Position numbers and translations under genes: made by a program | NCBI RefSeq assembly: GCF_964355755.1 | Contig: NC_092677.1 | Location: 5,027,001-5,091,000, forward strand | Direction: 5' to 3' | Origin: Antedon mediterranea | Lineage: Eukaryota; Echinodermata; Crinoidea; Comatulida; Antedonidae | Length of the DNA: 64,000 bases | Shown: in pieces, positions 1 through 64,000 of the stretch | How the letters are laid out: each line of letters begins with the position of its first letter | How positions within the stretch are numbered: the first letter of the stretch is position 1 | The notes under the pieces: generated by a model | The model's database searches: none | What the model was told of the DNA's origin: nothing | What the model saw: only the letters and a program-made list of their open reading frames with translations

Positions 1-92
1 TATTATGATGTATTTGCAGACGAGCAATGTAAATTTTCTCCTTGTGGGAACGAATAAAGATTATACTTGATACTTGATACTTGATACAATAG
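1..92 (+). repeat. 3' tail of a non-LTR retrotransposon with heptamer repeats
   Basis: The stretch ends in an AATAAAGATTA signal followed by about three copies of TACTTGA. Short tandem 3' tails of this kind are typical of LINEs that lack poly(A). No coding sequence of the element is visible; the rest lies left of the window. The family is not identified. Confidence 0.5.
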
Positions 93-99
93 ACTGCAT

Positions 100-880
100 A
101 ATGAAAGAAACAACACAAGGAAAAAGAAATGGGATTCAATGGACTTTATGGGAACAATTAGAAGACCTGGACTATTCTGATGACATTGTTCTGTTATCAC
201 AGACACATCAGCAAGTGCAAACCAAAACCAGACTTCTTGAAGAAACATGAAGTATGCTTGGCTTAAATGTACATTTAGCGAAAACTAACGTAATGATGGT
301 CAACACAAGAAATAATCAGGCAATCCAGCTAAGGAAAGGGGAAGTAGAATCAGTGGAAACTTTTACTTACCTTGGTAGCAAAGTAAACATCAGAGGAGGG
401 ACAGAGGAAGATGTTAAAGGAAGGATTGGGAAGGCACAAGTGGCAACAATCAAGATACATCAGCACTGCAACAATTAAGATCAAAATATTCAACTCAAAT
501 GTCAAATCAGTACTGTTATATGGATCAGAAACATGGGGAACTACTAATCAAATAATAAGGAAAATTCAAGTGTTTATCAACAAATGTCTGAGAAAGATTC
601 TCAGAATATGGTGGCCTGAAAAAATAAGAAATGAAGATCTTTGGGTTAGTACTGGACAAGAGCCAGTGGAATTTGAGATTAGCAGAAGGAAATGGAAATG
701 GATTGGTCACAACCTAATAAAACCAAAACACAACCTAGCTAGGCATGCCCTAACATAGATCCCCAAGGATAACGAAATAGAAGAAGCCCAAGGAACACAT
801 GGAGGAGAGAGAACTAGAAAAGGAAGGATGCTGGCTACAACTGTCTATGCACTGTCAGGTGTAACAGGGCTTAATATATA
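100..880 (+). pseudogene. broken LINE reverse transcriptase fragment (endonuclease-reverse transcriptase type)
   Basis: Conceptual translation crosses two frames and several stops. In order it shows a degenerate polymerase box reading DYSDDIVLLS near 175-215, the thumb motif FTYLGSKV near 355-380, LLYGSETW near 513-540, then RRKWKWIGH near 685-712 and a stop-ridden C-terminus to about 880. This order matches the C-terminal half of RTE-like 'endonuclease-reverse transcriptase' proteins. Endonuclease and N-terminal polymerase regions are absent, so it is a truncated, dead copy, lying left of the first recognisable host exon. Confidence 0.75.
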
Positions 881-2243
881 TATACAGTATATACCAGAAT
901 GCATCACGTGCGGATTGATATTTTCATATTGCTTATGTGATGCACTCACTTTCGATCAACTTTTCTATTGTGATAATTGTTTTCATCTTTAAACGGTTAA
1001 AAATGTTCGACTTGCTATAAATACCAGCATGATATTTTCATTATGCTTAGTGATAATACTGAAATGTCAAAAGGTTCATATTTTCCTTATGGCTCAATAA
1101 TAAGGTATCATTGAATAGCAAATCAGAAGTTTCAGTTCGATGGAAGCATTTTGAAAATTTGAGATTTGACCTTGATGACCTAACGAATGCAAACGTTCTT
1201 TCTTATACCATGCTTTACCCTACCCACCAAGTTTAAAGATTTTACCAAAGTTTCAGGTCAATCAGAGCAGTTTTTAAATTTTGAGGTTTGACCATGGCCC
1301 TTGAGCCTGACGTCCTAACGAACGCAAACTTGTTCTTCCCATACATATCCACTAAGTTTGAAGACCATGCGACCCCTATTCTCTGAATAAACCCGAATTA
1401 TAGTAAGATTACATTCAGTTCCGTTCAGTTGCTCGAACGTCGTAATTTTTGACCATGAATTTAACCACATTTACTATTCATCATGCTATATATAGGTATA
1501 TTTTTAGATAAATTCGCATTAAATTACCCATTTGCAAGCCTACATTTCGTTTACATTTCATTTTACATGAATTGATATTTACACCTTAACAACTTCCATA
1601 ATACATTTTAAAAAATTGGGGTAACCAACCATCCTGAGGATCTATAACTGATTAAAAATAGGTATATTTTTTGCACAAATTTGCAAATAAAGTTAATCAA
1701 AATCAATGAAATCTACAGGTGGTATGAAAAACAAAAATCAATTGCAAAAACCATTTTTCTACGCCTTGTACGAGATGTGCGTGAGCAAAACGCAAAAAAA
1801 AAAAATAAAAAAATTTTGAAATGCTCAAAAGGACCTGAAATGTACGCACAATTGATTAGAGCATGCTATTTTTATGTCAAAAGTTGCTCCCTATTATACA
1901 CTTTCGTGTAGTTTCATTGAAACATAAATTTTTGTTCAGAATTTATGAGCAACCATAACATGTCATAAAATCGCTTGTAACTTACGCTGTGGGACTCTAT
2001 CCTCATATAACATAACATAAACAAGTTTCCTGCACATCTGCATGTTAAGTAGACAAGTTTATACGATTTTATGTTGACAGGAATTAGAGATACACGTGCA
2101 ACAAAATACTGGGGACGAAATAAGAATAAGTTTAAAAAAAAAGGATCCTGACAATAACACGGGGTTAGATTTCTTTTGTTTCTTGATGTTTTTTTTAAAA
2201 CCTATATACAAAATTTTACTTTAATTTGTTTGTTATTTTCTAG

Positions 2244-2378
2244 CTCAACAGTCTGAAGTGGATCCAATGACACCAGTGGGATCAGCAGGAGGTACTACTC
2301 AAAGAGAATCTGAAAAGGAACCAACATTAGTGTATGCAACTACCACAGCTACAACGTCTACTAAAAAAAAGTTACCAT
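2244..2378 (+). CDS. adaptor gene exon: Thr/Ser-rich linker
   Basis: Acceptor TTTTCTAG at 2236-2243, donor GTAAGC at 2379, 135 nt, phase 1-1. It encodes 45 low-complexity residues rich in T, S and E ending in KKKLP. It links to the next exon in frame. No domain is recognisable. Confidence 0.6.
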
Positions 2379-5300
2379 GTAAGCCCAGAATATTAAACGT
2401 TCAATTTGAAAGAATTCTTTCAAAGTGATAGTATAATATTCTATAGAAATGTTGAATGTAACTATTTCATGCAAAAAAATTATGAATACATAGTACAAAC
2501 AAAATTTCGTCAAACATTAGGTTAAAACTTGTCTGACAAAGACAGAACAACAAATACAAATAATGAATGTTTATGAGTTGAAGGATGAGAATATTTTATG
2601 AGTTAAAAGATTGACTGTTTTATTCAAGTTAAAAGATTGACTGCTCTATTTAATAACGCCAAGCTAAGTCAATCATTCAATTTATCAATTTTGTTAGTTT
2701 GCTATGTAAACTTTATGCAATTTGGTATCTATACCTTCTCAGCTGTAGATGTAACTGCATTTATATGAATTATGTACTTACATGCCAGATAATCTGAAAC
2801 ACAATAAAAAATCTCCTTGTATAGTTATAATTAATATCCATATTATTCCAAGTGGGATATCATATCATATCATATCATTTATTTCGCCAATATACAGTAC
2901 AGTACAAAGTAGGACATAAAAAAAAACATTACAAAAGTAAATCAATGAGGCCGGATTACCTAAAAGTTATAAATAAAAATAACCGTCGAGAGGCTCTCCA
3001 CATCGAAATACTTAAAAGATAAAAAGAATAACACACACAAAAAAGCATGATTTCCTATAAAATCGAGATAAAACTATAACATTTTTATAAAGTATTGTTA
3101 ATTAAATAGATAGAATTAAGAAAATATCTTTAAAATACACATAAACATTTACAGTTTAAAACAGATTGGTAAGATATTTCTTAAGGCTATGCTTAAAACA
3201 GTTTATATTAATTAATAGTTGGTCGCAGAGATCCGCAGGCAGATCTCTGAAATGTCTAACAAAAAAATTTAAGACCGAGTTATGAAATGAATCAGTCCGG
3301 GCTATAAAATTATTGCGCAACTTAAGGTTATTAACATGTCTGCAATTAATAGATAAATATTTAAAAACTTTAACATCATATAATTTGTACATACATTTGG
3401 TAACAAAATTAATACATAAATACCTAATACGATTGTTAATGGACATCAGATTAAGGCGTTTCAAACGTTCAGGGCTCTGGCTGATCTTGGGAAGCATGTA
3501 CGGGTGACCCTCCTTTGGACAGTTTCAAGAGCAGCGATGTCTTTTTTAAGAAAGGGGATCCAGGCAGGTAAACCGTAATCAATGTAGGGTCTAACTATTA
3601 AACGATATATATAGTCGCAATATAATAGCTTTATCACGACATTTGACAATGTGTCTCACAAAACCAAACATGCGATTAGATTTAGATTTAACATATTGCA
3701 CATGATCACTCCAAGTGAGTTTGCGATTCAGCTGAATTCCAAGATATTTAATGGAATTCGTAACGGGCAATCTATCATCTCCAATAAAATAATCACATGC
3801 TTGTTCAAGACGACTGTTAGATCTAGTTAAGTGCATCACAAAACATTTGTCAGTATTTAGTAGCATTTTGTTCGTCACACACCAGTTGTTAATAGCATGA
3901 AGATCCAACTGTAAAATCATTTCATCAATGGTTATCTTTGTTTCTGATGGCTCTGTACGTGAGAGTATCATATTGTTGTAACTGTGATTCAATGCAGGAG
4001 GGTAGATCGGATACAAAGAGATTAAAGAGGATTGACCCAATCACTGATCCCTGAGGAACCCCGGATTTTCCAATATATCCTCGGATGTGGAGCCCCTAAA
4101 TGTAACTCTTTGAGATCTACAGGATAGGTAGGATTTAAACCAGTCCAGCATTGAATCACAGATACCAAAATTATGTAATTTATTTAACAGAATTGTATGG
4201 CTAATTTTATCAAAAGCTTTCCGCCAATCGAGAAAAATCGCATCGATATGGGGTGGAGAACGCTCATCAAGTGTGTTTTAGACCAATCAGTTATAACATC
4301 TGTAAGTAAGGAGTAGAGTTGTGGCTTGGTGGTTATGATGCTTGGCTACCACTCCAAGGGTCCTGGGTTCAAGTCCCGTCACATTAATTAATTACAACTC
4401 CACTCCCAAAGACTTGTAATAAGACTTTGTTTATATAGAGCATCTTGTGTATAATGTTTGTGTTGTGAACTTCTGAGGGTCCCTAATGATCAGCAATTGC
4501 TGGATGGATCACCCTCATTAAATATGGTAAAAAAAAAAAAAGAAAAAAAAAGTGGTACTAGACCTGCCCTTCAAAAAGTCATGTTGTTTCTCGGAGAGAA
4601 GTGTTATTTCTTCAAGAAAAGGTCATAACTTTTGAGCAACAACCCTCTCAAGCAATTTACCAATTGTAGAACATAAAGAAATCGGTCTATTTAGAAACAT
4701 CACTATAGTCACCTGACTTATGGATTGGAATGATGTTTGCTGCCTTAATTTCAATGGGAAACACACCAGTGCTGAGAGATAGATTAAATATTTTACATAA
4801 TGGTTTAGTTATGTAGATAGCAGCAATTTTAATCGCAGGAGATTTTCCTGTTTTTAGTTTGTTAATAACAGATAATATCTCAGCACCAGTGGTTTGGATA
4901 TCAGTGAAATTGGGGTAGCCAGCATGCGAAATACAAGAATTATTTAAAAGGTGGTCAGGGTCGTCATGAGTAAAATTAGCTGAGAATCTTTTATTGAAGG
5001 CCTCAGCTATGATCTTTGGGTTGTTGACACAATTACACTCGATGACAAAGGTATCAGTGCCGGGTTTAGCTCTGGAGCTTCTAACGAAGGACCAGAACTG
5101 TTTACAATGGTCAATTTTTAAGGAAAGGTTATTTAGATAACTTTTATACGAATTTTTAATTTTAGATTTCAAGTCATTACGAATACGTTTGTATCTATCC
5201 CACTTGTCGTTATTTACAGACCTAATAGCTGCTTTATAAAATCTATTCTTTTTTATAATTAAACTAAGAATCTTGAGATCCAAGGTTTTTTAGGGCGCCT

Positions 5301-8300
5301 TTTGGCCGACCTTAGGGGCACAACATCATTAATAGCTGCAATAAATTTACATTTAAAGTTTAACCACAACTCATTCACGTCAGTGGAATCACAGTTCCAG
5401 TTAATATTTGCGAATTTTTCAATAAAACTTTGGGGACAAATTTTAGAATAATCATAAAAAATACCCGTTGGTCTTGAAATGTTCTCCTTTAAGATACGAA
5501 GTTTGAAGGAAACTCCTTCATGATCACTGTCGACACCTGGGTGAGGTTGAATATCAGCTACCATGACTCAGTACTACTAGAGTAAACATGATCGATAATT
5601 GTATTAGCCGAATTCGTATTGTAATGCGTGTAAAAGTTAGCACATCGCCTTAGATTTAAAACGTCTACTGTGCTTTGCATATTTCGTTGTTCCGTTGAAA
5701 TTGTGCCAGTAGATTTAAAATTAATGTTAAGGTCACCTGCAATAATAACTGTACAAATGTATGATGAATATTTAAGACATGGTGTCGCACGCAAATCCTC
5801 ATGTACCACAACAACAACACCACCTCCTTGGCGATTGCGATCCTTTCTAAAAACAGCATATTCTTTGGGGAAAATTTCAGTGGAATTTATATGACCATCT
5901 AGCCATGATTCAGTCATAAAAAGGATGTAAATTGTTTCGGCTACAAGCACTGATTGTAAACGCAATGACTTTTTTACAATGCTGTGAGCGTTGATATTTA
6001 AACAATTAACGCCACCTTTAAGTGCATAGTTGGCTACGTAACCACCGAGTCGCATACCTTCGTCTCAAACATGTTGTGCATTTTGTGGTCCAGGGTTTTC
6101 TTCAATATCTCCACATATGTATAGATTATTTAGGAGACTTTTCCGTAAAATGTTTGAAATGAAGAAGTAGAATTATCATACCTCTTATAGGGTGCAGAGT
6201 AATGGCCATGCTTGGTATGCCGTAAAAATCTAGGCCTAGGTCGAAATTGTAGTGGTGATTCATACCAACAGTCTCTGCTGCGACTAGATGAGTTAGGATG
6301 GACAACATATGATAAGTATTGGGCTCGGACCACATAAACATCCACAACGTATAAACATATCAATGCTAGGCATATTATGTTAATTCGGTAAATAATAGTA
6401 GTAGCCATAGCTAAAATCGTATGACTTAACACTATCCAGGAGCGGGAGATTTAACACGTCCGCTCACGACGAGTAATGTAAAATGTCCATAAGTAATACT
6501 AACATTGTGTAATTGTAATATATAAAAATACAGGACTATCCAGTTTATTTCTCTCTAGATCTATTAAAAATTGTACATATATAAGATCTATTAAAAATTG
6601 TACATATATAAACAATATATTTCCTTTACTTTTCAGATACTGTGACAGTTCATCTCAAAAGCACTAAAGGTCCACCACATCCACAGTATGTTGTAGACAT
6701 GTTTGAGGGCATTTTTGGTGAAAAAGATGTTATACATGCTGAAGATTTGCCTGATCAAAGTGATAAAGTTAAAGAACTGGTACAATTGATAAAAGACATT
6801 GGATTTACCATTAATTCCCTTGAACGGAATTGTATAAGATTTCATCTTTGTCCTATACATCCAAGGGCTGTATTATTCATGTGGAACTTTTTTACTAGAG
6901 GAAGGTTTCTGTCATCTTTAAGTGAAATATTAGTTCCTGAAGAACATCAGCCTGAATTTATTGATCAATGGAATTTACAGATGGATGAACCGCCATATGG
7001 TAAGTAAACAAATTTGATCCAATTCGGCCCTAAACCGTCTCGGCCAACGTAAAGTCGGCCCCAAGTCAACTCGGCCCCAAGTCAACTCGGCCCCACGTCA
7101 ACTCGGCCTTAAGTCAACTTGGCCTCAAGTCAACTCGGCCTCACGTCAACTCGGCCAAAAACTAATCCGTCAACTCGGCCTCTAAAAACTATGGAACGCA
7201 AAAAGTGCTAATATAGTAGTTAATATTATAATGGCAAGATAAACATCACAGTTCGGTTAGGACTAGGGCCTACATAATAGATGAAATAAAACGAAAAATT
7301 CAATATAAATTATAACACACTATTGTTTTTGATAGGTAGAATTTATTTATATTGTTTGAAATAAATAAATAAATATTTCTTCACATTTTGTATACAGAAA
7401 TAACTGTGGAAGACATTTTAATGAATAATATTTAAACAATATACTTCGGTCTACAACTGTATATATACATCAATATAAAAAGAATAAAATAACATTAAAA
7501 TCGTAACAAATCAAAAGGCAAGAACACAAATTGTATAAGCATTATGGGTATAGGTTACATGCACACACACCCAAACATGAATGTGCATTATTTTCAATTA
7601 GGCGCGCCTTACAGGTTTTTTTGTATGACATTTTTATTTTCATTTCGTTTCTACTTCATAATTATTCATAATTAATACGGTACACCATGGGAAGAGAGAA
7701 ATTTGCTTCTATGACAGTCCATGTTGTTATTTCTCTTAATTTTAAGGTATTGCTCTTTCAAACAAAGTATCACATGATACTGACGTTTGTATATAACTGT
7801 TATTTGGCTAAATAACTGTATATTCTCATGACTAAAGGGGCATTCACACCTGTTCTGTTTCACGGAACAGAGAACGGCACCGTTCTGTTAGAAAATCGAA
7901 AAGCGTTAAAACAATAGCAGCGTTTACACCAAATCTGTTCCATGAAAAACGAACGGCCGGTGAAAAACAACGGAATTGACAGATCGCTCATAACTTGTAG
8001 TTTATTATGTCAAGGTCATGAAGTTAAAAAAGTGCGGCAGGAATTGGAGAGACATCTGATTACGAGGGGATGTGATTGTGATTTTAATTTATTAAATTAT
8101 GGATTCATGGAATTTGTCATGGTGTGTGTTGTTACTATCATCGGGAATCTTGTGCCCCGTTTTGTAATATCATCTTTAATTAAACTGACAAGATGACCGT
8201 ATTGATGGAGCGGCATTCTAAAATAATTGAAGAATTCGTCTTCATTGGTCGCCAGTTACGTTTTACCAATGTTTAAAATTGACCAAACCTCTTTCTTTCG

Positions 8301-10639
8301 GAACAGACCTCGTTTACCCATTTTCTTTTTCTTCTTTTGGCTAAAATTATAGCGGAAAGAATAATCTCTTCCTCACTATCATCCGATGACCATCCAGAAA
8401 CGGCTGCCATTTTAACGTTTACCCGTTGTCACTGAATACGTCACAAAACAGAACAGGTGTGAATGTTTACAACGGAACGGCGAGCGGCTCGCGTCACGTT
8501 GAACAAAACGGCGCCGCCTTCCGTTCCGCGAAACGGAACAGGTACTGTGGGAATGCCCCTTTAGGTGATCAATTTTATTGAACAATACAGGGCGCGGTGG
8601 GTGTTAAAAAAACAGATTAGAATGCTAAGGCAATAGTATGTTGTTTAGGAATTCCGTTTTTTAGGACTCAAACAAGATGTTTTAGTTTTTGCTTGACAAA
8701 ATAAAAATACGCCATTTTTTCCATGACGATTTCTTCAGTGTGTTTTAGATTAATTTCCCATACATAAAATGTATTCATTGGATTCTCCATTATAATCAAA
8801 TCACAAAAGTAATAAAAACAATTTGAATAGCGCACAATTGCAATAGAACTTTAACATGACAAAACATTCCGAATTTGTTTCCATAATCTCTTCGGTGTAG
8901 TTTGATTGACATCGTCATTGTACCCCCGAAAGATTTCGTTACTGTAATATACCATTTTAATGTCACATATTATAGTTATTCACTTTGACCGTAACATATT
9001 GCTAATAATTTGAGAGAGAATATATACACAAAAAAAACATTTTTATTTTACTGTATTAATTTTAATCTAATAATATCTATATAATATAATGGGCCTTCTA
9101 AGAATATTTCGATTCTTTCTGGGAACATCCTTGTATCAAAAAATAGATCTAACAAACATTTAAACAATTTACATTGATATTTCGGTTTTATTTCGTCTAT
9201 TATGTAGGCCTATATCGTACTATATCCTGCCATTGTAATAAATGAATTACTATATTAGCACTTTTTGCGTTCCATACTTTTTAGAGGCCGAGTTGACAGA
9301 TTAGTTTTTTGGCCGAGTTGACTTGAGGCCGACTTGACATGGGGCCGAGACAGTTTAGGGCCGAGTTGACCTGCACCCAAGTAAACTAATTCTTAACAAA
9401 TTGCATTCAACATCTTCAGAAAGTGCTAGACCGACCGAACAATTTCTTTAATCAAGATAGTATTAACTTGTATTATAATTGATTAAATTTTATCACATTG
9501 TATTATTTAATGATTCTACTAAGGTACAAAACATTATTTAAAATTAATTATTAATATTTATTCTGAATTTTGAAGTGGTTAAACAATTTTTCTGTAGTGA
9601 GTTGCTTAATTTTCAAAATAATCCTCCGACAGGTAGTGGCCTAATTAATGTTATCCATGTGTTTATGTTTTATAACAATTAATATAAATTCTGAAATCCT
9701 TCCACACTTTCCATAATGCTTTTTTCCATCTGCATATTTTATACATAACCTATTTTTTTCAATTGGGAAAATGTATTGTAAAACAAAGCAAGTAAAATAT
9801 TCATTTATTTCACTGGCCTCGGACACTCTTTGTTTTCAGAAGTTGAAACAATTACATCTGAACCATCATCACAAGCAACCGCATTCACAAGTAAGTTTAC
9901 TCTAGCTGTTTGCTATTATTTTTATAGAGTATAATAATATATTACAGTATTAGAATTGTTATTTCTTATTTAGCACACACTGATGTGCAATAAATTTACT
10001 ACCACTATAGTTAATGCAGGCAATTATTCTATTATTCTATTCTTATTGTGATAATTTTTATTCAATATATACTACATGTATCATTATCCCTTTATCTCTA
10101 AAGAATATGGTACAACAGATATTAATTCGCTGATTGTGGAAGTTGATACATTCTGGGGAGAACTTGGAGATGTTAATCTCTTGAAATTATTGCTATATGA
10201 GTTTAAAAGTAATATAGCATTAATTAAAATACAGAATGGTGAAGATGCACATGATCTGTTCAGACTACTTATTGGCCCAGGGATTATCAGCGATTCCGAT
10301 GTAACTGTTCTTATTGAAGCTGTCTTTTTGGCTTGTTTGTTTGGTTTAGCATCAAAAATTAAAGATAGGCTGGTACCATCATTTGAAGGATTTGAGGGTT
10401 TTGTGGTTCATAAATTCTCAAAGTATCGACAAGATTTAATCACCTTTGGTTTGACAATGTGCAAAAAGACATGGGAAAAGTTACAAAAACAATACTATTC
10501 TATAAAGCCAAAAGACCATTGGGATTTGATCTTTAACCTTGAAATAAATGGTAAATTGAAAGATTTAGTTCAAAATATTGATATAGAGACACCAGAGTAC
10601 AAGATCCTCCTGGAAGCATTGGGTACATCTGGTCAGTAA
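2244..10639 (+). CDS. TRADD-N-like plus DED-like adaptor protein gene (5' end not found)
   Basis: Four exons join in one frame, all through phase 1 introns: 2244-2378, 6637-6999, 9840-9890 and 10104-10639 (TAA at 10637). They encode at least 361 residues: a Thr/Ser/Pro-rich linker, a domain resembling the N-terminal domain of the TNF-receptor adaptor TRADD, a short linker, a DED-like helical bundle and about 90 further mostly helical residues of unknown type. In known families these are homotypic-interaction modules of death-receptor and NF-kB signalling. The first exon begins mid-codon, so the start and any further N-terminal domain lie upstream, possibly outside the window. Introns hold a LINE, a SINE and a transposon, but the coding exons are intact. 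Domain calls come from pattern recognition; the exon chain is well supported. Confidence 0.75.
2850..6470 (-). mobile_element. CR1/jockey-like LINE, inactive, interrupted by a SINE
   Basis: Read on the minus strand. An endonuclease segment (5558-6055) shows CLNINAHSIV, MTESWLDG and RQGGGVVV; a connector follows (5259-5564). The N-terminal polymerase part (4687-5283) has the typical 'LKTGKSPA' and 'GVFPIEIKAANIIPIHKSGD' segments. C-terminal polymerase motifs follow (3591-4040, YLGIQLNRKLTW), then an RLNLMSINNRIRYL-type terminus (3156-3497). Frames are broken repeatedly and the catalytic FADD box is not readable. A TATGA-type microsatellite near 2860-2880 marks the 3' end. Overlapping minus frames at 6126-6432 may be its 5' part. 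It lies in an intron of the adaptor gene, antisense to it. Confidence 0.8.
4305..4552 (+). mobile_element. tRNA-derived SINE inserted into the LINE
   Basis: The head shows an A-box-like TGGCTTGGTGG near 4322 and a B box GGTTCAAGTCCC near 4367, spaced as in a tRNA gene. About 150 nt of unrelated body follow, then an A-rich tail at 4528-4550. The LINE polymerase frame resumes on both sides, so the SINE is the younger insertion. Target duplications are too short to call. Confidence 0.7.
6553..6611. repeat. two-copy tandem repeat of about 28 bp
   Basis: The unit GATCTATTAAAAATTGTACA plus TATATAA is present twice, perfectly, just upstream of the polypyrimidine tract of the TRADD-N-like exon. Confidence 0.8.
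6637..6999 (+). CDS. adaptor gene exon: TRADD-N-like domain
   Basis: Acceptor TTTTCAG at 6630-6636, donor GTAAGT at 7000, 363 nt, phase 1-1. Key segment: NCIRFHLCPIHPRAVLFMWN, then FTRGRFLSSLSEILV. A beta strand followed by helices with the pattern 'R..L.......L....G.L...L...L' matches the end of the TRADD N-terminal domain as I remember it. The N-terminal part (DTVTVHLKS, then VVDMFEGIFG) fits the first strand and helix. Confidence 0.7.
7832..8564 (-). mobile_element. PIF/Harbinger-like element, internally deleted, nested in the 7-9.4 kb transposon
   Basis: Ends are inverted repeats (CTAAAGGGGCATTC and its complement) followed by a GC-rich subterminal part containing CGGCRCCGTT. The minus strand from 8412 reads MAAVSGWSSDDSEEE, then RKRKWVNEVCSERKRFGQF, and after a frame break TNEDEFFNYFRMPLHQYGHL. 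This is the typical N-terminus of Harbinger-type transposases in animals. The catalytic region is missing. A related short copy lies at 21935-22072. Confidence 0.7.
8920..9000 (+). repeat. left half of a TTAA-family MITE
   Basis: ATTGTACCCCCGAAAG followed by a CATTTTAATGTCACATATTA-type stretch and TATTCACTTTGAC matches the left half of the MITE at 51886-52220. The right half is absent. Confidence 0.5.
9840..9890 (+). CDS. adaptor gene exon: short linker
   Basis: 51 nt between CAG at 9837-9839 and GTAAGT at 9891, phase 1-1, encoding about 17 residues (EVETITSEPSSQATAFT). Called because splice sites and phase fit both neighbours. Confidence 0.6.
10104..10639 (+). CDS. adaptor gene terminal exon: DED-like domain and helical tail
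   Basis: Acceptor CTCTAAAG ends at 10103; stop TAA at 10637. The first 80 residues fit a death effector domain: helix 1 INSLIVEVDTFWGEL, then VNLLKLLLYEF, a conserved-type 'GEDAHDLFRLL' helix, and SDVTVLIEAVFLACLFGLAS. The remaining residues (a KDHWDLIFNLE segment and LKDLVQNI) look helical but are not recognised. A possible AATAAA lies at 10942-10947. Confidence 0.7.
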
Positions 10640-11992
10640 ATTATATTGGGTGTTTACTGTATATAACAAGGTGTTAGAATGAAACTACTATTATTCTTTC
10701 TTGTAAGTTCATTTAGGAATGAATCATCTGCAGTATAGCATTTGAAATAATATTTATGATAGTATATTAGCTTGATGTATAATGTAGAGCAGATACATTC
10801 GTCCCTTTTTCTATCCGATCTTTCAATGAATCCTCTTTTGTATTTTTGTAAATTTTCAAATTCAATTTATAATGTAATATTAAATAATATATATTCCATA
10901 TCATTCAGTATTTAAAAAATGTTAATTAAGTTAATTAAAATAATAAAATAATTAATAAATAATAATAATAATAAAAAAATTCTTAATCTATATTCATCGA
11001 GAGTACATTTTGGATTCTCTGAACATACCATAACATTATGTACAATAATCAATAGTATATGAAGTTGGTACGTACATATGGTTCTAATTTTTACCACATA
11101 ATGAAAACCAGTACACTTAATTAAGTTATTGTCATTCCATGATAATATTGCATAAAGTAATGCATTGCTTACAAAATAGAACAAGAAAAATGAATAATTA
11201 ACGACGAAAATAGTATGATTCATTAGTTTTTTTATTTGCGGATTGTTAAAAGCGATTTTCTGATAAACAGAATGAATCAATGCATGACATGTACACTTAA
11301 TCGTTTATAGTATGAATTCACGTCATGTTTCATCGTTTTATGTCAAGATTTTTTTCCGAGACTCGATGTTTTTTTTACAGATATGATTCAGAAACAAAGA
11401 GTATAATAATGGAAAAACAAAACATTCACTATCCAAATAAAATATATCAAAGTACGGCACTTTGTTTATTAGGCCCACATATCACAGTACAACATTCTAG
11501 TATCGCATTTTTGCCAATTTGAAATTGCTTGCCTGTACTTGTTCAATTATAGTAGGCCTACAGTAGGTTTTTGCATATTTAATCGTGTGACTATTGGGTT
11601 CGTTTTATTTATTTGACCAGTATACATAATATAATAACATAGGCCTTTACAATGCAACATACAAAAACAGCGTTTTAACTCAAATGAGTCAGCTATTTGG
11701 TCTACAGGTTAATAATAATAACTAAAATTTAAATAAATGCAATACTAGTTTCATTAAAATGTGTCTACAAATGGTATTAACATTATTAAAGTAGAATTAG
11801 CATGTAAGGTCAGAGAGAAAGTTTAAAGTTACTATAGACTACTACTTTTTTATTATTTTACATAACTCTTTGTGTATGTTGCAGCAGTAACATAATTGCT
11901 ATCAAAATAGTGTAACAGAATTATGAACTGCGCTGAAATATCGATAACTTGTTCACCGTTTTACAGAATTTCGAATGCTATTGGTTGTATAT
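10640..11992. other. AT-rich interval without a recognisable gene
   Basis: Short ORFs at 10912-11280 (minus) and 11325-11522 (plus) have no recognisable domain, no fitting splice sites and AT-driven composition. Only a possible poly(A) signal for the adaptor gene is seen. Confidence 0.5.
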
Positions 11993-12995
11993 TTAAAGAT
12001 GTATTGTCCCCCAAAAAAATGAAAAATAAAGATGAAAAAAATCAAATTTTGAATAGACCGTTTTGTAGTTAACATAAAGTTATTCACTTCCACCGAAAAA
12101 AAATCCGAAAAAAACATTGATTTCGCTTATAAAAAAATCAAAATAAGTTCACCATTTTTTCGAACTCATCGGCTCAGAAATTAGGCCGGTAGAGCTAACT
12201 CATACATATGCATGATATGCTAATGAGCATCCACACAGCAGAGATCTGATCTAACAATGGACGATGCACGTTGTATGTACAACACCACCACCAGAGATCG
12301 ACGCGACTCGACTGTGGGTTTCCCTGGCCTGATCGTATAAATATGTAAAGCTGAGCTGTTAATTTGTCGGTAAGTAGGCCTAGACGGTTATTTTAAATAT
12401 GATAATATATATAACGCGGATCAGGTGCCGTTTTCGGCCACCTCGACTTGTATGGACTATACCATTATAAAAAGATGGGAAAATAGGGGTGTCCCATTTA
12501 TTAATTGAGTGTGTTAATGTGTTAAAATACTGCTCCTTTTGTTCTTTTGTTTTTCTTGTTGTTTCAGCAACAAAGGGAAAACAACTACACCCTGCATGCT
12601 GTAGAATTAATTTCAGTTTTCAAGTTAATGCAGTATATTATGGCTCTTTATTTCTATATAATTTTTACAGATTTATAGATACAGAAAGTAGCCTATATAA
12701 AGAAAGTTTTTATTCCAGTTACAAATAAAAAATATAATTTACCTAACGATAACACAGTAGTACATTTAATAAAGATGACAGTAGTACATTTATCACATAC
12801 TGATTATTAGGTAATCAGTAAAACAAATAAACATTATCATTTTGTCAGTGAATCTGTACCATTTTGTTCCCAGAAAACACAGCGTTTGACATTGCATGTT
12901 TTTAGGTTTGGTCTTTCTAAAATGTTTTAAACACGTTTTTAAACGTTTCTGTGTAGAAATACATGTTTTAATTGAACAACGTTTGCATCAAAACG

Positions 12996-13241
12996 TTATA
13001 ATAGCGAATGTAAAACGGAGCTGATAATGTCGCCATGAAGAGGATGATTGGTGTCTTCCAATATAGCATGGAATACATCGGCAAGCTGTTCGCTGTAGAA
13101 GGAGTCAAGCATTTGCATACTAGACAAACCAATTACTTTCCACGCTCTACCCAGCACCTTCTCAATTCGGTCTTTATCCCCCTTACATTCCCTTACTGAT
13201 ATTCCTAGCCCAATATACAATATGCCCAAATAGAACATCAC
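12996..13241 (-). pseudogene. LINE ORF2 C-terminal fragment
   Basis: The minus frame reads KVIGLSSMQMLDSFYSEQLA then HAILEDTNHPLHGDI. This matches the end of many LINE reverse transcriptases, where a 'IIG.....L...Y' helix precedes 'I..D..HPLH..F'. Only about 80 residues survive. Confidence 0.6.
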
Positions 13242-14359
13242 TGATTAGTAAAACATAAACATTCTATAGTACAAATATCCTGCTTTACCCCAAAGAACCG
13301 AGTTTCCTAGCTCAAGCAGTACAGCCTTAACTTCTTAACTACGATCAACATGTCCACCCATTTAGCTTTAGTCAAACACTACTGCCAGATACTTATCAAT
13401 AATTGTTAACAATCTCTACTTCCTTTACTTTAATTAATGTATACTGTCAGACCAATTATGTTTTCAAAAATCAATCCTTATTTCTTTCGTTTTATTTATG
13501 TTTAGTTCAAGAAAATAAAAAATGTGATTTATCTACCGATAGGATTGGGCCGATTAGAATGCATTTGCCAACATTCTTTTACATATTTCACAACATTATA
13601 GAGTTTAGGTAATTTAACCGATTGTAATGTAGTATTTAGGCCCTGTTTTAATTCCGATTGTATTGTAGTATTTAAGATTTTCTAATTTCGAATCCGATTG
13701 TACTAAAATTTAAAGTGTTTAAATCTAGATAGGAATAACATAGGCCTAGTATTTAATATGCTTTAATTTTGATTATACTGTAGTGTTTAGTTTAGTTTTT
13801 ATATATAATAAGTAAGTATACCTACTTATATAGTTTTTATTTATTTATTTATTCATAGGAATCACCTTTTCATTCATTCATTTCATTTATCTTTTTATTT
13901 CGGAATATCATGGTGACATAATATAATATCCATAGCAAAATAGAGAAAAAAAAATCTTAATCTTTATATCGGCGTCACACATTTATCAGTTAATGGTGCA
14001 TCCAATTTACAGACAAAATTACAAATAACATAAGCCACAAAGTTCTAAATACTAATACATAACATCAAAACAAAATGTAAACTAATTAATTAGATCTGTA
14101 TGAAAATACATAATACGTATATTGTACAATATATATAACTACAAAAATAAAAACAGAACAACAAAAATACAGGATAGGCCTAAGAAATAAATAAAACTTA
14201 CAGATACATCCTCATAGAGATGTCTGTAGCTTGTTTACTATATTATTAATCAATTAGTTGAGAGAGGTAATGTTGATAAAATTGTAGATCTAGTAACCCA
14301 TGCTTTCATTAAATATGTTTTACAATAAAAATCAAAGATTTTTCCTAATGTTTCATTTT

Positions 14360-14870
14360 CAGTGAATAAATTGTCTAGCATAAAGTGGTGTTTTAACTGA
14401 GGTCCACTGATTAAAATTATCCCGGTACATACTTAATTATTGTCTAACAGAGTTTAATGAAGGACATTTAAATAAAAAATGGTTTACTGTTTCTTTTTCG
14501 TTTGTACTGTACACATCTTACATAATCCTGTGTTATGATTTGACCAGGATTTTCTACGACCCTCAAGATCTAGAGAGTTTGATCTTGTTTTAAATTTTAA
14601 ATTGATACTCTTAAAATTAGTTTTATCTAACAAATATTGTTCAAGGTTTGGTTCCTTTATACATAGTATATTCCGTTAACGTTGTTTTGCATGGAATTTT
14701 GTTTTGCTTTGGGCCTTTGAAAACCACTCGTTATGATCAACTTGTTTATTATTTTTCCTAAATGGCTTTATCCAGTTAGTAGATGGTTCTTCATTAAATT
14801 TGTCTATACAATTTGTTTTATATAAAATATCTTTAGTTAATATAGTAATATTGTTACAAAATCTTGGCAT
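14360..14870 (-). pseudogene. probable second LINE C-terminal remnant
   Basis: The minus frames from 14870 downward include NEWFSKAQSKTKFHAKQR, and later LKFKTRSNSLDLEGRR and LCKMC. The 'R....L..E.GR......LC..C' spacing resembles the C-terminal cysteine region of some LINE ORF2 proteins. Frames are broken. The call is tentative. Confidence 0.35.
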
Positions 14871-15099
14871 TCCCTAACACAGTAGGCCTACCTAATAATA
14901 ACATGCCTTTTTAACATGCTAGTTTTTGATGTTCTGTATTGTTCCTTGTAGTTTGTACTGTAGGTTACATAACAGAACAATTGTATTGTCTTCCCATTAA
15001 TAGACACCCTTCTCTACATAAAACATAATACACCACACCCCTATCATAATAATGGTATAGTCCATATAAGTCGAGGTGGCCGAAAACGGCACCTGATCC

Positions 15100-17633
15100 T
15101 ATAACGCAATAATAACAGGAAGGTAAATTAATTAACTTAGCCTGGGATTTTTTTTCAGTTCAGGGCTAGGCCTAGAATAATTAATACATGCTGCTGCATA
15201 TTACTAGGCTAGTAGCAAGCAGACTGTGACAATCGGGTCCCTGCAGAAGATGCCCAGCTAAGCCCTATACATTGTACTCTTTATAGACTGGCCTAGGCTA
15301 TATGCCATCAATCTTAGCTACATTCCGAAAATACAGCCAGCTTGCTGTACTATATATATTTACAGTTGAAGCTTGTTTAACTAATTTTTATGATAAAAAT
15401 AAAACAGAACATTTTTTAGGGAAAATGGTTGCAATACAAGCCTGAAATTGAGAACCTTCCAGCAGCACTGTACAAGTAGACAGAGGGGAAAAGCCAGCTT
15501 AGCCATTTTACAACACAAACAAATGTTCTCTGTACTGTAGTAAGTCAAATAGTTATTTTCTCTTTTTATAAGTTATAACATTATAAGTAATGTGTTTTAA
15601 TTACCATAGAAAGGTAGTATACTTATTTGACTATGTCAAAGTAAGCAATTTCACTAACCCAATTTTGCACTAAATATGCATGATCTATTTTTTCCAGATT
15701 TTCATACTTTGCTTTTACTTTTTTTAAAGACGTTGAGCTGATGAAGACTGGAACAGAGGTCACCCAAAGGCAACAATGATAGACTCGGTATTGGAATATG
15801 ATTGGATATTGCAGGAAAATTATTTCTGACTCTCCTGCTGCATTCGGCCAATATGTTCTTGTCCAGCTTGTAAAATATTGTATAATTTTTTTTGTATTAT
15901 ATGTACAGTATATTATTTTGTAAACATAACATTCAATAAATAAAAAAAAAACTACTACTGTACAACAGTACACAAGATAAATTCTTCAAATTTACTTACA
16001 CTTCATAATTTTACTGTAAATATTACAGTGCAAAAGGAGTTAATAAAATATATATATACAGTATATCTTATTGAATTCCTGTATTGTTTTTTGTGTCAAT
16101 TTGTCTACTAATTATCAATGTTTTGATTGTGGCAGTAATTACGACAGCTATAGTCTTCTAAGATCGCTCACATCCATTACAAAGTGTCATTTTAATAGTA
16201 AGAAACGTTTCAATAAATTGTGAATGTTGCCACTGTACGATACATTTTATGTTTCTCACTACTTGCTCTTATTGTTCAATCAATCAACCTAAAAAAAAAA
16301 AAAATTTGTGTCAAAATATCTGCATAAAATGTTTATTTGCGGAATGTTAATTTGAACCTATTGCATTTGATACACAAAATATTTTTAAAATATTGCATCA
16401 GTAAAACATCCAAAACAATATTTAGATTTTCTTTTTTTTTTTATTTTCACTGCCGAATAGATAGTTGAAATCTTTAAATATTAAACCAATTCATCATGAT
16501 TAAAACAAAAATACATCCCTAGCTAGCAGTGTACTGCCTAGGCCTACTACACTCTACTTCTAGAGACAGAAGTAGGCAGCAGTTAGGCTACTCGAGACTG
16601 TCAGCAGTGCTAGTAGTAGTAGTAGTAGACTAGTAGTACAGTAGCAGCAAATTCGGGCCTAGCTAGGCCTCTCCTGTTAAGTTAGCGAAACAAAAACTCA
16701 CCTAAATGAATAAGATTCAACATCAAAGTTACCAACTGTAATTCTAACTTAGCATTCTGCTAGCTATAGTTTCCGTGTTTTCTTCAAGATTCGTCTCGCA
16801 TCACTACTCGACTCTCTCGCACGCATGCATTGCTGCTATCGTTGTTGGCCGTTGATTTGGAAAGCATCATCATCCACACGATGTATCCATACAATATGAA
16901 TATTTATGAGCTAACTCAGGTCAAGGGTTAAATTAAACCGGAACACATTTGTCTTCCAGACAAATAGCTTCCGGTTGGTTAATTTTTGCATTAAATTGCG
17001 ATTTTCCCGTGTAAAAAATTATTTTTTTCAATCCAAATTGAGGTCAAAGTGAATAACTTTTATGTGCAATTAAAATGGCCTATTCAAGAAAAATATTGAA
17101 AAAAAAAATTTTCAGGGGGACAATACATCTTTAACAACGAACTTTTAAATGGGTTGTCTGTACAACACAGAGTAGACCTCGTATCTTGTATCATCATAAA
17201 GGTACGATAAACAAAACAATTATTGTTTTCATTTGCATAAGATGTTTTCAGTGTGACTTTCTATACAGTTTGCAGTATACTTTCTATTACTAACTTTCTA
17301 TTATTTTATATTTACATAAGTTGTTTTAAACGTTAGCAATATAACAGATCTTCATTTGAAAATGGTTTTTTTGTGTATTAATTAACAGTAGGCCTAGGCC
17401 TACTATTTAATGCAATAACCCAAGTTAATGCTGTTACATATTGTACTAAAAAATGTACATTACAAATAAGAATAGGCCTACTATGAGAAGGATATAATAT
17501 GCTGCTGATTCTTAAAAACATTTCTCCAAAATATTTCTTTCACGATTATGTATCTAAATATCTCTGTGTATAACATTATCCATATATTGTAAATTAACAA
17601 AAAGTTCCCCTCTCCTATGAAATATCCGAAAAG
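15100..17633. other. right arm of the TTAA element and flank, no gene seen
   Basis: 15108-17129 is the right part of the TTAA element, with (TAG)n near 16610-16630 and several TAGGCCTA words. 17134-17633 is AT-rich. The frame at 15623-15973 shows no domain and no exon-like borders. Confidence 0.5.
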
Positions 17634-18486
17634 TATGGAACGCCGTTTACGTAACATTTCGATGATATGAATTTTATGACGCGATATGTGAATGAAATGC
17701 ATCGATATGAATTGAATGGCGCGATAGATGAATGAAATGTTTTGAATTGAATGCTTTGAATGAAATGTTTTGAATTGAATGTTTTAATGAAATATTTTGA
17801 ATGAAATGTTTTGAATTGAATGTTTTGAATTGAATGTTTTGAATGAAATGTTTTGAATGAAATGTTTTGAATGAAATGTTTTGAACGAAATGTTTTGAAC
17901 GAAATGTTTTGAATGAAATGTTTTGAATGAAATGAAAAGTCAAACTATTGGCGGCGTATGTCATTCCCGTTCGCGATTTTTTCTCAACCTCTTAGGCCTA
18001 AGTCTGGGTACCCTCATCTCCTTTCCACGCTGTCATCAATATGGATCCTTTACAGAGAATCCTAACAGACTTGAAACAGTGGAATACATATTTCCAAACC
18101 CAGGTCTGTTCGGATTCTCTGTAAAGGCAGCGTGGAAAAGAGATGAGGGTACCCAGGCTTAGGCCTAAGAGGTTGAGAAAAAAATCGCGAGCGGGAATGA
18201 CATACGCCACCAATAGTTTGACTTTTCAATTCAATTCAAACATTTCATTCAAAACATTTCATTCAAAACATTTCATTCAAAACATTTCATTCAAAACATT
18301 TCATTTAAAACATTTCATTTAAAACATTGCATTCAAAACATTTCATTCAAAACATTCAATTAAAAGCATTCAATTCAAAACATTTCATTCATATATCGCG
18401 CCATTCAATTCATATCGATGCATTTCATTCACATATCGCGTCATACAATTCATATCATCGAAATGTTGCGTAAACGGCGTTCCATA
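17634..18486. mobile_element. palindromic fold-back element
   Basis: The outer ends are TATGGAACGCCGTTTACG and its inverted copy. Inside lie, on both arms, inverted tracts of the unit GAATGAAATGTTTT, then a mirrored unique segment (a TAGGCCTAAG, GGTACCC and CACGCTG series) around a centre near 18085. The two arms together make nearly the whole element a hairpin of about 850 bp. The ORFs at 17674-17964, 17923-18162 and 17998-18213 come from this repeat. Confidence 0.85.
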
Positions 18487-18783
18487 GAAAAGCATCGGAG
18501 CAGTATGCTTTTTATAACGCGATAGTAAACATTTGTTTTTAATTTTTTAAAAGAGGGCGTTGCGTTTCTCCGAGTAATAATATGCCTAATGGCTACAACG
18601 AAATAAACATGACAGAACAGAGAAGATGGAAAATGTTTATATCGCTCACCTCTTCCAAATTACGAATTTAAAATTCAACGTTTTATTTCTACCAACTGTA
18701 CTTAATCATGGTTATCTTAGCTTAGACCCTAATTTTACTTTTCATAAATGTGTAACTTAAACATATTGATTCGGGATGAACGT

Positions 18784-18933
18784 TTAGTCGTATAACTGTT
18801 CACAATAATGTGGTTCTGCAACCTTTTCTTTCTGTGACGTAATACAATCACGAGGCTCTTCGTAAATGACCTCTTGACTTGACGAAATAAGACTTTCGGC
18901 AGTTTTACATTCGATTTTAATCTCTTTTCTTTC
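18784..18933 (-). CDS. gene A exon 7: distal cytoplasmic tail
   Basis: 150 nt with TAA, phase 0. It starts ERKEIKIE and contains VIYEEPRD and EPHYCEQLYD. It is homologous to gene C exon 46146-46265. Confidence 0.8.
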   Translation of the reverse strand, partial: ERKEIKIECKTAESLISSSQEVIYEEPRDCITSQKEKVAEPHYCEQLYD

Positions 18934-21747
18934 CTACAAAACAAAAAGTAAAACAAAAAATAAAAACAATAGCAATAATTGATTGTTACTATTAATTGTT
19001 ATAAAACAAAATATTGTTTGTTGGTTATCAATGTATGTACCGTGTCGTAGAAAAGATGGTTTATTAGTCACTAAAAATAATAGAAATATTATATACTGGC
19101 TATATTTATTAATGTCAACATAATCTTGCCTACACTGCTGAACGATATGTTTTGTTCGGTTGCTCGTTTGCCACTTGGATGCAACGTAATGAATTGTTGA
19201 TTTTTTTTCCCGCTCTTCAGTTTGTCAAATTGAAAAAACTTCGGTGTTTATTGAGTACAACCATAGGGGAATTTCTCCATGGTATAACAATTTAAGTTTC
19301 TTTGTTAAGCAATCAAGATCAATTAAAATACTGTACACAAATTTCAAAATAAAACTTAAATAGAAAAACATTTGCGCAAAGGAACAGACATTGATGACAA
19401 GAAAAGTTTCCATTATTTCCACTTTGGTCCTGTAAAAACAGTTAACTGAACAGAGTTGTCAAAGTTGATTGTAAATCGGATTTTTCTGTTATTAACATTT
19501 TTACCTGTGTTCTTGTCCTAAATTGGCCTCTGTTGAGCTCACTGTAAACGTCCACATTGGATTGAGATTTCACTTGGCATTGAAGATTTTGATATTTTGA
19601 ATGGACTTCTCTTAATCGTCTTTGCTAAAGAAACAATTTTAATAAAAAGTATTAGTTAATTGGGCGAGTAAAGGAATGTTTATTTATCATCTTGACTTAA
19701 AACTGTAAACAAAAAGTACTTACATCAATACAACGTGCAAGAACAGAACCAAGAATGAATGCAATGATGATAGCCACAGCCACTGTACCCATTTGAAATG
19801 AATCATCTCCTGTAGAAAAAATTAACCGTTGTTTGGTTGTGAAATCATTGAAAATATTATCTTCAATACTGGGCTAAAAATGGTGAATGATCAAGTGGAA
19901 ATGTATAATTCAGACACTAAACTACTACTTGGTAAATACAGTATGGTGACTTACCTTTCAAATTGTCTGTAGGCCCATCTGTAGGCCTACCTGCTTTGGG
20001 CCTACAGTTGTCAAGTGATGTAGAGGCATTAAGTTTTTTATTCTCTGCATAACATGTAAGATTTGATTGACATATCTCATCAGTAATTTCTATAATTGCT
20101 GTACTTTCTCCTTTCTTAACCATTTCTCCATCTTGTAATATCAGTACTGATGATGGCTTGGGATGGCCATCTGCTGTACATGTTGCAAAACAATCTTCAG
20201 GATTGAATGTTGCGATAATATCTATTGAGAGAAGATAAGGCTTAAAGCTCAAGAAGATTTAGAAATATTGTTTTGAATCGATATGGGCCTAACAGCAAGA
20301 CAAATTACGCTTGTTATTGCAGATTCAGTTCATCACACGTTTATTTAGTTATGAATGTAACTGGGGCAAAGGCAGAAAAAATAATAAGGATATTCAAAAT
20401 TTAAATATTCAGAATATAGATACAGACATTTTATTTTTACAAGAAACAAAACAGTGGAACGTTTTCTAATTAATTCAACTTATCGAAAATTCAGATCACT
20501 ACCGTATTACATAAAAAACATATTTTGTATTGCCTCATATATTTAATAGTAGGCTATCATATATATATTTCTTTTTTTTCTACATACAAAATATTTCCAA
20601 CTGTTTTCCGGCACTGGTTTTAGCATCAATTCCCTTAAACTGATCACTCTCTGCTTTACATGTATAAATACCAATGTCGCCCATAGTGGCTGCTTCAATC
20701 TTAAGGACATTGCCGTTGATATTTATCTTCTGTCCATCTTTATACCAAGTAATGTAAGGAGTCGGGTCCCCATCAGGTTTACTACAAGTAAATGTGACTG
20801 TGTCACCTTCATATGCAGTGATTGCTGAGGCATTAAGACGTGGCTGATCCAAATCTGAGAAAAGGTATAAAACAAATTAGACAGCAGATAAATAAAGATG
20901 TGGTCAACACAAATTACAACAACAAGAAGTGTATAGATATGCCTTTTGGTACTCAAGAAAATGTCAATTTAATTCTGGAGTTTTACTATTGGCGTGGCGT
21001 GAGAACATTCACAATTATAGACCTTATACTATTTAGTAAAAAAACATTAAGAATGTCGGTTTATGATAGCTTTTTTTTTTCAGGCTACATCATGATTATC
21101 TGGTATACTCACAATATACAGTTAGCATAGATGGACTTAATAATGTAATCATTCCAGTTGCTGTTTGTATCTGGCATCTAAATATTCTTTGAGAATCATA
21201 TCTCAAGGGCTGTAAGATCACCAGACTAGCTTCACCAGGAGCAGTGTGTAACCGGAAACGTCCATTTTCCATCTTTTTATCATTCACAATTCCTGGGTTG
21301 ATGACTACTTCATCTTCATTTAGTTCATCCCATTGTAGTGAAGTAGGAGTAGAAGTAAATTGTGAATAATCACAAGTTATCACCACTTCTGCATCGTCTT
21401 CTTTAGCTGTCTGGTTAAAGCTCGTTTGACCATGTGCTTTAAAATATCAAGCATATCCTATTGTTTATATTTAACTAATGATAATTTAAAATTAAATGTG
21501 TCAACCTAAAAATATATATATATTCTACATACAAACAAGGAAAAGAATAAAACTGCCCTCAACCAGCTGCTGCTGTTTTTAGTTTTACGCGTTCGTAATC
21601 TGGTTATTGAAAAATAGTTCAATATTAACTGACTGACTAAAAAGTGTATGGTCGTTTAGTTGTTGATTATCATATTTAATTTATTTTTATTATCTTACCG
21701 ACTAAAGATTGTATATATACAATAAATAAAATTCGCTTCAAACCCAT
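18784..21747 (-). CDS. Ig receptor gene A: signal peptide, three Ig domains, TM, tyrosine-motif tail
   Basis: Seven exons join in frame, read from high to low coordinates: 21747-21699, 21436-21113, 20854-20588, 20221-19955, 19809-19724, 19624-19505 and 18933-18784 (TAA at 18786-18784). The product is 420 residues. Signal sequence MGLKRILFIVYIQSLV; Ig1 with ITCDYS and IFRCQIQ; Ig2 with TFTCSKPDGDP, ITWYKDGQ and YTCKAESD; a third Ig-like domain (ATCTADGHP, SNLTCYAEN) with an extra Cys pair; a GRPTDGPTDN stalk; TM VAVAIIIAFILGSVLA. The tail carries VYSELN, IYEEP and HYCEQLYD. The ATG directly follows a polypyrimidine-AG, so a 5' UTR exon probably lies upstream. An AATAAA on the minus strand is at 18687-18682. 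The tyrosines suggest SH2-type signalling, which is inferred. It faces gene B head to head. Confidence 0.85.
19505..19624 (-). CDS. gene A exon 6: proximal cytoplasmic tail
   Basis: 120 nt, phase 0-0, beginning QRRLREVHSKYQN. It contains NVDVYSELN, a YxxL motif close to ITIM form but with Asp at the -2 position. Gene C has the aligned NVGDYNEIN. Confidence 0.8.
19724..19809 (-). CDS. gene A exon 5: transmembrane segment
   Basis: 86 nt, phase 1 to 0. GDDSFQMG is followed by VAVAIIIAFILGSVLA and the stop-transfer residues RCID. Confidence 0.85.
19955..20221 (-). CDS. gene A exon 4: third Ig-like domain and stalk
   Basis: 267 nt, phase 1-1. It has CFATCTADGHPKPSSVLILQ, the second Cys in SNLTCYAEN and an extra pair EICQ...DNC. 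It ends in a Pro/Gly stalk ahead of the TM exon. Confidence 0.85.
20588..20854 (-). CDS. gene A exon 3: Ig domain 2 (I/C2-type)
   Basis: 267 nt, phase 1-1, donor GTATGT. It shows VTFTCSKPDGDPTP, ITWYKDGQ and GIYTCKAESDQFKG. Compared with genes B and C it is about 10-14 residues shorter in the D-E region. Confidence 0.85.
21113..21436 (-). CDS. gene A exon 2: Ig domain 1
   Basis: 324 nt, phase 1-1, donor GTGAGT. Ig landmarks: VVITCDYS, LQWDELNE, SLVILQPLRYDSQRIFRCQI and the G strand MLTVY. It is closely similar to gene B exon 28887-29222 and gene C exon 48910-49227. Confidence 0.85.
21699..21747 (-). CDS. gene A exon 1: signal peptide
   Basis: The ATG (21747-21745) directly follows TTTTTTTTTTTCAG on the minus strand; donor GTAAG begins at 21698. 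It encodes 16 hydrophobic residues plus one base (phase 1). Confidence 0.8.
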
Positions 21748-21934
21748 CTGAAAAAAAAAAAAAATAGAGAAAAAAACTTTTTATTAATATTGGTTTACAG
21801 CATTGAGGAAATCTATGTTATTTCGTCCATGAATATATAAAGTTTATATTATCTATAATGAAATCCTCATCGTAAATAATCGTTAACAACCAACAAACTA
21901 GAACAGAAGGAGAATCTATTTCAAAAGAATAAAA

Positions 21935-22072
21935 GCTATTATACATTCACGCTTGTTTCGTTTCACGGAACCGGAGACGGTGCCGTTCAATTCTGTATAC
22001 ATTTTCCATTGTTTTAATAACAACACGGCGCCGTCTTCCTTTCCCTGAAACGGAACAAGTGTGAATTTAGCT
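21935..22072. mobile_element. short Harbinger-type MITE
   Basis: An inverted pair of about 60 bp: TTCACGCTTGTTTCGTTTCA on the left against the complement of GAAACGGAACAAGTGTGAA on the right, with GC-rich inner CGGYGCCGT. It is related to the ends of 7832-8564 and is non-coding. Confidence 0.65.
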
Positions 22073-22539
22073 TTTTCAATGCCCAGCATAAATAAAGTTA
22101 TATATCTCTTACAAGATTCTTCTTCGCTATCTCAGTCAATTATGAGTTTTGTTTTCGTCGCTGTCGGCTCGTTTCATTTAGTTATCTTTATTATCATAAT
22201 GTCATCTTCACAATCAATGAAAAAATTATATAATATTTTTTCAATCTCTCCTTCGTCTTCTTTTTTTTAAATTTATAATTAGTTATGGTTAAGCTACTTA
22301 CCTTTGTCTTCTCTGTCAAGAAAGTAACACTGTGTCGATTATTAGTATTCGTTATCATTTTAATAAAATTGTACTTTTTTGTTTCATTTTCGATCGCATT
22401 CAAGGACGTAATCACCATGACATTGATATTTAAACTGATGATTGGTTGATTTTTGATATAATATAGTGCCTTTATTTATAGATTAATCAATTACATGTTC
22501 TGTTAATAATACTATTGCATGCCGCTGGTCACTACAACC

Positions 22540-22569
22540 AGGGAAGAGTTAAATTGTTAACTCTTCCCT
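22540..22569. repeat. perfect 13-bp hairpin
   Basis: AGGGAAGAGTTAA, a 4-nt loop ATTG, then the exact complement. It is isolated in the A-B intergenic space, and no T-run or gene end makes it a terminator. Confidence 0.7.
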
Positions 22570-22800
22570 GCTACAACGATCTTGTGTCAACTCATGTATT
22601 CAAATTCAATTTAGGCTTAAATATATTGTATTCTTACAGGCAGCCATCACTCGACTCAGCTTATTCTTTATTAAAATCAATTAACTATAGTAGGTTATAG
22701 AGGATTACGTCGGCATAAACTGTAGGCCTAATTCCCGTTCGATGTTATATACAAAATATCATCTTCCAGAAAATAGTGTACATCTTCATAGCAAATACCG

Positions 22801-23177
22801 TTAAAGATGTAGGCTATCATGTCTCCCTGGAAAAATTAATTTTAACATTTTTGTTGTTGAATATGCCATTTTAATTTCAATGTTCCATAATACTTATTCA
22901 CTTTGATCAAAAAATTTATCGGAAAAAACAATTATTTACCTGCAGAGCCTGTTATTTAAAGCAAGAAAGTAGTGAATTTGGCTGCCAGACAATAATGGGT
23001 GTTGGGTTGAATTTAACCGCGTTATGTCGTCTTTATATAAAATTATAAGTGAAAACATTATTTGTTTTCGTTTTTTTCATGCGGGTGACTTTATCAAAAC
23101 TACAAAATGGCCTATTCAAAATTTGATTTTATTAATCTTAATTTGTCATGTTTTTTGGGGTACTATACATCTTATTA
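22801..23177. mobile_element. TTAA-family MITE copy
   Basis: The left end TTAAAGATGTA and right end TACATCTTA are inverted, with TCTCCCTGG and TTTTGGGGTAC in place of the C-run and G-run. The subterminal TATTCACTTTGA is shared with 11997-17129 and 51886-52220. This is a diverged copy. Confidence 0.6.
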
Positions 23178-23188
23178 TTACGGTGTAT

Positions 23189-26100
23189 CATTACCGGCCG
23201 AAGCCTGGCTTAACGTGACTGTTGGACTTTTTAGCCTAGGGCATAAACCAATTACCCAAATGTGTTTATAATGACTTAGGCCTTCAGGTTGATCATAAAT
23301 TTGCTAATTAAATGACAACATCATCTTGTATATAGGCGGGTCACTATCAGGTAATACACCAATCAGAAGCTTACAATTTAGAAGCTCTGATTTCATCAAT
23401 GGTGTTTGATAATTTCCCCTATGTTTATAATGGAACATGCTAAATTTATTGTTTTAACATTCTTGGGTTTCAGATGTCAAGGTAACACATGGATTAAACA
23501 TAGCAGTTAATTATGAATCCTTGTTACTTTTGTATACTGTATCTTTAGTTACAATCAATATTCAAATGTTTATAACTAACTAAAAGAGTTTTAAAACTTT
23601 AATTTTCATTCACTGTACATTTTTCTATTCTCAATAAATGCAGTCGTATAAAATGTTGATGGGTCGCAAACATGTTATTACCTATAGACATTACACTGAT
23701 AAACAAAATAACTGATAGATTAACATCTACAGATTTTTTTACTTGCATAAAAAACCTTTGTTGTTTTTTGGGTAGTCTAGGTTCCAGACGGAGTTTTGTC
23801 TTAATATTAGTAAAAAGATAAATAATTGATTTTGGAGTTTCAGACAAAAATCAAAATAAAAACAAATAAATAAAAATAAAAGACTATGAATACAGACTTG
23901 CGGCAAGTCTACTTTTAGGGTAGATGCAAACAAATACACAATTGGAAAATATCCTCATTATCTATATGGATATTTTGAAAAAAGAGAGACCCAACAAAAA
24001 CTTTAAATATTTACGTTATTGGGGGTCTCTGTTTTCGAGATTTTTCAAAAACACAGACTTCAACAAAAACTTGTTTTTTTGTTCCTTACAAACTTGGATA
24101 TGCTTTACAATTTTTTGTAAATCATCAAAGTGATGAATAAAATGTGGTTCCAATTTTAACCATACAGAATAAGATGTAGGCCTATCACTTTTAGATTTAT
24201 CCAATTTTATTTTCCCAGCCGCCGACTCATTATTTATAATCAACCAATTATTCATCTATATACACCAATCGCCAAAACATTTTTATTGAACAGCTCACAG
24301 ACTACTGTAGGCATATACATATATTTAGTAGACTCTCTTTAAATTCCTTTCCTTGGTTTGGGGGTTTGCGCATGCCCAGTCCAAGTTTCCAAATACCCAT
24401 TTTTTTCATACGTTAATTAGTACGCTTCCGCGTGATACAGTCTCCTCCGTCCTCCTAAAGGCACTGCGTGAAAATAACTAAGTACCGATATAAATATGTT
24501 ACACATTAATAATATTGCACATTAAGTCTTGCTACCCATTATAGATATTGGGTAGCAAAACAAACAAACAAATCACAGATATAAATATGTTACACATTAA
24601 TAAAAAGGATAGTATTTTGGTATGACATGCACATAAGTGTGTGCTACCCATTATAAATATTGGGTAGCACAACTAATTACCAATATAAATATGTTACACA
24701 TTATAAAAAAAAGGATAGTATTTGGTATGGCATGCACGTATGCATGTGCTACCCATTATAGATATTGGGTAGCACAACTTATACCGATATAAATATGTTA
24801 CATATTGATAAAAAGGATAGTATTTTGGTATGAAATGCACATTAAGGCTGTGCTACCCATTATAGATATTGGTAGCACAACAAATCACAGATATAAATAT
24901 GTTACACATTATAAAAAGGATAGTATTTTTGTATGAAATTCACGTATGTATGTGCTACCCATTATAAATATTGGGTAGCACAACTAATTACCAATATAAA
25001 TATATGTTACACATTAAAAAAAAGGATAGTATTTGGTATGGCATGCACGTATGCATGTGCTACCCATTATAGATATTGGGTAGCACAACTTATACCGATA
25101 TAAATATGTTACATATTAATAAAAAAGGATAGTGTTTTGGTATGACATGCACATAAGTGTGTGCTACCCATTATACATATTGGGTAGCACAACTAATTAC
25201 TAATATAAATGTGTTACACATTAATAAAAAGGATAGTATTTGGTATTGCATGCACGTATGTATGTGCTACCTATTATAGATATTGGGTAGCACAACTTAT
25301 ACCGATATAAATATGTTACATATTAATAAAAAAGGATAGTATTTTGGTATGAAATGCACATAAGTGTGTGCTACCCATTATATTTATTGGGTAGCACAAC
25401 TAATTACTTATATAAATATGTTACATATTGATAAAAAGGATAGTATTTTGGTATGAAATGCACATAAGTGTGTGCTACCCATTATATTTATTGGGTAGCA
25501 CAACTAATTACTTATATAAATATGTTACATATTGATAAAAAGGATAGTATTTGGTATGGCATGCACGTGTGTATGTGCTACCCATTATAGATATTGGGTA
25601 GCACAACTTATACCGATATAAATATGTTACACATTAATAAAAAGGATAGTATTTGGTATGGCATGCACGTGTGTATGTGCTACCCATTATTAATATTGGG
25701 TAGCACAACTTATACAGAATGATATAAATATGTTACACATTAATAAAAAGTATAGTATTTGGTATGACATGTACATAAGCGTGTGCTACCCATTATAAAT
25801 ATTGGGTAGCACAACTTATACCGATATAAATATGTTACATATTGATTAAAAAAAAGTATAGTATTTTGGTATGAAATGCACATTAAGTCTGTGCTACCCA
25901 TTATAAATATTGGATAGCACAACTTATACCGATATACTGTAAATATGTTACACATTAATAAAAAGGATAGTATTTTGGTATGCAATGCACATTAAGTCTG
26001 TGCATGCTACCCATTATAAATATTGGGTAGCACAACTAATTGCCGAAATAAATATGTTACACATAATAAAAAGGAGAGTATTTGGTATAGCATGCACGTG

Positions 26101-26619
26101 TGTATGTGCTACCCATTATTAATATTGGGTAGCACAAATTATACCGATAAAAATATGTCACATATTCGAATAATGTGCATAAGTGTACTGTGATGTCGGA
26201 TACACATAAAGTATATAGTTTGCAGGGTAGGTCTACCATAAGGATGGATTACTATTGCCATTTGTTTCCTATTTAAACTTACTATATAATAGAATAGATA
26301 ATAGAGGAAACGATTTTTTTTATTAATTAATTTGGCTTTCTACTACTAGTACTAGTAGATAGTCAAAATAATGAAAACCCATCTAAAATTTGGTTAAGCT
26401 GCATGCAACCTTGAGAAGGTCACATTGTTGAGAACTAATTACTTATTCAGAAACATACCAAAGTAGGCGTGTCTTCTGGTGTCACTACCTTTCAGTGACA
26501 AGTTAGAAATATCAATAAACCAGAGCTAACAAGACAGATCAGGGCTAATCCTATTAAACTATACCCATGATTCGTGGGGTAGCCAATGCTCACGTTTAGC
26601 CAGGCTCCGGCCGGTAATG
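23189..26619. mobile_element. TIR-bounded element carrying a satellite array
   Basis: The ends CATTACCGGCCGAAGCCTGG (left) and the inverted CATTACCGGCCGGAGCCTGG (right) match for about 30 bp including CTWAACGTGA. No transposase was recognised. Most of its right half is the hairpin satellite. The target duplication is not clear. Confidence 0.6.
24470..26170. repeat. about 16-copy satellite of about 105-bp units, each with a hairpin
   Basis: Each unit has GTGCTACCCATTATAGATAT then TGGGTAGCAC (a 10-bp inverted repeat around an AT-rich loop), a spacer with ACCGATATAAATATGTTACA, then AAAAAGGATAGTATTTGGTA and a GCATGCACGTATG variant. Two unit types seem to alternate, with 'GCATGCACGTATG' or 'GAAATGCACATAAG' before the hairpin. 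ORFs at 25740-26239 are repeat artefacts. Confidence 0.85.
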
Positions 26620-28644
26620 TGCATTATTAATGATAAGAACAATCTACACTGTATATGCTAACAAATATATAAAAACAAGAGTCACGTAATTACCCTTTTT
26701 GGCACTTCAGGCGTTCCATAACATTTTATTTTTGCAGTTCAGGGATGTTTAAAAAAAGTGGGCGTATCCGATTTCCCACATAGAAGCTCCAGTTTATTTT
26801 AGCAGAAGGAATTGAACATGTTCGGAAGAGGAGAGGTAACTATAGCCCAATTCTACTTAATTTTAAGGAGATTAGATTTAGCCTTTACAACCAGCAGCTA
26901 ACGAAATGGGGGCCAGTAGTGCTTTTGGCCTAGTTTTTAGTGGGTTTTATTTAGGCTAGTTAGAGAGTTTTAGGCTAGTTAGCTAAGCGTCTACCACCCA
27001 CGCTAATTTTGTCGGGGGAAAACCCAGAGACAGTGATTTTCATTTTGTGTGGGTTTTTTTATTGATTTGTCCAAAATTATTTTGTTTTGCAAATTGTGTT
27101 TAGCCAGACAGGGATTTCCCATAATTTTATTCTCAACTTGAAAAAATGAAATATCGGGAGGTTTAAAAAGCTATAGAGGGCGCTAAAATAATATCTCAAA
27201 CCATAGAGGGTGCTATGGAAAACCTAAAAATATTTGTCGTATTCGAGTGAACCGTTGAGTAGTTTTTCCATTGAGTACTTCTTTAACGGAGTATTTTGAG
27301 CGTTGAGATTGTTCTTAACGAAAAAGCTTTCGTTGTCAACGTTTTCTATTCCAATGACTTTCTGTTGAGCACAAATTTACAATTCGAATACAAAAAGTAC
27401 TCAACGAATCTTTACGTTCGATCGAATACGACAATTGTCATCTGCAATTGTTAATGTGTTTATTTCAGGCGTCCAGAAGGCGGAAAATAGGGTGCCAGCT
27501 CATTATTTCAATATTCATGTATAAAACTCATGAATGGATTAGGCTATATAAATATCTTATATCGAATGATAGTGATTAGTATCTTTTATATTCTTTTATC
27601 AATATCTAAAGTAATATAAATCATTGCTACATACATATCGGGAGAATTTTTTGGTTTATCCAAAATTTGAGAAAGACTACGAATTGCATTTTAACAGGAG
27701 ACTTGAAATATATCGTGAGACTCCCATCATCCCTATTGGGAAAGTTGAGAGGTCATGCTAGTACTGTATAAATTATGTATATTTTTATATGATTGATACC
27801 GAATATATATTTATATCTTTAATTTCTGTAGTAATTAAGAATGTTTCATAGTACAAAACACTCTCATGTGCAATGTACACATTGTTTTTTTTTTTGGTAA
27901 AAAATATGCTACAATTATATACTGTAAAATGAAAAACAACTAGCAACTACTGATTGCTTTTGAAATGTAAATCAAATTTCATTGCATTTTCACATGACTG
28001 AACACCAGTAGGCCTAACTAACTGTTCAAACAACAATCGTAGGAAGGCCTCTGTAGTTTGGAAGCTTAATAGTCAATTTACACAGACATGGGGTAATAGT
28101 AGGGAGTTGTTAATCGCTGGTAACAGTAAGCTGAAAACCATGTAGGTTGTCTCACGTAGAATCTTACTGAATCTATCCTGAAAACCGCCTGTTTGCTCTG
28201 TGTTGTGTGTAAGTGGTCATAAGGAATGACATAGATTCTATATTTGTATTACCGTTACCGCTCTTCTGTGTAAATTGGCCTGTAGTACTACAGTAGTGTG
28301 TTTACTATTGTGGAATTTAGTTTCGCTTTTCATTGACATTTTCATTCCAAAGAATAGAACAATACAGAGCAAAACTGGGAAAATGGAATGGGATACAATT
28401 AAAGCTTTGTTTGTCAATCAGAAAACCGTTTTTGTCAGTACAGTAAATGGGCCATTTCTAATCTCAAAGACAAAATATATTTTTAAGATCAGTTTTTCTT
28501 GCCAGCAGAAACATACTGTGAACCCTAACGAATAAATAACAGTTATAAAATCACAAGAATTTTGCCCATGTCAGAATACCCAGGGTACATAAATATGTAT
28601 CTCTTGACATGATTAAATCAATTTTTTATATTATTTTAATACAG
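26620..28644. other. A-B intergenic region, no gene seen
   Basis: Besides the MITE at 27234-27434, the only frame of note is 28275-28535 (plus, 86 codons). It has no domain or signal and probably reflects chance. The gene B promoter and 5' UTR must lie here, since the first coding exon starts just after an acceptor (CAG at 28642-28644). Confidence 0.5.
27234..27434. mobile_element. 200-bp MITE
   Basis: Ends TTGTCGTATTCGA and the exact inverted TCGAATACGACAA; inner TGAGTAGTTTTT and AAAAAGTACTCA are also mirrored. Non-coding. Confidence 0.7.
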
Positions 28645-28692
28645 AGATGCATTTACTAGTAGGTGTAGTCATATTCCTGGTTTTTACTAATG
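28645..28692 (+). CDS. gene B exon 1: signal peptide
   Basis: Acceptor CAG at 28642-28644, ATG at 28647, donor GTAAGT at 28693. It encodes MHLLVGVVIFLVFTN plus one base. Cleavage would fall near the start of exon 2 (EAHCQL). Confidence 0.85.
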
Positions 28693-31600
28693 GTAAGTAC
28701 CTTGTATTTCATTTCAATACAGTTTTATACTTCATGCTTATTATGCGATTGAAAGTATCATTTTCTGTGATAGTTTCTAAGCAATATTCAAAATCCTGAA
28801 GGATGAAAGCCACACAAAAAGACAAATAAAAAAGCATAAATATATTTTCTTTACTTTAGACCTAATAATATATTCTTTCATTTTAGAGGCCCATTGCCAG
28901 TTGGTGACAACATCTGACCAGGAAGCCAATGAAGGTGATGCTGAAGTGGGGATAACTTGTGATTATTCACAATTTACTTCAACTGCACCTTATGCAATAC
29001 AATGGGATGAACTAAATGATGGTGGAGTAATTATCAACCCAGGAATTGTGAATACTAATAAGGTGCAAAGTGAACGTTTCAGGTTAGAAACTTCTCCTGG
29101 TAAAGCTAATCTGGTGATGTCACAACCGCTGAGAAAAGATTCTCAAAGAATATTTCAATGTCAGATAAAAACACTAAGTGGAGATATTCAGTTATCAAAT
29201 CCATCTATTCTAACTGTATATTGTGAGTAAAGTAGATTTAATATTCTGTTATTATACCACTATTTCTGATGTAATACAATATTGCACCTCAGTAGAAGTT
29301 AACCTTTTTAGTAGATAGAGTCCTGGAGCATCAGTTTGGTAGTAGGGGTGTGAGAGACCGAGGTGAACACATTTTAGACAATAGACCTTTAGCTGCACCT
29401 AGAAATTTCATTTAAACTTGGAATTTATTGACTTTATTTATTATTATTTTTCTGTTCTATCAATGTTTTATCTGAAAAATATAGAACACTAACAATGAAA
29501 GTGCTAAAAGTATAATGAATAAAAATATCCAATCTGCAGACAGTACTATTTTGATCTTAGATCTTGTCAGTGCAGCTCAGGTTTCACAATTATTATATAG
29601 CTTGAGCTATGTTGGATATGGTACAATGATTATGAACACAAAGAGTGCACAAACTCAACGAGCGTGAAATGAAAAATTCTATTAAATAATAAATTATTCT
29701 AACAAAAATGCATGGTGTGGATTTGAAGAGTGCTAGTCTAGAAAACAACATGCTTTTGTATATAGCAGAATGTAGAGAAGTGTAATATCTTATCTGCATA
29801 AAGAATAAATATAAATAAAAAAAATTATTTAACAACATTAATGATCTTTACTCTAGAAAATGTATTCTTAAAAAATACATTTATATTTTCTTTCTTTTGA
29901 TAATCAGACTTAAATCAACCACTTCTTGATGCCTCAGCAAGTACTGTCTATGAAGGTCAATCAGTGACCTTTACCTGTAGTAAACCTGATGGTTATCCTA
30001 TTCCTGACATTATTTGGTATAGAGATGGACAGACAGTCAACACCGACAACCCTTCTAGATATGAGATTGCAAATAGCAGTACAGAGTTAGTTCTTAAGAT
30101 TAGATCTGCTACTGATGAAGATGGTGGGAGATATACATGTAAAGCAGGAAGTGATCAGTTTAAAGGAGATGATGCTAGAACAAGTGAAGGAAAACAGTTG
30201 ATTGTAATTGGATATTGTATGTACACATTACTTTTAACATTACTATTAATAATTGTCTTGTTAAAAGTATGATTTATGTGATTTAAATTTGATTTTAGTT
30301 TTAGTTTAAATCTAGAGATAGACAGCATTAACATGAGCTAAATTTGTCTTTTTAGATATTTCCATTAATTTTACATCTGATGGTAGTTTTGCAACCTGTT
30401 CAGCAGATGGCTATCCCAGACCATTATCAGTATTGATATTACAAGATGGAGAAGTGGTTAAGAAAAGAGAAAATACAGCAACTATAGAAATTAATGATGA
30501 GATATGTCAATCAAGTCTTACCTGTAATGCAGAAAATGGAAAACTTAATCAAACAGCAGCATTAGAGAACTGTGGTCCAGGTCATACAGTATTCAAAATA
30601 CAATTATTACAAAGCTATACATACAAGTTTTAAAACAATATTTTAAGAAATTTAAAAATGATGTTATAAAATAGGTCTTCCTGGTTGATAGTATATACCA
30701 TTCACCAGAAAGAATAATACATTGCTTGAATGTTAGACCTACAGATAAAATTAATTTACATTGACATCTGAGCTGATCTTGTACTCCTTTTTCAGATATC
30801 ACTGTTGAGTTTACATCTGAAGGTGGTTTAGCGACATGTATAGCGGAGGGCCATCCCAAGCCATTATCGGTATTGATATTAAAAGATGGGGAAGTGGTTG
30901 AGAAAGAAGAAAATACAGCAACTATAAAAATAGATGACGAGATATGTCAATCAAGTCTTACATGTTTTGCAGAGAATGGAAACCTTAATGACACAGCCAC
31001 ACTGGAGAACTGTAGGCCCAAAGCTGGTAGACCTACAGATGGGCCTACAGGCAATATGAAAGGTACGTCACCATACTGTATTTACCAAGTTAGGTTAGTG
31101 ACTGAGCAATACATGTTGGTGGTATTTAGTTTAATGTAAAATGCAACCAACCATTGTTAAAAGATGATTTAATCATCGTAGTGATGTCTCAAAAGAGAAA
31201 GAAAGTTAAGAGAAAAAACAAAATGATTAAACAAATGTGTCAATATGAGTTAACAAATTAGAAAATAGTATAAAACAATGTTAATGTGTAGAAGAAAATG
31301 AATGTTAAAAGAAAATTTTTTTTGATTTTATTTATTACGTGCAATGTATTTCAATATTTTAAAAGATGATAAAATAAAAGTGGGATATACCAAGTAGATC
31401 ACCAAAATACATCAGGCCCGTAGCCAGGGGGGGTTTTTATGGTTCGGGCAAACCCCCCCTTTACAGCGAACCCCCCTTAACCGACTGCGAACCCCCATCC
31501 CCGACATGCCCAATACCTCACCCTCATCTCCAAAAATCCTCCAAATACGTGCCCCACAGTACAAAAAGTTGTTTGTAAATTGAAAAATTCGTAAACTTGT

Positions 31601-34600
31601 TCGTGAACCTTCTTCTCTGTATGAGCGTCAACTAGCGATACGTGTCTGTAAATTTCTAAAAGCTGCAAATGAATTGCCGATTTTAACCTGAAAAATAAAT
31701 GTTTGGTCCCTGCATGTAACATGATATTGACGCGTCTCATAGCGAACTGGGGCACGAACGATTCGTACAAAGGACACCGCCAGACAACTGCGTACCTATA
31801 ATTGTTTAGATCACTGGCAGTCAGGCAGCATGCATAAAGTATAATGTATCATAGAGGATTATAGTGAATATTAATATTTTACACTATAATAGTTCACATT
31901 ATGGCATCCGATTATTTTTTTCTAGACCACCAGCCGATACGTACTAAAATGTATCAATATCACCTATTTAAATATTTATATTCCTCAACAAATTGCTGTA
32001 AATAAATATTATAGATAGAGCTAGCAAATAGCATTTGCCTTCAACCAGTGTGCTTTTTTCGGGGCTGCTCCTAGATGTACGTTCGCATTGAACTTGAACG
32101 CAAAACAAAATACGGAGTAAATGATCAAGCAATCGGCGGTTCCGCACAGAGCACGATCTAACATACGGCAACAAATAGTTATCGTCCTTTAAATTATCGA
32201 CGTGTTTGAGAAGGAGGAAAAAAGTACGATCTTTTTGCTCATTGGTAGCATACTGCACGAGAGTGTCTTTTCCGGCCATCTAGGGGTGACATTTAACAAA
32301 ATTCGCTTCGCATCAGGCCCCACCCCCAGGGGGAGGGGCGGGTTGACCCAAATATTTAGTGTCCGAACCCCCCCTTGACAGATCCTGGCTACGGCCCTGT
32401 ACATTGCTCTTTAAACACTCCTTTTTGTTAAAACACAATTTGAAACAATGCAACTGTCAGACATTAATAACATGATGATTAACATCGCAAAATATTGCTT
32501 TATTTCATGTTCATCAAGACAACAACTACCGTACTAAAGTAACTACCATATCACAACATATTCTGCCTTTTCCATCTTCCCCATGAAACATCCAACCTTC
32601 CTCATTAGCAGTTAACACAATATCGCAAAGCAGAACACCAATAAGACTGGAAATTGGCACAGCCATTCTTCTTAACCAGAAATAGAAACATTTTTATAAA
32701 ATTGTGGTCAGTTGAAGAATTCACTAATTGCATTTTTAAAAATCACAGTAAATACTGCTGCAGGATATTTAACTGTAATGTATATTCATTAAAACATTGA
32801 TAGAGGTTTTTCAACGATAAGATGTATTTCCATTGAAATAACTTTGTTTTGATAATTGTTTATAATTGAAAATAAATTTGTTGTTAACAGTTATTTCAGA
32901 AGATTCAGGATCATCATACGCCATAATTCTGATTATTTTGTTTGTTGGTTTATTGACATGGTTACTTCTTCTTGTTTGTAAGTATCATGTACTGTATTAC
33001 TTAATGTCACTTTTGAATATCATAAGCCCTTTTTATTTCAGTGAATTTTAATAACAGTATTCACAAATTTGAAACCCTCAACTATGTTAGGGTTACATGG
33101 AGTACTATTAGAATGTTTTTATTTAGAATTTTTTATTTAGAATTTTTTATTTTTGGGATTTTGATTATTAATTGTAGTTTGATGAGTAATGAAACGAAAT
33201 AAATACTGCATGGACATAGATTACATAATATTTCATAATGATATTGATACAAAGATTGCTTTTACAGTATATTGGTAGACCAATAGGATTTATTTTAATT
33301 TAAAAAAATTTATTTTGTTTTAGATTTTATTTTTTACAAGAACATTGAGTGGAGCAATCAAGATAATGATATAGTGAGAGTTGAAGGTGGTAATCCAGTT
33401 GTGATGAGTTTTAAATACCGTCCAAGTATTGCAAGGTTCAAGACTTTTGAAATAAAGAAAGACAACAAGGTGCTTGGTTCAAATCAAAAGCAATTCATTA
33501 GTTGTAAAACAGTCTGTCAGTTTGTCTGTTATTGCTGTCTTTACTTTTTTGGATTTTTTTGTATTGAATACTGCATAAATAAAGGTAAGTTACATATTTT
33601 AATTTTGTTAGTAGGTCATTGTTTCTCAAGTCATCATTTCTGACAGTTCTAAAAGTTAGTAGTCTGATGTTGTTATTATTGATATATAAAAGTTTTTAAA
33701 TACAGCACTTTTTTACTTTATTCTGCTGGGAGAATGATACATTGTTTGTATATCATTGTTAATGGCTTACTGTCGATTTCTTTTCATTATACCTGTACAT
33801 TAGATGAATATTTTCTTATTTTTATTTAATAGTTAAATACAACAATAAAGATAAAAAGAAACATGGAAGGAGGTGAGTTGAGTTTGTAACATTGGTGGGA
33901 TTTATTTTGATTATTATATTTTAGCTAATTACAAATTTTATTGAAAGGTTATGGTTAATAAAAGAGAATGTCCTGGTGATGCATAGGTCTTCTTTGTAGT
34001 TTAATATTATTATCTTGTATTGTGTTCCTTATAGCAGTGGCAATAGAGGTGGTGAAGAGTATCAGATGATGGTCATTGAAAGACAAGGTCCTGATGGTGC
34101 AGAGTTACCTGCTGTTGTAATACAATTACCTAACAAGGATACAACAACTGACGAAACTGCTGTACAACAACCAACAGCAGCCACTGAATCTGAACAAAGT
34201 TCAGAGGTATTGTGAAAATACTAAATCCTTCATTCCTTGAATTGAAAGTACAAAGATACAAAAAGAAAAAAGACATGTTTGTTTAATAAAGTATTGTGTG
34301 TTTTGTGGTGTTTCGAAAAGGAAATTTTGACTCCTCCAATTTGATTCCTCTTTGGTACTTGAATTCTGTTTTTTAACAATAAAATGTTATCCTTTTTTTT
34401 CTAATTAGAGTAAAACCTATTCTTTGGGACACCTCTGTTCAAGGGCCACCCCAATTAAGGGGATACTTATCTGTGAAATAAATGAGACGCAATTTATTAT
34501 ATTGTAGCACTATGGCCAACCTTATTATGAGCCAAATGTGACCCTTATGGGTTTTACTATATTAACAAAATATAATTGTTTTTTTTCAAAGACAAATCCT

Positions 34601-37600
34601 GATGATGAAGATACTGAACTTTTAGCACAACATCAAGCAACATCTGATGTTAATACTGAAATTTCTGAAGAGGAAGGTAAACTTTTATATTATTTTCTAG
34701 AATACTTTTTTAGTATTTGGTAGGGGAAATGTTAACATTTGTTGTCACTATAATGTATTCTCAAAGCTGAGGTTTCCATTTTGAAAAAGTAAATTCGATA
34801 TTACCTGATACTTTTATTGTCAATATGAACAGATTGACTTTAGAATTCTTTTTCAGATGTAATAAAAACATGATGACATTAAAATGTTAAACACATGAGC
34901 AAATCAAAAGATATATAATCCTATTTGCACTATATATTGTGTATATTGAATTATGGGTAGAATTTTAACAAACTTGACCACCTCCAACCGACAATACAAA
35001 ATAGATTAATTAGCTGTAGATGGCAAGATTTATTGAATATGAGTTCATGATGTGGGATGGTAAATTTTTCTGATATTAAAATTCAATTCTTTCTCTCTGC
35101 TCTATTTTTAAAAGTCTGAAATCAAAATCCTATATCTGTAATAATATTTTATTAATCAATTAATCAATTTTGTTTACGTTTTGCTTGATAAATCTCAAAC
35201 TCAATACTACTGATCAGTAAAGTATTTTTTATGTTTTTTGTTTAAAAGGATGACATTTCGGCAACAATCATACAGTAAGAATTTATTAACATAAAAGCTT
35301 TAGAATGAGGCGTCCTCATTTTTGAAAATAATTTCTCACTTCCAATTCTAATCCTATAAATCCTAACGATGCATAGGATATTATTTGATAATGTTTCTTG
35401 GGTTTTTTAATTCATTGGCTTTTAACAATCATCAAAAAATTAACACGTGAAAGATAAGTACAGGCTCTTTTTAATTTATAGACAAACCCTTTTTGCAAAT
35501 AGAATATTCTCTAGGTTTGGTCAATTGAATAAACAAACAAACATAGAGCAGAGGGTATGCATGTAGCAGCATCATTCAACAAGATTTTGTTTGTTATTTG
35601 TTTTTAAAAACTGGTATTCCAATTCAGTGGTTCTTTGTTATATACAGTTTATTTCTGGCTAAATATTTTAATGAAATGTTAGTTTCTAGGTTTATATATA
35701 TAAATCCAAAGGCAAATTACTGAGAAAAATGACAATGCTGTGGGTATCAGTGGCTGGATCTCAATGGAGATACAAAAATAAAAAAGCGAAAAGCTAAATC
35801 AAAACGATAAAGTAAACAGCCAGAAAAGTTAGCAGAGCTTTCGGGCAACACTAGCCCTTCATCAGTGCAAGTGAAGGAATTTGGATAACATCATAGTATA
35901 AAGCTGGCAAGTGCTGCCTGGGTGGACATGAATAAAAGAAATATAACAAAGGGAGCCAGGGTGGAGTCTGAATAAGAGTGGAAAACAAAGAAGGTAGCTT
36001 GGTAGAGATATAAACAATTTTGGAATGAGACTAAAAAACAGCTAAAATGGTGGTTAATATTGAAACTTAAATTTTGGTAGTCAATGGAATAATTTTACTG
36101 ATCTGGGAGTATGTTATATATATATATATATTACCTCTTACATTCTATAACATTTGCAACCATTAATTAAGTACTCTAACACTGCCTTTGATTTTTAAGA
36201 TCTACCTTATTTTTTTCCTTTGTTTCTTTGTACTTTTTCATGTAAAAGTCGGGGATACTCATTTCCCTTGTATTACCATATTGTCTACTGTGTGTAACCT
36301 TTACTTATGAAAAAGTAGAAATAAAGATTACCGAACCTGACTGAAGCTGAAACTACAAGAAAAAAAGGCTAGAGGACATCTACATGCAATTTATATTAAG
36401 ATTTTATTTATGTACAATTTGTTGCTACTACTCAATTGGATTTTATTTTTAAAAAGCATGTTTCCTATAATATTTTTGCCCTTCAACAGATTCTGTATAT
36501 TTTTCTAAGACTAAGTTGTATTGTTGTTGTTTTTATGTTGTTTTAGCAAAAGACTCAAATGAAAGGTAACGGTTTGTGGTACTATAGCCAGAAAAGCTTA
36601 TTTAATGTTTTGCTTTAATTGCTTAGATTATTTATGTTGACAATTTAAAACATCAGAATATTATCTATCATCTTATTTATCTAATCATTTTCTACTTTTA
36701 TTCTTTTGTTTATTAGTTACTGTGTAGTACAGCTGTATCTGCCAATATTTGTTTGTTAACTGAATTCTAAATAAAATACACTATGTACATCAAGCACCTT
36801 TAAACCACAAGCTTCTATTTTGTGTGCTACATCTACAAACACCAACAATGTATTTTGGTTTATAAACATAACTGATTTTGATCTGAATTCTGATTCTTAA
36901 CTTTTTTTCCCTGCTCTAAAGTTACAATCTTCGTCGCATACTTTGTGATCTTCAATATGCTTAATTTAGTGAATATCACTATGTGTTTGTTGGAATCTTT
37001 GCTGCGCTTATTTGTAAATCTTTGGTGAACTTACTTTTCGTAGTATATTGCTTTTTTTATACCACTGTATTTTATACTCCCACTTTGTGTGGTATAAGAT
37101 GAATAAATTCCCTTACAATAACCTTTAAATTTTACATTCAATGGTTTAGTAAATTACCTTGTGTTATTGTTTGTTTTAAATTCTAATTCTTTCTTCATTC
37201 TTTCTTTTTTTTTAGATCTGATAAGCACTCAAGTAAGTAAAAACCATGATATTTTCTTTTAATATGACATTTACAAAGTGACATTACATTTATTTAAAGC
37301 TGATTCCTTCATAAAAGATGAAGTTTGTTTTAAGTAGAATAGGAACTTTCGTGTATATCAACATACCAGTATTTTATTCATTGATCTATATACAAAAGCC
37401 CATTTTATTATTGAATGGTGGATATCAAATTAATATTTTACTTTCAACTTGAAGGTAAATCATCTGCAATTAATATATATTTACTTTTCAGTGTTTACAA
37501 ATGGAAGAGGAAAAATCGGTCTAACGGTTTCAAATCTCGTGATATCTGATTCAGGAGAGTACAACTGCAACATAGAGGGCAATAGACAGCCAGGTCAAGG

Positions 37601-40600
37601 TGTCAAAAATTTAACTGTTTATTGTGAGTTTTATAAAAGATTTATTTTATTATTTTTATTATTTTTTTAATCACTTCACTCTACCATGTCAGATAAGATT
37701 ACAATTAAATAATGTATTAAATAATTGTTTAAGTTAAATCAGTTCCATGTGTTAAGTTCATAATTTTTATCTATCTAGTGGATAAGTAGTGGCCACCATT
37801 CCTTCATCTATGTAAAATGAATTATAACAATGTAACTTAGCTCTGTTTACACTATAAAACTAGTTTGACAAAAAAGTGTGATGTTCCAAAATATGGTAGT
37901 GATGCTCAAATACGGTAGTGATATGACATCATCATGTCCATATATGGGCACATCACATTATTTTGTAAAGTTTGATGGTGTAGACAAAGCTTAAGAGCAA
38001 ATTTCATCAGCTTATATATTTCTTGAAGGGATTGAGAGGAAAAATCATGGGTACTCAACAGAAGAAGGTATCAATAATTTTGAAATGAAGTGCAGATATG
38101 GACCATCAGATATGCCATTAACAGGTTACAAGTGGAAGAAGATTAAGGAAGATGGCACAACAGAGATTGAGGATTGTTCTCAAGATTCTAGATTTGAAGT
38201 AACAAGTTACCAAAATAGCATTCTGTCTTTGAAGATAAAGAATGTTATACTTGGTGATGCTGGGATGTATCAATGTGAAGTGAAGCCAGTTGATGGAGAA
38301 AAAATACTGAAAGATACTACACATCTGACAGTGAAGGAAGGTAACTTTATAGAATTAAATGAGAACCTGTTTATTTTTTTTTGTCTGGTTTAGAAAATGT
38401 GTGTGATAGTAAAGTATATGGTACAGTTGAGAAAATGTTGATGTTTATAATGCTTGATAAAGTGAAGTTAAGGGAATTTATCAACCTTAGGCTTGTGCAT
38501 GTTTAAGCTTGCCAAGAGATTGCCTACTGTAGTATTTCCAGAAGTTCATTGAAAAAGAAATTTAAATACAAAGTACACATTTTATCTTTTTTTCTTTAAA
38601 AGGCCTATAACATGGAATGTTTGTTTATCCTGTGTAATAATATGCATATTGATAATCTATTATTTACTAGCAAAATATAATGTAAATTTTGTATTAAGCT
38701 GATGAATATATTTTTGTTTAAAAACATTTTTTCCTGGAAATGTCTTTTATAGATGTTATCAAAATGGAGATTTCTGATGTTACTATCTATGAGGGTTTCA
38801 AGAGTGCTACATTGTTGTTAAACATAAGATATGTTGATGATTCTGCTAACATATCCAAAATCACATGGTGTATTAAGTATGTTGAAGGTGATGCAAAGAT
38901 GTTGTTAACATCACCTGATTCACGCTATGAATGTGAATATTTGGATTCAAAGAACAGTGTATGTTTTAATATCAACAATGTTGAACCTGAAGATGAAGGA
39001 GAGTACATATGTGAAGTAGAAGTTAAAGGAAGACAGAAAATATACAGATGTTCTGGAAGGCTAACGGTTAAAGGTAATGTATATGCTGCCAAATTAAAAT
39101 ACCTGGAATACCAGAGGTTGCAAATTCTTATTGTGAATCCAAATCAAACATACTGTAAATTTGAAGATGTAAACAACATTTTCCCACACACTTGCTTATA
39201 GCAATACTCATCAACAAAAGCATTTCTTAGGTAGTTTTGTTGTTGTTTGAATTCCAATATTTGGTTCATTCTGTCATTAATATCTACTGTTTTGAAACTG
39301 TGTTCATATTGTCGTCGTTCGGGTTCTATTCTACTTATGTCTTGTCAGGACGCACACACCAGAAGTAACGACGATACAATAAAAAGATTGGTTGCAATTT
39401 GGTATTCTTTATTTGTGAATATCCGTACCTCAAGGTGAAGAACACAACAGCAATGAAACAAAAATACAAAAAAACAAAACCCCTAAAAAACAATTAGAGA
39501 AATTCTTTAACAAAAAGTATAAAAGTTGACAATACATTATCTATCTCAACTATATAAATATCTCAAAACAAACAACAAGTTCTTAACATTTCTTTATATC
39601 GCATTAAGAATATTTCTGATAAAATCATTAACTAGGCCTCAATCAGTAGCATTGTACCCATAATAATACATGATATCAACAATCTAGCACTTGGCCATTC
39701 TGACTTACCCAACTAGAGATAAACTATCTTAAATCCTCAACTCAAAAAAATGACGGTAATCCTCCAATTTTGTGGTCAAATCTCACTTGTGCAAAACACT
39801 AAAAACAATAATCAATATAAGCCACAATAGTATAAACTAACCAACCTAATTATCTATTACTCTTCTATACTACTTATAACTAGCTCAAAACTCTAAAATA
39901 TTCATTTAAAATCTGACGCTAGATCCACATGGGCGCAGCCATCTTGAATCTTTGTTTACAACTATAGCGCCACCAATCATAAAATAAATCTTAATCAACT
40001 ACAGCATGACGCCCTCATCGGTCAAAAACTAGTTTACAAATCCACCATTTTATCGATAAAACTCATGTTCCGTGAACATAATCCTCGCAACATAATAAAT
40101 ACTCATAATCCAATAATTATACTCTTCCCTCAATAATATAATTATTTATAGGTCAATCACTGACACACAACTAGCCTGAGAAACAATATCTCCAATGTAA
40201 TTATTAACTCAATTTGTACCACTCTATGACTGATTTGACAGCGAGGTACACTAGCTGATTCTGTTGGCACAAAGCGAACATTTCCAACATAACTCGGTTG
40301 CGAATAACATTCATTCGAGCCTAGCCTAAAGTTACTTAATATATCGTGCAAACTACTTTTATCATCTACTGTAACTAACGTACCTTAGAACAAAATAATA
40401 TCAATCTAAAATTTGAAGTTTAACAGGTTTAATCAATCAGATGCATAAAGATAAATAACGGATGTTATTAACCTCAATCTCAGTTATCGGCGCTCCAAAA
40501 ACATGTCCTCTCGCAGTCGCGGTAACAGCCTCATTACACCGAACCATCATCAAAAATTATTACTCCTATAATCGTTTTCTTAATTCTCACTATTGCATTC

Positions 40601-43600
40601 AAAGTTTGTAATGTAAAGTATAACAAAATTGTATTAATGTATAAATCGTAATTTAACAACCAAGCTCTAAAATTGAACATCGTCAAATAACACTTAATTT
40701 GATGAACTATATTATTACACTGTTCTAGTTAGTTTGAATGAATTCAGTCTACGACAATATTATGGTATCATTACATGAGTTGATTCTTTTTTTATATATA
40801 GAAACAAGGGCCTACTCCCAAAAAAAGTAAGCAACTCTTACAAGTTGCAGTTACTGTATAATGGTGACAAAAATGTTTGTTTTTAATTAAATTTTGTTTG
40901 AACCATTTGTATTTGTAGGTCCTATAAAAATGGATATTCCTGATGTTATAACCAATAAAGGTGTGGAATGTGATAAGTTGTTGTTGAAACTTACATATTT
41001 TGATAAGTCTGCTGAAATATCTAATATCACATGGTATAAGCAGGTTGAAGGTGAAGCAAAAGAGCTGACATCATGGCAGTCACCTAATCCAACATCCGTA
41101 CAGTCACCTGATCCAACATCCATACAGTCACCTGATCCAACATCTGTACAGTCACCTGATCCAACATCCGTACAGTCACCTGATCCAACATCCGTACAGT
41201 CACCTGATCCAACATCCGTACAGTCACCTGATCCAACATCCGTACAGTCACCTGATCCAACATCATCACAGTCACCTGAGCCAACATCACGCTATGAAAT
41301 TGGATTTGTGGGTCAGAGCAATGTATATCTCAACATCAGCAATGTTGAATTTGAAGATGCAGGAGAGTACATATGTGAAGTGAAAATTGCAGGAAGACAG
41401 AAAACATACAGTTGTTCTGGAACTTTAACAGTTCAAGGTAATATATCTAAAAACATTTCTTTGCTGGAATTAAATACTACACTACTAATATACAACCTTG
41501 GAAGTAATATGTTTAGAAATGGCAAATGTGGTGTTTTATTAACAATAATAGTGAAAAATAATTGTATATTCCTACTTTCAGATATGACACTAAATGACTG
41601 TCTTGTGACAGTTGAAGATAAAGCTGTTTTAACTTGCAGGTATCAAATTAAGAATCCAGTAAAATCTATCAATTGGTATAAGAAGACTTGTGGTGAATAC
41701 AAGATGATATTTACTTCTGATACATTCAATCAGAAGATAGCAAATGTACCAGAAAGATATAAAGCAACTTTTAAGGATAATGAAACAAGCTTAGAGTTTG
41801 AGCAAGTGTCGGTAACTGATGCTGGAGAGTACATGTGTAAACTTGAGATTGAGCACTGTACACCAATGACCAAATTAGCAAACTTGTCTGTACAATGTAA
41901 GTAGATTTTAAAATATTTAATTTTCCATAAAAACTGATATTAATGTTGACTGTATTGTATTATTTTATACCTATAGACTGGCTATTATAATCAATCAAAT
42001 AGTATGTAAACCATGTGATTGAAATGTATTTATAGTACTTGTTAATAATAAATTTCTCTTCTGCCATTTGGCCATTTATTCACAATAGTAAACAATCAGT
42101 TCAATACATAAAATTAAGAATATAGATATTTTTTAAAATGTTTGCTCCATTTACGTTTAGTTGCTTCTTTTTGTAATATAATTGAAATATTATTAATAAC
42201 GTTGATTTCAAATATACCCAATTAAAAGGACAAATCAGTTTGAAATTTAATGGTTTGACTTGTTATTTTAAAGTATGTAAGTAAGTCAAGTTTGCTGACA
42301 CCTATACATTAATATATTTTGTTTTTGTAGTTGATGTGTTTACTGGAGTTGATGAACTAGGTAACACATACAGGTAATTGCCTTAATATTTATTACCACC
42401 ATGATTCTAAAAATCAAAACATTTAAAACTGCATGATTGGTTTGTTGATATCCATTCATAATTGTAAATTGTTTGGTTTTGTTTCCCATTTCCTTTTTTT
42501 TTCTTGGTTTATAGACATCCTGCGGTAGTCTTTTTGAATTCCCATTTACTTGTCTTTTGTGTGAAAAACAACTCGGATGTAATAATGAGAAGAGGAAAGA
42601 TGAACAAGAAGAGTTTTATTGAATGGGAAGAATCAAGAGTTATTTTACATGAAAAAGATACAAGGTATTAGAGAATGAAAATATTAATCTAATTTTGTAT
42701 TGCATAAAAGATTATTAAAGTTTATTTTAAAAATTCACATACAAAATTAGATTCTAATTCTTAAGTACAATCCTTTAATGAAATGTATTTGCTTAAAAAA
42801 AGGGGGATACAATTACAAATCTTATTTTAAAGCACTAATTATTATAAAATTACCATGACTATTTTTTAACTTAAAAATTGTTTAATATTTACTGTACAGC
42901 TATCATAATCCAGTACCAATTGTAACAAATAATGGAAAAGTGATTCTAATGTGTGTTAAAAATGAAAACAACACAAAAGAGAGGAAGATGATAAGGCTGA
43001 ACTCTGATGATAATGGAGAGAATTGGATTGAAGCATGTAATGTAGAAAACTCTCCAGGCGATATTCAAAGTAAGTTATTTTCAAATATTAAAGCTGAGAT
43101 TAATGCACTTTTCAGGGTTTGTATCCATGATTTATTTTGTCTAATATATGGTTTGATGTGTATTTTCTCGGTTTTTATGTGAAATCTTTTGCCAACAACT
43201 TTCTATTTTTCAGGCCTAGGTCATGGTGTATGTTTAGATTCAGGGAAATTAATTATTGCAGGAGTTGAAAATCTGGACAATAACGAGAGTAAGAAAAGTA
43301 ACACAATTAATAAACTTTTGTAAAATTATGGATGTGCTTAAATATTAATATTCAATCAAAAATCAATAATCTTTTGTAAGTTCAACATACTGTAATTTAA
43401 CATAACATAATTGTAAATCACTAATTGTATTGTGTATCATTAAAAATAAATATAACAGTGACATTGTTTTTTTTGTGTGGAATTTGGAGAATTGTGTTTG
43501 TGTTGTTTTTGCAGGAAAACTATTTGTAATGACCAGTACTGATAATGGTGACACCTGGGATATTGTATATGCTGGAGAGAACACTGGTATGCATCTCATA

Positions 43601-44982
43601 GGTCTATATTTAAAGAAGCATTGATTTTCCTCCTTTACAAACACCTTAAAGATTTTATCTGACAAATTTTATTTTTAGAAAATTGTGAGAAAAGTATGAA
43701 TTCTGCAAATCTTTTGTTTGTGTAGAAAATCTTTGGAGTACTGATAACCTTAACAGTTGGGAACTTCTAAATACTGTTAAACCACAATATGCTACCTTAG
43801 GAGAACACATACAAGTAAGATTAAAGAAGCATTGCTTGAAGAGACTGAGTTTCATTCAAAGAATTATAAGAACTAGACTGTCAACTGTAACGCATTCAAA
43901 AATAATTCCACAATGGAAAGAGACCATTTTGATATGGCTGCATTAATTGCATGGCGACTCAGATAAGCCAGTTATTCTTATTTTATAAGATAATATTCTT
44001 TTTTTTCATTAATTCATTCATAAAGGTATATTTATTAAAAATAATCTTCACATTAAAATTGAATTGCAATTGATTTTTACATGATAAAGTTTGCATGTTA
44101 TGTATAAAAATGTAATAATATTTTTATATATTTTAACTTGACTATACATTGTTTGCAGAATTCTTTAGCCTTTTGCTACCTACTGTATGTACCAGAATGT
44201 CTTTAATAAGTAAATAAATATACCTGATTATAAATATGTTTACTGCCATGTTTGCATAACTACACTGTTGCTCAGTTGACACTCTATTAGTTTAATAGTA
44301 TCTCTATGGTTTAGTTTGAGATTGGATTATTTTTGTCAAACACAAACTTTAGTTTACTGCTTTAAGTGCCATTTTGGCATAATATCTCATGTGTTTATTA
44401 GGTTCTTGAATATGCAAATGACAAAGTTTACATCAGCTGTTCATTGTACAATAGTAAGCAACGTTTGACTGCATACAGCAATGATGGATGTGAAACATTT
44501 GAAATTGACAATGAATTGTTAGAGACAAATCCAAAATGTCAGGTAATCTACATGCAAGAAGTCTTGTATATCTAATGTATTGTCTAGATAGATCAGATCT
44601 AGAAAGATCTACATAACTAAAAATGCTTTTTCTTGTTGAATAGAACATGTTGTAATAATTTAATTAAAATGTTATTATTACCTAGGGTGGTATTGTATGT
44701 TTACCAACCAAGACAGATGAGTTCAACCAAATAGCAATGGCAAGTCATGGAAATGAAACAAATAAGGATCTTACACTTTACTTAAGTGAAGATGGTTGTA
44801 AAACATGGTCTCAGTTTAACACACTAGGTGCAGTGAATGCAGAAGAATCTGACCTAGCTTACTACAGTGTAAAAGAAGGGAAAGAAGAAGCAAAGGGAAT
44901 AGTGTGTGTTTACAGTTATGGTTCAGAAACAAAGGGTTATAATATTGGAATGCAGTTGATTTCTAACCAAGAAATTATGTAA
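28645..44982 (+). CDS. gene B: Ig receptor joined to an Ig-sialidase module
   Basis: ATG at 28647; 25 exons join in frame to TAA at 44980-44982, giving exactly 1,500 codons. Order: signal MHLLVGVVIFLVFTN; Ig1; Ig2; two copies of the third Ig-like domain; TM; a Cys-rich hydrophobic exon; five acidic/Ser linker exons; a half Ig domain; four Ig domains; a sialidase-like domain over eight exons with four Asp boxes. Every junction has GT/AG and matching phase. Individual exons are convincing. The join between the receptor part (to 37232) and the Ig-sialidase part (from 37492) is inferred from phase and from the same order in gene D. Two genes remain possible, since a cytoplasmic-looking tail precedes the second Ig block. 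AATAAA is at 45098-45103. Confidence 0.65.
28887..29222 (+). CDS. gene B exon 2: Ig domain 1
   Basis: 336 nt, phase 1-1, donor GTGAGT. It shows VGITCDYS, IQWDELND, LVMSQPLRKDSQRIFQCQI and ILTVY, closely matching genes A and C. Confidence 0.9.
29908..30216 (+). CDS. gene B exon 3: Ig domain 2
   Basis: 309 nt, phase 1-1, donor GTATGT. It shows VTFTCSKPDGYPIP, IIWYRDGQ, SRYEIANSSTELVLKI and GRYTCKAGSDQFKG. Confidence 0.9.
30356..30580 (+). CDS. gene B exon 4: third-type Ig-like domain, first copy
   Basis: 225 nt, phase 1-1. It shows FATCSADGYPRPLSVLILQ and SSLTCNAENGKLN. It ends at CCAG|GTCATA, a weak donor, and lacks the GRPTDGPT stalk of its neighbour. It is a tandem duplicate of the next exon. 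Confidence 0.75.
30796..31062 (+). CDS. gene B exon 5: third-type Ig-like domain, second copy, and stalk
   Basis: 267 nt (the same length as gene A exon 4), phase 1-1. It shows LATCIAEGHPKPLSVLILK, SSLTCFAENGNLN and a GRPTDGPTGNMKG stalk. Confidence 0.85.
31413..32399. mobile_element. hAT-like non-autonomous element in a gene B intron
   Basis: The ends CAGGCCCGTAGCCAGG and inverted CAGGGCCGTAGCCAGG are flanked by a TACAT duplication (31408-31412, 32400-32404). G/C-runs (GGGGGGG) lie just inside both ends. CAGGG termini fit hAT. Frames at 31477-31770 and 31968-32404 show no transposase. A second copy begins at 63873. Confidence 0.75.
32891..32977 (+). CDS. gene B exon 6: transmembrane segment 1
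   Basis: 87 nt, phase 1-1. VISEDSGSSY is followed by AIILIILFVGLLTWLLLLV, a full-length TM helix. Homologous to gene D exon 51425-51514. Confidence 0.85.
33324..33584 (+). CDS. gene B exon 7: conserved basic loop and Cys-rich hydrophobic segment
   Basis: 261 nt, phase 1-1. It starts NIEWSNQDND, continues VEGGNPVVMSFKYRPSIARF and KTFEIKKDNKVLGSN, and ends in a segment with about eight cysteines among hydrophobics (CKTVCQFVCYCC, then YFFGFFCIEYC). Gene D has an exon of identical length, 52582-52842, with very high identity. I do not recognise the family. The Cys-rich part could be a second membrane segment or a palmitoylated patch. Confidence 0.8.
33833..33872 (+). CDS. gene B exon 8: basic juxtamembrane linker
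   Basis: 40 nt, phase 1 to 2, donor GTGAGT. It encodes KYNNKDKKKHGR; the dense positive charge right after the Cys-rich segment argues that this side is cytoplasmic. Confidence 0.65.
34035..34206 (+). CDS. gene B exon 9: acidic/Thr-rich tail
   Basis: 172 nt, phase 2 to 0. It contains GGEEYQMMVIERQ and AVVIQLPNKDTTTDE. If the donor at 34207 is not used, the frame stops three codons later (EVL stop). The gene D counterpart is 53392-53482. Confidence 0.65.
34592..34676 (+). CDS. gene B exon 10: acidic tail
   Basis: 85 nt, phase 0 to 1. TNPDDEDTELLAQHQATSDV then TEISEEE. The gene D counterpart 54832-54886 has TSSDDSETSPLTKHQEEQ. An alternative terminal exon at 34857 (DVIKT stop) is possible. 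Confidence 0.65.
35735..36350. mobile_element. possible Penelope-like element terminal fragment
   Basis: A 600-bp block in a gene B intron resembles, from memory, terminal repeats of Penelope-like retroelements because of its hammerhead-like core on the minus strand (35839-35865). No reverse transcriptase is visible and the borders are approximate. Confidence 0.4.
35832..35868 (-). ncRNA. hammerhead ribozyme-like core
   Basis: Minus strand, 5' to 3': CTGATGA (35865-35859), one unpaired A, stem II GGGC/GCCC (35857-35854 with 35846-35843) closing a 7-nt loop, then GAAA (35842-35839) and a minimal GC-TCT-GC stem III. Core sequence and order match a type I hammerhead as found in Penelope-like elements. 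Stem I pairing is poor, so activity is doubtful. Confidence 0.4.
36547..36565 (+). CDS. gene B exon 11: 19-nt microexon
   Basis: TTTTAG|CAAAAGACTCAAATGAAAG|GTAACG, phase 1 to 2, encoding AKDSNE. Its counterpart in gene D (55647-55665) has the same length, phase and sequence type. Confidence 0.6.
37216..37232 (+). CDS. gene B exon 12: 17-nt microexon or terminal codons
   Basis: TTTAG|ATCTGATAAGCACTCAA|GTAAGTAA, phase 2 to 1. If spliced it encodes SDKHS and continues; if retained the frame ends SSK stop within the donor. The gene D counterpart is 56768-56781. Confidence 0.55.
37492..37623 (+). CDS. gene B exon 13: C-terminal half of an Ig domain
   Basis: 132 nt, phase 1-1, donor GTGAGT. FTNGRGKIGLTVSNLVISDS then GEYNCNIEGN and LTVY are the D-to-G strands of an Ig domain; the strand with the first Cys and the Trp is missing. 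Gene D has the same half (57326-57457). Confidence 0.75.
38029..38340 (+). CDS. gene B exon 14: Ig domain (array type)
   Basis: 312 nt, phase 1-1. It shows FEMKCRYGPSDMPLTGYKWK, DSRFEVTSYQNSILSLKI and GMYQCEVKPVDGE. It is very close to the five exons at 61032-63381. Confidence 0.85.
38753..39073 (+). CDS. gene B exon 15: Ig domain
   Basis: 321 nt, phase 1-1. It shows LLLNIRYVDD (no first canonical Cys), ITWCIKYVEGD, SRYECEYLDS and GEYICEVEVKG. It is the close paralogue of the next exon and carries a single TSPDSRYE where that exon has repeats. Confidence 0.85.
39074..40918 (+). other. gene B intron, no coding signal
   Basis: 1.8 kb with many short frames but no recognised element and no clear inverted ends. 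Composition from about 39300 to 40600 differs (more CG and ACAC words), which suggests an old insertion whose borders I could not place. Confidence 0.4.
40919..41437 (+). CDS. gene B exon 16: Ig domain with a Pro/Thr/Ser repeat insert
   Basis: 519 nt, phase 1-1. It shows MDIPDVITNKG, ITWYKQVEGEAKELTS, then nine 8-residue repeats, then SRYEIGFVGQS, GEYICEVKIAG and LTVQ. The insert lies between the C' and D strands, on the loop side of the fold. Confidence 0.9.
41074..41289 (+). repeat. nine 24-bp coding repeats (consensus VQSPDPTS)
   Basis: 216 bp, exactly nine in-frame units; the first (WQSPNPTS) and last (SQSPEPTS) are the most diverged and the inner ones nearly identical. Pro/Thr/Ser content suggests an O-glycosylated, extended insert. 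Confidence 0.95.
41582..41896 (+). CDS. gene B exon 17: last Ig domain
   Basis: 315 nt, phase 1-1. It shows AVLTCRYQIKNPVKSINWYK, SLEFEQVSVTDAGEYMCKLE and LANLSVQ. It directly precedes the sialidase-like domain. Confidence 0.9.
42331..42373 (+). CDS. gene B exon 18: start of sialidase-like domain
   Basis: 43 nt, phase 1 to 2. FDVFTGVDELGNTYR; with the next exon it forms TYRHPAVVFL, the counterpart of the sialidase F/YRIP motif with its Arg kept. Confidence 0.8.
42515..42664 (+). CDS. gene B exon 19: sialidase-like domain
   Basis: 150 nt, phase 2-2. HPAVVFLNSHLLVFCVKNN then DVIMRRGKMNKKSFIEWEES. The 'RRG....W' stretch corresponds to the NEU2/3/4-type beta hairpin after the first blade. Confidence 0.85.
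42900..43069 (+). CDS. gene B exon 20: sialidase-like domain, Asp box 1
   Basis: 170 nt, phase 2 to 1. YHNPVPIVTNNGKVILMC (compare NPCP in vertebrate NEU enzymes) and the Asp box SDDNGENW. Confidence 0.85.
43214..43288 (+). CDS. gene B exon 21: sialidase-like domain
   Basis: 75 nt, phase 1-1. LGHGVCLDSGKLIIAGVEN fits the NEU 'GHC/GL....G.LV.P' strand pair. Confidence 0.75.
43515..43586 (+). CDS. gene B exon 22: sialidase-like domain, Asp box 2
   Basis: 72 nt, phase 1-1. KLFVMTSTDNGDTWDIVYAG contains the canonical Asp box STDNGDTW. Confidence 0.85.
43726..43814 (+). CDS. gene B exon 23: sialidase-like domain
   Basis: 89 nt, phase 1 to 0. NLWSTDNLNSWELLN, then LGEHIQ; the Glu lies where the NEU family has the catalytic Glu that assists the nucleophile. 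Confidence 0.75.
44402..44542 (+). CDS. gene B exon 24: sialidase-like domain, Asp box 3
   Basis: 141 nt, phase 0-0. VLEYANDKVYISCSLYNS and the box SNDGCETF. The second Arg of the catalytic triad (in NEU enzymes within an 'NARS'-type turn) is not present at the aligned place. Confidence 0.85.
44686..44982 (+). CDS. gene B exon 25: end of sialidase-like domain, Asp box 4
   Basis: 297 nt including TAA. GGIVCLPTK, KDLTLYLSEDGCKTW (box 4), EESDLAYYSV and GIVCVYSYGSE match the last blades of NEU enzymes in order. The nucleophile Tyr (YSDL in NEU) aligns with Glu (ESDL). Confidence 0.85.
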   Translation, partial: GGIVCLPTKTDEFNQIAMASHGNETNKDLTLYLSEDGCKTWSQFNTLGAVNAEESDLAYYSVKEGKEEAKGIVCVYSYGSETKGYNIGMQLISNQEIM

Positions 44983-45097
44983 AAAAAAAGATAAAACATT
45001 ATACAGTAAATAGCATCTACACTATTTTATTGTCTTGTTTTTAGATTTAACATTGTTGTCTTATTTATACAGATAATAATTTGTTTTGTATGTAGGA

Positions 45098-45103
45098 AAT
45101 AAA
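45098..45103 (+). terminator. poly(A) signal of gene B
   Basis: AATAAA about 115 bp after the stop codon, followed by a T-rich stretch. Confidence 0.5.
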
Positions 45104-46145
45104 ATGATTTATAACAATATAATAGGTTGTAGTATGAAATGGTAATTTGTTTTATTAGTATAAGTCGTTATTATCTTTTATGTATTTCCACCTAGCTTAA
45201 TGGCATAACCAAAAGTTGCTACCTACTTCAAAATAATAAGGTTGAAATGTGAATAGTGAGATTACAGAAGAGGAAAAGGTATAGTAATTAGCAATGTCAT
45301 CAACAGCACTAACATCAACATTAGACCTGTTTAACTTTATTAACATATATATATATGATAATTATAATAATATAAATATAAGATAATTTGTATCACTAAC
45401 GTTATTATTGTAATCATCTAGCATTTGTATTTGTGAACCCAGTACTAAAATGTAAATACTCAATAAGTAAGTTTTTAATATTACAATAACAAGAGCACAA
45501 CGTGATTATTGCATGATTGTGTATCTTGTCAATAGAGTATCGTACAATAAAATTTAATACATTTTCGGTGTGAGTTTAATTTTATAGTTTATTTACAGGT
45601 TTACAAAAACAGTTTTCTAAACGTCTGCATTTCAATCCATTCATTTAATCTATTAACTGTACATATTGTTGCGAACTTGTGCATGGATTGATTGATTGAT
45701 TGATATGATACCACAATCGTGTGCTATCGTTTACAATATAAAGCTCTATAGGTAGGCCTACCGATATTATTTATACTTGAGTACTACCACGGTAGTACTA
45801 TGTAGGCTCTAATGCTGATCTAATCTAAACTTCCTCTCCAGTTGGCGCGCAATTTCAACTGTCCCTAGCATCCCGTGAAATATAATATGTAATGTACAGA
45901 GTAGGCTGTTTCTACCGCAAAACTTTGGTTTTAAATAATTAGTTTTTTTAAACTAGCAATCAGCACCGCTTACTTTGAGTAACAGGCAAATGTTAAAATG
46001 TAAAAATACCATGGGAAAGTATTTCATTTCCAAATTCTCTAGAATTCATGCTTTTTAAATTCTTCGCGTGTATTCTTAAAAAGTGATTTTTTTGTTTAAC
46101 TAACTACTTCACTTAATTTACCTTAATCTTGTTGATCACGAATAT
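45104..46145. other. convergent B-C intergenic region, no gene seen
   Basis: AT-rich, with a short ATTG run near 45685 and a small palindrome AGTACTACCACGGTAGTACT near 45781. Genes B and C end towards each other here. Confidence 0.5.
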
Positions 46146-46265
46146 TTATTCATAGAACTGTTTAGAGTAATACGGTTCTACAACCTTTCCTTTTTGTGAC
46201 GCACTACTAATTACATCATGATGTTTTTCATAAACCTCCACTTCCATTTTAATTTCTACTCTTTC
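46146..46265 (-). CDS. gene C exon 8: distal tail
   Basis: 120 nt with TAA. ERVEIKMEVEVYEKHHDV, then VEPYYSKQFYE. AATAAA overlaps the stop codon (46150-46145). Confidence 0.8.
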   Translation of the reverse strand, partial: ERVEIKMEVEVYEKHHDVISSASQKGKVVEPYYSKQFYE

Positions 46266-49200
46266 CTAAAGGAGTAAAAAAAATATTATTATTATAATTT
46301 GTGTGAGACAATTAATATTCTTTTTAACTTTTCAGTTGATAAAAATTTTATTGATGAATGTGCCATGTTTAAAAATTTAGTTATTTGCCCGCCAGTCGAT
46401 CCAAAAAACAACGCTGCTTTTGCACTGTCGGATTGTTAATGTATGATATAAAGTAGGACTCAATTGCAATGTAAATTAAAAAGTACAAGTATTAAGTATA
46501 CCGCACTGAAACTTCCAACACATTTGATAGGCCTCGCGCTTCTTTGTACTGAGCATTTTGTGCATTCTATTTCTATCGTCAGGCTTCTCATCCGATGGTG
46601 CAAGAAATGGTGATACACAATATGAAATGTATTTTAAAAGATTTTACCTCTACCTTTGCAATGCATGCTTCGTTAGACGTAGGCTTCACATATCCCTCAT
46701 CATCAGAGCTTGTCGAAAGTTGCAGACTTTGGTCCTGAAGATTTTGACTTTTAATTTCTTCTTCTCTCTGTAAAGCAGGCAATAGATAATTATGTTTTGT
46801 CGATTTTGTGATACTTGGTGTTGAATGTCAACAACCAAATGGTAATTCCAATTTGTAAATTGATAATAGTAGGTTAAACTCTATTCTGAAACCTTTTGAA
46901 TCAGTTCGCAAATGTCGCAATGGGAAAAGTTGAAATTTCGTTCAGGTCAGGTTTATTAATTTTAATATTAGTTTTCCTAATACAAAATATTTACCTGTAT
47001 TCTTGTTCTAGACAAGCTTGCTTTATTTGACGTCCTGGTATCACCAGCGTCCACAGTCGGATCTGTGTTTATCTCGTTGTAATCTCCAACATTTGAAGGA
47101 AATTGTAATGTTTGATATTGAGGATTTTGATAATTAAAATGGATTTCTTTTATTCGTCTTACCTTAAAGAAACAATACTGATAACAGTAGATATAATATC
47201 TATTTCAATTGCATTTTTAGGCCTATTTTCATTTTTTTTTAAATCTTTTGTAGTTACCAGTATAAATACGTTTTAGCGAAAGTCAATATTGTATATTGAT
47301 TTAAAAGTACTTACATAAATATAACGAGTTAGTATAAACGTCGGGACGGAGCAAAGGATTGCAGTTAGGCCTACGGTTATCACTGCACCTAAAGAATAAC
47401 CTAAACAATTCGCAATGTCAAAATGTTGATATATACACTATTGAACAGGCTACAACGGTTAAAAATGAAAAACGTGTACAATAAAGTATAACTTATTTTA
47501 CTCAGTTAAATAAAATAAACTCAGCATGTGGCCTACATTATAATATTTAAATTGGTTACTTAATGATGACCTAGATTGTTTTGTAAAAACTGACGAAGCA
47601 ACCGTGAAATCAGGAGAGATCCAAATCGCAGTATGCGCTAATTATTCATCATTTTCATAATCATCATTAAACAATGTTAATGCAGTTGTATACATTTGGA
47701 AATATTTTCCCTTTTAGTAAACTTACCTGCATTGCAGTTCTTCGGTGTTATTGTGTGATTAAGACTTTCATTATCTGCATAACTTGTAAGATTTGATTCA
47801 CATGTTATATCATCAGTTTCTATAATTTCTGAATGATTTTCTTTCTTAATCACTTCTCCGTTTTGCAATATCAATAGGCCTACTGATGACGTTTTTGGGT
47901 ATCCCTCTACTGTAAAAGTTGCAAGTCCATCTTCAGTTTTAAATTTTACAATGATATCTAAACAAAATATAAACTTAAATTGTAACTATTGTAATTAACA
48001 CATTGTAACACTAGTTTACAAGAATTTTTAGAAATTATTTAAACACTGCTTGTTTAAACTAAAAACTTGATAATTTTACATTTGAATCAATGTATGTATA
48101 AAATGATGAGATATTGTAAACAAATTTAACATGAATGTTGTGCCACCCAATAGTAGGCCTACACTCAACCACTAATGTATCATTTTCTAATCACGTAACA
48201 AAACAGTAATGTAAAGAACAGTTGAAAATGGTATTTTTTGTGGAAAATGTATTGACTTGATATATTGAACTTTCAAGAATTTTTACACAAGAATGTTTTC
48301 CAAACCAAAATACCCTTTAACATGTTCTACTTTTTAAGTTTTTGTAATAAATGCAACAGTTTAGTGATTGATTGTTTGTTTACATACAATATGTGTTCAA
48401 CTGTTGCCCAATACTTGTTTTAGCATCATCTCCTTTAAACTGATCACTTTCTGCTTTACATGTATATCTCCCATCATCGCGTTCAGTAGCTGATTTAATC
48501 TTAAGAACTGACTCTGTACTGTTATTTGAAATCTCATATCTAGAAGGGTTGTTGACTGTCTGTCCATCTTTATACCAAGTAATGTGAGGAATAGGATATC
48601 CATCGGGTTTACTACAGATAAAGGTCACTGATTGACCTTTAAAGACAGTGCTTTCTGTTGCACGAAAAAGTGGTTGATCCAAATCTGATAATAAAAAGTA
48701 TTGTTTACTCAAAACAGGTACGTTACAAAGTTACAAAGGGTAGATCATAATTATGTAAATTAACTTTCTGTTTAATTGATATTAAAATAGTTATTACATA
48801 TCAAGTGTAACTTGAATTTTCATAGATCTGATATTTAATATGCCCTTTTATTTCTATTTGAACGGAAATACTTGAATTACTAATTACTAGAAATACAGAT
48901 GTTACTCACAATATACAGTTAGTATAGATGTGTTTGATCTTTCAATATCTCCATTTGTTGTCGCTACCTCACACTGAAATCTTCGCTGAGAATCAGATCT
49001 CGTTGGCTGTGACATCACCAAGTCAGCTTTCCCAGGTGTTATGTTTAATGTAAAACGGTCATTCTCTGGCTTATTATCATTCACAACGTTAATGGTAGAT
49101 CCATCTTCATATTTTTCATCCCATTGTATTCCAGAAGTAACTTTTGAATAATTACAAGTTATAACCACTTCTGCATCTCCTTCCTTGGCTTCCTGGTCAG

Positions 49201-49547
49201 ATGTTGTCACCAGTTGACCATGTGTTTCTAACAAATAAAAACGCGAATACAAATGTTACTCTCTATTAATCATAAAATGATTAATTAAAACTATTTATAT
49301 ACTATTTTCATTGTTAGTTTTGCCACAAACACAACTGAAATTTCATCTGAATGATTTACAACCATTTTTATTTGCAATTGCTTTTACATTAAACACGCAA
49401 GTGAAAGATAGTTTAAAAAGCATCCGACGTAAGTCTACTTCTATTATTCGTCGAACATAGAAGACAACAACTTCAACATAAATATCTATATAATAATAAA
49501 GTGTTACCAATTAATGAATGTATAACAATTAGCAGCGCCAACCATAT
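46146..49547 (-). CDS. Ig receptor gene C, paralogue of gene A
   Basis: Eight exons join in frame from high to low coordinates: 49547-49508, 49227-48910, 48684-48388, 47957-47727, 47388-47315, 47162-46995, 46767-46654 (or 46648) and 46265-46146 (TAA). They give about 453 residues: hydrophobic leader, three Ig domains, stalk, TM and a three-exon tail. The layout and phases equal gene A, plus one extra tail exon. Oddities: the leader exon begins ATA TGG where gene A has ATG; the third Ig-like domain has lost both canonical cysteines. The tail has GDYNEIN, GYVKP, VYEKH and EPYYSKQFYE, suggesting SH2-adaptor binding (inferred). It lies head to head with gene D. Confidence 0.75.
46648..46767 (-). 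CDS. gene C exon 7: tail exon with YVKP
   Basis: Phase 0-0, with two adjacent donors (GTAGAG after 46654, GTAAAA after 46648) that differ by two codons. REEEIKSQNLQDQS, then DDEGYVKPTS. No counterpart was found in gene A. Confidence 0.7.
46995..47162 (-). CDS. gene C exon 6: proximal tail
   Basis: 168 nt, phase 0-0. VRRIKEIHFNYQNPQYQ, then NVGDYNEINTD aligned with gene A NVDVYSELN, then RTSNKASLSRTRIQ. Confidence 0.8.
47315..47388 (-). CDS. gene C exon 5: transmembrane segment
   Basis: 74 nt, phase 1 to 0. AVITVGLTAILCSVPTFIL then TRYIY. The Pro inside the helix differs from gene A. Confidence 0.8.
47727..47957 (-). CDS. gene C exon 4: third Ig-like domain without canonical cysteines
   Basis: 231 nt, phase 1-1. 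LATFTVEGYPKTSSV and SNLTSYADNESLN: Cys is replaced by Phe and Ser, while the second pair (ITCES, KNCNA) is kept. Two extra codons GGC CTA follow SSV. The stalk is shorter than in gene A. Confidence 0.8.
48388..48684 (-). CDS. gene C exon 3: Ig domain 2
   Basis: 297 nt, phase 1-1. VTFICSKPDGYPIP, ITWYKDGQ, SRYEISNNSTESVLKI and GRYTCKAESDQFKG. Confidence 0.85.
48910..49227 (-). CDS. gene C exon 2: Ig domain 1
   Basis: 318 nt, phase 1-1. VVITCNYSKV, IQWDEKYEDG, LVMSQPTRSDSQRRFQCEV and ILTVY. Confidence 0.85.
49508..49547 (-). CDS. gene C leader exon, start codon unclear
   Basis: Follows TTTTTCTCTCAG; donor GTAAC. In the frame that fits exon 2 it reads ATA then WLALLIVIHSLI. An ATG two bases in is out of frame. 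Either ATG became ATA or the true start is in an upstream exon. Confidence 0.55.
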
Positions 49548-50990
49548 CTGAGAGAAAAATATATTAGTAAACGATTTATTGAACTTTGACAAAATAGTAA
49601 TAATATTCAACTTCACTAAATTTATTTTAAAGTTTACATACAATGACATTAGACCTACTACTCCCCCGCTCTGGCCCTAGCCTACTCTTCATCTTATTGT
49701 CAACATAATGAGAATGAATTTTGGGCCCGGAGGCAATTACACCTAAACTCCTTATAAACATTTTAATGCAATTTGTACATCGACTTAGAGTAATACCTGC
49801 AATAGACAAGAGTACCTAAAAATAATTTATCGAGCACATCGTAACGGTGTATCACATTTGCTGTCATCATCACTGTTCACCACACAACTTCAATAGACCA
49901 ATCAGCATTAAATCACACGTACGTTATTATCGCTATAATCATTTTCATTTTCTCTCGCTCATTGCTTCATCATATTATTACTTTCATCATTTTATCAAAT
50001 CAAAGTACTTAACTTACCGCCATCTCTACAGTAGGCCTACCACCTTAAACACGCATGTTAAAATGATTACGATAAGCTGTAAGCTTATAAGCTGTAATTT
50101 GTTGTTTTGCTTTCGTGGAAAGACATCCTACTAAACAGTCGTAAGGTAGTGATTACGTTGTTGGATTACATTTTTATTACTGATTATATCGTTTAATTTG
50201 ATTTAATTTGTTAGATACCACGTGACAATATAAAGACAGTATAGACTAATAGAACTAATAGGACAAACAACGACAACAAATAATTTGAGGCATTTTAATT
50301 TCACTGTTCAATGAATTACAATAATATAATTATTATTGATTTAAAAAAAAAAACAATGATAGATATAATGAAAAGATATAAAAATTAATTAGGCCCTATT
50401 TATTTAAACATTTACTACTACTACTTAAGGCCTATGCCTACTTAAACCATTATAGAGGCGATTATGTTAATTTGAGACAAGCTTTAGGTTTATGCGCTTT
50501 TCAACCAAATTAATTGTGAATTCAAAGTGACTGCGGCAATAAAAATCAAGATCAAGGTAAATCAAGGACTGTAGGCCTAGTGTTAGATACGACACTATAG
50601 TGCCAAACTAATTAATGCCAAAATATCAAATATCATTTGGTATTTTATTATATGTAGTCAAGATCCTTTATAATACACAAATAGATATATTTTATTTTTG
50701 GGTAAGTGTAAATAAGAGAATAATAAACAAAACTTATTTCATAATACAATTTTTATACAGAGTGTTATAGCCCATTATGTTTTGTGCTGTATCAGATCAG
50801 TAGGTAAAATAAAGGGCAGCATCCAAAGTATCGTCCTATAGATTCCAAGATTTCTGTACTATTTTAGTCATAAAGCACGTGCGGTGTAGTAGTAGACAGC
50901 GTGAGTTGCTGTAGTATAATGTTTGAATAGCCTTAGTTTTACAGCCGTCTAATAAACGTCACGTGATATTCGATTTTGTCGATAGGTGGC
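49548..50990. other. C-D intergenic region, no gene seen
   Basis: AT-rich. Small frames at 49627-49809 and 49847-50134 lack domains. The divergent promoters of C and D should lie here. No Ig exon like those of gene B is visible on the plus strand. Confidence 0.5.
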
Positions 50991-51004
50991 GGTATAAATT
51001 ACGC

Positions 51005-51304
51005 AATATTTGACTGCATGACGATTGGTGTGTACTGCATGCCGATTGGTGTGTACTGCATGACCATTGATGTGTACTGCATGACGATTGGTGTGTACTG
51101 CATGACGATTGGTGTGTACTGCATGACGATTGGTGTGTACTGCATGATGTTTGGTGTGTACTGCATGACGATTGGTGTGTACTGCATGATGTTTGGTGTG
51201 TACTGCATGACGATTGGTGTGTACTGCATGACCATTGGTGTGTACTGCATGACGATTGGTGTGTACTGCATGATTATTGGTGTGTACTGCATGATAAATG
51301 TGAA
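51005..51304. repeat. 21-bp minisatellite, about 14 copies
   Basis: The unit TGTACTGCATGACGATTGGTG is 21 bp, a multiple of three without stops in several frames, so it opens long ORFs on both strands (HAVHTNR, QYTPIVM and VYCMTIG repeats). These ORFs are not taken as genes. Confidence 0.9.
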
Positions 51305-51312
51305 CTGAAGGC

Positions 51313-51400
51313 AGAGGAGGCGTTCCATATTCCAGAAGATTTAAAATCATCATACATTATTCTGATTGTGGTTGGTGGCAGTAGTTTGTTTATTTTTTAA
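51313..51400 (+). pseudogene. relic of a TM exon, adjoining the minisatellite
   Basis: ATTCCAGAAGATTTAAAATC then ATCATACATTATTCTGATTG reads IPEDLKSSYIILIVVGG before a stop. It resembles gene B TM exon (ISEDSGSSYAIILII) and the intact gene D TM exon about 50 bp further on. It is an extra, decayed copy. Confidence 0.55.
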
Positions 51401-51424
51401 TTAATTGAAGACATTTTTTTACAG

Positions 51425-51514
51425 CTATTCCAGCAGATTCATATGTTATTTTGATTGTGGTGGTGGTGGTGGTTTTTTGCCTTTTGTTTATTGTGTGGAT
51501 AATGCTTCTTGTTT
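51425..51514 (+). CDS. gene D TM exon
   Basis: 90 nt, phase 1-1, donor GTAAGT. AIPADSY then VILIVVVVVVVFCLLFIVW. Confidence 0.75.
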
Positions 51515-54500
51515 GTAAGTAAAATATATTCCTGATTTTACTGAACTTAAATTCCTTATTTGAATGGCATATTTTTATTCTTTATTTCTAATTATTTTTT
51601 TTAATTAGAATTCTCACAGGCACATTTAAAAATAGAATAGAAAAATTTATAAATATATCATGAAGAAGACACAGAGGCATACATAGAACAAAAAATAAAT
51701 TTTAAAAAGAAGCCGATGGTGTAAGTACTTCTAGAGCAGTCAGAACCCAATTACAATTAATATGTTTATTTTAATTTCAAAATTTAGTCATATATATTTT
51801 TAAAAATATAAATATGTATATCAAAAGCGACATTTGGCATTGGCAACAAGTTACCAAGAAACATTTGTATGTTAGTTAGCCTTAAAGATATATTGTCCCC
51901 CTAAAAAAATATTTTTTTGTTGAATATGTTATTTTAATGTCACATAATAGTTATTCACTTTCACAAAAAATTGGGTCTGAAAAAAATTTATTTACCTGAG
52001 AAAAATGTAATTTAAAGCAAAAAATGGTCAAATTATCTGGAAGACAATGAGTTTTTGGGTAATTTAACTGTTTATTTTGTCTTTTTATAGGTGAAATAAT
52101 TTTTTTCCTCGTTTTTTTTTCTTATGGAAGTGAACAACTTCATTAAAACTGCAAAATGGCCTATTCAAAGTCCGATTTTAAAAATCTTTATTTTTCATGA
52201 TTTTGGGGGACAATATATCTTTAACATTTTCATAAATATTTAACAATTTTATAGATATTATAATTTACCTACAGTAATTATAACACACACATGAGTGTAT
52301 CCTACCAAATGGTAAAGTGATATTTGATAATGATCAAACAATCAATGATTGTTGAGGTTTTGTAAACGCAAGTTCTGTATACATTTTTAAAATTCCAACA
52401 CTGGTTTTAGTGTGCTTCCTCAACATTAGGATTTTTGTTGTTAATTCTTAGTACAATTTTTAATATGAATAATTATTAGGTTTCTTTTATAAACATTATT
52501 ACCTAAATGCTATTGCATGTTTTGTAATTTTACAACATAGTAGATGAATATTTTTTACCGTAGCTAAATTGTTTATTTTAGATTTTATGAAATGCAAGAA
52601 TATTGAGTGGAGCAATACAGATATTGATACAGTGACAGTTGAAGGTGGTGAACCAATTATAATGAGTTGGAAATACCGTCCACGTATTGCAAGGTTCAAG
52701 ACTTTTGAAATAAAGAAAGACAACAAGGTGCTTGGTTCAAATCAACAGCAATCCAGTAGTTGTAAAACAGTCTGTCAGTTTGTCTGTTATTGCTGTATTT
52801 ACTTTTGTGGATTTTTTTGTATTGAATACTGTGACAAATCATGTAAGTTATTTTTAGATTATAATTTTATCAGTCTAATACATTTTATGTTTAGTGATTG
52901 CTATATAAAGTTTTACTGTAAGAAAAGTTAATATTTACTGTAGTCTGTACATACATTCAGTATCTATATATTAATGCTACTAAATTGGTCATTGAATGGA
53001 ACAGGCTTACATTTGGCACACTCATGTTTCTTGATGAGCCGCACACGATAGGCTAAAAAAAAAGGACTTTTATCAGGGAAAAGTGCGCTTTTATACTTAC
53101 TCCTCTCATACGAATTAGTATATAATCAGATATTAAGGCAGAAAAAGACCGTGCTAACTGCTAGTATGAGATAATTATTCAATTTTAATCAAATCATTTT
53201 TATTTCATAGTTGAAAACCGCAATGAAGACCAACCGAATGCAAGCAGGTGAGTTTTATATTTGCATACTGTATTTTGATTATCATAATTGAGTACATGAC
53301 ACTTGTAATTAAACATTGAATTGATGATATAAATGTGGTGGTATATCAATGACCAAAAGTTAAAAGAAACATTTGATTGTGTTAACTACAGAAGTGAAGG
53401 CGAAGAACATGATGGTACAGCTGTTCCTCTTCTTGAATCAAATTTACCTAACCAGGCTGCAGAAACTGATGCACAACCACAGGTTGGCTATAATGTTAAT
53501 TTATGATTTAAAATGTGAACCTGAAATGGATTTTCGATTTTAAGAACTTCACAATGGTTATTTGAATGTATCCAAGTAACACATTTCAGAAATAAAAACA
53601 ACATTTTTTGAAAAAATGAAATATTAAGATACCTTGGTAAGTTAGCGAAAAATACTCCTGCCATTAAAATTTTTTATTTAAATAGAAACTGGAGCATAGC
53701 TAGGCCTACTATTCCACGCGGTGAATGATCAACGGCTGGGGAAGGTGCGTGAAACGTTGCTGCTAATAATTCATTCAATACCAAATGCTGTTGAAATGCC
53801 AGGATTATTATATTGCCCTACAATTTCCTAGGCCGTACGTACCAACTATATAGACTAGTTGATCCACCACCCATACTCGCGAGGCTCCGTTTCATGCAGC
53901 AAAAGCGATATTAAGTTGCTGATCATATGTCATTGTGTGTAGGCCTCTAGCCAAAGTAAAATGTGAATCAAATTCGTTTTTGAACTGCCTGATTCATGAC
54001 AAATAAATTATCATCTTGTATTACTATATGTCTAATTCTGCTATACTAAAATAGAACATTTTAGAAGTATAAACTACGAACAATGCACAAAAATACAGGA
54101 ACAGAAAAATATGGATACGCATCACTGCACACAGCTCTGTATCAAGGAAAATGTTACTAGGCTTATGTCAGTTTTGCCAGAAAAACCTGTTGATTTGGAG
54201 ATTTTAAATCGTCATTTACTCGATAAATATTACCGTTATCGGAAAAAAATGTAAATACATTTTTGCAATAGTACATGCATTTAAAAAAATTTATTCCATA
54301 GATTTCAAAAGTTATCAAAAATTTCATAAAACAGCATTTTGTATACAGGGATTTGTACCTCTTAGTAACACCTAATAGAACCATCATCATTGTAAAATGA
54401 AAAAAATCAAAAATCCATTTCAGGTCCACAATATACAGTAAACAAGACATGCTGATAGTTAGTTTTGTGATTTAGTTGGGTTTCACATTAAAAGTAAATT

Positions 54501-57500
54501 ATTTTACTATTATTAGAAGTACAATTTTCCTATGGTAAAGTTGGGTTTCACATTAAAAGTAAATATGCCAATATCCAGTTTTGTTACTTTTGGATGTAAC
54601 TTCTGTTGTCTCCAATTCTTTATAGTTGTTTAATTGTTAGAGCTGATTGAATTAGTATAGTCAATGATTTTACTTTACTTTTACTTCTTAAAAACATCAT
54701 GCCTTAAATTATACAAAAAGTACAATAACTCCAGTAAAAAAGAACTGCACATAGAATTTGTGAAAGTGTTTACATTATTTGAAAACACCATTCTTTAATA
54801 CAAATGTTGTCTCTTAATTGCCTTTTTTCAGACAAGTTCTGATGATAGTGAAACCAGCCCTTTAACAAAACACCAAGAAGAACAAGGTAAACTTTGACAT
54901 TCTTTATACTTTAAATGTCAAGATTCTATCAAAATGCATTCCAAAGTAAAAAAGTACAAATTCTTGTGTTTACTTTTGGCTTATTTGAGTGTACTATATT
55001 TTTTAATGTGTTTTTTTATAAACATTTTCAATTTAATGAGGGAACAGTGGCAGATCCATCCTGGCAGAGCCTGGCCCAAAAAAGTAAATTCGTCATTTGA
55101 CAACCTTTTCTTAGTGTCATTCGTTACAACACATCAGTTTTTCATATTTACCCTTCCAATAATGAGTAAGACTTAAAGAGGTAAAGAGCGCTATAATAAG
55201 TACTTTTTATATTGTTATAAAAAATCCATCTATTTGTTTTTCGTAGAGCGCCATAATATGCGACGCGCTGGATCTGCCCCTGGGGAAAACTGTATTTTAT
55301 TGAGCCAATTATTTTACTATTATTAGATAGAAGTACAATTGAATTTTCCTATGTATTAGACATAACTACAGTAAGAATTTGTTTTAACATAGGAAAGCTT
55401 TTAAATTGTTATACCTGAACTAAAATGCAATACTAAACTATGACATGTCATTTTTTGTGATTGATTGTATTTTTTTTAGTTTATATTTTATTATTCCAAT
55501 TCACAGTGTGTGTACTGTGTGGCGCTGATACAAAGGTTTATATTATATTATATAGGGTTTAATTTTAAAGTCTAATAACATTATCATAGTCCTATACCTG
55601 TTTTAAGACTGTACTATGTATTTTTTAATTTTTTGTTTGTTTATAGCAAACGACTTGAATGAAAGGTATATTGTTTTTCGATAAGATACACATATTTTGC
55701 TTACACCTATGGCTTAATGCAATGCTATTACTTTTATAATAAATGTTGATTTATTAGACAAAGTACAGTATTACATACATTACATGTGTTGTTTTCTGTA
55801 TCAAGACCATCGCTACCAGCCAATCAAAGTATAATACATGATCCAAATATAAAAACAGGGCTAGGTTCACTATCACACAAAATAATTTCCAAGTATAAAA
55901 TTCAATCTCAAATTTACATCAGTGTTCAGTATTTATACACACAAAATAATACTGATTTTTACTTTCAGTATCTTAACAAAATACATCATTATAATACGTG
56001 TCATTACGTTTTTTGCTGTGAGCATTATTTACATTCATTTTAACACACAAGCCATTTAAGGTTTTGTTTGTTAAAACTGCTTTACTCTGCATCCAAATTG
56101 GAGCTCTTCCTTTATTAACAGTTTAGCCTTAGCCTCTTAGCCTTTGAAAAAATGTATTATTAAATGCCATGATAAACTAAATATTGATTGCAACAACATT
56201 AACATGTTTACAAAATGAATATTTCAATGCTAAAAACACTTGATAGGATGATTTTTCGGCTTTAAATAGAACAGTTATGAAATGAAAAATTCTCACCATT
56301 CAACTCATATGTAGTAGTAAAAACGTATACTGTAGTGTTGTTTAAAAAATATGTCTCTGTACTCCCTCCTGATATTAAGATTACAATAATTCCCACTTAT
56401 TCATCGCAAATAACTTTACATACTCATAGCATTTTGCCTTCTAATCACTAAAGTAGTTGTTTTTGCTTTATTACACATTTTTAGCGAATATTTATTATAA
56501 ACATATAGCTGGATGCAATTTATGTTAGCAAGAGATCAATACGAAGTTTAATTGAAACACAATGCTTCTCTTTTAATGATAATTATTATTATATTGTTAT
56601 TTGTAAAGGAAATAAGTCATATTAAAACATGAATTATTTTTCTATAGAAAAGCTGTCTAAGTTTAAGATATTAGAACTCCTAACATTTTAGCAACCTCTT
56701 CCTAAACTTATTTATTTATAGTTATTTTTCTGAATAATAATTTTATGTTAATTTTTTTTTTCTCTAGATCTGAAATCTCAAGTAAGTAAACACCAATACT
56801 ATTTCCTTTTAATTTGAAAATTGCATTATGTACGTTGATTTATATTTTAGAAATGGTAAAGTTATATCGTAAGTATTATAAATATATACGTGCGGGTGTG
56901 TAATTTTACTAAATGGAAAAGTTTAAAATTGTACTATGGACGTCCAGCTTTTTGTAAACATTTGGAAAATAGAGGCTGAGATTCGTGGATCTAACCAACC
57001 ATTTAGTGTAGTGGACTCCGTCGATTCTCCTCTTCCAAAATTAAAGTGCTGCCTTTTTAAATAACCTTGTTTAATAAAACAATCAACTCATAAACGTTCA
57101 TTACTGTATTAGTTTATTATCCGTTGCTTTCTGCTTGCTTATAAATGTACAGGGTACTGTATGTTGATCAGTAAGCATAATCATGGAGGTCTCCATGGCA
57201 TATAGTATATAAAGTGTATAGCAATATGCATTTAGTGAATTAGTAATCTGTTGCATAGAAACAAAATGCATCAAATTATTTATTTAACTTTGAGCTAAAA
57301 TGTTTATTTTGTACTTTTGTTTTAGTGTCTACAAACGGTAGAGGAAGAATCAACCTAAAATTTCCAAAGCCTAAGAAATCTGATTCAGGGAAGTACAACT
57401 GCAGTATAGAGGGCAGTAGACAGCAGTATCCAGGTGTCAACAATATGACTGTTTATTGTGAGTTTTAGTGAATTAAATATTGTATAATTGGGAAAATATA

Positions 57501-60500
57501 GTTCCGCAGGAAAAATATCGTTCCCTCTGGGATTTCAATTGTTATATCACCTTTCAATGGCAATATTTGTATATTATTATAACACACCTAAAGTGTATCC
57601 TTGCAAATTGATTGGTTAATTACACATCACAAGCTGTTTGGTGCTATAGTTCTCCTAATGGAAAAGTGATATCTAATGGTGATAGGCCTGATGGTTGGAA
57701 TGCATGTTCATGTGTACAAAAAAAAATGTTCTTGTGTACAAAAAAAAAATCTTTGTGGTAGTGAACAATAGCATTCAAAGTGGAACTCAATTAGAATTAA
57801 CATTTTTGAAGAGCAATATGTACTAATTTAGACAAAAGATAATATTTATTGGTCCATTATAAAAAATGTTGGAAAGTCTTTTTCCAAATGGCGTACACAT
57901 ACAAAAATACATATAAAAATTACAAATATAAATATATAAAAAGAAAACATGTACTTAAAATAGGTGAACTGGAATATTATTCAATAAAAGTTTTTTATAA
58001 TACTGTATATATTTAATATACAGATATTGCCTGCTTAGAGGTTAAATATAAGATTTGACATCCCCGAGGAAATGATATTTTGTTCGATGTGAATAGCGAA
58101 GCGCTAATGGAAATATATTCCATCGAACAAAATACCATTCCCAAGGGGTTGTAAAATCTTATATTTTACCGATATAAAAGGCGATATCTGTTATATTACA
58201 ACAAGTAGAATATCTGCTGGGTTGGGGAGCTAGGCTAGGCCTTCTTTTTGTATTGTATGTAAACAAGCTGCCTAGACACCTTACCTTGCGATGAATAATA
58301 TACAGATCATTACTAATGATTCCTTGGCAATAAAATTAAAATATTCACTAGCCTAGGTTGTTTAAATAATAACAGAAGAATTTCCATCAATAAGCCTACA
58401 TTAATAATAATATTATTATCAGGTAGGCCGAATAAATAATAATTCGTCTTCTTCGAGCCGAATCACCGGATGTTCGCTGCATCGCGAGTGTACCGGTTAC
58501 TACTGCGAGTATTAACCAATCACAAACGGTCTTTCATCACATCTAGGGAAGACTAATAACAAATGAGGGCGCTATGTATGCATAGTTTAAATAGTTTAGT
58601 TGATTAATTTATTCAAGCATTTTCTGTGGCGCAGCGCATGCAGCGTTGTCTTGTGATGGAGTGACAATTTCATCGCAAGTTCAAGACCCAGTAGATGACT
58701 TATTATTATTATTATTATTTATCGCCAAACGCAAGTATTGCCACACGAAAATTACACAGTCAATATCATCGTACTCGAGAATTTGCTGGATTTTTTATGT
58801 TTAATGACAGGGACACGATAATTATGCGAAAATTACTCAGTCAATATCATCGTACTCAAGGATATATACGATTTACGATCCTCGCAGCGGTAGTCATGTG
58901 ATGCAGTTTCAACCAATCGCGTTCACGTATTTACATAGGCTATGTAATATATATATTACTATTAATTATTACTGAATATTAAAATTAACATTATATTATT
59001 GCACACTGATTATATAATCGTAACCTAAGACCAGAATGCATAAATATATATTTACTATGTAGTGGATGGGATTCGTCTAACATAATTGCATTTATTTTTT
59101 TCCTAACATTCTCTTCATACAGAGTGTTTGTTGTGGTAATATTACAGCTAATACATCGTTCAGCTAAGCATCTTACTTTCTCAAACTAATTTTTATTTTC
59201 TTTACTAAAATTCCCAAAAGTGCAGATTAAACAAAAATTAAGTATACTCTGGGTGACTGACCTATAAAATAATAGCATAATGGATTTGTCAAAAAACACA
59301 CTTTATAGCTTTATGTTGCCTTGCTGGCCATTTATTCAGTATGTGCATTCCAGCTTAATTGTGATTCCAAGGTAACAATATGTCACCGCCAAAGACGAAA
59401 ATCTCCGTCTTTCTATGCCCAGCGCCAGACGGAAATTTCCATCTTTGGCTTTTCATTGCACAATTTGTTAGAGCAGGTATACCGCCTATAGAAATTTCAA
59501 CATCCAAATTGATCTGTACCGCAAATATTTTGATACTTTATTAACCCTGAGTGACATTGACCCCAGCTGGCCTACATCGCGTCCTATGATCCGTAAACAA
59601 CATAATGTGCTTACTGCGGATGAAGCAATTGCAGAAATACTTGCTGAATCTGACTCTGAAAATGAGTATTTATTATCCCCAGATGATGTAGGTATATTTT
59701 TACCTAAATCTGATTTATGAACTGTAAAAAAATAATTGAAGATGATTTAGCTAGCTAGGCCTCATAGGCTAGTTTGTAGAATAGGTTGAGAATCGTATGT
59801 GTCAGTCAGTGACACTGACAGACGGTGCAGTCCAGACTAAAATCCTCATTATCTCTGCTTTGTTCTCTGATTGAGGCTAAAGTGCTAAAAGTGAGTCAAG
59901 TTCTTTGTACAGTTATGTGGTATTACAGTTTTATTTCAATAAAGTGTTTGGTACCATAGGAAAGCTTATTCCTATCTCATTATTTGAGTGTATATTACAT
60001 GTCTTTCTGATTACAAACACCTTTGCTATGAGCTAAACAGGTAAAACAGGTTAAATTAGTTAAAAAGGCTGGCGGTGAGGGGTACTTCCTTTATTAAATG
60101 CCTGGCGGTGAAAGTGTTAAATGACATTATACTATGCGAACAATTTAGGAACTGCAGGAAAACTTCATAACTGTGCTAGTTAGTTAGCAACAGGGCGGTA
60201 GACATAGTTTAGGAACAACCCCTTCATTTATTGACAATTGGAAATTTGACAAAAAATTGCAGCCATTTTGTCACAACAGTATTCAAGGACTTTGTTGGGG
60301 ACATGATCTGGACCAGATGGTTTGTTAACTTTAGGTTGCTTAAATACCCTACGAACTACATTTTCAGATATATTAATTTCCTCACACCCCTTTTTATTCA
60401 TTCATATCAAGGGTCAACTTTCTGTGGAGTAAACATGGCGTGTTTCATAAAAAGTTACGCGCACACACGCATTTAAAGTTTTAATATCATTCAAATTTCT

Positions 60501-63381
60501 GTATGTTTCAGAATATTTTTGCATTTCAACATTTCAATTTTCGTTCTGTTACGCACATGCATTTTTGCGCATAGTGACCCACCATTTATGAAAGCTAATG
60601 AGTTGTAGATAATAATAATATAATAATGCAGATTTCTAGAGCGCACTTCGCCACCAAAGGTGCTTATGGCGCTTGATTGATTGATATAATTTATTTGATT
60701 ATACATGTTACCATATTACACCCAAAAAATAAACGCCTTCCCGAATAAACTCCCTAGGGCATTTATTCGTATAAATACAGTATTTAGATCATAAAATGAA
60801 GTTACATTTTAAAATACATTCAACATTTAAGTGAATTTTAAGATTTTTTCTAGCGATAGAAACAGTTTCACAGTTTAATCTCAAAGATATTTCAATTTAT
60901 TGTTATCCTTATTATTTATTTATGTTTTTTTCTCAGGTCAGGCTATTTTGTTTTGTATTTATTTATTTAATTATCTTAGTGCAAAAAGGTGCTATTTGTT
61001 TTTATTATTATTTTTTTTTATATATATTCAGGGATTGAGATGGAAAATCCAAAGTACTCAATATACCATGGTATCAGTAATGTTGAAATGAAGTGCAGCT
61101 ATGGACCATCACATATGTCATTAACAGGTTACAAGTGGAAGAAGATTAAGGAAGATGGCACAACAGAGATTGAGGATTGTTCTAAAGATGACAGATTTGA
61201 AGTAACAAGTTACCAAAATAGCATTCTGTCTTTGAAGATAAAAAATGTTGAACTTGGTGATGTTGGGATATATCAATGTGAAGTGAAGCCAGTTGATGGA
61301 GAAATGAAGCTGAGAGATACTACAGAGCTAAAAAAATGTAATTTTTATGTTTTATTTATAATTTTAAAAGTTAATGGCCCAATTCAACATCTATGACAAT
61401 CTTTACTTTAAAAAAAGTAAGATTAACATATTTAAGAAACAAATTCTATCAATTGTGTAATTCAAAAGATGTAAATTTATATGTTTCAAGGGATTAAGAT
61501 GGAACATCCTGAGTACTCAACAGAAGAAGGAATCAGTAATGTTAAAATGAAGTGCAGATATGAACCAGCAGATATGCCAATAACAGGTTACAAGTGGAAG
61601 AAGATTAGGGAAAATGGCACAACAGAGATTGAGGATTGTTCCAAATATTCTAGATTTGAAGTAACATGTAATCAAAATAGCATTCTGTCTTTGAAGATAA
61701 AGAATGTTAAACTTAAAGATGCTGGCAAGTATCAATGTGAAGTGAAGCCAGTTGAAGGAGAACAAATACTGAAGGATACTACACAACTGACAGTTAAAAA
61801 ATGTAATTTTTATTTTATTTATCATAATAAAAAGTTAATGGCCCAATACAAAATCTAAATAACAATTGTTATTTTAAAAGGTAAGATTAACATTTTTAAA
61901 AAGCAAGATACTACACAACTGACAGTTAAAAGATGTAATTTTTATTTTATTTATAATTTTAAAAGTTAATGGGCCAATTCAACATCTATGACAATCTTTA
62001 CTTTAAAAAAAGAAAGATTAATATATTTAAGAAACAAATTCTATCAATTGTGTAATTCAAAAGATGTAAATTTATATGTTTCAAGGGATTAAGATGGAAC
62101 ATCCTGAGTACTCAATAGACCATGGTATCGCTAATTTCAAAATGAAGTGCAGCTATGGACCATCAGATATGCCATTAAAAGGTTACAAGTGGAAGAAGAT
62201 TAAGGAAGATGGCACAACAGAGGAATGTGACAAAGGTTCTAGATTTGAATTAGGCCCAACAAGCCAAGAACACAACATTCTGTCTTTGACGATAAATAAT
62301 GTTTTACTTGGTGATGCTGGCAAGTATAAATGTGAAGTTACGCTAGTTGATGGAGAACAAATACTGAAAGATACTACACAGCTGACAGTTAAAAGATGTA
62401 ATTTTTATTTTATTTATAATTTTAAAAGTTATTGGCCCAATTCAAGATCTAAATGACAATCTTTATCAAAAGTAAGATTAACATTTTTAAGAAGCAAATT
62501 CTATAAAAATTTGTGAATTCAAAATCTAAATGACAATCTTTACTTTAAAAAAATTAAGATTAACATTTTTAAGAAGCAAATTCTATACAAATTTGTGAAT
62601 TCAAAATATGTAAATTTATTTGTTTGAAGGGATTGAGATGGAACAGCCAGTGTACTCAACAGAAGGTGGTATCAGTAATTTTGAAATGAAGTGCAGATAT
62701 GGCCCATATATGCCATTAAAGTGGAAGAAGATTATGGAAGATGGCACAACAGAGATTGAGGATTGTTCTAAAGATTCTAGATTTGAAGTAACATGTAACC
62801 AAAATAACATTCTGTCTTTGAAGATAAAGAATGTTTTACTTAGTGATGCTGGCAAGTATCAATGTGTTGATGGAGAAAACATACTGAAAGATACTACAGA
62901 GCTGATAGTTGGAAAATGTAATTTTTATGTTTTATTCATAATTTTAAAAGTTAATGGCCCAATACAAAATCTAAATAACAATCGTTATTTTAAAAAGTAA
63001 GATTAACATTTTTAAGAAGCAAATTCTATCAAAATTTGTGAATTCAAAATATGTAAATTTATATGTTTGAAGGGATTAAGATGGAAAATCCTGAGTACTC
63101 AACAGAAGAAGGTATTCATGTTGAAATGAAGTGCAGCTATGGACCATCAGATATGTCATTAAAAGGTTACAAGTGGAAGAAGATTAGGGAAGATGGCACA
63201 ACAGAGATTAAGGATTGTTCCAAAGATTCTAGATTTGAAGTAACATGTAATCAAAATAGCATTCTGTCTTTGAAGATAAATGATGTTGTACTTGGTGATG
63301 CTGGCAAGTATCAATGTGAAATTACACCAGTTGATTTAGAACAAATACTGAAAGATACTACACAGCTAACAGTTAAGAAAG
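51425..63381 (+). CDS. gene D: paralogue of gene B, open at both ends
   Basis: Thirteen exons join in frame (742 codons): 51425-51514 TM, 52582-52842 Cys-rich exon, 53211-53247, 53392-53482, 54832-54886, 55647-55665 and 56768-56781 linkers, 57326-57457 half Ig, then Ig exons 61032-61337, 61491-61802, 62086-62397, 62630-62917 and 63073-63381. Order and phases follow gene B from its exon 6. No signal peptide or N-terminal Ig exons were found upstream, where gene B has four Ig domains; a minisatellite and a TM relic sit there instead. It may be N-terminally truncated or use an unrecognised first exon. A sialidase part, if present, lies right of the window. Confidence 0.6.
51886..52220. mobile_element. 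TTAA MITE, complete copy
   Basis: Ends AGATATATTGTCCCCC and the inverted copy, flanked by TTAA at 51882-51885 and 52221-52224. It lies in a gene D intron and is the best preserved short member of the family. Confidence 0.85.
52582..52842 (+). CDS. gene D Cys-rich membrane exon
   Basis: 261 nt, phase 1-1. NIEWSNTDIDTVTVEGGE, KYRPRIARFKTFEIKKDN and the CKTVCQFVCYCC segment, nearly identical to gene B 33324-33584. Confidence 0.8.
53211..53247 (+). CDS. gene D linker exon a
   Basis: 37 nt, phase 1 to 2, encoding FENRNEDQPNAS. Its gene B partner is much more basic. Confidence 0.6.
53392..53482 (+). CDS. gene D linker exon b
   Basis: 91 nt, phase 2 to 0. SEGEEHDGTAVPLLESNLPN, then AAETDAQPQ; counterpart of gene B exon 9. 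Confidence 0.65.
54832..54886 (+). CDS. gene D linker exon c
   Basis: 55 nt, phase 0 to 1. TSSDDSETSPLTKHQEEQ; counterpart of gene B exon 10. Confidence 0.65.
55647..55665 (+). CDS. gene D 19-nt microexon
   Basis: ATAG|CAAACGACTTGAATGAAAG|GTATAT, phase 1 to 2, ANDLNE; matches gene B exon 11. Confidence 0.6.
56768..56781 (+). CDS. gene D 14-nt microexon or terminal codons
   Basis: CTAG|ATCTGAAATCTCAA|GTAAGTAA, phase 2 to 1, SEIS; matches gene B exon 12, including the in-frame stop inside the donor. Confidence 0.55.
57326..57457 (+). CDS. gene D half Ig exon
   Basis: 132 nt, phase 1-1. STNGRGRINLKFPKPKKSDS, then GKYNCSIEGS and MTVY. Confidence 0.75.
58015..58197. mobile_element. hairpin MITE, 183 bp
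   Basis: AATATACAGATATTGCC and its inverted copy at the ends; ATATAAGATTT, CATCCCC and ATTTTGTTCGATG are mirrored inside around a 30-nt centre. Non-coding. Confidence 0.8.
58625..58715 (+). mobile_element. degenerate tRNA-like SINE head
   Basis: TGGCGCAGCGCATGC (A-box-like) and AGTTCAAGACC (B-box-like) are followed by a TTA microsatellite at 58698-58718. No cloverleaf is intact, so it is not a tRNA gene. Confidence 0.45.
58735..58870 (+). repeat. two-copy tandem duplication
   Basis: GCGAAAATTACTCAGTCAAT then ATCATCGTACTC occurs twice (near 58744 and 58828) with few changes. Confidence 0.65.
59380..60120 (+). mobile_element. piggyBac-like remnant
   Basis: The right end CACCGCCAGGCATTTAA (inverted) stops at TTAA (60117-60120). 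The left end has TGTCACCGCCAAAGACG but no clear TTAA. An internal short frame (59586-59720) has LTADEAIAEILAESDSENE, the acidic N-terminus common in piggyBac transposases. The catalytic core is missing. Confidence 0.55.
59586..59720 (+). pseudogene. piggyBac-like transposase N-terminal fragment
   Basis: 44 codons, MIRKQHNVLTADEAIAEILA then ESDSENEYLLSPDD, ending at TGA. It is recognised only by the acidic 'EEAI..ML..SD.E' style start of piggyBac transposases. Confidence 0.45.
60205..60400 (-). pseudogene. LINE reverse transcriptase fragment
   Basis: The minus strand reads NISENVVRRVFKQPKVNKPS, then GPDHVPNKVLEYC. This is the 'K..GPD.IP...L' motif of jockey/CR1-type polymerases. About 60 residues remain. 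Confidence 0.6.
61032..61337 (+). CDS. gene D Ig array exon 1
   Basis: 306 nt, phase 1-1. VEMKCSYGPSHMSLTGYKWK and IYQCEVKPVDGE. The G strand is short (TTELKK), ending before GTAATT. Confidence 0.8.
61491..61802 (+). CDS. gene D Ig array exon 2
   Basis: 312 nt, phase 1-1. VKMKCRYEPADMPITGYKWK, SRFEVTCNQNSILSLKI, KYQCEVKPVEGE and TTQLTVKK. Confidence 0.85.
62086..62397 (+). CDS. gene D Ig array exon 3
   Basis: 312 nt, phase 1-1. FKMKCSYGPSDMPLKGYKWK, SRFELGPTSQEHNILSLTI and KYKCEVTLVDGE; the D-E loop is the most changed of the array. Confidence 0.85.
62630..62917 (+). CDS. gene D Ig array exon 4, with in-frame deletions
   Basis: 288 nt, phase 1-1. It has FEMKCRYGPYMPLKWKKI and YQCVDGENILKD: residues are missing before the Trp and four after the second Cys, always in multiples of three. 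Confidence 0.8.
63073..63381 (+). CDS. gene D Ig array exon 5
   Basis: 309 nt, phase 1-1. VEMKCSYGPSDMSLKGYKWK and KYQCEITPVDLE. Its donor context (AAAG|GTAATG) differs from the AT|GTAATT of exons 1-4 and matches gene B exon 15, so it may end the array. Confidence 0.85.
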
Positions 63382-63872
63382 GTAATGTTTACATTTTATT
63401 TACAATTCGTCTAAAGGAGATTGGCTTAAAGATGATCACGTATTAATTGTTGGTAATTTCCATTTATAAACTCATCCTGATTGTTATATATATTATAGTG
63501 ATTTGTAGTCATCCTAATGTACCATATTTGTTTGAATAAATTCCCCGCTTTGAATAAACACGCCCCTTGAATAAACTCTGCCCATAGAACATCATTTTAA
63601 ATAAATGCCCCCTACCTCGAATAACAACAGTAACTACCCAATCAGATATCCTTAAACAGTGAGGTACAGCTCTGTGATTTTACTTAGAATTAAATACATG
63701 TTTTTCTCGCTACGGAGTGATGTAGAAGCAAGATGTCTTCAGGGAAAAAAGCTGTTATTGCAGTAATAAATCCATTTAACTAAAAGGTCCAGTAATAAAA
63801 TATTATAACGCACCTAAATAGATTCTTGTTATTCGATAAGACGAATGTGGGTCACATGGTGTTTGATAGACG
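63382..63872. other. intron or intergenic sequence, no exon seen
   Basis: Holds several GAATAAAC/GCCCC motifs also present near 60725-60770, but no coding signal. Confidence 0.4.
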
Positions 63873-64000
63873 CAGGCCGTAGTCAGTGGGTGGGGGGGAT
63901 GTTATGGTTCAGACGAACCCCCCTTTCACAGCAAATCTCCCCCCCCCCTTAATCTACAGCGAGCCCCCACCCACAAACAAGCTTGTCGTAAGAACTTGAA
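63873..64000. mobile_element. left end of a second hAT-like element, cut by the window edge
   Basis: CAGGCCGTAGTCAGTGGG followed by GGGGGG, ATGTTATGGTTC and an AACCCCCCTTT stretch matches the left end of 31413-32399. Confidence 0.6.

Follow-up and report, generated by a model that had tools for sequence, protein, structure and literature searches.

Can a single animal gene join an immunoglobulin (Ig) ectodomain to a sialidase fold, and if so, is the sialidase part still an enzyme? This question is raised by positions 28645 to 44982 on the plus strand of the window, the whole 64,000-nucleotide stretch of Antedon mediterranea DNA analyzed here, for which a preliminary description had proposed a 25-exon Ig-sialidase chain in one frame.

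The exon chain and its domains

Rebuilt from the DNA, the 25 exons of this gene (W1) total 4,502 nt counted from 28645, and from the ATG at 28647 to the TAA ending at 44982 they form a single frame of 4,500 nt with no internal stops and with AG/GT at the exon borders. Most of the Ig, transmembrane, and Cys-rich exons are of phase 1-1, so the open summed frame alone is no proof of which exons join, and the evidence for joining rests on the phase-changing exons 8 to 12 and 18.

Exon 1 (28645..28692), identical in copy c5292, carries the start codon and, by eye, a signal peptide. Behind it stand exon 2 (28887..29222), a V-type Ig1 that scores 19.5 of the 26 bits required by Pfam V-set (E 0.0011, below cut-off), exon 3 (29908..30216), an Ig2 of I-set type (Ig_3 E 4e-16), and the short Ig-like pair of exons 4 and 5 (30356..31062), with 74 and 88 aa and Ig_3 E values of 0.021 and 0.016, under the cut-off. 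The middle of the chain consists of the transmembrane exon 6 (32891..32977), with a mean hydropathy of 3.13 across 19 residues, the Cys-rich exon 7 (33324..33584), a hydrophilic linker or tail in exons 8 to 10 (33833..34676), and two microexons, exon 11 of 19 nt (36547..36565) and exon 12 of 17 nt (37216..37232), the latter leading from phase 2 to phase 1. Exon 13 (37492..37623), with 19 genome matches, encodes the second half of a V-type Ig and alone reaches 19.4 of 26 bits (V-set E 0.0013). It is followed by four Ig domains in exons 14 to 17 (38029..41896; V-set E 2.3e-8, 3.7e-5, 1.1e-9, and 2.8e-11), of which exons 14, 16, and 17 clear the V-set cut-off and exon 15 falls just short with 24.3 of 26 bits, and by a degenerate sialidase propeller in exons 18 to 25 (42331..44982), which end with the stop codon. 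An AATAAA lies 116 nt 3' of the stop (45098..45103), a weak signal where 33 such hexamers occur on the plus strand of 28645-45200.

The Ig domains proposed earlier are thus of unequal standing: exons 3, 14, 16, and 17 lie above the curated cut-off for the superfamily, exons 2, 13, and 15 lie below it, and exons 4 and 5, also below, are marginal as Ig. An 8-aa repeat is found within exon 16 (41077-41288), and the first Ig cysteine is absent from exon 15 in the readable copies and from exon 17 on contig C3. NCBIfam profiles gave no match above cut-off.

A tandemly expanded family

W1 had been taken for a lone odd gene, and we found it instead to be one of a large tandem family. Typed matches number 48 of Ig1 type, 19 of the Cys-rich exon, and 19 of the sialidase last exon (some partial), and family matches lie nearly all inside 1.1 Mb of one contig. 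The proposed 25-exon frame is upheld by copy c5292 (C8 5.289-5.307 Mb), which maps to all 25 exons with AG/GT at each internal border and is open over 4,428 nt, with no internal stops and indels of -3, -72, and +3 only. In copy c5322 (C8 5.317-5.334 Mb), exon 2 has a +1 insertion and the 5' edge of exon 1 is unaligned; its remaining exon indels are multiples of three, and exons 2 to 25 are stop-free, each in its own frame. The window itself holds a second, diverged copy (W2, 51425..63380, plus strand) with exons 6 to 13 and five exon-14-like Ig exons. A match to a bindin exon in this genome (E 2.3e-28) agrees with an echinoderm, as the preliminary description had guessed; a GH6 search aimed at a tunicate origin gave no match, nor did its controls, and COX1 gave none to a mitochondrial contig.

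Exon order recurs throughout the family. Counting only exons that share a strand and precede the next unit, every exon-7 unit (19 of 19) leads to exon 13 within 30 kb, 18 continue to exon 14, and in 15 a sialidase last exon then follows at no more than 35 kb; when strands were shuffled, the complete order arose in a mean of 4.3 units and a maximum of 9. One of the 15 complete units is much longer than the others, its last exon lying 34.2 kb from exon 7, and behind the other four exon-7 units no sialidase last exon was found within the limits used. The (D/N)VF(T/S) exon 18, with which the sialidase fold begins after the Ig exons, is present in nine of ten copies, one of them on contig C3, and exon 16 was found in none of the seven diverged copies. 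Copies of this kind, tandem or dispersed, could also carry two neighboring genes jointly, a consideration that speaks against the full chain.

Ratios of pN/pS are 0.44 for exon 19, 0.45 for the Cys part of exon 7, and 0.89 for Ig exon 14. Over exons 2 to 25, dN/dS is 0.70 for c5292 and 0.82 for c5322, and the linker exons 8 to 12 of c5322 show 12 non-synonymous changes against 1 synonymous; these dN/dS values and linker changes indicate that constraint is weak.

Microexons between the two halves

The weakest-looking joins of the proposed chain, those through the 19-nt and 17-nt microexons, turned out to recur: exon 11 is present in 14 of 19 copies and exon 12 in 15 of 19, neither appears in any of 95 shuffles, and exon 11 has no matches on reverse strands. 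The length of exon 12 across copies is 14, 17, or 20 nt, each 2 mod 3, and its recurrence speaks against the suspicion that it is spurious. Exon 11 was missed in five copies and exon 12 in four, with neither found in c5424, c5720m, and c5748m, and on C3 the search covered the lesser part of the stretch from exon 7 to exon 13. Exon 12 requires a phase-2 donor, and since exons 8 and 11 are the only upstream exons to have one, it ties the first half of the chain to exon 13. Exon phases, copies, and microexon conservation together suggest that both halves are joined in one transcript.

The membrane segment and the Cys-rich exon

In 15 of 19 copies exon 7 is preceded by exon 6, and most of the 19 have relatives of exons 8 to 10 on its 3' side, some of these relatives scoring weakly. 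Exon 7 itself is conserved, with 36 of 86 columns invariant in an alignment of 12 copies, and has no Pfam match above cut-off. AlphaFold places strands at 15-17, 25-32, 37-45, and 48-53 and helices at 60-75 and 80-85 (mean pLDDT 54.7). The first part of the exon resembles half a V-type Ig: the two halves, read together with exon 13 as the second, score 29.3 V-set bits in copy c4761, for which only this joint score is available, and in W1 just 20.1 bits versus 19.4 for exon 13 by itself, and a profile comparison with Ig exon 14 gave a probability of only 6%. A splice donor inside exon 7 joining directly to exon 13 was rejected as the main form because it is not conserved: of 19 copies, five read GG there and one reads GC.

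Both ends of the chain may be extracellular, either because exons 6 and 7 form a hairpin that passes the membrane twice or because exon 6 is skipped. This placing is drawn from paired Ig cysteines in two later Ig exons and from N-glycosylation sequons of W1 flanking the membrane part, with four before residue 371, nine after residue 660, and none between them, a weak gap since about two are expected there. The "receptor or secreted" alternative of the preliminary description therefore stands as an alternative, the mid-chain transmembrane exon leaving the choice to splicing, beyond what the DNA shows. Two observations in this region tell against the full chain. The strongly hydrophobic mid-chain exon is followed by a Lys-rich exon 8, and the later Ig domains need the lumen. 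In addition, a short receptor form could plausibly end in another exon (36717..36759), which is in frame from exon 11 and has, by eye, a stop and an AATAAA at 36770. Elsewhere, no transmembrane exon was found 3' of the two minus-strand Ig genes in a scan that recovered the known transmembrane exon as a control.

A sialidase fold without several catalytic residues

The C-terminal part of W1 matches Pfam BNR_2 with E 7.6e-22, which confirms the proposed sialidase fold. Searching PDB with the domain as a single sequence gave weak matches (best 0.0023; 13 in all, including two maltoporins), so a profile search was used instead; it gave 14 matches (best 9.6e-7), 13 of them named sialidases or constructs containing one and the last, Hz136, a sialidase too. 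Four Asp-box-like motifs are seen by eye (SDDNGENW, STDNGDTW, SNDGCETF, and SEDGCKTW).

The residues needed for catalysis have fared differently. The first Arg, in the YRIP motif, is retained in all eight copies with a resolved exon 18-19 junction, and so is the Glu of VVE (VLE in W1) in 9 of 9 copies. The loop with the acid/base Asp after the EAR motif is deleted in all nine copies with exon 19; most copies have an Asp close by (NSD), which aligns elsewhere. Of the triad, the second Arg is absent from nine of nine copies with exon 24, c5748m having an Arg two residues earlier, and the third from all ten copies readable there; the profile alignment with NanJ likewise shows the second Arg to be absent. 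In 9/9 copies another residue stands in place of the late Glu. At the nucleophile column, MAFFT pairs LAYYS with AAYST, so that Tyr is kept, and anchoring on SDL gives Glu instead. All three sialidases from the same genome have the Asp loop and keep the substrate Args missing from the propeller. Given the loss of this loop and of two of the three substrate Args, the propeller has probably given up enzyme activity and serves as a binding module, a head for lectin or protein binding.

One transcript, two products, or two genes

We favor, with some reserve, the reading that W1 codes for protein, belongs to an echinoderm Ig superfamily expanded in tandem, and has at least one transcript joining an Ig ectodomain to a sialidase propeller that is most likely a non-enzymatic binder. 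Such a transcript would encode, in order, the N-terminal Ig ectodomain, the membrane segment, the conserved Cys-rich exon, the charged linker, more V-type Ig domains, and the C-terminal propeller. Acting together, the Ig domains and propeller might recognize glycans or glycoproteins carried by microbes, gametes, or other cells, and the many gene copies would provide germline diversity. The glycan recognition proposed earlier thus keeps its Ig-sialidase chain but would now be that of a probably dead enzyme. A more elaborate version, unlikely as a whole, makes the dead propeller a lectin head on a twice-membrane-crossing multi-Ig chain in a germline-diversified echinoderm family, with exons 7 and 13 each supplying part of one V-type Ig on either side of the hairpin and with copies able to add Ig exons by array expansion.

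A single transcription unit could instead yield two products, a membrane Ig receptor ending at about 36.76 kb and a secreted Ig-sialidase with the membrane and tail exons skipped, the 1,500-codon chain being made rarely or never. Phase 1-1 in most exons lets the frame survive skipping, the terminal exon fits the phase after exon 11, read-through of W1 beyond exon 11 meets a stop at once (by eye), and the first part of exon 7 can be read with exon 13 as one split V-type Ig, with AlphaFold strands of low confidence. However, the conserved exon 12 can follow no upstream exons other than the tail exons 8 or 11, and the unconserved donor within exon 7 speaks against a direct join to exon 13, which leaves this possibility open to considerable doubt. 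Two adjacent genes duplicated together, one for an Ig receptor (28.6-36.8 kb) and one for an Ig-sialidase protein with a missed first exon, would also suit the topology and the exon at 36717 as a possible last one (AATAAA at 36770). We regard this as improbable: no half-Ig ORF of at least 40 aa precedes exon 13 (a shorter signal-peptide exon would escape the list), exon 13 has a phase-1 acceptor and encodes half an Ig, and the microexons span the gap in most copies. A receptor-bound active sialidase, stripping sialic acid from ligands held by the Ig domains, would agree with the BNR_2 fold, the YRxP Arg, the VVE Glu, and the Tyr that MAFFT puts at the nucleophile column, but the missing Asp loop, second and third Args, and late Glu make it very improbable. 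Equally hard to credit is a decaying pseudogene array, to which the c5322 frameshift, an apparent frameshift (by eye) at the end of the c4899 last exon, and the several units without a sialidase end would point, since W1 and c5292 are intact across 25 exons and pN/pS in exon 19 is low enough to count against it.

Relation to known recognition systems

In CREPs and GREPs, a C-type lectin and a galectin, respectively, stand behind IgSF domains. With the FREPs, they make up the snail VIgL proteins, outlined as a multigene family with IgSF and lectin-type domains and a recognition role (PMC12074976), features in which the W1 family resembles them. W1 differs in its degenerate sialidase propeller, about nine Ig units, mid-chain transmembrane exon, and echinoderm host, the likeness being one of domain build alone, and the fibrinogen-related, C-type lectin, or galectin domain that accompanies IgSF in the VIgL definition is not among its Pfam matches. 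The analogy suggests that Ig-sialidase proteins may work like VIgL with another module. The VCBPs of amphioxus and tunicates are also similar in outline, with Ig-like domains, a carbohydrate-binding (chitin-binding) module, and germline diversity; their carbohydrate module is a different one, and they are not known to have a propeller.

On the sialidase side, W1 shares the beta-propeller, Asp boxes, and YRxP motif with NEU1-NEU5 (GH33). Known animal sialidases are described in overview as enzymes with conserved catalytic residues (PMC3431349). In contrast, W1 has lost several of these residues, and Ig domains stand before its propeller. Trypanosoma cruzi is a protozoan, and its trans-sialidases are not known to have animal Ig domains. 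They form a large family, most genes of which are summarized as encoding enzymatically inactive proteins (PMC5020489). The W1 family is likewise large. We know of no siglec with a sialidase module. In brief accounts, siglecs are sialic acid-binding Ig receptors (PMC9630641). No animal Ig-sialidase protein is described among the matches listed in literature searches, which covered titles and abstract starts and few subscription papers. W1 and its clustered relatives suggest a large sugar-recognizing protein family in an echinoderm, undescribed in the searchable literature.

Invertebrates have repeatedly paired Ig domains with a lectin module for recognition repertoires, and a megabase cluster that couples Ig domains to a disarmed sialidase would add a new combination. 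Such a cluster would further give an animal example of an enzyme, the sialidase, whose fold has become a probable binder. Echinoderms are noted, in the same overview of sialidases, for diverse sialic acids (PMC3431349), and the W1 family is a candidate, open to direct testing, for a part in their immune, gamete, or self recognition.

Genomic layout of the Ig-sialidase family

The predicted 25-exon Ig-sialidase chain of the window, W1 (28645-44982, +), belongs to a gene family and is not a lone gene. Searches of the genome (354 Mb, 18 contigs) returned at least 95 matches to the sialidase domain (E limit 10), at least 84 to the half Ig plus exon 14 (E limit 0.01), at least 34 to the transmembrane (TM)-to-tail stretch (E limit 0.1) and at least 154 to Ig1-Ig2 (E limit 0.001), other Ig genes also being among these last. 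Typed among the matches listed were 48 Ig1-type exons and 19 each of exon 7, exon 13 and the last exon, nearly all at 4.70-5.80 Mb of contig C8, which holds the window at 5,027,001-5,091,000, and the remainder near 26.15 Mb of C3 and near 12.7 Mb of C4. Exon 7 is followed by exon 13 on the same strand in 19/19 units and then by exon 14 in 18, and in 15 of the 19 a sialidase last exon completes the order ahead of the following unit; in 1,000 strand shuffles, the complete order arose in a mean of 4.3 units and a maximum of 9. A sialidase end is missing from four units: the second window copy W2 (a diverged relative, 51425-63380, +), those at C8 5.350 and C8 5.722 Mb (minus), and the one on C4.

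Several neighboring features were also recorded. W2 carries five successive exon-14-like Ig exons (61033-63380, +), and past them the same strand has its nearest listed sialidase last exon at C8 5,205,971, more than 110 kb away. An Ig exon array expansion is seen at C8:5,120,984-5,142,005 (-), where at least 39 listed exon-14-like Ig exons, many of them scoring identically, are arranged as repeating units. For the sialidase copy at C8:4,885,646-4,887,118, the closest listed upstream exon 7 (4,801,359) is already followed by another sialidase. Ig1-Ig4 paralogs lie on the opposite strand of the window at 19956-21440 (-) and 47689-49228 (-), and since scans behind them found no TM exon within 6.5 kb and 5.7 kb, respectively, their products may be secreted or have some other kind of end. 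Direct repeats offset by about 100 bases form an array at 24476-26173, and numerous weak Ig2 matches (about 30% identity) at C8:1.08-1.66 Mb may mark another cluster of Ig genes on this contig. Bindin, a family known from echinoderms, has one exon match in the genome (PF02084, E 2.3e-28), which supports an echinoderm origin.

Evidence for a single chain

The preliminary description had joined 25 exons into a 4,500-nt chain, and the same chain was recovered when exons were rebuilt from the DNA between 28645 and 44982, running from ATG at 28647 to TAA with borders set by AG/GT and phase. Exons 1-7 end in phase 1, 8 in 2, 9 in 0, 10 in 1, 11 in 2, 12-17 in 1, 18 and 19 in 2, 20-22 in 1, and 23-25 in 0. 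Because phase 1-1 is shared by most of the Ig, TM, and Cys exons, an open summed frame on its own says little about which exons join, and the evidence for joining comes from the phase-changing exons. One intron holds an insert with inverted G/C-rich ends, judged by eye (31413-32402), likely a transposable element.

In the copy c5292, 97% identical to W1 across the exon 6-10 stretch, 25/25 exons project with all splice sites kept and indels of only -3, -72, and +3, giving a 4,428-nt chain with no internal stops; c5322 has a +1 close to the end of exon 2, its remaining indels all being multiples of three. Exons 22 and 23 of W1 appear as a single exon in seven copies.

The weakest links are the microexons, exon 11 (19 nt) and exon 12 (17 nt). 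With search patterns built from W1 and from W2, in which both were also seen, exon 11 was found in 14/19 copies and exon 12 (14, 17, or 20 nt long) in 15/19, always between exons 7 and 13; the copies are related, hence these recurrences are not independent events. Without the two pattern sources and two near-identical copies, the counts are 10/15 and 11/15. Neither microexon was found in c5424, c5720m, or c5748m, and the patterns had no matches on reverse strands or in 95 shuffled sequences. Diverged copies, though related, are mostly unalignable outside exons. Exon 12, with a phase-2 start and a phase-1 end ahead of exon 13, has only exons 8 and 11 as possible upstream partners, and so links the receptor half with the Ig-sialidase half. 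The predicted join of Ig and sialidase regions is backed by exon 18, which starts the sialidase fold and lacks a start of its own. Taking the best candidates under the phase constraint, its (D/N)VF(T/S) beginning was found in 9/10 copies, exon 19 in 9/10, and the last exon in 10/10.

Domains and topology

Pfam BNR_2 matches the last 345 residues of W1 (E 7.6e-22, spanning residues 34-301), where sortilin reaches 26.5 bits, below the Pfam cut-off of 33. A four-copy profile of this domain matched 14 PDB sequences at E ≤0.01 (best 9.6e-7); 13 are sialidases by name or constructs that include one, and the remaining match, Hz136, is likewise a sialidase. These matches therefore point to sialidases, as first proposed, and not to another propeller family, the assignment that would have refuted the proposal. 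In an exon-by-exon Pfam scan, Ig2 and exons 14, 16, and 17 exceed the curated cut-off; exon 15 falls narrowly below it and Ig1 by more, and exons 4 and 5, both short, give marginal matches. Both Ig cysteines are present in exon 14 in 6/6 copies printed and in exon 17 in 5/6, and exon 15 lacks the first wherever readable. Exon 16 contains an 8-residue repeat (41077-41288, 24 nt by 8.8 copies), measures 519 nt in W1, 447 in c5292, and 519 in c5322, and was found in none of seven diverged copies.

Exon 6 clearly encodes a TM segment, with hydropathy of 2.98-3.69 across the 15 copies in which it was found, whereas at 0.93-2.00 the exon 7 Cys part is a borderline case. W1 sequons sit before residue 371 and after 660, with none between, a pattern weakly in keeping with both blocks lying in the lumen. 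As a lead, a V-type Ig completed by exon 13 may have its opening half in the first part of exon 7: AlphaFold gives exon 7 four strands followed by a helix, with low confidence (mean pLDDT 54.7), the profile comparison is weak, and Pfam V-set covers both halves in the copy c4761, not in W1.

A putative binding domain

The literature searched, judged by titles and abstract openings, yielded no animal Ig-sialidase protein. Snail VIgL proteins are a multigene family with Ig domains and a lectin-like end (PMC12074976). The Ig-sialidase family resembles VIgL, and likewise VCBPs, in this build but has none of their lectin domains and thus is not a member of either.

Residues of the catalytic kind are described as essential in sialidases (PMC3431349). 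Four BNR_2 matches mark canonical sialidase genes at 1.19, 3.47, and 24.33 Mb of C5, three of which read as two-exon pieces. The three C5 sialidases keep YRxP, the Asp of an EAR-type loop, VEL or SEL together with NAR or NVR, an Arg preceding NITL or NMTL, AYS, and the last motif's Glu. The cluster domain retains the first Arg in 8/8 readable copies and the VVE Glu in 9/9; the Asp-bearing loop is absent in 9/9, Arg is missing at the second position in 9/9 and at the third in 10/10, and the late Glu position is not Glu in 9/9. The Tyr is ambiguous, one being retained by MAFFT alignment and none by the SDL anchor, and catalytic roles are here assigned to individual aligned residues partly from general background on sialidases. 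The fold shows constraint, with pN/pS of 0.44 for exon 19 (36 pairs) and 0.45 for the exon 7 Cys part (171 pairs), compared with 0.89 for Ig exon 14 (136 pairs) and 0.92 for the exon 7 first part (171 pairs); constraint over the whole chain of close copies is weaker (dN/dS 0.70 in c5292, 0.82 in c5322). Judged from sequence, the fold is probably retained with catalysis given up, making the sialidase domain of this crinoid cluster a putative binder.
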